DNA of 33,172 nucleotides from contig CALEVZ010000021.1 of assembly GCA_937924755.1 (NCBI GenBank), forward strand, positions 1 through 33,172, in the 5' to 3' direction. Under the pieces are notes generated by a model. The model saw only the letters and a program-made list of their open reading frames with translations. It was not told the origin of the DNA and did not search any database. Both the position numbers and the translations under genes were made by a program. Shown here piece after piece: positions 1-33,172 of the stretch. This DNA is from an uncultured bacterium (lineage in GTDB: Bacteria; Acidobacteriota; Thermoanaerobaculia; Thermoanaerobaculales; Thermoanaerobaculaceae). How positions within the stretch are numbered: position 1 is the first letter of the stretch; each line of letters opens with the position of its first letter.

Positions 1-584
1 AGCGCCTGCGCCTGGTCGTTGGATAGGTGCCCGGTACGCGAGGCGATGCGCTGCTTCAACGCCCAGGGATAGGGACCGTCCCGCAGCATGTCGCGGTCGT
101 GGTTGGCCTCCAGCAGCAGCACCTGGCAGCCGGTCAGGCGCTCCACCACCAGCTCGGTGGCCACACCGGCGTCGGTCAGCAGTCCCACCCGCATGCCGGC
201 GTGCTCTACCAAGAACCCCACCGGCTCCCGAGCATCATGGGAGACGGAAAACGGCAACACATGCAGGCCGCCGAGGGTCAACTGGCGGCCGGCCTGCAGC
301 ACCTGCGCCAGGGGGAGGTCACCGTTGCACGCGGCGGCCGTGCCGGCGGTGGCGGCCAGTGGCACTCGATGTCGCTTGAGAAAAACCTCCAGGCCCAGTA
401 AATGATCGGTGTGCTCGTGGGTCAGGAGGATGGCGTCCAACCCGTCGGGGTCGAAGCCCGCGGTTTGCATGCGGCGCTCGATCTGCCGGCAGGAAACGCC
501 GCAGTCGATGAGGATCGAAACACCGCCCGCCTCCAGTACCACCGCGTTGCCCGACGAGCCGGAAGCCAGCACCGCCAGGCGCAC
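1..584 (-). CDS. YycJ/WalJ-like MBL-fold metallo-hydrolase (C-terminus cut by window edge)
   Basis: The reading frame starts at a GTG at 584 on the minus strand and runs off the left edge, so only the N-terminal ~194 residues are present. The translation begins VRLAVLASGSSGNAVVLEAG, followed by LIDCG and the metal-binding motif THEHTDH (HxHxDH). Further on it has LLEANHD and YPWALKQRI...GHLSND, which are typical of the YycJ/WalJ branch of metallo-beta-lactamase-fold enzymes. Family members are presumed cytosolic nucleases or hydrolases with two metal ions; the exact substrate is not readable here. The start codon lies one base past the dUTPase stop (586-588), so the gene is very probably the third cistron of the M16 peptidase-dut operon and translationally coupled to it. 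Confidence 0.85.
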   Translation of the reverse strand, partial: MRLAVLASGSSGNAVVLEAGGVSILIDCGVSCRQIERRMQTAGFDPDGLDAILLTHEHTDHLLGLEVFLKRHRVPLAATAGTAAACNGDLPLAQVLQAGRQLTLGGLHVLPFSVSHDAREPVGFLVEHAGMRVGLLTDAGVATELVVERLTGCQVLLLEANHDRDMLRDGPYPWALKQRIASRTGHLSNDQAQA

Positions 585-585
585 C

Positions 586-1032
586 CTACCTCCCGGTGGA
601 ACCGAACCCGCCCTCGCCTCGCTTGGTGGGGGGCAACGTCGATGCCACCACGAACTCGGCGCGGACCACGGGGGCCAGGACGAGCTGGGCGATGCGCTCG
701 CCGCGGCGCACGATAAACGGTCGCTCCCCCAGATTGACCAGCAGAACCAACACTTCCCCCCGGAAGTCGCTGTCGATGGTGCCCGGCGGATTGATCAGGG
801 TAACCCCGTGCTGGAGAGCCAGGCCGGAGCGGGGGCGGACCTGCAACTCGTACCCCTCGGGCACCGCTACTTTCAGGCCGGTGGGCACCGCCGCCCGCCT
901 TCCCGGTGCCAGCTCCACGTCCGCCGCCGCCACCACATCGGCCCCCGCCGCCCCTGCCGTCGTGCAGCGAGGCAAAGGCAGTCCCTCGCCGTGCGGAAGT
1001 ACCTCGACTTCCACGTGAACCCCACGGTTCAC
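586..1032 (-). CDS. dut: dUTPase (deoxyuridine 5'-triphosphate nucleotidohydrolase)
   Basis: This is a trimeric-type dUTPase of 148 residues. It hydrolyses dUTP to dUMP and pyrophosphate, keeping uracil out of DNA and feeding dTMP synthesis. All five family motifs are visible in order: [35 protein letters not shown] and the C-terminal [11 protein letters not shown] longer frame with an ATG at 1086 exists, but it would run far into the upstream peptidase gene. I chose the GTG at 1032 because it forms a 4-nt GTGA overlap with the peptidase stop codon and gives the usual family length. The next gene starts one base after its stop, so the three genes form a compact operon. Confidence 0.93.
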
Positions 1033-2264
1033 GCCACTCTCCGGGTCACCGCGGCCGGCAGCAGGAGCCCCCGCGGCGGGCCGCACACCGCCCCGGCCAG
1101 GAGCTCCAAGCGCACCAACCGTCGTGCCAGTTCCCGCACCCGCTCGGGGGTGACGGCATCCAGCTCCCGCTTCAGCTGCGCCGCATCGAAGCGGCGCCCC
1201 CGCGCCAGCATTTCCGCAGCGTGGGCCTCCATCAGCGCGTCCGGCCCCTCGGTGCCCAGCACGATGGCCGAGGCGATCGACTCCTGGGCGAGGGCCACCT
1301 CGCGGTCGGCGATGCGCCCCTCGCCCACCTCCTCCAGCACCTTCAGTACCGCCGCCCAGGCCGCCGCCACCTGTCGGACGGGGGCCGAGAATACCACCTC
1401 CAGCACCCCGGCGAGGCTGGTGGCGTCCACGGCGCTCTCCACCTCGTACACCAGACCGCGGCGATCGCGCAGCTCCCGGAACAGGCGCGAGGCGTTGCCC
1501 GCCCCCAGCAGCTGCTGCAGGACGGCGAGCACCAGCCCATCGGGGTGCCCGGCGGGCAAGCCGGGCAGCACCAGGTTCACGTAAACCTGCTCCAGCCCCT
1601 CCCGCTCCTCCACCATCACGCCGGCGTGCCAGACGGGCGGCGCCAGGGCCGGTTCAGGTGACGACGGCGACGGCGCCGGCAATCGGCGGGCGATCGCCGC
1701 CTCACTCAGCGGCCCGGCGGCGACCAGCAACAGGCGGGAGGTGGTGAAACGCTGCCGATGATAGCTCCGCAGACTTTCCACGCCGAGGTGCTCGACGATG
1801 CCGCGTTCCCCCAGCACCGGGCGAGCCAGCGGGTGGCCGTCCCAGGCCGCCAGCAGGGCGCGCTCGGCAGCACTCTCCGCCGGCGAGTCCTGCACCAGAT
1901 CGAACTCCGCCGCGACGATGCTGCGCTCCAGCCGCACATCGGCGGCCGTGAACCGAGGGGCAAAGAGGGCCTCGATGATGAGGTCCAGCGCCTCGGAAAA
2001 CCGCACGGCCGGGACATGGGCGGTGATGGCGCAGGACTCCCGGGTTGTAAAGACATCCACCCCGCCCCCCAGGGCATCAATCAGCTCAGCGATTTCGGCC
2101 GTCCCGCGGCGTGCGGTGCGGCGCAGCAAGAGGTGCTCGATGAGGTGGGTGATCCCGGCCAGGTGCGCCGGCTCGTGGGCGGAGCCGGAGCGCACGAACG
2201 CTCCCACCGCCGCCGTGCTGGCCTGCGGCAGGGGCTCCACGACAATGACCGGGCCGCCCACCAT
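1029..2264 (-). CDS. M16 family zinc metallopeptidase
   Basis: This 411-residue protein is a pitrilysin/processing-peptidase-like (M16) enzyme. The inverted zinc motif HLIEH is at residues 40-44, and the third ligand Glu is near residue 120 (IVAAE), at the expected ~76-residue distance, so the N-terminal domain should be catalytically active. The C-terminal half carries the second M16 domain, with a region like [16 protein letters not shown]. Single-chain bacterial members of this size usually act as dimers or with a partner and degrade or process short peptides. There is no signal peptide, so it is probably cytoplasmic. No Shine-Dalgarno sequence precedes the ATG, which may mean a leaderless transcript. 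It heads the operon with dut and the YycJ-like gene. Confidence 0.9.
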
Positions 2265-2273
2265 GAACCATGG

Positions 2274-2279
2274 ATTTTA
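2274..2279 (-). promoter_or_regulatory. Possible -10 element for the M16-dut operon
   Basis: TAAAAT on the minus strand lies 10 nt upstream of the peptidase ATG at 2264. A start site 6-7 nt downstream would leave almost no leader, which fits the missing ribosome binding site. No clear -35 element is present, so this is tentative. Confidence 0.3.
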
Positions 2280-2298
2280 CCCCGAAAGTAACCGCGTT

Positions 2299-2346
2299 CG
2301 GGACCGTGACCGTGTCGGTACCCGTGTCCGCGTCGGTACCCGTGCC
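2299..2346. repeat. Degenerate tandem repeat, 18-bp period
   Basis: GTCGGTACCCGTG occurs at 2314-2326 and again at 2332-2344, embedded in a run of degenerate CGTG/ACCGTG units. It lies between two divergent transcription units. It does not look coding and could be a small intergenic repeat. Confidence 0.5.
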
Positions 2347-2384
2347 ACCGGCCGGTTGTGCTCTGGACCCCGAGCGTCGAGGTG

Positions 2385-2393
2385 TGCTATACT
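2385..2393 (+). promoter_or_regulatory. Extended -10 promoter for the outer-membrane protein gene
   Basis: TGCTATACT is an extended -10 element (TGn followed by TATACT), the type that tolerates a weak -35, and no good -35 is seen. A start near 2400 gives a leader of about 109 nt before the GTG at 2509. Confidence 0.5.
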
Positions 2394-2508
2394 TAACCTA
2401 CTTCGCCAGGGAGCGCCATGGTTGCCTTGCAACCGTCCGGCGGGCTCAAGCCGCCTACCCAGGCCACCAAATTGACCGCGCGCCAGGCCGGAGTGAAGGA
2501 GGTGAAAT

Positions 2509-3183
2509 GTGAGGCGCAGATTGTTACTTGCTGTCGCGGTGCTGTCCCCGGCGCTGGCCACCGCCCAAGGAAGCCGGTTCGAGCTAACGCCAACCGTGGG
2601 CTACCGGTTCGGGGGCGAGATGTTTCTGCAGGAACGCGCCATTCGCCACCAGGACTTCGATGTGGGCATGTCGTCCAGCGGCGCCTGGGGGATCCGTTTC
2701 GGGCTGGCGGCGGGTCAGGCGGCGCAGGTGGAGGTGCTGATCAGCCACCAGCCCACCACGTTCAAGGACAACCAGGGGTTGTTCGGCGAGACCCCCGGCG
2801 GCTTCGTCGTACCCGGCGACACCCACGTGCTGGACATAGATGTGACCTATTACCACGTGGGGATGCTGTGGCACACCAACGCGGGGTCGACGCGGGGCTT
2901 CCTCGCCGCCAGTGCCGGTGCCACCCGCCTGGTGCCGCGCTTGCCGCTGCCCAACGACACCCGCCCTTCGGCCAGCGTCGGCGGAGGGATCAAGCTGGAT
3001 TTCAGCGAAAGGTTGGCGGCCCGCTTCGAGGGGCGTTACTACTGGACCGACACCGATCCGAAGACCAAGGCGACGTACACCTTTGCCAATCTCGACTGCA
3101 CTGGCCCCTGCAGCTACACCTACGCCTACCCGAAATCCATGTCTCAGTTCGAGGTGACCTTCGGGCTGGCTTTCCGCTTCTAG
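2509..3183 (+). CDS. Outer-membrane beta-barrel protein
   Basis: This 224-residue protein has a signal peptide (MRRRLLLAVAVLSPALATAQ) with a cleavage site after ATA or AQ. The rest alternates short amphipathic strands with polar turns and ends in a terminal phenylalanine (TFGLAFRF), the hallmark of proteins inserted by the Bam machinery. The size fits an eight-stranded OmpA/OmpW-like barrel. The start is GTG at 2509, because AAGGAGGTGA (2496-2505) sits ideally before it. An overlapping ATG at 2507 is followed immediately by a stop codon. No function can be assigned beyond a small barrel, perhaps a porin or adhesin. The STAS gene follows on the same strand after 72 nt. Confidence 0.8.
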   Translation: MRRRLLLAVAVLSPALATAQGSRFELTPTVGYRFGGEMFLQERAIRHQDFDVGMSSSGAWGIRFGLAAGQAAQVEVLISHQPTTFKDNQGLFGETPGGFVVPGDTHVLDIDVTYYHVGMLWHTNAGSTRGFLAASAGATRLVPRLPLPNDTRPSASVGGGIKLDFSERLAARFEGRYYWTDTDPKTKATYTFANLDCTGPCSYTYAYPKSMSQFEVTFGLAFRF

Positions 3184-3255
3184 GGGTGGTGACGGGTTCG
3201 GCCGGAGCGCCCCAGCAGCGCTCGCCGCCGATCTCCGCCGCCGGGAGGGTTGGCA

Positions 3256-3702
3256 ATGGACGTCCTCGAGGAACGCGTGAACGGCGTGCTCGTGCTCCTA
3301 CCGGACGGCCGCCTGGATGTGGCCGGCGCCGCCGACCTGCAGCTGGCTGCCATCCGACTCGTGGAGGCTGGCGAACGCAGGGTAATCGTGGATCTGAATC
3401 GGGCCAGCGAAGTCAGCGGCGCCGCCTTGCGAGTCCTGTTGATGCTCGGCAAGCGGCTGGCTGGCCTGGGGGGGGCACTGGCGGTGTGTGGGATGGCGGA
3501 GGAGGCCCGCCGGGCTCTGGAGGTGGCGGGGCTGGGCGAGGCGATCCAGGTGGCGTCGACCCGCACCGAGGCCCTGGCCGGTGTCAGCTTTGCGGGGAGC
3601 GAGAAGCAGCGGGTCGCAAAGGTCACCGAGCTGGCGGCTCGCCTGCTCGGCGCCGCACCCAAGGCAGGCAAGAAAAAGGTGATAAAGGCAGAGGGGAGCT
3701 AG
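3256..3702 (+). CDS. STAS-domain protein (anti-sigma-factor antagonist-like)
   Basis: This 148-residue protein is a STAS domain (residues ~1-105) followed by a short basic tail rich in Lys. The core reads DGRLDVAGAADLQ...VIVDLNRASEVSGAALRVLLML, matching the SpoIIAA fold. The serine before glycine (VSGAAL) aligns with the site phosphorylated by anti-sigma kinases, so phospho-switching is possible. Such proteins normally bind a GHKL-type anti-sigma kinase in the cytosol. No kinase of that type is encoded here, so any partner would lie elsewhere. The start is ATG at 3256, preceded by GGGAGGG at 3244-3249. A TTG two codons upstream is less likely. It converges with the cyclic-nucleotide/FHA gene. 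Confidence 0.8.
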   Translation: MDVLEERVNGVLVLLPDGRLDVAGAADLQLAAIRLVEAGERRVIVDLNRASEVSGAALRVLLMLGKRLAGLGGALAVCGMAEEARRALEVAGLGEAIQVASTRTEALAGVSFAGSEKQRVAKVTELAARLLGAAPKAGKKKVIKAEGS

Positions 3703-3754
3703 ATGACCAGCGGCGACACCCGGCGAAGAGCCTGCCCTGCTTGCGGGCCCAGCG

Positions 3755-3770
3755 AGCGGCGGACGCCGCT
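3755..3770. terminator. Possible hairpin between convergent genes
   Basis: AGCGGCG-GA-CGCCGCT forms a GC-rich inverted repeat between the STAS gene and the convergent FHA gene, touching the latter's stop codon. It has no T-tract on either strand, so termination by it is uncertain. Confidence 0.3.
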
Positions 3771-4509
3771 ATCGCACCCGGAAAGTCATGGAAACGAAGC
3801 CGAAGCGCACCTCATCGCCGTCGCGCAGTTCCACCTCCACCCCGGGGCGCAGGCGCTGCCCGGCAACGAAGGTGCCGTTGGCGGTGCCCATCTCCTCGCG
3901 CAGGAAGAAACGCCCATCCCGGCAGGCGATGCGGGCGTGCCGCCGGGAGGTGGAGCGGCGATCGTCCACCGGCTTGAGGTCGACCTCGGGCTGAAAGCCG
4001 GTGGTGGCGTCGAACCGACCCACGGAGATCTCTCCCTCCGCCGGCACCACGTACTCGCTGCCGTTGGGGTGAATCAGCTTTGCGGCCGTCATCGTTACCG
4101 CCCCCATGGGCTGGGTGGGAGGTTCCCCACCCTCGATCCCCGGCGGCGCATCCACGTGAGCGGATCCCTGTTCCCGCAGCCGCCGGGAGAGCTTGCGCAG
4201 CATGCGCACGGGGATCTCGGGGTTGGCGTGAATCATCTGGTCGAAGGTGGACTCGTCGATGCGCAGCAGCATGCAGTTCGTGGCGGCGCGCGCCGAGGCG
4301 GTGCGCGGCAGCTTCTCCAGCAGCGCCATCTCGCCGAAAAAATCCCCCTCCTCCAGCAGCGCCAGACGTATCTGACGCCCCTCGACCTCGCGGAAGATTT
4401 CGACCTCGCCCTCTTGCACGATGAACATGGCGTCGCCGCTGTCACCCTCGCGGAAGACGAAATCACCCGCCTGGACGCGAACGGAAAACTCGCTGCCGTC
4501 GTCGGTCAT
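3769..4509 (-). CDS. Cyclic-nucleotide-binding domain plus FHA domain protein
   Basis: This 246-residue protein has two signalling domains. Residues ~8-115 are a cyclic-nucleotide-binding domain with the phosphate-binding cassette FGEMALLEKLPRTAS (58-72). The key Glu60 and Arg69 are kept, so cAMP or cGMP binding is plausible. Residues ~140-246 are a forkhead-associated domain with Gly164-Arg165, Ser188-Arg-Arg-His191 and Asn211 (GTANGTF), the residues that hold phosphothreonine. There is no DNA-binding domain, so it probably works as an adaptor. Start: ATG at 4509 with GGAGGAGGGG just upstream; the open frame extends further but lacks a better signal. It is divergent from the sigma-54 activator, with 106 nt between them. 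Confidence 0.88.
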   Translation of the reverse strand: MTDDGSEFSVRVQAGDFVFREGDSGDAMFIVQEGEVEIFREVEGRQIRLALLEEGDFFGEMALLEKLPRTASARAATNCMLLRIDESTFDQMIHANPEIPVRMLRKLSRRLREQGSAHVDAPPGIEGGEPPTQPMGAVTMTAAKLIHPNGSEYVVPAEGEISVGRFDATTGFQPEVDLKPVDDRRSTSRRHARIACRDGRFFLREEMGTANGTFVAGQRLRPGVEVELRDGDEVRFGFVSMTFRVR

Positions 4510-4615
4510 CGCCCCTCCTCCCGGCGGAGTCTGCCAGTGGCGCGGATCTCGCCGTGGAGCAAGGCTATCGGAGTGACCTGGGACGGTCAACTGCCTGGCC
4601 CGGGGAGCTGAGACC

Positions 4616-5761
4616 GTGGTGCCCAAGTCCACCGCGGAACCGCTGCTCGGTCGGTTGCCGGGAGTGCCCCTGCCTCCCGCCCCGGCTGCCTGCATGACAC
4701 CGGCAGCGCAGTTGACGGCCCAGCTGTCCTTCGCCGAGTGGGGCGCCAACCGGACGGTGGTGATGATCGGGCACTCTTCCCGTTTACAGGAGCTGCATCG
4801 CAAGGTGGAGAAGGTGGCTCCCTTCGACGCCCCGGTGCTGATTACCGGCGAGAGTGGCTCCGGCAAGGAGTCCCTGGCCCAGGCCATCTACCTCCTGAGC
4901 CCGCGCCGGGGCAAGCCCTACGTGGCCGTGAACTGCCCTCAGTTCCAGGAGGGAAACCTGACGGTGAGCGAACTATTCGGACACCGCAAGGGCTCCTTCA
5001 CCGGCGCCACCGCCGACCGCAAGGGGTGCTTCGAGCTGGCCGACCAGGGGGTCCTCTTTCTCGATGAGATCGCCGACCTGCATCCGTCGGCCCAGATGAT
5101 GCTGCTGCGGGCCCTCGCCTACGGTGAGTTCCAGCCGCTCGGGGCGGAGACGACCCGCGCCGCCAACGTGCGGGTGGTGGCGGCCTCCAACCGCACGCTC
5201 GAGGATCTGCGCGGACAGCCGAGCTTTCGCGAAGATCTCTTCTTTCGCCTGCGCTACTTTCACATCCACGTCCCCGCCCTGCGCGAGCGCGACCGGGATT
5301 GGGCCCTGCTCACCGAGTACTTTCTCCACCGGCTGGAGGCGCAGTACGGCATCTCCAAGCGCTTTTCCCCGGCCTCCCTGCGATTGCTGGAGAAGTATTC
5401 CTGGCCGGGCAACGTCCGCGAGCTGGTCAGCCTGGTGACCTTCGCCTATGCCATGTCGGACGGCGAGCTGATCGAGCCCAAGGATTTCTCCGCCATGCTC
5501 GAGATACCCTCCACCGCCCCCCGCGACTCGCCCGAACAGCTCCTGCTGGAGGTGATGAACGGCACGGTGGACTTCTGGGACGGCGTGCACAGGCGGTTTC
5601 TAGCCCGCGACCTCAACCGCACCCAGGTGCGGGAGATGGTGCGACTTGGCCTGCAGCGCTGCGCCAACTCCTACCGCCAGCTCCTCGAGCGTATTCACTT
5701 GCCGGGTAGCGACTACCAGCGATTCATGGACTTCCTGCGCCACCACGATCTCAAGCCGTGA
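4616..5761 (+). CDS. Sigma-54-dependent AAA+ transcriptional activator (enhancer-binding protein)
   Basis: This 381-residue protein remodels sigma-54 RNA polymerase by ATP hydrolysis. Walker A is GESGSGKE (78-85), the sigma-54 contact loop is GSFTGA (126-131, a functional variant of GAFTGA), Walker B is LFLDEI (147-152), and the arginine region is FREDLFFRL. Only ~47 residues precede the AAA+ domain: there is no receiver, GAF or FHA domain, so the input signal must come from a partner or from expression level. The C-terminus has no classical Fis helix-turn-helix. It ends in a segment with NSYRQLLERI and DYQRFMDFL, which I recall from other acidobacterial activators. Start: GTG at 4616 with GGGGAG upstream. 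It overlaps the HAD-kinase gene by 4 nt and likely drives the promoter at 7363. Confidence 0.92.
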   Translation: MVPKSTAEPLLGRLPGVPLPPAPAACMTPAAQLTAQLSFAEWGANRTVVMIGHSSRLQELHRKVEKVAPFDAPVLITGESGSGKESLAQAIYLLSPRRGKPYVAVNCPQFQEGNLTVSELFGHRKGSFTGATADRKGCFELADQGVLFLDEIADLHPSAQMMLLRALAYGEFQPLGAETTRAANVRVVAASNRTLEDLRGQPSFREDLFFRLRYFHIHVPALRERDRDWALLTEYFLHRLEAQYGISKRFSPASLRLLEKYSWPGNVRELVSLVTFAYAMSDGELIEPKDFSAMLEIPSTAPRDSPEQLLLEVMNGTVDFWDGVHRRFLARDLNRTQVREMVRLGLQRCANSYRQLLERIHLPGSDYQRFMDFLRHHDLKP

Positions 5762-7263
5762 ATCAGCTCCCTCTGCGCGCCATTGCCTTCGACCTCTACG
5801 GCACCCTCCTGGCGCTGGATAACCCCCTCCTGCACCGGGAGATCCCGAGGTTGTTTGGGGTCCCGGGACGGCGCTGGCTGCACCTGGTGCGCCACACCTT
5901 GCTCCGCCGCCCTTTCCCAGATACCGCTGCCATGGCCGCCGCCATCGCCGAGGAACTGGGCGCCCCCGCTCTGGCGCCCCGATGCGAGCAGCTCCTGCGA
6001 GCAGAGGTGGCCTCCGCGCGGCTGCTGCCAGGCGTGGTGACGACCCTGCAGTTCCTCGCCCGGCGCGGCTTCAAACTGGGGCTGATCTCCAACCTCTCCA
6101 GTGCCCACACCGCACCGCTGGAGGCTTCCGGGCTGGCTGACCTTTTCGACGCCAGCGTCCTCTCCTGCCGGGACGGGGTGGTCAAACCGCAAGCTGAGGC
6201 GTATGTACTGCTCTGCCAGCGGCTGGATTTGCCGCCGGAGCAGGTGCTGCTGGTGGGGGATTCCCTGGCCAACGACGTGCTCGCCCCGGCGGCGCTGGGG
6301 ATGCCGGTGGCCCGGGTGGGGCCGGGGAGCGGCGGAGATGACCTTGCCAGCGTGGCCGAGCTGGGGTGGCGACAGCTGACCGGGGACTTGCCCCTCACCC
6401 CCCTCCTCGCCCCCGGCGTGGCAGTTCCTTCGCCCGAGGGCGCGGCCGTCATCACCCGGCTCCAACCCGTCGGGGAGGACGAGCGAGGGCGGTACAACCT
6501 GGTGTGCCGGGTGAGCGCCCATCTCGACGCCAGTCCAACCAGGGAACTCACCTTCTTCGCCAAGCGCTACCTGGACCCGGCCTCCGCTCGCCTGGAGGCG
6601 CTGGGCCATCGGCTGCAGTTCCTCTACGACCTGCCCGCCTGCCGAGCGGTCGTGCACGGCGAGGAGGAATTCATCCTGCTGGTCTCCGCCGCGCCCGGGC
6701 TGCCCCTCTCCGGCGCGCCGGATCCGCCAACCGCCTTCGAGATCGGCCGGCAGTTCGCCTTCGGCTACGTCTTCGCCAACGCCGACCTGCGGCCGCGCAA
6801 CATGCTGCTGGATGCCACCGCCTCCCCGCCGCGGATCACCACCTTCGACCTGGAGCACCTGCTGTTGAACCTGGCCGTGGAGGTCGCCCAGTTGCCCGAC
6901 CCCCTGGATCCGCACGCCATCGACGCTCTGCCCCGGCAGCACCTGAGCAGCCTGGTGAAACGGCGGGTGCTCTCCCCTCGCACCCTGCCGCGGGCGCGGG
7001 GCGAATTCTTCGACGTGCGCCAGGCCCCCCAGGAGGTCACCCGGGCGTTCGGGCGTGGCTTCCTCGACCAGTACGAGCTGCTCAAGTCGGGCCGACGACA
7101 GCTGCTGGAGCTGGTGCGGGAGCAGGTCTACACGCCGCCGTATCTGATTGCTGGCACCCGCGCCTACCGGCGCGCCCTGGCGGCCATGGATCTGGAGGAT
7201 CTCGAGGGACGCCTGGCCGAGGACCCGGTGGACGTACTCGCTTTGCTCCTCGCCCCACGATGA
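5758..7263 (+). CDS. HAD hydrolase fused to a kinase-like (APH/LanM-type fold) domain
   Basis: This 501-residue protein has two enzyme-like halves. Residues ~7-205 are a HAD-family domain with FDLYGTL (Asp12; the second Asp is replaced by Tyr14, as in haloacid dehalogenases), SNLSS, the Lys of VVKPQ, and GDSLANDV. Residues ~225-480 look like a protein-kinase/aminoglycoside-kinase fold: FFAKRY gives a candidate ATP-binding Lys269, NADLRPRN gives Asp343 with the Asn partner, and TFDLEH gives Asp364. No membrane segments are seen. The GTG start overlaps the activator stop (GTGA), so the two are co-translated. The lanthipeptide precursor follows after 191 nt. The substrate is unknown; it may act on a protein of this locus. 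Confidence 0.75.
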   Translation: MNQLPLRAIAFDLYGTLLALDNPLLHREIPRLFGVPGRRWLHLVRHTLLRRPFPDTAAMAAAIAEELGAPALAPRCEQLLRAEVASARLLPGVVTTLQFLARRGFKLGLISNLSSAHTAPLEASGLADLFDASVLSCRDGVVKPQAEAYVLLCQRLDLPPEQVLLVGDSLANDVLAPAALGMPVARVGPGSGGDDLASVAELGWRQLTGDLPLTPLLAPGVAVPSPEGAAVITRLQPVGEDERGRYNLVCRVSAHLDASPTRELTFFAKRYLDPASARLEALGHRLQFLYDLPACRAVVHGEEEFILLVSAAPGLPLSGAPDPPTAFEIGRQFAFGYVFANADLRPRNMLLDATASPPRITTFDLEHLLLNLAVEVAQLPDPLDPHAIDALPRQHLSSLVKRRVLSPRTLPRARGEFFDVRQAPQEVTRAFGRGFLDQYELLKSGRRQLLELVREQVYTPPYLIAGTRAYRRALAAMDLEDLEGRLAEDPVDVLALLLAPR

Positions 7264-7285
7264 TGGAGGGCACGCTCCGGCCCCA

Positions 7286-7301
7286 TGGAGCCGTGGCTCC
7301 A
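7286..7301. promoter_or_regulatory. Palindrome, candidate activator binding site (UAS)
   Basis: TGGAGCCGTGGCTCCA is a perfect inverted repeat. It lies about 88-103 bp before the predicted start site of the sigma-54 promoter, the usual distance for an enhancer-binding protein site. Binding is inferred. Confidence 0.45.
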
Positions 7302-7343
7302 GGACGCTTTCACCCCCCAACTCCCACTACGGAGACAGCAGCA

Positions 7344-7361
7344 CTTTCTCGATTGAGAGAG
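7344..7361. promoter_or_regulatory. Second inverted repeat just upstream of the -24 element
   Basis: CTTTCTC-GATT-GAGAGAG is a near-perfect inverted repeat (one G-T pair) that ends one base before the -24 box. It could be a repressor or second activator site, or chance. Confidence 0.35.
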
Positions 7362-7362
7362 A

Positions 7363-7378
7363 TGGCACGCTCTTTGCT
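7363..7378 (+). promoter_or_regulatory. Sigma-54 (-24/-12) promoter of the lanthipeptide operon
   Basis: TGGCACG-CTCT-TTGCT matches the sigma-54 consensus TGGCACG-N4-TTGCW at every position. The invariant GG (7364-7365) and GC (7376-7377) have exactly 10 bases between them. The expected start is near 7389, giving a ~66-nt leader before the precursor ATG. A sigma-54 activator gene lies 1.6 kb upstream. Confidence 0.87.
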
Positions 7379-7387
7379 CAAAGAGCC

Positions 7388-7438
7388 ACTGCGTTGCGCG
7401 CAACTCAACGCAGTAGAATTCCCCGAGCACACCTCGGG
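7388..7438 (+). promoter_or_regulatory. 5' leader stem-loops of the precursor mRNA
   Basis: Two hairpins fill the predicted leader. ACTGCGTTG pairs with CAACGCAGT (7388-7396 with 7406-7414), starting at the predicted +1. CCCGAG pairs with CTCGGG (7422-7427 with 7433-7438), just before the ribosome binding site. An alternative palindrome GTTGCGCGCAAC (7393-7404) competes with the first. A 5'-end stem often stabilises mRNA; that role is inferred. Confidence 0.5.
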
Positions 7439-7454
7439 AGAAAAGGAGACAGAA

Positions 7455-7802
7455 ATGGCTGAACTGACTCGTGGAGAAGTGCAGGACCTTATCGCTGGTT
7501 TCGCCATCAAGAACCCGGAGTACCGCCAGGCGCTGCTGGCCAAGCCGCGCGAGGTGGTGGGGGCGCAGATGGGGACGGAAATCCCGCCCTCGGTGAAGGT
7601 GACCATCATCGAGGAAAAGCCCGACGAGTTCCACATCATCCTGCCCTACCAGCCCAAGGAGGGCGAGGAGCTGTCGGACGCCGATCTCGAAGCGGTGGCC
7701 GGCGGCGGCAAAAAGGGCGGCAGGACCGACACCACGTACAAGTGCGACGTGAGGTCGAGCGGCTTCGGCACGCACGTGGAAGTCAACGCCCGCGTCTTCT
7801 AA
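7455..7802 (+). CDS. Lanthipeptide precursor with NHLP (nitrile-hydratase-like) leader
   Basis: This 115-residue peptide has an ~84-residue leader of the nitrile hydratase alpha-subunit-like type. The leader shows NPEYRQALLAKP, IPPSVKVTIIEEKPDEFHII and LSDADLEAVAGG. Cleavage by a C39 peptidase is expected after Gly84, leaving a 31-residue core rich in Gly and Lys that ends in VF. The core has four Thr, two Ser and one Cys (core residue 13), so at most one lanthionine or methyllanthionine ring can form and other sites could remain dehydrated. A second Gly-Gly follows five residues later (GKKGG), an alternative cut site. Start: ATG at 7455 with AAGGAG 7 nt upstream. It follows the sigma-54 promoter and precedes lanM. 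Confidence 0.9.
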   Translation: MAELTRGEVQDLIAGFAIKNPEYRQALLAKPREVVGAQMGTEIPPSVKVTIIEEKPDEFHIILPYQPKEGEELSDADLEAVAGGGKKGGRTDTTYKCDVRSSGFGTHVEVNARVF

Positions 7803-7829
7803 CTGATCCGAATATCGACACACCCGCAC

Positions 7830-7859
7830 CCCCCGGGCACCCGTTCGGGAGCCCGGGGG
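7830..7859 (+). promoter_or_regulatory. Strong hairpin between precursor and lanM that covers the lanM ribosome binding site
   Basis: CCCCCGGGC (7830-7838) pairs with GCCCGGGGG (7851-7859), and the loop itself pairs CCC with GGG. The 3' strand contains the GGGGGAG (7855-7861) that should be the lanM Shine-Dalgarno. There is no T-tract, so attenuation of translation or protection of the precursor mRNA end seems likelier than full termination. Confidence 0.6.
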
Positions 7860-7869
7860 AGCTTCCTTC

Positions 7870-10800
7870 ATGAAAAGCATCTCCGCCCCACCGCACCTCG
7901 CCGACGCCCGGCCAGGCCCAGGGCCGGACAGTCGTGCTCTGGTGGAACTGGTCGCCGCCCGCGCCATGTCCCTGGAGGAGGTGCTGTCCGGTCGCCGGTA
8001 CGGGGAGACCGTCGCCGGCCGCGAAGCCGCAGGCTTGCTGGAGCGCTGGAGCCGCATCTTTGCCGGCGGCGATCGCGCCGCCCTGCAGCGCCGGCTGGCC
8101 TGGGACGGGCTCGATGAGCGCCTCATCGCCGCTGCTCTGGACGGTCCCCCGGCCCCGGCGATCCCGCCCCACCTGCACGTCCTCCCGGAAATCCTTACCG
8201 AGCCCGTTTTCCAACCCCCCCCGTCCAACGGGGAGGAGGTGCCCTTTGCGCACCTGGTCATCCCCTGGGTGCACCATGCCCGCCGGCGCCTCGCCGCCCT
8301 TCTCCCGAACCTCGCGACGTTGGTCGCTCCGGCAGCGCTGCAAGTCGCCGAGCGGCACCTGCTGGAGCAGCTCTCGGCGGCGGCGACCATGGCCCTGTAC
8401 CAGGAATTTGAAGCCTTTCGCTCCTCCTACTACCAGTCCAACTCCGTGGTCAGCGGCACCCTTCCCGGAGACCACGTCTACCGCGCCTTCGTGGACAGCT
8501 TGCGGGGCCCGCGGCTGGCCGCCTTCCTGGCCGCCTACCCGGTGCTGGCCGTCCACCTCTGCCTGCTGTCCTGGCAGTGGACCGAGGGGATGGCTGAGTT
8601 GGTCATCCGGCTGGCGAACGACCTCGTAACTCTGACCGAATCGTTCGCCGGCGGTGACGCTCTCGGCCCGCTGGCGGCCCTGGAGATGGGCCTGTCGGAC
8701 CGCCACGCCGGTGGCCGCCAGGTGGCCGCTCTCCGCTTTGCCCGGGGCATAGAGGTGATCTACAAACCCCGCGACGTCACCCTGGAGGCGGCGTGGGCGG
8801 AGCTGGTGAGGTGGCTCGAGAGGGAGGGGCTGGACTGCGCCCCGCCCGCACCGCGGGTGCTGGCCCGCCCCGGCTACGGCTGGGTGGAGAGAGTGGGGGC
8901 GGAAGAGGTCAGCGACGAGGCCGACTTTGCCCGCCGCGCCGGGGCGCTGGTGTCCCTGGCGTGGCTGCTTGGCGGCATCGACCTGCACGAGGACAACGTC
9001 ATTGCCACCGCCCACGGCCCCGCGCTGATCGACGCCGAGGCCCTGCTGCAGCCCCTGCGCACCGACCTCACCCGCGCCGCGGCCGGCTCGATCCTGGCCA
9101 CCGGTCTGCTCACCTTCCCCATCATCACCGCCCAGGGGTCACTGGTGGACGCCGGGGGTCTGGTGGGGGGGGCCAGGTCCCCGTCGCCGCACCGACAGTG
9201 GGAGGACGTCAACACCGACGCCATGCGGCCGGTGTCGCGGCCCTCGCCGGCGCGCTCGCCCGCCAACCTTCCCCGCACCGAAGGACAACCGTGGAGACCC
9301 ACCCGGCGTCGGGCAGAGCTGGAAGAAGGTTTCGGGGAGGCCTACCGCTTCTGCCTGGCCCATCGTCACCGGCTGCTGGATCCCGGCGGACCGCTGCGGC
9401 ACTTCTCGTTGGCCGAGCCGCGATTGGTTTTCCGCCCCACCGAGTCCTACGTGCGCCTGCAACGGGCGCTCTTCGCCCCCGCCTACCAACGGCTGGGGGT
9501 GGAGCGCAGCATCGCCCTGGACGCCCTCAACCGGGTGTTCGCCACCTCGCCCCGACGCCCTCCCTTGTGGCCGCTGGTGGCCGAGGAACGTGCTGCCCTG
9601 GAGCGGCTCGACATCCCTCGCTTCACTATCTCGGCCACCGCCGAGGCGCTGGTCGCCGCCAGCGGCGAGGTGATCCCCGGCGTGGTGGAGCGCTCGGGGT
9701 GGGCCAGCCTGGCTAACCGCCTGCAGGGGCTGAGCGAGCAGCAGCTGGCGCACTACCTCCACCTACTGCAGGTGTGCGCCGCCACCCAGCCCCTGGCCGA
9801 CGAGGAGGCATGCCCAGGCGATGCCGAGCGGGAAGCCGCCCTGGCCGCCTGGCGCGAGGCACTGCGGGCTGCTGCCGTACGCTGTGGGGAAGAGGTCGAG
9901 GACGCCATCTTCGCTGACCGGATCGCACCGGCGCTCGCCCAGTGGGGAAATCTCGACGCCGCCGACCTCTACCACGGCCTGCCCGGGGCGGCGCTGCTCT
10001 TTGCCGCCCTCCAGCAGGCCACCGGCGAGCCCCGCTGGCGTTCCCGGGCCAGAGCCTGCTGGCAAGCCGTCCTTTCTCAGCCGGAGCCGCCGGAAAGCCT
10101 CGGTGCCTGTGAAGGCGTGGGCGGACGCCTCTACGCCCTCGCCCTGCTGGCCGCCCTCTGCGACGACGCCGACGCCGCCGACGCCGCCCGGCGCCTGCTC
10201 GCCGCCTTCCCCCGACAGGCCATCCGGGGCGATGCGCGGCTTGACGTCCACGCAGGCAGCGCCGGAGCGGTCCTGGGCTTGCTGGCCGCTTTCGCCATGC
10301 TCGGCGAAAAAAGGGCCGTCGCGCTGGCCCAGGAGTGCGCCCAGCACCTGCTAGCGGCCCAGCGCCCCGAGGGGGGCTGGAGCCCCGCCGGGGCCGCCGC
10401 CCCCGGGTTTGCCCACGGCGCCGCCGGCATTGCCTGCGCCCTGGCGAGGCTGGCCGCGGTCACCGGCGACGCTCGCCTGGCTGAGGCGGCCCGCCGCGGC
10501 TTCCAGTTCGAGTTCTCCCTGTTCGACACCCGTCGACAGGGGTGGCGAACCCCGGTCCACAACCCCGGCAGCGTCAGTCGCCACGTGTCCATGAACGCGT
10601 GGTGCAACGGCGCGCCGGGGGTGGCCTTGGCCCTCGCCACGTCCGCACTACCCGCCTCTGAGCGGGTCGGCCTTGAGCAGGCTCTGGCCGTCACCCGCGC
10701 CTGCGGTCTGGGTGGACTTGATCACCTCTGCTGTGGTAATCTTGGCATTATCGATGTGCTGCTAACAGGCGGGCAGTGGCTCGGGCAGGAGTCTCTGATA

Positions 10801-11010
10801 GGCGCGGCTACTGCAAGGGGGATCGTGGTTTTGCGACGAGCGATGGGCAGCGACACCTTCGCCGTGGAGGAAGCGGTGGCAACACCGGGCGTGAGACTGG
10901 GACTGTTTCACGGTCTGGCGGGCGTCGGCTACCAGGCGTTGCGCCTGGCGGCTCCGGCGACGTTCCCCTCCCTGCTGGCCTTCCTCCCGCCGGGAAACGG
11001 CCAGCCATGA
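7870..11010 (+). CDS. lanM: LanM class II lanthipeptide synthetase, CCG type
   Basis: This 1046-residue bifunctional enzyme phosphorylates and dehydrates Ser/Thr, then adds Cys thiols. The N-terminal dehydratase has a kinase-like core with IYKPRD (Lys299) and GGIDLHEDN (Asp371) followed by LIDAEALLQP. The C-terminal LanC-like cyclase has DLYHGLPG, the His of FAHGAAG, and the zinc ligands Cys912 (WCNGAPG) and Cys954-Cys955 (LCCGNLG). Two adjacent cysteines instead of Cys-His place it with the CCG group typified by ProcM, known for relaxed substrate choice. Length is normal for LanM. The start ATG follows GGGGGAG at 8-nt spacing. Its stop overlaps the GNAT start (ATGA). Confidence 0.94.
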   Translation: MKSISAPPHLADARPGPGPDSRALVELVAARAMSLEEVLSGRRYGETVAGREAAGLLERWSRIFAGGDRAALQRRLAWDGLDERLIAAALDGPPAPAIPPHLHVLPEILTEPVFQPPPSNGEEVPFAHLVIPWVHHARRRLAALLPNLATLVAPAALQVAERHLLEQLSAAATMALYQEFEAFRSSYYQSNSVVSGTLPGDHVYRAFVDSLRGPRLAAFLAAYPVLAVHLCLLSWQWTEGMAELVIRLANDLVTLTESFAGGDALGPLAALEMGLSDRHAGGRQVAALRFARGIEVIYKPRDVTLEAAWAELVRWLEREGLDCAPPAPRVLARPGYGWVERVGAEEVSDEADFARRAGALVSLAWLLGGIDLHEDNVIATAHGPALIDAEALLQPLRTDLTRAAAGSILATGLLTFPIITAQGSLVDAGGLVGGARSPSPHRQWEDVNTDAMRPVSRPSPARSPANLPRTEGQPWRPTRRRAELEEGFGEAYRFCLAHRHRLLDPGGPLRHFSLAEPRLVFRPTESYVRLQRALFAPAYQRLGVERSIALDALNRVFATSPRRPPLWPLVAEERAALERLDIPRFTISATAEALVAASGEVIPGVVERSGWASLANRLQGLSEQQLAHYLHLLQVCAATQPLADEEACPGDAEREAALAAWREALRAAAVRCGEEVEDAIFADRIAPALAQWGNLDAADLYHGLPGAALLFAALQQATGEPRWRSRARACWQAVLSQPEPPESLGACEGVGGRLYALALLAALCDDADAADAARRLLAAFPRQAIRGDARLDVHAGSAGAVLGLLAAFAMLGEKRAVALAQECAQHLLAAQRPEGGWSPAGAAAPGFAHGAAGIACALARLAAVTGDARLAEAARRGFQFEFSLFDTRRQGWRTPVHNPGSVSRHVSMNAWCNGAPGVALALATSALPASERVGLEQALAVTRACGLGGLDHLCCGNLGIIDVLLTGGQWLGQESLIGAATARGIVVLRRAMGSDTFAVEEAVATPGVRLGLFHGLAGVGYQALRLAAPATFPSLLAFLPPGNGQP

Positions 11011-11972
11011 CGGTCACCTTCGCCCTGCTGGAGCCGCCCGTCGCCCCGTCGTTCGAGGGGATGACCTTCCCGGCCTATCGCCATCTCCTCGCCCTCGCGC
11101 CAGCTCCCACGCTGGTGCACGAGCCCACCGCTCGCCAGGTGCAACCGCTGGCGATGGCCGCCCTCCGGGAGCGCGAACCCGCAGCCCTGGCCCTGGTGGG
11201 CCTGCCGCTGGAGGGGGACGAGCCGCCAGAGCTCCTCTCCCTCTACGTGGTCCCGGCTTCCCGCGGGCAGGGGGTGGGCCGCGCCCTGCTGGCCGCCCTG
11301 GAAGGGGAGATCGCCAGCCGCGGGTTCGCCTCGCTGGGCACCGTTTTCACCGCCTCGGCGCCGGGCAGTCCGGCCTTCTCCCGGGTGCTGGCGGCACGTG
11401 GCTGGACCACCCCGCAGCCGCGCACCCTGCTCATGCGCTTTTCCTACGAGCAGGCGCAGCAGTTCCCCTGGCTGAATCGCTACCCCGTGCGGGAGGGGTG
11501 CGAGATCTTCCCCTGGCGGGAGCTCACCCCGGCCGAGCGACAGCAACTCATCGGCTCCCAGCGGGAGAGGGGATGGATCGCCCAGGATCTGGTGCCGTGG
11601 CGGTGGGACGAGCATGGCTTTGAACCCGTCACCTCGGTGGGCATGCGCTCTCCCGAAGGGGTGGTGGGGTGGGTGATCAACCACGCTCTCGACGAAAACA
11701 CCCTGCGCTTCACCTGCAGCTACATCCGCAAGGACTACGGCCGGCGGGGACGCATCCTGCCGCTTTATTCCGAATCCATCAACCGCATGAAGGAGGGGGG
11801 GTTCACCCGCTGCTCCTTCGTTGCCCCGTTGCACCACGCCACCATGGCGGCGTTCGTGCGCCGCTGGATGGCGCCGTGGGCGGGAACCTTGCAGGAAACC
11901 CTAGGCTCAACCAAGAGCCTGGTCAGCCCGGCAGCCACGCTGTCAGCGGCTATGGCCCCACCGGAGGAGTGA
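11007..11972 (+). CDS. Tandem GNAT-type acyltransferase, probable lanthipeptide tailoring enzyme
   Basis: This 321-residue protein has a clear GNAT fold in its N-terminal half. The acetyl-CoA loop is LYVVPASRGQGVGRALL (RGQGVG at 86-91), followed by an SPAFSRVLAARGW region. The C-terminal half, around residues 170-300, resembles a second degenerate GNAT unit (SYIRKDYGRRGRILPLYSES at 238-257). GNAT enzymes transfer an acyl group from CoA to an amine. The ATG overlaps the LanM stop by 4 nt, which argues for coupled synthesis and a role in the same pathway. Possible targets are the Lys residues of the core or the new N-terminus, but self-immunity by acetylation is also possible. It is cytosolic, with no signal peptide. 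Confidence 0.8.
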   Translation: MTVTFALLEPPVAPSFEGMTFPAYRHLLALAPAPTLVHEPTARQVQPLAMAALREREPAALALVGLPLEGDEPPELLSLYVVPASRGQGVGRALLAALEGEIASRGFASLGTVFTASAPGSPAFSRVLAARGWTTPQPRTLLMRFSYEQAQQFPWLNRYPVREGCEIFPWRELTPAERQQLIGSQRERGWIAQDLVPWRWDEHGFEPVTSVGMRSPEGVVGWVINHALDENTLRFTCSYIRKDYGRRGRILPLYSESINRMKEGGFTRCSFVAPLHHATMAAFVRRWMAPWAGTLQETLGSTKSLVSPAATLSAAMAPPEE

Positions 11973-11975
11973 AGA

Positions 11976-13931
11976 ATGAGGTGCCCTATGCGTTACCCGA
12001 TCATCGCTGCCATCCCCGCGGTGGTGGTGAGCCTGTCAGCCGCCGCTGCCGAGCCGCCCCTCCCCCAACCTGACTACCAGCCGCCACTGCTCTCCCAGCG
12101 CAGCATCCCCTTGCTGGAGGCCATCAGGATCACGCTGGAACACGATCCGGCCATCAAGCTGCAGGCGGAAACTGTGCGCCAGCGCCGCGGCCTCGCCCAG
12201 CAGGCCGCCGGCTTGTTCGACCTCACCCTACTCGGTACGGCGAGCTACGAGTATGTGCAGTCGGAGTTTTCCACCCGCGAGCGTGAAGCGATGCAGAAAA
12301 AGCGGGACGACATCCGCAAGGACCTGGAAAAGACGGAGAACCGCCTGCGGGATTTGCAAGAGCGGTTGGACGAAATCCTCGCCAACCGCGACGCCCTGCT
12401 GGAAGGGCGCGAGCCGCCAATCCGCTTCGACGACCCCCTGCTGGAGGCGCAGTTCCAGCTCCTCTACCAGCGCTACCTGGAGGCACCGCCGGAGGAGAAG
12501 CAGCAGATTCTCAACGATCTGTTGGCCATCCTGCGTTCCAAAGAGCTGCAGGTGCGCGCCGACATGGCCGACGATCTGGCGAGCGCCGCCGAAGCCCGGG
12601 AAAAGCTGCGCAAGCTTGGCACCGTGCCGCGCATCCAGCGTTCCTACGAGGGTGCCCTGTCGCTGCAACTCACCAAGCTCTACCGCAACGGCATGAGCTT
12701 GGCGCCGTTCGTCGACCTGTCCGGCGGCGGCCTGTCCTACCAGGGCAAACCAAAGGATGAGGAGTTCGGCGGCCCCGGCGTCAAGGACTCCTACAACGCC
12801 CGCATCGGGTTTTCCGTGGGCATCCCCCTGGGCCGCGGCCGGGGACTGGCCTCCGCCGGCGCCGTCGAGCAGGCGGCGATGCTGGACGTGGCCGCCAGCC
12901 TGGACGCCCTCACCCACGCCGCCGCGGTGAGCGTGCTCAACACCACCCTGGCCTACTGGAGCGCCCTGGCGGCGCAGCAGGTGGTGGAGGTGCACTCCCG
13001 GTCAACGCAGCTCCAGAGCCAGCTCAAGGAGCTGGCGGAAGTGCTCATCCAGGCCGACGAGCTGCCCCGCGTGGAGCTGGTACGGGTGCAGGCCCGGGAG
13101 GCGGAGGTACAGGCCCTCCTGGAGGGCTCCCGGCGGGCCGCCCACGAGGCACGCCTCGCCCTGGCCCGCACCATGGGTCTGGAGGTGCTGGCCACCACCG
13201 ATGCCCCCACACCTGAGGACGACTTCCCCGCCGTTCCTGCCCGGGTGGAGCTGGCCTGCGCCAACGCCAGTCAACTCGCTGCCGCGGCGCTCGAACGGCG
13301 CCTAGATTACCGCGCCGCGGTGCACCTACAAGAGTCGGGGAAGGTGCTCTGGCGGGCCGCCGCCATTGACCTGGCGCCGCGGGCCGACCTCACTTACTCC
13401 ACCTGGTACGGCGCCCTCGCCGAGGACAGTGACGTGCTGGAGGGCCTGAAAGGGGTCGCCAGCGGCCGCTGGGCCGGCCCCAGCGCTCGCCTTGGCCTCA
13501 CTTACGAGAAGCCCTACGAGAACAACGCTCAAAAGGGCAAGCTGGAGGTGGCCGCCGCCGGCTTCCGGCAGCGCGCCATCACCACCCGCGACCTGGAACG
13601 CATTATCAAGGCCTCCGTGGTGCGGGAGCTGGCCTCTCTGCGAGAGGCGGCCCGGCAACTGGCGCGCACCGAGGAGGCGGTGGCGCTGCACCGGCAGGCG
13701 GTGGAGAACGAGATGGAGAAGCTGCGCATGGGCGCCGCTACGGTGATCGACACCATCCTCACCGAGCAGCGCTACGTAGATGCGCAGCTGTCGCTCATCG
13801 CCGCTCGCCAGCAGGTGGCGCAGATCCTGGCGCGCCTGCGCTACGAAACTGGAACGCTCGTCACCACCGACGCCGGCGGCGCTTTCGTAAGTCGGGACGA
13901 CCTGGGGGCGCTGCCGCCCCTGGGGGAGTGA
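11976..13931 (+). CDS. TolC-family outer-membrane efflux protein, copy 1
   Basis: This 651-residue protein has a signal peptide (cleavage near SAAAAEPP) and the helical repeats of the outer-membrane efflux family. It forms the outer-membrane tunnel of type I secretion. It is much longer than E. coli TolC. The extra part, around residues 90-215, is a charged coiled coil (for example KKRDDIRKDLEKTENRLRD). The block KLYRNGMSLAPF...GIPLGRGRG is shared with the next gene, showing a tandem duplication. Start: ATG at 11976 with GGAGGAG (11963-11969) overlapping the end of the GNAT gene; an ATG four codons in is also possible. It lies 3 nt after the GNAT stop, clearly in the operon. Confidence 0.88.
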   Translation: MRCPMRYPIIAAIPAVVVSLSAAAAEPPLPQPDYQPPLLSQRSIPLLEAIRITLEHDPAIKLQAETVRQRRGLAQQAAGLFDLTLLGTASYEYVQSEFSTREREAMQKKRDDIRKDLEKTENRLRDLQERLDEILANRDALLEGREPPIRFDDPLLEAQFQLLYQRYLEAPPEEKQQILNDLLAILRSKELQVRADMADDLASAAEAREKLRKLGTVPRIQRSYEGALSLQLTKLYRNGMSLAPFVDLSGGGLSYQGKPKDEEFGGPGVKDSYNARIGFSVGIPLGRGRGLASAGAVEQAAMLDVAASLDALTHAAAVSVLNTTLAYWSALAAQQVVEVHSRSTQLQSQLKELAEVLIQADELPRVELVRVQAREAEVQALLEGSRRAAHEARLALARTMGLEVLATTDAPTPEDDFPAVPARVELACANASQLAAAALERRLDYRAAVHLQESGKVLWRAAAIDLAPRADLTYSTWYGALAEDSDVLEGLKGVASGRWAGPSARLGLTYEKPYENNAQKGKLEVAAAGFRQRAITTRDLERIIKASVVRELASLREAARQLARTEEAVALHRQAVENEMEKLRMGAATVIDTILTEQRYVDAQLSLIAARQQVAQILARLRYETGTLVTTDAGGAFVSRDDLGALPPLGE

Positions 13932-13945
13932 GGGGGACCGACGCC

Positions 13946-15916
13946 ATGGCCTCGCGTCCGCGCACCCTTTCCATCGTTGCCCTGCTGCTGGCCCTGTCCG
14001 CCGTGGCCACCCCGGCGTGGGCCGGGCAGCGCCCCCCCGAACCCTTAAACCCCTATGCCCCCGTCACCCTGTCCACCCCCCGCCTCACCCTCCGCGAGGC
14101 CATCGACCTCGCCCTGGCCAACGACCCCGGCCTGCATCTGGCGCGGGAGCAGGTGACCGCCAGCCGTGGCAGCTTGCTTTCGGCCTCGGGAGCCTTCGAC
14201 ACAGTCTTCGCCGTCGGCCCGGCCTTCGAGCACCAGACCAGCGTCGTGGGGCGACCTGGGATGCGCAACCAGGAGCTGCTGCGCAACCTCTCCCGGGAAA
14301 TTGCCACCACTTTCCGGCTCATCGCCGACGACCTGCGCCGCCAGCTGGACCTGCAGGGCAACATCCCCCTCATTCAGTGTCCGCCGGGACTGGTCATCAC
14401 CATCGGCGGCGAGCCGGTCTGCCTGTCCAACCGCGAGCGGGCGCAGTGGGAGATCATAGAGATCATCACCCGCCGCCCGGAGCTGGAGCCGCAGCGGCGC
14501 ACCCTGGAGGAGGCGGCCCGCCGGCGCGCCGAGCAAATTGCCCTCATCCTCGATATCACCGCGCTGGCCAGCCGCGGCCTGCTGCGCACCATGGGGGTGC
14601 GCGCCACCCTGGAGGATCGCACCTCCATCGAGCTGCAGCTGTCGGCCGCCAAGCTTTACCGCAACGGCATCGCCGTCACCCCGCTCCTGGCTTTTTCGGG
14701 CAGCAAGGACAACTACCGCGGCAAGCGCCTGGACCCCACCTACGGCGGCAAGGGAAACCTCAACACCTTCACCTCCATTGCCGGATTGAGCCTGGAGGTG
14801 CCCCTGGGCAAGGGGCGGGGTGAGGCCGCCACCGGTGCCGCCGAGCGGGCGGCTCGGCTGAATCTCGCGGCCAGCCTGGAGAAGGAGGCCCACGCCGTCG
14901 CCGGGACCGTCCTGCGCACCCTGCTGGCCTACCTGGAGCTGGCCGCCGCCCAGGAGAAGCTGGAGCTCTTCACGGCTTCCGAGGAGCGGCAAGCCTCCCT
15001 GGTGGCCATGGGCGAGGCCCTCCAGAAGGCGGGCGAGCTGGCCGAGGCCGATCTCATTACCGTGCGGGCGCGCCTGGCCTCCACCCGCACCGCCGTTGCC
15101 CAGGCCTGGCAGAGTGTGGCCGAGGCTCGCATCGCCCTGGCGGAGACGATGGGGCTCGCGGTGGAGAAGCTGGAGGAGGCGCCACTGGCCGCCGAGATGC
15201 TACCGCCGCCCCCCGCGGAGAGTGAGCTGGACGCCTGGCGGCAGCAGCAGCTGGCCCAGGCGGCCCGCGCCCTCCGGGCCGACCTCAAAGCGGCTCATCG
15301 TCTCGAGGAGTCGGCGCGAGAACTCGCCGAGGCGGCCCGGCTGGATCTGCGGCGCTTGAGCACATTGTCCTTCCAGGCGTGGTACCAGGGGCTGTGGGAG
15401 GGCAAGAGCCCGAAAGACATGCGCAACGTGCTGGTGGGGTGGGAACGCGCCCTATTCGGCGGCCAGGTGGGACCCTCGGCCCGCCTGCTGCTCACCGTGG
15501 AGTGGCCGTTCGCCAACAACGTCGCCCGCGGCCGCTACCTGGAGGCCCGCGCGCTCTATCACTCCGGCGGCATCCAGGCCCGCAACCTGGAACGGGTGAT
15601 CGCCGGGCGGGTGGAAGAGCTCACCGGGGCAGTGCTCAAGGCCCGCGCCGAGGTGGCTCGAGGGCAGGCGGCGGTGGAACTCTACGACCAGCTCATCGAG
15701 ACGGAGGTGGAGCGCTTTCGATTGGGGGAGGCCACCGCCGCCGACCTCGTGCTCACCGAGGAGAACCGCATCGGCGCCGCCCTTGCCCTGGTCGCAGCCC
15801 GTCAACGCCTGGCCACGGCGGTAGCGCAGCTGCGCTTCGAGCTGGGCACCCTGGTGCGCTACCGCATCTCTAACCAGCGGGTGGTGGTGGAGGGCATCCT
15901 CCCCGCCGCCGGATGA
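13946..15916 (+). CDS. TolC-family outer-membrane efflux protein, copy 2
   Basis: This 656-residue paralogue of the preceding protein has a clean signal peptide that ends in TPAWA before GQRPPEP. The conserved core KLYRNGIAVTPLLAFSG...VPLGKGRGEAATGAAERAA aligns with copy 1, and both end in a RLRYETGTLV/QLRFELGTLV helix. The inserted domain differs: here it holds a Cys pair (CPPGLVI and GGEPVCL) in place of the charged coiled coil. I chose ATG at 13946, preceded by AGGGGG, over the overlapping GTG at 13928 because it gives a standard signal peptide. The two copies may form separate or mixed trimers. Confidence 0.87.
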   Translation: MASRPRTLSIVALLLALSAVATPAWAGQRPPEPLNPYAPVTLSTPRLTLREAIDLALANDPGLHLAREQVTASRGSLLSASGAFDTVFAVGPAFEHQTSVVGRPGMRNQELLRNLSREIATTFRLIADDLRRQLDLQGNIPLIQCPPGLVITIGGEPVCLSNRERAQWEIIEIITRRPELEPQRRTLEEAARRRAEQIALILDITALASRGLLRTMGVRATLEDRTSIELQLSAAKLYRNGIAVTPLLAFSGSKDNYRGKRLDPTYGGKGNLNTFTSIAGLSLEVPLGKGRGEAATGAAERAARLNLAASLEKEAHAVAGTVLRTLLAYLELAAAQEKLELFTASEERQASLVAMGEALQKAGELAEADLITVRARLASTRTAVAQAWQSVAEARIALAETMGLAVEKLEEAPLAAEMLPPPPAESELDAWRQQQLAQAARALRADLKAAHRLEESARELAEAARLDLRRLSTLSFQAWYQGLWEGKSPKDMRNVLVGWERALFGGQVGPSARLLLTVEWPFANNVARGRYLEARALYHSGGIQARNLERVIAGRVEELTGAVLKARAEVARGQAAVELYDQLIETEVERFRLGEATAADLVLTEENRIGAALALVAARQRLATAVAQLRFELGTLVRYRISNQRVVVEGILPAAG

Positions 15917-15965
15917 TCGGACACCCCCCGGTCCACAACAGAACGGCAAAGGAGGTCGGCCACCC

Positions 15966-17111
15966 ATGCAAGGTAAGCTCTTCCGCAAGGCGGCGCTGGA
16001 GAAGCTCTCCTCCCCGGAGCGGCTGGACGTGATGATGAAGGTCACCTCGCCCAGCGGCTGGCTGGCCCTGGCGGCGCTGGGGTTCATCATCTTCATGGTG
16101 GTGGCCTGGAGCATCGTCGGCAGCATCGCCATCAAGGTAGACGGGCGCGGCATCCTGCTGCGAGGTGGCTCGGTTTACGAGGTCAACTCCATCGGCTCCG
16201 GCCGCCTGGTGGAGGTGGGTCCGAAGCCCGGTGACGTGGTGGAGGTGGGGCAGGTGGTGGCCCGCCTGGACCAGCCCGAGCTGCGCCTCAGGATCGCCAA
16301 CATGCGGGAGGAGCTGGCCGCCCTGGCGGGCCGCGGGGCGGAACAGCAGCGCGCCCAGGCCAACATCCTCGCCCGCTACCAGCGGCAGGCGGCGGAGCTG
16401 CGCGAGAAGATCGCCGTGCAGGAGCAGATGGTGGCCCGCGGCCTGCTCACCCGCACCCAGCTCATGCAGACCCAGCAGGAGCTCACCGCCACCGAGCAGG
16501 CCATGGCCAACATCCGCGCCACCGAGGCCGGCACTGGGCTGCGGGTGGACGAGGTGCGGCGGCAGATCGTCGAGCTCGAGAGCCAGCTCGCCTCCCAGTC
16601 GGAGGTGCGCAGCCCTTACGCCGGCCGGGTGCTGGAAGTGATGGTCAATCCCGGCGACCTGGTGACCGCCGGCAGTCGCATCCTGACCCTGGAAGACACC
16701 AAGGAGACCATTCAGGCGATTCTGTTTGTCCCCGCCTCCGAGGGCAAGAAGGTGCGGCAGGGGATGCGGGCGTTTATCTCCCCCTCCACCGTGCGGTCCG
16801 AAGAGTACGGCTTCATGCTGGCCGAGGTCAGGGACGTGTCCGACTTCCCCCTTACCCCCGAGGGGATGGTGCGGGTGCTGCGCAACCAGGCGCTGGCCCA
16901 GGAGCTGGCCGGCAAGGGGGCCCCCATCGCCGTGACCGCCATTCCCATCCCCGACCCCGGCACCGAGAGCGGCTTCAAGTGGTCCTCCTCCAAAGGGCCG
17001 CCGGTGCGGGTGTACTCCGGCACCCTGTGCTCGGGATCCATCCAGGTGGAGACCAAGCGGCCCATTTCCTACGTCATCCCCATCGCCAAGAAGGCGGTGG
17101 GGCTAGGCTAG
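15966..17111 (+). CDS. NHLM-type HlyD-family secretion adaptor (membrane fusion protein)
   Basis: This 381-residue protein links the inner-membrane ABC exporter to TolC across the periplasm. A single membrane helix lies at about residues 32-56 (WLALAALGFIIFMVVAWSIV). A split lipoyl domain follows (GSGRLVEVGPKPGDVVEVGQ ... SPYAGRVLEVMVNPGDLV), with a coiled-coil hairpin between the halves at ~105-205. The short cytosolic N-terminus and the C-terminal beta region match the NHLM secretion-protein family. Start: ATG at 15966 after AAAGGAGGT. It sits 49 nt after the second TolC gene and 9 nt before the peptidase-ABC gene. Confidence 0.9.
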   Translation: MQGKLFRKAALEKLSSPERLDVMMKVTSPSGWLALAALGFIIFMVVAWSIVGSIAIKVDGRGILLRGGSVYEVNSIGSGRLVEVGPKPGDVVEVGQVVARLDQPELRLRIANMREELAALAGRGAEQQRAQANILARYQRQAAELREKIAVQEQMVARGLLTRTQLMQTQQELTATEQAMANIRATEAGTGLRVDEVRRQIVELESQLASQSEVRSPYAGRVLEVMVNPGDLVTAGSRILTLEDTKETIQAILFVPASEGKKVRQGMRAFISPSTVRSEEYGFMLAEVRDVSDFPLTPEGMVRVLRNQALAQELAGKGAPIAVTAIPIPDPGTESGFKWSSSKGPPVRVYSGTLCSGSIQVETKRPISYVIPIAKKAVGLG

Positions 17112-17120
17112 GGGGTCCCC

Positions 17121-19346
17121 ATGGCCGCCCAACCCCAGGAGGCACCCCGCACCATCCCGCCGCCCCCTGCCCGCCGAGTGAAATGCCCGACCATCTTGCA
17201 GATGGAGGCGGTGGAGTGCGGCGCCGCGGCGCTCGCCATCGTCCTAGGCTACTTCGGCAAGATCGTGCCGCTGGAGGAGTTGCGCCAGGAGTGCGGGGTC
17301 TCCCGCGACGGCTCCAAGGCCTCCAATGTGGTGAAGGCGGCGCGGCGCTACGGGCTGCAGGCCAAAGGGCAGAAGTTCGAGAAGATCGAGAGCCTGTACG
17401 AGCTCAAGTTCCCCTGCATCCTGTTCTGGAACTTCAACCACTTCCTGGTGCTGGAGGGGTTCGGGCGGAAAGGGCAGGTGTACCTCTCCGACCCCGCCGA
17501 GGGACCCCGCACCGTCACCCTGGAGGAGCTGGACGCGTCCTTCTCCGGCGTGGTCCTGACCTTCGAAGTGGGGCCCGAGTTCAGCCCCTCCGGCGAGAAA
17601 CCCAGCATGGCGGCGGCACTCAGGCGGCGCCTGGAGGGCAGCGAGGCGGCGCTGGCCTTTGCCATCCTGTGCGGCCTCTTCCTGGTGGTGCCGGGGCTGG
17701 TGATCCCCACCTTCTCGCGGGTGTTCATCGACGAGTACCTGATCGCCGGGCGGCGCTCCCTGGTGACGCCGCTGATCGCCGGCATGGTGCTCACCGCGGC
17801 GCTGCGCATGGGGCTGACCTGGCTGCAGGAAACCTACCTACTGCGCATGGAGTCGCGACTGGCGCTCACCACTTCCTCACAGTTCTTCAACCATATTTTG
17901 CGTTTGCCGGTGTCCTACTTCGCCCAGCGGTTTGCCGGGGAGATCGGTTCGCGGGTGGAGATCAACGACAAGGTGGCCTCCCTCATCTCCGGGCGCCTGG
18001 CCACCACCGCCCTCGACTGCCTGCTGCTGGTCTTCTATGCCGTCCTGATGATGCTCTACGACGTGGTCCTCACCCTGGTGTGCATCGCCATCGCCCTCAC
18101 CAACATCGTTGCCGTAAAGCTGGTGGCGCGTCAGCGCACGGACGCCGCCCGCCGCCTGCTACAGGACTACGGCAAGCTCACCGGCACCGCCATGAACGGC
18201 CTGCGCATCCTGGAAACCCTCAAGGCTTCCGGCTCGGAGTCGGAGTTCTTCGCCCGCTGGGCCGGCTATCAGGCCAAAGCGCTGCGCTCCCAGCAGCAGC
18301 TCATGCAGCTGTCGGAGTTCATCAACGCCGTACCGGCCACGGTGTCCAGCGTCACCACCGCGGTGATCCTGCTTTTGGGCAGCCTCAAGGTGATGAACGG
18401 CGAGCTCACCGTCGGCATGCTCGTCGCCTACCAAAGCCTGATGGCGTCGTTCACCAAACCCCTCAATACCTTCGTGTCCTTCGGCGGGGCCGTGCAGGAG
18501 CTCGAGGCGGACATGGCGCGCCTGGATGACGTGCTGCGCTTCCCCGTCGACCCCCAGTACACCCGCGACGAGCGACCGTCCGTGGAGATCCTAAAGCGGG
18601 CCGCGCCGGCCCCGCGCAAGGAGATGATCAAGCTTTCGGGCGAGATCGAGCTGCGCGGCGTCACCTTTGGCTACTCCCCCCTGGATCCTCCGCTGATCGA
18701 GGGCTTCAGCCTGCACGTCAAACCGGGACAACGGGTGGCCTTCGTGGGGCGCTCGGGCTCGGGAAAATCCACCGTCTCCAAGCTGGTGACCGGGCTTTAT
18801 CGCCCGTGGAAGGGGGAGATCCTCTTCGACGGCATCCCCATGGACGAGCTGCCCACGGGGCTGCTGCGCAACTCCCTGGGTGCGGTGGATCAGGAGATCT
18901 TCCTGTTTGCCGGCACCATCCGCGAAAACGTCACCATGTGGGACTTTACCATCCCCCTCACCTCCATCACCGCCGCCTGTCGCGATGCGGCTATCGACCA
19001 CGACATCCAGACCCGCATGGGCAAGTACGACTCGCCGGTGGAGGAGCACGGCGCCAACTTCTCCGGCGGGCAGCGGCAGCGGCTGGAGATCGCCCGTGCC
19101 CTGGTGGGCAACCCGACCATCCTGGTGCTGGATGAGGCCACCTCGGCGCTGGACCCACCGACGGAACTGATGGTAGACGAGGCCATCCGCCGGCGGGGCT
19201 GCACCTGTATCATCGTCGCCCACCGCCTGTCCACCATCCGCGACGCCGACGAGATCATCGTCATGGACCGCGGCAAGATCGTCCAGCGCGGCACCCACGA
19301 CGAGATGAAGGACGTTCCCGGCCTGTACCGGGATCTCATCCACTAG
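17121..19346 (+). CDS. NHLM peptidase-ABC exporter (C39 peptidase, permease, ATPase)
   Basis: This 741-residue protein cuts the leader at the Gly-Gly site and exports the product. The N-terminal C39 peptidase has Cys33 (VECGAAALA), His107 (NHFLVLEG) and Asp124 (SDPAEG), so it is intact. Residues ~165-450 form the six-helix permease. The ATPase has Walker A GRSGSGKST (~541), signature FSGGQRQRLEIARAL, Walker B ILVLDEATSALD and the switch His in IVAHRLST. The match to the precursor's AVAGG site supports its role. It lies 9 nt after the adaptor gene and 9 nt before the second ABC gene. Confidence 0.94.
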   Translation: MAAQPQEAPRTIPPPPARRVKCPTILQMEAVECGAAALAIVLGYFGKIVPLEELRQECGVSRDGSKASNVVKAARRYGLQAKGQKFEKIESLYELKFPCILFWNFNHFLVLEGFGRKGQVYLSDPAEGPRTVTLEELDASFSGVVLTFEVGPEFSPSGEKPSMAAALRRRLEGSEAALAFAILCGLFLVVPGLVIPTFSRVFIDEYLIAGRRSLVTPLIAGMVLTAALRMGLTWLQETYLLRMESRLALTTSSQFFNHILRLPVSYFAQRFAGEIGSRVEINDKVASLISGRLATTALDCLLLVFYAVLMMLYDVVLTLVCIAIALTNIVAVKLVARQRTDAARRLLQDYGKLTGTAMNGLRILETLKASGSESEFFARWAGYQAKALRSQQQLMQLSEFINAVPATVSSVTTAVILLLGSLKVMNGELTVGMLVAYQSLMASFTKPLNTFVSFGGAVQELEADMARLDDVLRFPVDPQYTRDERPSVEILKRAAPAPRKEMIKLSGEIELRGVTFGYSPLDPPLIEGFSLHVKPGQRVAFVGRSGSGKSTVSKLVTGLYRPWKGEILFDGIPMDELPTGLLRNSLGAVDQEIFLFAGTIRENVTMWDFTIPLTSITAACRDAAIDHDIQTRMGKYDSPVEEHGANFSGGQRQRLEIARALVGNPTILVLDEATSALDPPTELMVDEAIRRRGCTCIIVAHRLSTIRDADEIIVMDRGKIVQRGTHDEMKDVPGLYRDLIH

Positions 19347-19355
19347 GGGGCGGAG

Positions 19356-22300
19356 ATGAGCGACGCGACTTTCTCGCCCCGACCCATCTCGGCCGCTCTG
19401 GTGGTGGTCTCCAGCGACCTCGAGGGCCTGCCCGGCCGACGCATCGACCTGGCCGCCCCCGTGCGCATCGGCCGCAGCGAGGAGTGTGACCTGGTGCTGG
19501 CGGTGCAGACGGTTTCTCGACGCCACGCCGAACTCACGCCCACCGCCTCCGGCTGGCTGCTGCGGGATCTGGGCAGTGCCAACGGCGTCTGGCTGGGGCA
19601 GCAGCGCATCCACGAGCACTCCTTGCGCGATGGCGACGAGTTCCGCCTGGGGGGTACGGTGCTTCGCTTCGAGGCCAGTTCCGCCCCCCCACCGGCCGCC
19701 GTGCCGCCCCCCCCACCGGTCGCCCCCCTGCCAACCAGGGCACCGGCGGCCCCACAGCAACCCCCAGCCAAGCCGGCCGAACCCCAGCCGAAAGCCACCG
19801 TGCCACCACCAGAGGTCCCGGGCCCGGCGCCAGCGCCGCCAGCCCCAGCACCGCCAGCCGGGCCCGGCCGGCCGGAGGCCGTCGAGGTCCACCCCCAGCC
19901 GACGCTCCCCCGCGCCGAGCCCGCCCCCGAGCCAGCGCCACCCGCCCCCACCGGGCCAGCCGCCCCGGGCGAGGCGCAACCCCCCGGGGAGCCTGCCAGC
20001 GCACCGGCAGCCCCGGTGCAGGCCGCTTCCTCTCTGCGGGCGACGCTGGTGCGGGAGGGGGAGGCCCAGGAGGCCAGCGGCAACCGACCGTTCCTGCTCT
20101 CCGCCCCCGGCACCGCCTGGTACGTGGAGGAGGGCAAGGTGGAGGTGTTCACCGTCGCCATCGACCGTGGCGGCAACCCCACCGGGCCCCGCACCCACTT
20201 CGCCACCATCAACGCCGGTGAATTGATGCTGGGCATGGACTTCGCCGGCTGGGGGCTGAGCTCGGGCTTCCTCGCGGTGGGCCGCATGGGTACCCGACTG
20301 CGCCGCCTGCCCACCGCCCGCCTGCAGCAGCTGGCCCGCGATCAGGCGCTGGCGGCCGAGCTTGCCGCCCTGGTGGACGAGTGGATCCTCAACCTGTCGG
20401 ACAACCTCACCCGAGAGATCGCCCCCGGCCCCAAGGCCGACGTCCCCCTGGCTGAGACGGGGGAGGCAACCATCGACAACCAGAAAGCCGCCCGCCCCGG
20501 ACGCGGCGTGGTATGGGTCGAGGTCATCGAGGGCAACCTGCTGTTCGTCGGCCTGGAGCAGCTCATCTTCGACCAGCCCTCCGCCGGCGAGCGCGCCGGC
20601 ACCCACTCCATGGCGGTCAAACTGGGCGACCTCATCGAGCGGGCGCAGCGCCGCCGCGCCCTTTTCCCCCTCACCGGGCACACCTGGGTGGAGGCCGCCA
20701 ACGCCCGGGAGATCGCCACCCGGGTGCGCTGCGCCCCCTCGGCGGGGGTGCTGGGCGACGGGGCGGCCTGGCGCGGCCTCGACCTCTTCCACCAGGTGCT
20801 CTGCCAGTGCGAGTTCGTCAACAAGAAGCTGGCCCTGGTGGACGAGTACCGGCGCCTCAAAAGCAAGGCGGAGTACTCCGAGGCGGCGAGGGAAGCCGGC
20901 TTTCGCGAGATCGCCTCGGTCATGGAGGACACCGCCGCTGCCGCCCCGGCGGCCACCCCGGTGGAGGACCCCACTTTCGCCGCCTGCGTGCTGGTGGGCG
21001 AGGCGCTGGGCATGCAGGTGCGCGACCACCCCGAGGCCGCCAAGGGGGCCTCCTTCGAGGACCGGGTGAACGCCATCGCCAAGGCCTCCCGCTGCCGCAC
21101 CCGGGCGGTGATGCTGCGGGACGACTGGTGGCGCTCGGACCACGGCCCCGCCCTGGGGCGCTGGGAAGAGGGTGGCGGGCCGGTGGCGCTGCTGCCCGAC
21201 GGGCCGCGCCGTATGCTGGTGGCCGACCCCGGAACCGGCGAGCGCACCGTCGTAACCGAGGAAGTGGCGGCGCGCATCTCTCCCCAGGCGGTGGTGTTCT
21301 ACCGCCCCTTCCCCGACGGCCCGCTGTCCGTCAAGCACCTGATTCGCTTCGGCGCCCGTGGGCTGGCGGGCGACCTGTGGATGCTCATCGGCATGGGGAT
21401 CGCCCTGGGGGTGCTGGGGGCCCTGACCCCCTACTTCACCGGCCGGCTGTTCGACTCCGCCATTCCCCAGGCCGACCGCAACCTGCTGGTGCAGTACACC
21501 GGCGGCCTGTTCGTCGCCGCCTTCGCCGCCGCCGCCTTCAAGCTCACCCAGTCCATCGCCGTGCTGCGCATCCAGGGGCGCATGGACTACTCCATCCAGG
21601 CGGCCCTGTGGGACCGCCTGCTGAACCTGCCGTCCACCGCCTTCCGGGAGTACTCCTCCGGTGATCTGGCCGACCGCGCCGCCGGCATCAACGAAATCCG
21701 GCGGCTGGTGGCCGGCGCCGGCATCGGCGCGGCGCTGGGCTCGCTGTCGTCAGTCTTCTACGTCGTCCTCATGTTCAAGTACAGCCTGGTGCTGGCGCTT
21801 TCTGCCATCGGCCTGACGCTGCTGTACGTCGCCTGCACCACCACCTTCAACTACCTGCAGCTGCGCCAGCAGCGCCAGGAGATGCAACTCTCCGGCGCCA
21901 TCACCGGGCTCGTGCTGCAGTTCATCTCCGGGGTGGGCAAGCTAAGGGTGGCCGGTGCTGAAAACCACGCCTTCCGGGTGTGGGCCAGCCTTTATGCCCG
22001 CCAGCGGCGGCTGGGCTTCATCATCGGCAAGATCAAGAACGCCGCCCAGGTGTTCTCCGCCGGCTTCCCGGTACTGGCCCAGGCGGCCATCTTCTACGCC
22101 CTCGTCCAGCAGCAGGAGAAGGCGGCCGCCGCCGGTACCGCCGCCGCCATGAGCACCGGCGACTTCATCGCCTTTGCCGCCGCGTTCGGCGCCTTCCTGG
22201 CGGCCACCCAGGCGCTGGGGGACGCTTCCCTGGATCTCCTGCGGGTGGTGCCCATCTACGAGCGTCTGAAGCCCATCATCACCACCCCGGCGGAGCTGGA

Positions 22301-23048
22301 CGAGACCCGCGCCTATCCTGGCCGGCTGCGGGGGGACATCGAGGTGTCCCACGTTTCCTTCCGCTACTCCGAGGACGGCCCCTGGGTGCTGGATGACCTC
22401 TCGGTGAAAATTCGCGCCGGCGAAATGGTGGCCTTCGTGGGGGGCTCCGGCTGCGGCAAGTCCACCCTGATGCGCCTGCTGCTGGGGTTTGAGTCCCCTC
22501 AAAAGGGCTCCCTGTACTTCGACGGCCAGGACCTGGCCGCCCTCGACCTGCGCGAGGTGCGCCAGCAGATCGGCGTGGTGCTGCAGACCTCCCAGCTGCT
22601 GCCCACGGACGTGGCGCGCAACATCCTGGGCTCCACCGGCCTGGGCATCAACGACGCCTGGGAGGCGGCCACCCTGGCGGGCCTGGCCGACGACATCCGC
22701 GCCCTGCCCATGGGCATGCACACCTACATCTCCGAGGGAGGCGGCGGCTTTTCCGGCGGGCAGCAACAGAAGATCCTCATCGCCCGAGCCCTGGTCCGCA
22801 AGCCCCGCATCCTGATCTTCGACGAGGCCACCTCGGCGCTCGATAACCGCTCCCAGGCGACGGTGACCGAGTCCATGGAGCGGCTGCAGGCCACCCGCAT
22901 CGTCATCGCCCACCGGCTGTCCACCATCGTCAACGCCGACCGCATCTGCTACCTGGAGGGCGGCCGCATCATCGAGGAGGGCACCTTCGAGGAGCTGATG
23001 GCGCTGGGCGGCAAGTTCCACGCCCTCGCCAAGCGGCAGATGGCGTGA
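19356..23048 (+). CDS. NHLM second ABC transporter with N-terminal FHA domain and Pro-rich linker
   Basis: This 1230-residue protein joins four parts. Residues ~13-105 are an FHA domain with Gly39-Arg40, Ser54-Arg-Arg-His57 and Asn76 (GSANGVW), the residues needed to bind phosphothreonine. Residues ~109-225 are a low-complexity Pro/Ala linker. A long middle region (~240-640) follows, with a cyclic-nucleotide-domain-like start, as in other NHLM ABC2 proteins. The C-terminus has six membrane helices (~665-965) and an ATPase with GGSGCGKST, FSGGQQQKILIARAL, ILIFDEATSALD and IAHRLST. NHLM ABC2 proteins usually pair with the peptidase-ABC protein. The FHA and linker are an addition not expected in the family. 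It is the last gene of the operon. Confidence 0.92.
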   Translation: MSDATFSPRPISAALVVVSSDLEGLPGRRIDLAAPVRIGRSEECDLVLAVQTVSRRHAELTPTASGWLLRDLGSANGVWLGQQRIHEHSLRDGDEFRLGGTVLRFEASSAPPPAAVPPPPPVAPLPTRAPAAPQQPPAKPAEPQPKATVPPPEVPGPAPAPPAPAPPAGPGRPEAVEVHPQPTLPRAEPAPEPAPPAPTGPAAPGEAQPPGEPASAPAAPVQAASSLRATLVREGEAQEASGNRPFLLSAPGTAWYVEEGKVEVFTVAIDRGGNPTGPRTHFATINAGELMLGMDFAGWGLSSGFLAVGRMGTRLRRLPTARLQQLARDQALAAELAALVDEWILNLSDNLTREIAPGPKADVPLAETGEATIDNQKAARPGRGVVWVEVIEGNLLFVGLEQLIFDQPSAGERAGTHSMAVKLGDLIERAQRRRALFPLTGHTWVEAANAREIATRVRCAPSAGVLGDGAAWRGLDLFHQVLCQCEFVNKKLALVDEYRRLKSKAEYSEAAREAGFREIASVMEDTAAAAPAATPVEDPTFAACVLVGEALGMQVRDHPEAAKGASFEDRVNAIAKASRCRTRAVMLRDDWWRSDHGPALGRWEEGGGPVALLPDGPRRMLVADPGTGERTVVTEEVAARISPQAVVFYRPFPDGPLSVKHLIRFGARGLAGDLWMLIGMGIALGVLGALTPYFTGRLFDSAIPQADRNLLVQYTGGLFVAAFAAAAFKLTQSIAVLRIQGRMDYSIQAALWDRLLNLPSTAFREYSSGDLADRAAGINEIRRLVAGAGIGAALGSLSSVFYVVLMFKYSLVLALSAIGLTLLYVACTTTFNYLQLRQQRQEMQLSGAITGLVLQFISGVGKLRVAGAENHAFRVWASLYARQRRLGFIIGKIKNAAQVFSAGFPVLAQAAIFYALVQQQEKAAAAGTAAAMSTGDFIAFAAAFGAFLAATQALGDASLDLLRVVPIYERLKPIITTPAELDETRAYPGRLRGDIEVSHVSFRYSEDGPWVLDDLSVKIRAGEMVAFVGGSGCGKSTLMRLLLGFESPQKGSLYFDGQDLAALDLREVRQQIGVVLQTSQLLPTDVARNILGSTGLGINDAWEAATLAGLADDIRALPMGMHTYISEGGGGFSGGQQQKILIARALVRKPRILIFDEATSALDNRSQATVTESMERLQATRIVIAHRLSTIVNADRICYLEGGRIIEEGTFEELMALGGKFHALAKRQMA

Positions 23049-23330
23049 CCTCATCCCGCCCGGCGCCCACGTCGCTCAGAGCCCCGGCTTTCCCGGCACT
23101 GCACCCGAGGCGGGCGCCTCCTCTCGTGCTGCGACTCTGCCCTCGAGAATTGACCTCGCCCGCCGCCCCACTTTCGAGGGGTTGACGAGAGAGAGAATCG
23201 TGGAAACGGCCGTGGGAGGGAACGCCAATGGCACTCAGGATCATGCCCATCCAGGCGACAGGCGGCTACGGAGCTATGGCGAGCCAGCGATCGGACGCTG
23301 GCCGTGAACCGAGGCCTGGTCAAGGCGGCG
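23049..23330. other. Non-coding stretch after the lanthipeptide operon
   Basis: No convincing gene is seen here. GAGGCG-GG-CGCCTC (23107-23120) is a small inverted repeat that might help end the operon, but it has a 2-nt loop and no T-tract. The sequence has less coding-like third-position GC than the flanks. Confidence 0.4.
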
Positions 23331-23657
23331 ATGACGGTTGTGGTGTTCGCCGTGGCGCTCCGGTTTTTTGCCGAGGGGCGCAGGAAGAAGGTTTCCTGCC
23401 GCATCGTCATGGGCAGTGACGCATGCATCCCCCGCTGCAACGACTGCTGCGTCCACCTTCAGGCGCACTGCGCACGTGCAGAACCTGGTGGTATCGGGTC
23501 TTTCTCTGCCTCGGCGACCTTGACTGTGTGGCCGCGTGTGTGCAGGCGGCCGTTCACTAGTGGGAGGTCTGTACGGTCGGCTGCTCGGCCGCCGACCCGT
23601 CCGGGTTATGCTCCTGCCCTCGAAGCAACTGCCCCGAAAGGTGAGGAGACGTCATGA
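23331..23657 (+). CDS. Possible small Cys-rich exported peptide
   Basis: An open frame of 108 codons starts MTVVVFAVALRFFAEGRRKK, a hydrophobic stretch followed by basic residues. Six Cys follow within 26 residues (spaced as in SCRIV...DACIPRCNDCC...AHC). Its stop codon overlaps the ATG of the next gene by 4 nt (ATGA), and AAGG lies 5 nt before the chosen ATG at 23331; an in-frame GTG at 23304 is an alternative. The last half has poor codon quality and no family is recognised. It may be a real short gene or a chance frame. Confidence 0.28.
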   Translation: MTVVVFAVALRFFAEGRRKKVSCRIVMGSDACIPRCNDCCVHLQAHCARAEPGGIGSFSASATLTVWPRVCRRPFTSGRSVRSAARPPTRPGYAPALEATAPKGEETS

Positions 23658-24154
23658 TGATCCTCTCTCTCATCGTCATCGCAGCCCCGGGAGCAGCTGC
23701 CGTGCTGCCCTACCCGGGCGTGGTGGCGACCGGTGAATTCCGGACCTCCGACGGCCAGAGTTGCTCCCTGGCCCTGTGGAAAGGCTCCGCGATCGACCGG
23801 CGGCTCCTCGCCGACGTCGAGCGCGAGCAACTCGACCGTCTGCTCGAGGAAGTCCGGCAGCGCTGGCACGATGGCGACGTACGAAGTGTCCCCTTGCCGC
23901 TGCTGCGGCGCTACCTGGATCTCACCTCGCCACCCGGCCGGACGGGGTCTTCGCCGCTGGCGCTGCGTACGGTGACCTATGGACCCCTGGAAGGACACCT
24001 CTCCAGGCTCACCCCCGGGCCGTTCCGGCGCACCTTCACCCGCCCCGACGCCGCCGTTAGCCGCGACTTGTTCGGGCGCGAACACTGGGAGCCCCCGATT
24101 CTCAAGGGGCAGCTCAAGGACGTCCTCGAGGCGATCCGCAAAGCACTCAGGTAG
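23654..24154 (+). CDS. Hypothetical secreted protein
   Basis: This 166-residue protein begins MMILSLIVIAAPGAAAVLPY, a short signal peptide with a likely cut near AAA. GAGGAG (23643-23648) precedes the first of two adjacent ATGs. The mature part is mixed alpha/beta in composition, with a charged middle (DVEREQLDRLLEEVRQRW) and a C-terminal LKDVLEAIRKALR helix. High third-position GC supports a real gene. I do not recognise the family. Its position after the lanthipeptide operon does not by itself link it to that system. Confidence 0.65.
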   Translation: MMILSLIVIAAPGAAAVLPYPGVVATGEFRTSDGQSCSLALWKGSAIDRRLLADVEREQLDRLLEEVRQRWHDGDVRSVPLPLLRRYLDLTSPPGRTGSSPLALRTVTYGPLEGHLSRLTPGPFRRTFTRPDAAVSRDLFGREHWEPPILKGQLKDVLEAIRKALR

Positions 24155-24327
24155 GCGCTCGATCCACCCCGAGGATCGGCATGGGCGATTGAGCCGGGCG
24201 ACTTTTTGGTCCTCTTCGCAGTGCTTTCACACTTGGTTCACATCGGTGCGGGGACAATCACCCGACGTCGGGGACCCGTCGATCACCCCCTGAGGAGCCC
24301 CCGGGCCCTCGGAGGTTGGAGGAACGC

Positions 24328-26043
24328 ATGCAAAGGGGTCTGGTGAGGAAGCTTCTTGTCGCAGGTGTGCTCATTTTCGCCGCGGCGCCACTTTGGGCGG
24401 CGAAGAACGTCATCGTCATGGTCCCCGACGGCTGCGGCCCGAGCCTGCAAACCCTGGCGCGCTGGTACAAAGGGGCGCCGTTGGCGGTGGACGCGCTGGT
24501 GGTGGGCAGCGTCACCACCTACATGTACGACTCGGTGGTCACCGATTCGGCTCCCGCGGCCACGGCCTTGGCCACAGGCTACAAATCCAACGACAAGTTC
24601 ATTTCGGTTGGCCCGATACCCGATGGTAAGCTGTCGACTCTCCCCGCGCCACCGGAGGTGGTGCGCTACAAGCCCCTGGCTACGGTGCTGGAGGCGGCCA
24701 AACTGAAGGGCAAGGCCACCGGCGTCGTGGCCACCAGCACGATCAGCCACGCCACTCCGGCCGCGTTCTTCTCGCACGTGCACTCCCGCTCCCTCGAGAA
24801 CGACATCACGGAGCAGCTGGTCTATCAGAACGTCGACGTGGTGCTGGGGGGCGGCAAGCAGCACCTCCTGCCCACCTCCGCCGGCGGACGCCGCACCGAC
24901 GGCGAGGACCTGCTGGCGGTGGTGAAGAACAAGGGGTACACCTTCGTGGAGAAGGCTTCGGAGCTGGCGGCGGTGCGTTCGGGGCGGGTGTTCGGCATGT
25001 TCGCCTCGGGTGCCATGCAACCCCACATCGACCGCGCCGAATTCGGCCCCGACCAGCCGTCGCTGGCGGAGATGACCGCCAAGGCCATCGAGCTGCTGTC
25101 CCAGGACCCGGAAGGATTCTTCTTAATCGTGGAAGGCAGCCAGGTGGACTGGGCGATGCACGCCAACGACCCCGTCTGGGCGGTCACCGATTTCCTCGCC
25201 TTCGATGACGCCGTCAAGGTGGCCTACGACTTTGCCAAGGCCGACGGCGACACGCTGCTGCTGGCCTTGCCCGACCACGACACCGGTGGGCTCACCATCG
25301 GCAACCGCAGCACCAACTCCTCGTACGTGGCCATCAAGCTCGAGCAGCTGGTGGAGCCCCTCAAGAAGATGAAGATCACCGCCCCGGCGCTGGCCCGCAA
25401 GATCGGCGCCTCCCCCACGGCGGACAAGGTCAAGGCTGAAGTTTCCCAGTGGTGGGGTCTGACCCTGTCCGACGACGACGCCGCGGCCATTCTGGCCGAG
25501 GCCGGCAAAGTGGGCCTCGAGTACGCCCTGGGCAAAGTGGTGAGCGAGCGCCACACCGTTGTCGGCTGGAGCACCCACGGCCACCACGGCAGCGACGTTC
25601 CCCTGTGGGCCTTTGGACCCGGTGCGCCGGCGGGGTTGATCGATAACACCGAGGTGGCCAAACTCGTGGCCAACGCCTTCGGGGTCAACCTGGAGGCGGT
25701 GGACCGCCACCTCTTCGTGGACCTCGAGCAGGCGCTGCCGGGGGCCACTGTGGACCGCAGCGACCCCAACAACCCCGTGGTGCGCGTGGGTGCCTGCGCG
25801 CTGCCCGCCTCCAAGAGCATCCTGCACTACGCGCCGCTGAATCTGACCATGCCGTTGGACGGCGTGGTGGTCTACGCCCCCCAGACCGGCAAGGCCTACG
25901 CCTCGCGGCTGGCGGTGGCGATCATCCAGGCGGTGCAGCAGGTGGCGGTCCCTTTTGACCGCGCCCGCCTCATGGCACTCCTGGACTCCGACCATCTCGC
26001 AAAAGAGCTGGGGTTCCCCATCGCCGTGGAAGCCATTCGGTAA
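24328..26043 (+). CDS. Alkaline phosphatase family protein, exported
   Basis: This 571-residue protein of the PhoA superfamily hydrolyses phosphomonoesters outside the cytoplasm. A signal peptide (cut near LWAA) is followed by VIVMVPDG, whose Asp34 is a metal ligand. The nucleophile is Ser74 in VTDSAPAATALATG. Further metal-binding motifs are VEGSQVDWAMHAND, LPDHDTGG and STHGHHG, so all active-site pieces are in place. The C-terminal ~130 residues form an extra domain. I chose the ATG at 24328, with GGAGG five nt before it; a TTG at 24316 overlaps that site. It stands alone, with a terminator after it. Confidence 0.9.
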   Translation: MQRGLVRKLLVAGVLIFAAAPLWAAKNVIVMVPDGCGPSLQTLARWYKGAPLAVDALVVGSVTTYMYDSVVTDSAPAATALATGYKSNDKFISVGPIPDGKLSTLPAPPEVVRYKPLATVLEAAKLKGKATGVVATSTISHATPAAFFSHVHSRSLENDITEQLVYQNVDVVLGGGKQHLLPTSAGGRRTDGEDLLAVVKNKGYTFVEKASELAAVRSGRVFGMFASGAMQPHIDRAEFGPDQPSLAEMTAKAIELLSQDPEGFFLIVEGSQVDWAMHANDPVWAVTDFLAFDDAVKVAYDFAKADGDTLLLALPDHDTGGLTIGNRSTNSSYVAIKLEQLVEPLKKMKITAPALARKIGASPTADKVKAEVSQWWGLTLSDDDAAAILAEAGKVGLEYALGKVVSERHTVVGWSTHGHHGSDVPLWAFGPGAPAGLIDNTEVAKLVANAFGVNLEAVDRHLFVDLEQALPGATVDRSDPNNPVVRVGACALPASKSILHYAPLNLTMPLDGVVVYAPQTGKAYASRLAVAIIQAVQQVAVPFDRARLMALLDSDHLAKELGFPIAVEAIR

Positions 26044-26067
26044 CACCTCCTCCTCCCTCGGGCACTC

Positions 26068-26120
26068 GGGGGGTGGGTGGCGTCGCAATTCAGGGCCCAC
26101 CCACCTCCCCTCTCTTTTTT
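26068..26120 (+). terminator. Rho-independent terminator after the alkaline phosphatase gene
   Basis: GGGGGGTGGGTGG (26068-26080) pairs with CCACCCACCTCCC (26097-26109) over 13 bp with one G-U pair, and a run of six T ends at 26120. It starts 25 nt after the phosphatase stop codon. Confidence 0.75.
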
Positions 26121-26317
26121 CCGGCCCACCGCAAGAAACGCTCGATCGCACCCCGCCGCCGTCGGGGCGGCTTCGGCCTCCGTGGCCTGGGGTGCGTCGA
26201 GACGCCGGCAGCCTGGCAACGTCCCGCGAAGACCGAGTGAAGGGTTGTGCACACGCGTGCGCCGCTGGCCCGGTCAACGCCGGCGCCGCTGCTTCGTCGT
26301 GCTTATGGGGGGAAGGC

Positions 26318-27859
26318 ATGGAATCGACTTTCCGCTCGTTTCTGCCGTCGGCCAGAGCTCTGACCGCGGTCGCCGCCGTGGCCACCACGCTGGCCATGTC
26401 ACCCTGCAACTCCTATCGATCGATCGGACCCAGCGCCGCCGCGGCCGTCCTCCCCGAGGGCCGTTCCTCTGACTCCGAGGGCCCCTCCCAGCCGTCCCGA
26501 GCGGCAGGGGCCGCCCACCGCGGGCCGCGTCCTTCTCTGCGCCAGCGTGGGGCGGGCTACCGGCAAGTGGGCGACCCCACGGGCAATTATCAAAACGTGG
26601 AGTTCACGGCGGACGGCCGCTTCATGGTGTGGTTCGAGGGGTCCCAGGACAATCCCAACCAAGGGTGGGTCTGGCACTGCGCCCTGGACCCCGTCACCGG
26701 GGAGCTGGATCCTGCCGACGGGCGCGGGTTCCAGGCATTTGCCTCCACCTCTTGGGGCCGGGCCAACCCGGGCGCGGACCGCAGCGGCGTGTACTACGTG
26801 GGCATGGACGTGCGCGGCAGGCTGGTGTTGGTGCGGCCGCATGGTCCCCGGCAGGGAACCATCACGGTGCTCCCCACGCCTGCCGAGCCCAAGCGGCGGA
26901 CGGTGTACCCCACCACCCTGCCGGACCGGGAAGGAGGGTACGTGCTGTTCATCCTCAACGACCTCTCCCCCGGCCCGGGTCAACGGCCGTTCAACACCAC
27001 CGCCACGCTGCAGGTCATCGACCTGGCTGCACCTGCCGTGATTTCCACCGTGGAGACGCAAACCATCCCGCCCCGCGGCTTCGCACCCATGGACATCGGC
27101 TTCGTCCGGTGGATGCGGAACCGCACGGTGCTCACCTACGGGGCCGTCCTCCACCCCGGGGGGCCGGTGGAAACCCGCGCCTTCGACGCCTCAACGCCCT
27201 ATTTCCCCCCCCAGAACATCATCGTCGACGGCCACACCAAGGTGGATCCCTTTGGATTTGTCCATGGCTCATCCGAGTACGTCCTGACGGGAATCGATGC
27301 CACCGCGGCGAGCCACATCTACCGCCGACCGGCCGGCAGCCCAGTGGGAACCCCCTTCCAACTCGCCGCCGTCGTCGCTCCGCCCCCCACCACTCTTGCC
27401 AACCCCGCCCTGGCCCAGTCCCACGAACCGTTCGTCGTCAACGGTCGACTGTACAGCGTGTACCAGATCAACAACCTGGGCACAGACTTCTACGACACCA
27501 CCATGCGTCAACCGGGGGAGCTATGGGTCGTCGACGTGGAGAACCCCCACAACCCCCAGCGCCTTCTCGCCACCCCCCAGGGGAGGCCCGTCGCCGAACC
27601 GGAGCCCGTCCTCGGCTTGCCGAACGCCTGGGTTTTTTTCAGCTCGCCCCGGGAGGAAAGCCTCCCTGCCGTGGCGTCCTTCCCCGCCGCCTGGCGCACC
27701 CGGGCGGGGATCGGCGGAAGTCGGGAGGTGCAGATTCCCCGCTTTGCGCTCTACCGGACCTCCTTCGCTGGATCCACGACGCTGGCCGCCGGGCCGGACA
27801 CCCTCACCCACGCCCTTGTCCCACCCCGGCGCATCAAGCCGCTTTCGGCACAGGATTGA
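26318..27859 (+). CDS. Secreted propeller-like protein of unknown function
   Basis: This 513-residue protein has a long N-terminal export signal (MESTFRSFLPSARALTAVAAVATTLAM), then a Ser/Pro-rich stretch to ~residue 75. The rest has repeated short beta segments such as FTADGRFMVWFEG, GVYYVGMD, GYVLFILND, LYSVYQIN and ELWVVDVENP, as in six- or seven-bladed propellers. A Cys at residue 30 (MSPC) is not a good lipobox. The start is ATG at 26318 after GGGGGGAAGG. The ~200 nt before it hold no gene that I can see. No enzyme motif is visible, so binding or surface roles are guesses. Confidence 0.75.
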   Translation: MESTFRSFLPSARALTAVAAVATTLAMSPCNSYRSIGPSAAAAVLPEGRSSDSEGPSQPSRAAGAAHRGPRPSLRQRGAGYRQVGDPTGNYQNVEFTADGRFMVWFEGSQDNPNQGWVWHCALDPVTGELDPADGRGFQAFASTSWGRANPGADRSGVYYVGMDVRGRLVLVRPHGPRQGTITVLPTPAEPKRRTVYPTTLPDREGGYVLFILNDLSPGPGQRPFNTTATLQVIDLAAPAVISTVETQTIPPRGFAPMDIGFVRWMRNRTVLTYGAVLHPGGPVETRAFDASTPYFPPQNIIVDGHTKVDPFGFVHGSSEYVLTGIDATAASHIYRRPAGSPVGTPFQLAAVVAPPPTTLANPALAQSHEPFVVNGRLYSVYQINNLGTDFYDTTMRQPGELWVVDVENPHNPQRLLATPQGRPVAEPEPVLGLPNAWVFFSSPREESLPAVASFPAAWRTRAGIGGSREVQIPRFALYRTSFAGSTTLAAGPDTLTHALVPPRRIKPLSAQD

Positions 27860-27894
27860 ATCACCACCACGACCGTCTCCCCGGCCCGCGACCT

Positions 27895-27924
27895 CGAGCG
27901 GCGGGAGAACCTCCCGTCTCCTCG
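27895..27924. terminator. Possible two-tier hairpin between convergent genes
   Basis: CGGGAG-AAC-CTCCCG (27902-27916) is nested inside CGAG/CTCG (27895-27898 with 27921-27924). It lies between the propeller gene and the convergent nucleotidyltransferase relic. There is no T-tract, so it is weak. Confidence 0.35.
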
Positions 27925-27929
27925 CATCC

Positions 27930-28411
27930 TCACCCCACGGCGGAGAACTCGGTCAACCAGTCGTGCCAGCGGGTCAAAACCTCCTCTTGCTCCAAAAAAC
28001 GCGCCAGTGCCTCCACCCGCGGCTGAAGTTAGCCCAAATCCAGCTCGCCTCGACGCCGCCACAGAATTCCGCGCACGTCCTCCGCATCCCGGGGGCGCCG
28101 AGGGACGAGTTTCATCACGATCAGGTCATCGGCCGTCGCCATCTGCACCCCCTGCCCCGACTGAAGCGGAAAGACTCGCGTCCGGCGGGCAAAGGCGAGG
28201 GGATCCGCCGCCAAGGGGACGAACTCCCGCGCCAGGCCGGCCAGCAGCTGCGGCCAGCGCTCCTCATCCGCCCACACGGTCACATCCACGTCCAGTGTGG
28301 CCCGCGGCACCCCCCACACCGCGTTGGCCAGACCGCCAATGACCATGTGGGGATCCGCAGCGCATCCAGACGCGCCACCAGGGCGTTGAGGCAGCGTTCC
28401 AGAGCCGTCAC
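27930..28411 (-). pseudogene. Nucleotidyltransferase (AbiEii-like) relic with frameshift and nonsense codon
   Basis: The core reads MVIGGLANAVWGVPRATLDVDV, then LVPRRPRDAEDVRGIL, which is the minimal nucleotidyltransferase pattern (GG plus the DVDV metal ligands). Two lesions are visible. The N-terminal part (VTALERCLNALVARLDALRIP) is in another frame and joins after a one-base loss in the C-run at 28349-28352. A TAA at 28029-28031 then cuts the frame after GELDLG, although sensible protein (LQPRVEALARFLEQEEVLTR) continues to a stop at 27930-27932. It starts at a GTG that overlaps the upstream gene's stop (GTGA). It was probably the toxin-like partner of that small gene. Confidence 0.75.
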
Positions 28412-28557
28412 GGTCGGCCCGGGAGAGCCGCCAGCAGGCGGTGCATGGTGGCCACCCCCGCGGGGTCGACGGGGCGCCGCCGGCTTCCCGAGGGGAGGAA
28501 ATCCCAGAGAAATCCCAGACAGGCCAGCGCGGCAGCCGGGTCCACAGCGGTGGGCAT
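28408..28557 (-). CDS. Small protein upstream of the nucleotidyltransferase relic
   Basis: This 49-residue product (starting MPTAVDPAAALACLGFLWDF) includes LPSGSRRRPVDPAGVATMHR and ends in LPGRP. The ATG at 28557 follows AGGGG. The frame stays open upstream to a TTG at 28659, so a longer form is possible. Its stop overlaps the start of the nucleotidyltransferase relic by 4 nt, as in a two-gene toxin-antitoxin-like pair. I do not recognise the family. With its partner broken, it may be inactive or decaying. Confidence 0.45.
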   Translation of the reverse strand: MPTAVDPAAALACLGFLWDFLPSGSRRRPVDPAGVATMHRLLAALPGRP

Positions 28558-28659
28558 CCGCCCACCCCTGCGCTCGTTCCGTGCCAGGGCTTCGCTGCGC
28601 TTGCGCCGGAGCTGCCCCGGATCAATCCTGTTGTCGGTCCTCAAACCTATGTTTTGCAA

Positions 28660-29164
28660 TGGCTTATTTTAACAAGGTCGATGGCGACTTGCAGTCGCGT
28701 CTGTCAAGTGCTGCAAATTGGGCTGGGTTCCGGTCTTGGCTTCTGGTGCAGGGTGGCCTCATGATTCATGAGAAACCCCAGCCTCATGATCCTTGGAAGT
28801 CACACTCCCTGCGTCGTCCTCGATGCCTTGCCAACCCCTTGTCCATCCTTTGCCAACGCGATGATAGCCAGCTTCTTCAGAACGCTGCCTCTCGTGTTCT
28901 CACTCGCCGACTGAGTTATCTGGGCTCAACCTGTGCCCGTTCGCTGGTCTCGCCGCGCCCGATCGGTCGATCGAGCGCACACGCGCCTCGCACGTCTGGC
29001 CGCTTGTCGCGCTTGCCATGACGCTCGGGGCGGAGCTCTGCGTCCCGCTTGCCGGCCTCGGGTCACCGCGTGAACGACGGGATCACCTCACGGTCAGGTT
29101 GCGGTCATGCAGGTCAGGGCGGCAGGGCCGAGGCTGCGGTCAGGAGAAGTGAAAGGAGTCGGCC
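28660..29164. other. Long AT-richer intergenic stretch with a palindrome
   Basis: About 500 nt without a credible gene; the open frame across it has poor codon use and no recognisable product. It is less GC-rich than its surroundings. It holds a perfect palindrome, CTCATGA-T-TCATGAG (28758-28772), a direct copy of its left half, CCTCATGAT (28757-28765 and 28782-28790), and five GGTCA pentamers between 29061 and 29142, upstream of the next gene. Confidence 0.5.
28757..28790. promoter_or_regulatory. Palindrome plus repeated half-site, operator-like
   Basis: CTCATGATTCATGAG is a 15-bp perfect palindrome, and CCTCATGAT recurs 25 bp after its first copy. The arrangement looks like a regulator binding site. 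No nearby regulator is obvious, and the distance to the next start codon (~375 nt) is long. Confidence 0.35.
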
Positions 29165-30902
29165 ATGAAGCGGAGCGAGATCGTGCGGCTGGGAGTCGTG
29201 GTGGTGGCGGCGGCGCTGGCTGCCGTGCCGGTGCTCGGGGGCTTTGCGGGGACGGACGTGTTCCTGCCGCCGGTGGGGGCGAGGCCCGGGGTGCCGCCTT
29301 CGGTGTGGTACACCAGCGTGTGGGTGCACAACCCCAACGCGACGGCTGCGAACGTGACGTTTCACCTGCTCGAGCGGCAGGCCAACCCGGCGCCGCTGAC
29401 CTACACCGACGTCATCCCGGCGGGGGACACGAAGAAGTACGACAACGCGATCCAGCTCATGTTCGCGCGGCAGACCTTCGGGGCGCTGCGGGTGACCTCC
29501 AACGTCAAGGTCATTGTCGGGTCGCGCATTTACTCGCAGTCGGGGAGTCTCGACGACTCGGTGGGGCAGTTCTTCGCCGGGGTGCCGGCGAGCTTCGCCA
29601 TCGGCGCCGGGCAGACGACCGAACTGCTGGGGGTGTACGGGACGCAGCCGTCGGCGAGCTCGACGTTCCGGTACAACTTCGGGTTGGTGGAGACGACCGG
29701 GACGGGGACCTGCACGGTGAAGGTGACGGCAAGCGACGCCACGGGGGCGCCGCTGGCGACGAAGAGCTACACCGTCGGGCAGTGGGAGCAGGTGCAGAAG
29801 GCGTTTGGGGACGAGTTTCCCGGGCTGTCGACGCAGAACGCGCGGTTGACGGTCGAGGTGACCTCTGGGAGTGGGAAGGTGATCGCGTTCGGGTCGCTGG
29901 TGGCCAACGGCTCGCAGGACCCGTCGACGATGGAGATGAGCTTCCGCGACGAGCTGCTGGCGGGAGGCGGCGGCGGGGGCTTGTCGGAGGTGAGCCACGA
30001 CACGAGCCTGAGCGGGAGCGGAACGGCGAGCTCGCCGCTCGGGGTGGCGAGCGGGGGCGTGGCGGCGGGGCACATCGCTGCGGGGCAGGTGGTGAAGTCG
30101 TTGAACGGGTTGAAGGACACGGTGACGCTCGCGGCGGGGTCGAACGTGACCATCACGCCATCGGGGCAGACCTTGACGATCTCGGCGACGCCCGGGGGAG
30201 GGGGTGGGGACATCACGGCGGTGAACGCCGGCGCCGGCCTGACCGGCGGCGGGACGTCGGGCGACGTGACGCTGGCGGTGGCGGCGGGCGGCATCACCAG
30301 CGGCATGTTGGCCGCTGGCAGTGTGGACTCGTACACGATCGCGGATGGGAGTAGCAAGGATTCGGATCTGGCTTCGAACTCGGTGGTCAGCACCCACATC
30401 CTCAGCTCCGCTGTGTTGCCGCGTCACATCGCGGCCGACAACAGCCCGGCGGATGGGCTGGTGCCGTCGTACAGCGGCAACAACTTCACCTGGGTGATGC
30501 CTGGTGGGTTGGTGCTGCCGTACGAAGGCACGTGGGACGGTGGGGTGGCGTTCACGGTCTTGTCGGAATCTGTGGCCATCAGTGGAGTCTCGGCCAGCCC
30601 GGAGCTGTTCAGGTGGGCCGTGGGGGGACAAAACACCCCGACCAACAATATTGGTGTTCTGGGGATGGCAACCGCTGGCGTTTACGGTCAGGTCAATTTT
30701 CCCATGGGGCCGAAAGGTGTCCTGGCAGGTCACCGGCGTGCGCAAGGACCCGTGGGCCGAGGCGAACCGCCTCGTCGTCGAGGAGAACAAGCCGGACACG
30801 GAGCGGGGGCGCTACCTGCACCCGGAGCTGTACGGGGTTCCCCGTGAGGAGGGGATCGGGCGACCGGCGGAGCCGGCGCGGATGGTAGCGCCCGCGCGGT
30901 AG
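29165..30902 (+). pseudogene. Tail-fibre-like surface protein with an internal deletion
   Basis: The frame opens at ATG 29165, after AAAGGAG, with a signal peptide (MKRSEIVRLGVVVVAAALAA). A beta-rich head (~residues 28-265) follows, then tail-fibre repeats such as VVKSLNGLKDTVTLAAGSN and ITAVNAGAGLTGGG. After VYGQVNFPMGPKG (near 30715) the frame turns to nonsense and ends at 30849. The neighbouring frame reads KVSWQVTGVRKDPWAEANRL and then YLHPELYGVPREEG to a stop at 30902. I recall that tail from related acidobacterial proteins, where ~100-200 residues come before it. So a stretch appears to be missing and the join is out of frame. It is a pseudogene, or the product of a recent deletion. Confidence 0.7.
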
Positions 30903-30950
30903 ACGCCGATGCGTCGTGGCGCCCGGAGCCGGCCGAGGGAGGGCGGGCGG

Positions 30951-30956
30951 TACAAT
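30951..30956 (+). promoter_or_regulatory. Possible -10 element before the winged-helix gene
   Basis: TACAAT lies 27 nt before the GTG at 30983. It gives a leader of about 20 nt and no clear -35. The gene also lacks a good ribosome binding site. Confidence 0.4.
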
Positions 30957-30982
30957 GCTGGCGAAGGTTCACGCCACTGGCT

Positions 30983-32478
30983 GTGCCCGAGCGCCCACTG
31001 CTTCGCTTCGACGGCATCGAGTTCGATGCGGCCGAGCTACGCCTGGTCCGAGAGGGTGAGGTCATCGAGCTGCAACCCAAGGTGAGCCGGCTGCTCGAGT
31101 TTTTGGTTTCGCGGGCCGGGCAGCTCGTTGCCAAGGAGGAGCTGATCGACCAACTCTGGCCCGACACCGTGGTGAGGAAGGAGGCGCTCACGCAGCTCGT
31201 GCGCAAGCTCCGCAAGGCCCTTGGGGATGACGCTCACCAGCCGCGTTACGTGCAGACCGTGACGACCCGCGGGTACCGATTCCTGCCCCAGGTAATGACG
31301 GTGATGGTGGCGGCGGTCGAGGAGGCGGTGGTGTCGCGGGCCTGGTCGCCCGACGGCCGGCATCTCGCCTGGACCGACGAGACGCGGCTGCTGGTGGTCC
31401 CGGCGGCGGGAGGCACGGCGCGACCGGTGGGCGAGTCCGCGTCATACGTCCGTTCGGTGCGCTGGGAAGCGGCCACGGGTGCCCTGCTCAGGGACGCCGC
31501 GTGGCATGGCAGAAACGACCTGTGGCGCGTCGACCCCGACTCGGGGCGGCGCGAGGCGCTCACCGCGGCGGGCGGCAACCTCTTCCACCCCGCCGCCTCG
31601 CGCGACGGGAGGAGGCTCGTCTACGTGCAGGAGGCGAAAGAGCAGGTGGTGCTGGCGCTCGACCGCGAGGGCCGCCACCCGACGCCGCTGGCCACCAAGA
31701 CCACGCTGCGCTGCCTGAATGCCGATCCCGCAGGCCGCTGGATTGCCTTCACCGACGATGACCCATCGGGCGAGAGCGGGCACGTCGGTGTCATGCCCCT
31801 CGGCGGCGGCGCGGTCCGCGCGCTGAGCGGGGAAAAGGCGAGTCATCCGGCGTTCTCGCCCGATGGGTCGGCGCTGGCGTTCATCAGGCATGCGGCGGAT
31901 GGTGAACGTCTCGCGCTCGTCTCGAGTTCCGGCGGGGAGATCCGACTCGCCAGCTCCGCGGTCGGGTCGCAGCTGAGAGCGCCCGCCTTCTCCCCGGACG
32001 GCCGGCGCCTGGCCGTCGCCGGGCCGTTCGCCCACGCAGGGCAAGGGCTGCTCGTGTGCGAGCTCGGCAGCGGCGTGGTCGGGCGCGTGGTGAGCGGTAC
32101 TTCGGGCCACTGGCCTGGTTCCCCGAAGGGGACGCGCTCGCCGCCTGTGGGCCTATCGGCGAGAGGGTGGGGCAGTTTTTTGTCCCTGTCGAGGACGGGG
32201 AGGTACGACTGCTGTACGCCGCGGGGAGCCGCCAGTCCCGGCCAATCGTTGCCGCCGGCGGCGGGACGCTTTTGGTGCTGGTGGGATCGCGTTCCCGCCC
32301 GCGTCTGGTGGAAGTCGCCGCCGGCGGTGGGCCTACGGGCCGCGAGATCGTACTCGAACGCCCCCCCGAGGCCGGCTTCTGGGGGATCTTCGAGGTACTT
32401 GCGCTCCCCGGCGGGGGTTTCCTGGCACTGTCCGAGCGCTACGAATCAGACCTCAACCTTCTGGAGGCGGCCCGGTAG
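30983..32478 (+). pseudogene. Winged-helix DNA-binding/WD40-propeller protein with frameshift
   Basis: The first ~105 residues are an OmpR/PhoB-type winged helix (LQPKVSRLLEFLVSRAGQLV ... LIDQLWPDTVV ... YVQTVTTRGYRF). TolB/WD40-like blades follow, each marked by SPDGR, DPAGRW or SPDGSALAF. There is no receiver domain and no membrane segment between the two parts. The frame breaks near 32095-32105: the first frame becomes nonsense after RVVSGT, while the next frame continues with FGPLAWFPEGDALAACGPIG and ends with ALSERYESDLNLLEAAR at 32478. One missing base explains this. It may be a true pseudogene or an assembly error. The start is GTG 30983 with only a weak ribosome binding site. Confidence 0.8.
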
Positions 32479-32593
32479 CGAGCCCGGAGCGGCGGCACTT
32501 TTCCAGGCGGCGCATCGAAATGCCTCCAACCCGCGCTCGACTGGTCCCTGACCCCACACCAGCGCGACCGGGGCGCGACTGGCCCTGGGGAAT

Positions 32594-33172
32594 TCAGCGG
32601 CCGGGGCTGAGGTGGCGGCGGGGGGGACGGGAGGTCTCCCCCGCGGCGGTGATCGACACCAGGTGCACCGCCGGCGACGGGAGCGCTACCTCGAGGGCGC
32701 CGTCGACCAGGTTCCGCTCGTCGCCCTCGTCCACGGTGGCGAGGTGACAGTCGCCGGGTACGCACGGATGCCGGTCCGCGATCTCTTGCACCGTGTAGGT
32801 AAAGCGAGCCGGCGCGCCGCGCAGGTACAGCCGGTACGCGGCGGCCGGCGACGCCTGGTTGGCGATGAGAACCCGCACGCGCGTGCCTCCCTCGTCCCGG
32901 CCGGCCAGCACCGTCACGCCCGCCCCATCCCCCCCGCTGGCGGCCAGCCGCAGAGGGGTCTCGTAGACCCTGGCCAGCAGCTGGAAGGCAAGCCCCGAGC
33001 GGCTGAACCTCGGCTCGCTGGCGCCGTCCCCGAAGAGACCGAACATGCCGGTGCCATCGGTGCGGTAGCGAAAGGCCATGGGCAGATCGGTATCCTGCAG
33101 GTGGGTGAGGGCGGCCACGAGGTGGGCGGCGTTGAAGGCGCCGGTCACGTAGGGACGGCACCCCACGGCGTC
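32594..33172 (-). CDS. C-terminal part of a GH39-like glycoside hydrolase
   Basis: The minus-strand frame enters from the right window edge and ends at a TGA at 32594-32596, giving ~192 residues. The sequence GCRPYVTGAFNAAHLVAALTHLQDTD, then GMFGLFGDG, VLAGRDEGG, VRVLIANQ and AVHLVSITAAGE, resembles the C-terminal beta-domain of family 39 beta-xylosidase/iduronidase-like enzymes. The catalytic barrel would lie outside the window, so the activity cannot be judged. A GTG at 33166 is just an internal Val. It converges with the winged-helix relic after a 115-nt gap with no obvious terminator. Confidence 0.75.
   Translation of the reverse strand, partial: DAVGCRPYVTGAFNAAHLVAALTHLQDTDLPMAFRYRTDGTGMFGLFGDGASEPRFSRSGLAFQLLARVYETPLRLAASGGDGAGVTVLAGRDEGGTRVRVLIANQASPAAAYRLYLRGAPARFTYTVQEIADRHPCVPGDCHLATVDEGDERNLVDGALEVALPSPAVHLVSITAAGETSRPPRRHLSPGR

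What the first reader, a model, noticed from the sequence alone, without database searches (positions are those of the whole stretch)
7363..7378. A lanthipeptide operon run by a sigma-54 promoter with its own activator gene
TGGCACGCTCTTTGCT is a full-consensus -24/-12 element ~77 nt before the NHLP precursor ATG, with exact GG-N10-GC spacing. A sigma-54 AAA+ activator with a GSFTGA loop lies in the same direction upstream. Lanthipeptide loci are usually controlled by two-component systems or housekeeping promoters; sigma-54 control of an NHLP/LanM locus is, as far as I know, rarely if ever described.
Basis: partly seen in the sequence, partly recalled or inferred. Interest (0 to 1): 0.88.

Follow-up and report, generated by a model that had tools for sequence, protein, structure and literature searches.

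The report
Sigma-54-controlled lanthipeptide gene cassette
A gene cluster that makes and exports a ring-bearing peptide carries its own sigma-54 activator, paired enhancer sites and a -24/-12 promoter, and this switch is conserved in 24 genomes although I found no report of sigma-54 control for this class of peptides.

Summary
TGGCACGCTCTTTGCT (7363-7378) matches the -24/-12 consensus at 12 of 12 positions, 76 nt before the NHLP precursor ATG (7455). The same cassette (cNMP+FHA protein, AAA+ sigma-54 activator, NHLP precursor, LanM, GNAT, two OEPs, HlyD, C39-ABC, FHA-ABC) occurs in at least 23 other genomes. Every promoter-proximal precursor gene I could test, 24 of 24, has a -24/-12 site (9-12 of 12). 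Ten NHLP genes outside the cassette have none. I also found the missing enhancer: two tandem dyads, TGGAG-N6-CTCCA, 20-22 bp apart, about 70-160 bp before -24 (window 7264-7279 and 7286-7301). The near-perfect dyad occurs nowhere else in this genome. In four genomes the dyad changed to a TCGCGCC type, and in the same genomes the activator's last predicted helix changed too (YQxFMDF..LKP to YKRFMGF..LQP); one of these was predicted before being looked at. Activator and cassette co-occur 23 of 23. I infer a dedicated sigma-54 circuit for a class II lanthipeptide with a conserved one-ring core. No library paper describes this. Expression and input signal are untested.

The parts
3769..4506 (-). 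divergent cNMP-binding + FHA protein (probable start ATG 4506), candidate regulator of the activator
   Evidence: Pfam PF00027 and PF00498; orthologue beside the activator in most cassette loci
4616..5761 (+). sigma-54 AAA+ activator without N-terminal sensor domain (GTG 4616, or more likely ATG 4694); GSFTGA loop at 4991-5008
   Evidence: PF00158 194 bits; 18 orthologues with invariant GSFTGA and Walker motifs; AAA+ part matches NtrC1, FleQ, ZraR and PspF
5504..5758 (+). C-terminal domain of the activator, proposed enhancer-binding domain (all-helical, not in Pfam)
   Evidence: co-variation with the enhancer
5758..7263 (+). HAD hydrolase with a kinase-like C-terminal half (kinase-like part by eye only)
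   Evidence: PF00702, sequence; present in about two thirds of cassette loci
7264..7279 (+). distal enhancer dyad TGGAGGGCACGCTCCG (9 of 10)
7286..7301 (+). proximal enhancer dyad TGGAGCCGTGGCTCCA (10 of 10), 22 bp after the first and 77 bp before the -24 element
7363..7378 (+). -24/-12 sigma-54 promoter TGGCACGCTCTTTGCT; expected start of transcription near 7389
7443..7448 (+). ribosome-binding site AAGGAG
   Evidence: sequence
7455..7802 (+). NHLP-leader lanthipeptide precursor, 115 aa, GG cleavage site, core with one Cys
   Evidence: TIGR03793 70 bits; alignment
7830..7859 (+). strong RNA hairpin between precursor and lanM, no T-run: likely partial terminator or stability element
   Evidence: -30.1 kcal/mol, z -3.1
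7870..11010 (+). LanM class II lanthipeptide synthetase, CCG-type zinc site (C912, C954, C955)
   Evidence: TIGR03897 576 bits; residues
11007..11972 (+). GNAT acetyltransferase-like protein, conserved in the cassette
   Evidence: PF00583
11976..13931 (+). outer-membrane efflux protein 1
   Evidence: PF02321
13928..15916 (+). outer-membrane efflux protein 2
   Evidence: PF02321
15966..17111 (+). HlyD-type adaptor of NHLP systems
   Evidence: TIGR03794 341 bits
17121..19346 (+). C39 peptidase/ABC exporter
   Evidence: TIGR03796 1085 bits
19356..23048 (+). second NHLP ABC exporter with N-terminal FHA domain
   Evidence: TIGR03797 884 bits; FHA

Best explanation
The precursor gene and the LanM/export genes after it are transcribed from a sigma-54 promoter at 7363-7378. 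Shown from sequence: a conserved -24/-12 element, two conserved tandem dyads upstream of it, and an activator gene confined to these cassettes. Inferred: the activator binds the two dyads through its C-terminal helical domain, forms a ring, touches sigma-54 through its GSFTGA loop and opens the promoter with ATP, so that the cassette is silent until the activator is active. The activator has no sensor domain of its own, so I infer that it is held or freed by another protein, most likely the divergent cNMP-binding/FHA protein, which could combine a cyclic-nucleotide and a phosphothreonine signal. The product is most likely a class II lanthipeptide with one conserved Cys-Thr/Ser ring, exported by the NHLP C39/ABC/HlyD/OEP machinery.
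For: Site matches 12 of 12; 0 of 500 shuffles reach it. 24 of 24 cassette loci have a site versus 0 of 10 other NHLP genes, Fisher p 8e-9. Element columns 80% identical versus 28% in flanks. Tandem dyads score 17-20 of 20 at 20-22 bp spacing in 17 of 22 loci, almost never elsewhere in the same loci. The near-perfect dyad occurs once in 3.35 Mb. Dyad type and C-terminal motif change together in G088, G109, G104 and G108; the G108 motif and the G107 promoter and dyads were checked after the rule was set. Activator and cassette co-occur 23 of 23 in 147 genomes. One rpoN. No sigma-70-like site or Rfam element at the promoter. LanM active-site residues conserved; core Cys invariant, with Thr or Ser at one downstream position.
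Against: No transcript, binding or product data exist here. The activator's C-terminal domain has no Pfam family and no PDB fold match and only a weak alignment to Fis-type helix-turn-helix. The dyad/domain change rests on 4 genomes of one family and about 2 changes on a weakly resolved tree. G484 keeps the promoter, but its dyads are weak. The cNMP/FHA step is inferred from gene neighbourhood alone.
Confidence: 0.9

Rival explanations
1. The element is a chance consensus match, and the cassette is driven by a housekeeping promoter.
For: Sigma-54-like matches with one mismatch are hardly commoner in the genome than the reversed pattern.
Against: 24 of 24 cassette loci have the site, in unalignable flanks, and 0 of 10 other NHLP genes do. 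No sigma-70-like site was found in 7200-7900.
Confidence: 0.03
2. The promoter is sigma-54 dependent, but the neighbouring activator is not its main regulator; another of the genome's sigma-54 activators drives it.
For: The genome has about a dozen clear sigma-54 activator domains, and sigma-54 activators can cross-activate (general knowledge).
Against: The activator gene is found only with this cassette, and dyad and C-terminal motif change together.
Confidence: 0.05
3. The dyads are bound by some other regulator or by the cNMP/FHA protein, while the activator works from solution or from elsewhere.
For: The C-terminal domain has no recognised DNA-binding fold.
Against: The dyad change tracks substitutions in the activator's last helix. 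Tandem dyads two helical turns apart upstream of -24 are the usual enhancer layout for this activator class (general knowledge).
Confidence: 0.1

Closest known systems
Sigma-54/Nla28 control of polyketide and non-ribosomal peptide genes in Myxococcus xanthus (PMC7910581)
   Same: Natural-product genes under -24/-12 promoters with a tandem activator site upstream
   Different: Nla28 is a two-component response regulator with many targets; PK/NRP rather than RiPP clusters, and most sites lie inside genes. Here the activator has no sensor domain, sits in the cluster, and its enhancer occurs once in the genome
NHLP leader/export systems (TIGR03793, 03794, 03796, 03797)
   Same: Precursor leader, HlyD adaptor and both ABC exporters are above the curated cut-offs
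   Different: Adds the sigma-54 activator, a cNMP/FHA protein, an FHA domain on the second ABC protein and a GNAT; conserved core peptide
Prochlorosin/ProcM-type class II lanthipeptide synthetases
   Same: CCG-type zinc site in LanM, Nif11/NHLP-type leader (CCG grouping from general knowledge)
   Different: One precursor per cluster, or a few, with a conserved core, rather than many variable cores
PspF and other sigma-54 activators lacking a sensor domain
   Same: AAA+ plus C-terminal domain only, presumably controlled by another protein
   Different: C-terminal domain is not the catalogued Fis-type family; the partner is probably a cNMP/FHA protein
PEP-CTERM/PrsR sigma-54 systems (TIGR02915; general knowledge)
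   Same: A dedicated sigma-54 activator for an exported-product system
   Different: Product and activator family differ

Membership tests
Sigma-54-dependent promoter | GG-N10-GC with TGGCACG-N4-TTGC(A/T) consensus | tested here: met
   12 of 12 at 7363-7378
Sigma-54-dependent promoter | Conserved position upstream of orthologous genes | tested here: met
   24 of 24 loci
Sigma-54-dependent promoter | sigma-54 gene in the genome | tested here: met
   one rpoN, 439 bits
Sigma-54-dependent promoter | Transcription depends on rpoN and starts about 12 nt after GC | not testable with these tools
   needs the organism or a heterologous host
Bacterial enhancer-binding protein | AAA+ domain with Walker A/B and GAFTGA-type loop | tested here: met
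   PF00158; GSFTGA and Walker motifs conserved in 18 orthologues
Bacterial enhancer-binding protein | DNA-binding C-terminal domain (usually Fis-type HTH, PF02954) | tested here: inconclusive
   no Pfam hit, no PDB fold match, weak alignment to Fis-type HTH
Bacterial enhancer-binding protein | Upstream paired binding sites | tested here: met
   tandem dyads; binding itself not tested
Class II lanthipeptide cluster | LanM above curated cut-off with dehydratase and cyclase residues | tested here: met
   576 bits versus cut-off 304; D277, H279, K299, D371, H373, N376, D388, E390, C912, C954, C955, compared with CylM residues
Class II lanthipeptide cluster | Core peptide in which Cys and Ser/Thr form lanthionine | not testable with these tools
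   residues are present and conserved; ring formation needs mass spectrometry
NHLP system | NHLP leader plus dedicated HlyD and ABC subunits | tested here: met
   TIGR03793, 03794, 03796, 03797

The most novel reading that the evidence does not exclude
The cassette is a conserved signalling or envelope-peptide system rather than a bacteriocin cluster: a one-ring lanthipeptide with a conserved core is switched on by a dedicated sigma-54 activator that reads cyclic-nucleotide and phosphothreonine state through a separate cNMP/FHA protein, and that binds DNA with a domain not yet catalogued.
Probability: 0.35. Interest if true: 0.85.

Novelty: new variant of a known kind. Interest (0 to 1): 0.74.

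Why it matters
Lanthipeptide clusters are usually thought of as run by two-component systems or housekeeping promoters. A dedicated, conserved sigma-54 circuit means that expression needs an ATP-driven activator, which could explain why such clusters stay silent in the laboratory and suggests how to turn them on. It offers a testable activator/enhancer pair with a natural specificity change, and a conserved-core lanthipeptide whose role may not be antibiotic.

Tried and rejected
Chance match: rejected by conservation and controls. Sigma-70 promoter or known RNA element at the site: none found. Fusion of the cNMP/FHA protein to the activator in loci lacking the separate gene: none, the long reading frames hold no such domain. 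Fold of the activator's C-terminal domain: no significant PDB match; only a weak profile alignment to Fis-type HTH. Regulon search with the dyad: only this locus in the genome.

Full report
OBSERVATION. TGGCACGCTCTTTGCT is at 7363-7378 on the + strand, with GG at 7364-7365 and GC at 7376-7377, ten bases apart. It matches TGGCACG-N4-TTGC(A/T) at all 12 positions and is the only such site in the window. The NHLP precursor starts at ATG 7455, 76 nt after the element, with AAGGAG at 7443-7448. In 500 shuffles of the 200 bp before the ATG none reaches 12. In the whole 3.35-Mb genome there are three perfect sites, and with one mismatch the pattern is hardly commoner than its reversed control (37 against 33). 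A consensus match alone would therefore be modest evidence.

SURROUNDINGS. Pfam and NCBIfam give, in order: a divergent cNMP-binding + FHA protein (about 3769-4506, minus); a sigma-54 AAA+ activator (4616-5761, probable ATG 4694) with GSFTGA and no sensor domain; a HAD hydrolase with a kinase-like second half (5758-7263, the second half by eye only); the precursor (TIGR03793, 70 bits); LanM (TIGR03897, 576 bits); a GNAT protein (11007-11972); two outer-membrane efflux proteins; NHLP HlyD (TIGR03794); the C39 exporter (TIGR03796); and a second NHLP ABC protein (TIGR03797) with an N-terminal FHA domain. The genome has one rpoN and this single NHLP gene.

CONSERVATION OF THE PROMOTER. LanM and NHLP searches in relatives and their neighbourhoods show the same cassette in 22 other genomes of the class with the activator seen, in G098 where the upstream part lies off the contig, and in G484, outside the class but in the same phylum. 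So 24 genomes including the window's could be tested for the promoter. Each promoter-proximal precursor gene has a -24/-12 element scoring 9-12 of 12, 51-142 bp before its start. Ten NHLP genes outside such cassettes have none with the GG...GC core at 9 or more (one reaches 9 but lacks GC). T, GG, A and TGC are invariant in all 24. Columns of the element are 80% identical pairwise, the 4-base spacer 32% and the flanks 28%, so the element is kept while its surroundings are not. In G020 and G091, which have two precursor copies, the element is repeated before each copy. Because sites were taken as the best in 200 bp, the controls matter: shuffle frequencies per locus run from 0 to 0.05.

ENHANCER. 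Upstream of the -24 element lie dyads of the form TGGAG-N6-CTCCA, most often close to ATGGAGCCNNGGCTCCAT. In the window they are at 7264-7279 (9 of 10) and 7286-7301 (10 of 10), 99 and 77 bp before -24. Seventeen of 22 loci carry a tandem pair scoring 17-20 of 20 at 20-22 bp spacing, about two turns of DNA; such pairs are almost absent from the rest of the same loci. G020 has two perfect dyads 32 bp apart. ATGGAGCCNNGGCTCCAT with up to two mismatches occurs nowhere else in this genome, so the circuit looks dedicated to this one promoter.

ACTIVATOR AND ENHANCER CHANGE TOGETHER. In G088, G109, G104 and G108 the dyad is replaced by a different palindrome (for instance GAGTCGCGCC-GG-GGCGCGACTC). 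In the first three of these the end of the activator reads YKRFMGFLxHHRLQP instead of YQ(R/K)xMDFLRHHxLKP. G108's activator lay on another contig and had not been looked at; it proved to read YKRFMGFLRNHRLQP. G107, G106 and G133 have the usual motif; G107's promoter and dyads (TGGCACGGAGCCTGCC, TGGAGCCCTGGCTCCA) were also as expected. On a tree of the AAA+ part the variant group needs two changes; support is moderate. This is the best evidence that the C-terminal domain binds the dyads. The domain is predicted as five helices with high confidence, but has no Pfam family and no PDB match. A profile comparison aligns it weakly to Fis-type helix-turn-helix. The AAA+ part matches NtrC1, FleQ, ZraR and PspF.

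CO-OCCURRENCE. Among 147 genomes of the class, 22 have a full match to the C-terminal domain at E below 1e-34 and one more (G028) has a copy cut by a contig end; all 23 have the NHLP cassette. Weaker relatives of the domain occur in other sigma-54 activators across the phylum, so the domain is probably older than the cassette.

PRODUCT. LanM keeps the dehydratase residues (D277, H279, K299, D371, H373, N376, D388, E390, at the spacing of the CylM residues in PMC4550811) and a CCG-type zinc site C912, C954, C955. The core has one invariant Cys and, 7-12 residues later, Thr in all but one genome, where it is Ser. I infer one lanthionine or methyllanthionine ring. Cores of bacteriocins usually vary; here even the end (often VE(I/V)xASLF) is kept, which suggests a conserved target or structural role.

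MECHANISM. Shown: promoter element, tandem dyads, dedicated activator and linked machinery. Inferred: activator binding at the dyads, looping, ATP-driven opening of sigma-54 polymerase, and control of the activator by a partner. The divergent cNMP/FHA protein is the best candidate partner because the activator lacks a sensor domain and the gene is present in most loci, but this is neighbourhood evidence only.

COMPARISON WITH WHAT IS KNOWN. Sigma-54 control of polyketide and non-ribosomal peptide genes is established in Myxococcus xanthus (PMC7910581). Searches for sigma-54 or RpoN together with lanthipeptide, lantibiotic or NHLP found no report of such control in the titles and abstracts listed; the library lacks most subscription papers. 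Each part is a known kind; the combination, conserved and dedicated, appears new. Hence 'new variant of a known kind'.

Noticed in passing
7707-7802 and relatives: The core peptide is unusually conserved across genomes, with one invariant Cys and a conserved Thr/Ser, unlike typical bacteriocin cores.
   Followed up: partly
7830-7859: Strong G+C hairpin without a T-run between precursor and lanM (z -3.1), which may keep precursor mRNA more abundant than lanM mRNA.
   Followed up: partly
5504-5758: The activator's C-terminal domain is a conserved all-helical domain absent from Pfam, found in many other proteins of the phylum, some in very long reading frames.
   Followed up: partly
19356-23048: The second NHLP ABC protein carries an N-terminal FHA domain, as does the divergent regulator, pointing to phosphothreonine signalling in the system.
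   Followed up: no
5758-7263: HAD hydrolase whose second half resembles a kinase (NADLRPRNMLL...FDLEH) by eye; Pfam names only the HAD part.
   Followed up: no
L050, L051, L053, L049 (G003, G006, G009, G001): These relatives have the precursors most like the window's but a much more diverged LanM (best E about 1e-25 to 1e-48), with catalytic residues kept.
   Followed up: partly
L036 (G015): The leader carries an internal duplication (LVMPYVPKEGE twice).
   Followed up: no
30983-32551: Winged-helix (OmpR-type) DNA-binding domain fused to WD40-like PD40 repeats.
   Followed up: no

Follow-up and report, generated by a model that had tools for sequence, protein, structure and literature searches.

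A Conserved FHA Domain on NHLM-Type ABC Exporters of Acidobacteriota and Its Possible Role in Phosphorylation-Controlled Lanthipeptide Export

The ABC2 subunit of an NHLM exporter, encoded in a 33,172-nucleotide stretch of DNA from an uncultured bacterium of the Thermoanaerobaculaceae (the window), carries an N-terminal FHA domain with an intact phosphothreonine (pThr) pocket, and such fusions on ABC2 are neither general nor a one-off. We consider it probable that this domain subjects the exporter to a Ser/Thr-phosphorylation signal that docks onto it, gates it or clusters it, with pThr binding, the threonine that is bound, the kinase and an on/off effect each putative. The FHA would act as a working pThr reader, flexibly tethered to the cytoplasmic N terminus of one ABC1/ABC2 exporter half. 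It would dock at a phosphorylated threonine, belonging to a partner protein or, for some relatives, to the linker of the exporter itself, and docking would cluster, position or gate the exporter. The LanM-modified NHLP peptide could thereby be exported in response to a Ser/Thr-kinase signal, the kinase being either a HAD-kinase-like protein of the operon or a genomic Hanks kinase. The preliminary description of this DNA had likewise proposed phospho-control of the exporter, and the invariance of the pocket, an FHA on ABC1 in one member, tandem FHAs in three and the linkage of kinase-like and phosphatase genes point the same way; against it stands the finding that no canonical Hanks kinase occurs among the window ORFs scanned.

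Architecture of the FHA-ABC2 protein

The fusion is encoded by a single ORF (19356..23048, + strand) of 1,230 aa with an ATG start. Its FHA domain (aa 36-99, positions 19461..19652) matches PF00498 at an E value of 1.7e-18 and 67.2 bits against the Pfam gathering cut-off of 20.7 and holds the Arg/Ser/His/Asn pocket, which together place it in that family. The ABC2 permease/ATPase part (aa 537-1229) belongs to the NHLM ABC2 exporters, since it covers the full length of TIGR03797, NHLM_micro_ABC2 (model 1-686 of 686), at 884.1 bits against the NCBIfam cut-off of 709.4. Within it, Pfam places ABC_membrane (675-948) before ABC_tran (1012-1160), that is, TMD then NBD. Both models thus exceed their cut-offs in one ORF, as expected from the fusion first proposed in the preliminary description, and the Pro/Ala linker proposed there is also present, with 59% Pro+Ala over about aa 108-230. 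In the predicted structure of aa 1-536, the FHA block has a pLDDT of 90-97 and the linker mostly 42-57, which is read as disorder. Between the linker and the ABC2 model lies a region of confident predicted fold (aa about 226-530) that we name cNMP-like by resemblance, Pfam having no match there. The earlier view of the ABC2 as otherwise ordinary holds for the TIGR03797 match (884 bits) but passed over this cNMP-like N-terminal region, which is common to other ABC2 proteins. What sets the window ABC2 apart from other NHLM ABC2 exporters is the extra N-terminal FHA and linker.

The pocket residues named earlier, R40, S54, H57 and N76, are all present under the same numbering. Across 24 fused FHA domains aligned from 21 loci, R40, S54 and H57 are invariant (24/24) and N76 is kept in 22/24, both exceptions being second copies of tandem FHA pairs; in all, alignment positions 39, 40, 54, 55, 57, 71, 74 and 77 do not vary. 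The conserved pocket is the strongest indication of selection for phosphopeptide binding. The FHA could instead be a constitutive scaffold that holds the exporter, LanM or regulators via a stably phosphorylated or unphosphorylated partner, with no switching. Such a role is compatible with the conserved fusion, its long flexible linker and the tight conservation of the operon, but it sits poorly with exact retention of the pThr pocket (its Arg, Ser and His) in 24/24 domains and with the kinase-like and phosphatase genes described below, which travel with the system and would be unneeded by a static scaffold; we therefore regard it as unlikely, though it deserves weight.

Distribution of FHA-bearing exporters

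ABC2 homologues were checked for FHA domains in relatives that are nearly all Acidobacteriota MAGs, several of them Thermoanaerobaculia (one locus, L082, is labelled Deltaproteobacteria), with loci representing identical DNA counted once. ABC2 occurs in 26 of the 119 related genomes, the window's own included, at 31 places: 13 have an FHA on ABC2, 1 has it on ABC1, 2 have a cut N terminus and 15 have none. Outside the class, a phylum draw of 396 genomes gave 16 ABC2 places, 3 with two tandem FHAs (one of them represented by L084) and 13 with none. Among 13 plasmid ABC2 loci of Pseudomonadota, Cyanobacteriota, Actinomycetota and Bacteroidota (13/14 ABC2 records covered, with H13 left out), no ABC2 carries an FHA, and even with E values as high as 10 allowed, the FHA model hits none of the 472 ORFs of these loci. 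As a positive control, the same model detects 24/24 fused domains, 12 of which form its training set.

In an ABC2 tree of 50 rows, every FHA system falls in one clade of 22 rows with support of 100/100, and the members of this clade come from several families and at least two classes. It comprises 15 rows with FHA on ABC2, 3 with tandem FHAs, L060 with FHA on ABC1, the cut rows L028 and L079, and L059 with none; outside it are 27 rows with no FHA and one cut row. The loci labelled cut (L028 and L054, whose N termini are cut, and L079) count neither for nor against. L087 and L093, whose FHA-bearing ABC2 has a cut 3' end, are absent from the tree but contribute to the alignments of FHA domains and of linkers and to the neighbour table, which therefore has 24 clade loci (the 22 tree rows plus these two). 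The preliminary description had named carriage of the domain by most ABC2 proteins as one outcome that would undo its reading. We rejected the FHA as a general ABC2 feature on the 0/13 plasmid loci and on its absence from 28/50 Acidobacteriota tree rows.

The exceptions within the clade are informative. In L060, ABC1 rather than ABC2 carries the FHA, which is preceded by a long Pro-rich stretch, and both subunits are above their TIGR cut-offs; this suggests that the whole complex rather than a single subunit needs the FHA. The ABC1 of L079, its sister in the tree, ends at a contig edge inside a Pro/Ala/Gln stretch and its ABC2 is complete without an FHA, which fits but does not prove an L060-like arrangement. 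Neither ABC subunit of L059 carries an FHA, so the domain is dispensable there. Together with the 12 FHA matches in the window's own genome, L059 could favor the view that the FHA is an evolutionary passenger with no part in export, picked up from among the numerous FHA proteins that these genomes encode. Conservation of the pocket across such a taxonomically broad clade argues against that view, as do the tandem copies and the ABC1 placement in another member, and we give it hardly any credence.

Operon context, candidate ligands and candidate kinases

The FHA-ABC2 gene ends a run of + strand genes in the order sigma-54-type AAA, HAD plus kinase-like, NHLP precursor, LanM, GNAT, two TolC-like, HlyD, ABC1 and FHA-ABC2. 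These are a sigma-54 activator-type AAA protein conserved upstream of the precursor (4616..5761; PF00158, 193.8 bits), the HAD hydrolase fused to a kinase-like domain (5758..7263), the NHLP-leader precursor peptide (7455..7802; TIGR03793, 70 bits, cut-off 50.9), the LanM class II lanthipeptide synthetase (7870..11010; TIGR03897, 575.7 bits), a GNAT-like protein conserved in the operon (11007..11972; PF00583), TolC-like outer membrane proteins 1 (11976..13931) and 2 (13928..15916; both PF02321), the HlyD-type NHLM adaptor (15966..17111; TIGR03794, 341 bits) and ABC1, the C39 peptidase/permease/ATPase of the exporter, here without FHA (17121..19346; TIGR03796, 1085 bits). ABC1, HlyD and precursor all exceed their cut-offs, which sets the fusion in an NHLM exporter context. 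Upstream of this run, the window has a STAS gene and a divergent cNMP-FHA gene, both described below. The upstream gene order of the window is found again in L067, L068, L069, L072 and L073, and in L074 and L076 without the HAD-kinase gene.

LanM enzymes first phosphorylate Ser/Thr and then eliminate the phosphate, and the FHA might therefore bind precursor cores that carry phosphothreonine as an intermediate of LanM action, the exporter capturing or retaining unfinished peptide. FHA clade loci with enough DNA do carry LanM, and a Thr is retained close to the end of the precursor cores. However, L048 and L061 (no FHA, outside the clade) and L059 also match LanM, so LanM does not require an FHA, and the Thr of the window core has no I, V or L at +3 (T-H-V-E); we judge this reading very improbable. 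The cores themselves (window, L067-L070, L072, L074) are short, similar across genomes and mostly have a single Cys, and their conserved end, like T-x-V-E-I-x-A-S-L-F, contrasts with variable bacteriocin cores. The cyclase of the window LanM has WCNG and LCCG motifs, which we take to resemble the CCG-type zinc site of promiscuous ProcM-like enzymes.

A ligand on the exporter itself is a candidate in some relatives. The motif T-x-x-[IVL] occurs 29 times in the linkers of 16/20 FHA-ABC2 proteins, compared with a mean of 12.8 motifs in 9.7 loci for shuffled linkers (p 0.0014 for loci, with relatedness among loci uncorrected), and ten loci place one such motif 31-33 residues before the cNMP-like region. 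The linker of the window protein lacks it, as do those of its closest relatives, L041-L043, and the ligand of the window FHA would therefore be another protein. PMC5549992 reads FHA ligands as pThr with a preferred +3 residue and describes binding of FHA I of Rv1747 to a pTRVV-containing motif of Rv2623.

The protein at 5758..7263 is a candidate writer and/or eraser of the phospho-signal. Its description as kinase-like stands as a distant relation to Hanks kinases, but the resemblance is confined to a C-terminal domain fused to a HAD hydrolase. HHalign relates this domain to local Hanks kinases with 92.9% probability (one-pair E 3.8e-7), the controls LanM and GNAT reaching 7% and 0.2%, and the invariant Lys, the loop NADxRPRN and the DxE are present in 6/6 homologues, without HRD. 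It has no Pfam match at E 5 save chance ones in two other members, a PDB profile search returned chance-level matches only, and its single-sequence fold has a mean pLDDT of 38.8, too low to use. HAD family IA enzymes act mostly on small-molecule substrates. The protein occurs in 11/119 genomes. It is present in 9/14 FHA-exporter genomes and missing from 5/14, whereas only 2/105 genomes without such an exporter have it (Fisher p 1e-8, kinship uncorrected); those two are G001 (82% complete) and G101, and no ABC2 was found in either.

Pkinase gives 16 matches in the window's own genome. In the neighbour table, Hanks-kinase-like ORFs lie at 5/24 clade loci (L050, L055, L084, L089, L121) versus 2/27 outside rows without FHA (L064, L119), and six clade loci (L046, L047, L055, L056, L084, L110), but no other locus of the table, have FHA-GAF-SpoIIE genes; these counts are indicative only, because clade loci had more DNA covered than others. 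At L092, a Pkinase gene follows ABC2. FHA-GAF-SpoIIE phosphatase genes were also noticed at L084, L091, L086, L072 and L073, in several cases adjoining STAS and cNMP-FHA genes, and the three together look like a partner-switch-like regulatory block.

In the window, a STAS-domain protein (3250..3702, + strand; PF01740) adjoins such a cNMP-FHA gene. The preliminary description had pointed to an FHA protein at 3769..4509 as part of a local phospho-switch; the FHA is real (PF00498, 50.3 bits), and the gene lies on the - strand, divergent from the operon, and also encodes a cNMP-binding domain (PF00027, 90.6 bits). This domain resembles TIGR03896, cyc_nuc_ocin, the bacteriocin-transport-associated cNMP protein (41.6 bits), but the protein stays under that model's cut-off of 161, has a C-terminal FHA instead and belongs to a family also found away from exporters. 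The cNMP-FHA gene is present at 11/24 clade loci, the remaining loci being mostly cut before that region. Since the family occurs in 98/119 relatives, most without an FHA exporter, this neighbour gives weak support to a phospho-switch, and we rejected it as strong evidence.

Comparison with known FHA systems

The closest known parallel is Rv1747 of Mycobacterium tuberculosis (FHA-FHA-NBD-TMD), which also has FHA and a disordered linker on an ABC exporter, and one FHA of Rv1747 is the best PDB sequence match of the window FHA (6cah, E 1.5e-9). Rv1747 has two FHAs, as do three relatives here. PknF, encoded in the Rv1747 operon, phosphorylates Rv1747 (PMC3908365, PMC9312465) and is a canonical Ser/Thr kinase (PMC3908365), whereas the operon here holds a kinase-like gene, a remote domain fused to HAD. 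In the Rv1747 papers (PMC9312465, PMC5549992, PMC3908365), phosphorylation is described as promoting condensates of the Rv1747 FHA region in vitro, and Rv2623, by binding FHA I, is interpreted as acting negatively. By analogy, the window exporter likely works like Rv1747. It is not a member of the Rv1747 type, however, because its domain order differs: FHA is on an ABC exporter in both, but the order FHA-NBD-TMD is replaced by FHA-linker-cNMP-like-TMD-NBD, in an NHLM peptide exporter with a C39 peptidase partner. By fold, the nearest structures to the window FHA are the switch proteins GarA and OdhI (Foldseek E about 2e-9). In GarA and OdhI, the phosphorylated tail is bound by the protein's own FHA. 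Some linkers here hold T-x-x-[IVL] in a comparable way, but the window linker does not, and its FHA is fused to a membrane exporter.

A literature search by title and start of abstract, which covered few subscription journals, returned no fusion of an FHA to an NHLP, lanthipeptide, bacteriocin or type I secretion exporter. Our results suggest that in this acidobacterial lineage a kinase signal sets when or where the modified peptide leaves. More tentatively, and with somewhat less than even confidence, we propose a lanthipeptide lineage with export under Ser/Thr-phosphorylation control, an FHA on either the ABC1 or the ABC2 subunit and a dedicated HAD-phosphatase/kinase-like writer and eraser, a phospho-gated RiPP exporter independent of Rv1747. 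If so, RiPP secretion would be controlled by protein phosphorylation after synthesis, beyond transcription, and the control of ABC exporters through FHA domains, as studied in Rv1747, would have more than one origin. The clade offers natural variants for direct comparison: an FHA on either ABC1 or ABC2, single or tandem FHAs, and a member without FHA.

Several minor features of the locus were also recorded. Promoter and terminator patterns in 2200-8000 were not clearly above shuffles, and no tRNA gene was found in the window. An alkaline phosphatase gene (24316-26043; PF00245) lies after the operon, and its linkage was not found in relatives with the BLAST query used. The two adjacent TolC-like genes (window 11976-15916) differ from each other, and this doublet is conserved in many FHA-clade loci; in L039 (2714-4678), TolC1 consists of two same-frame ORFs with one stop between them.
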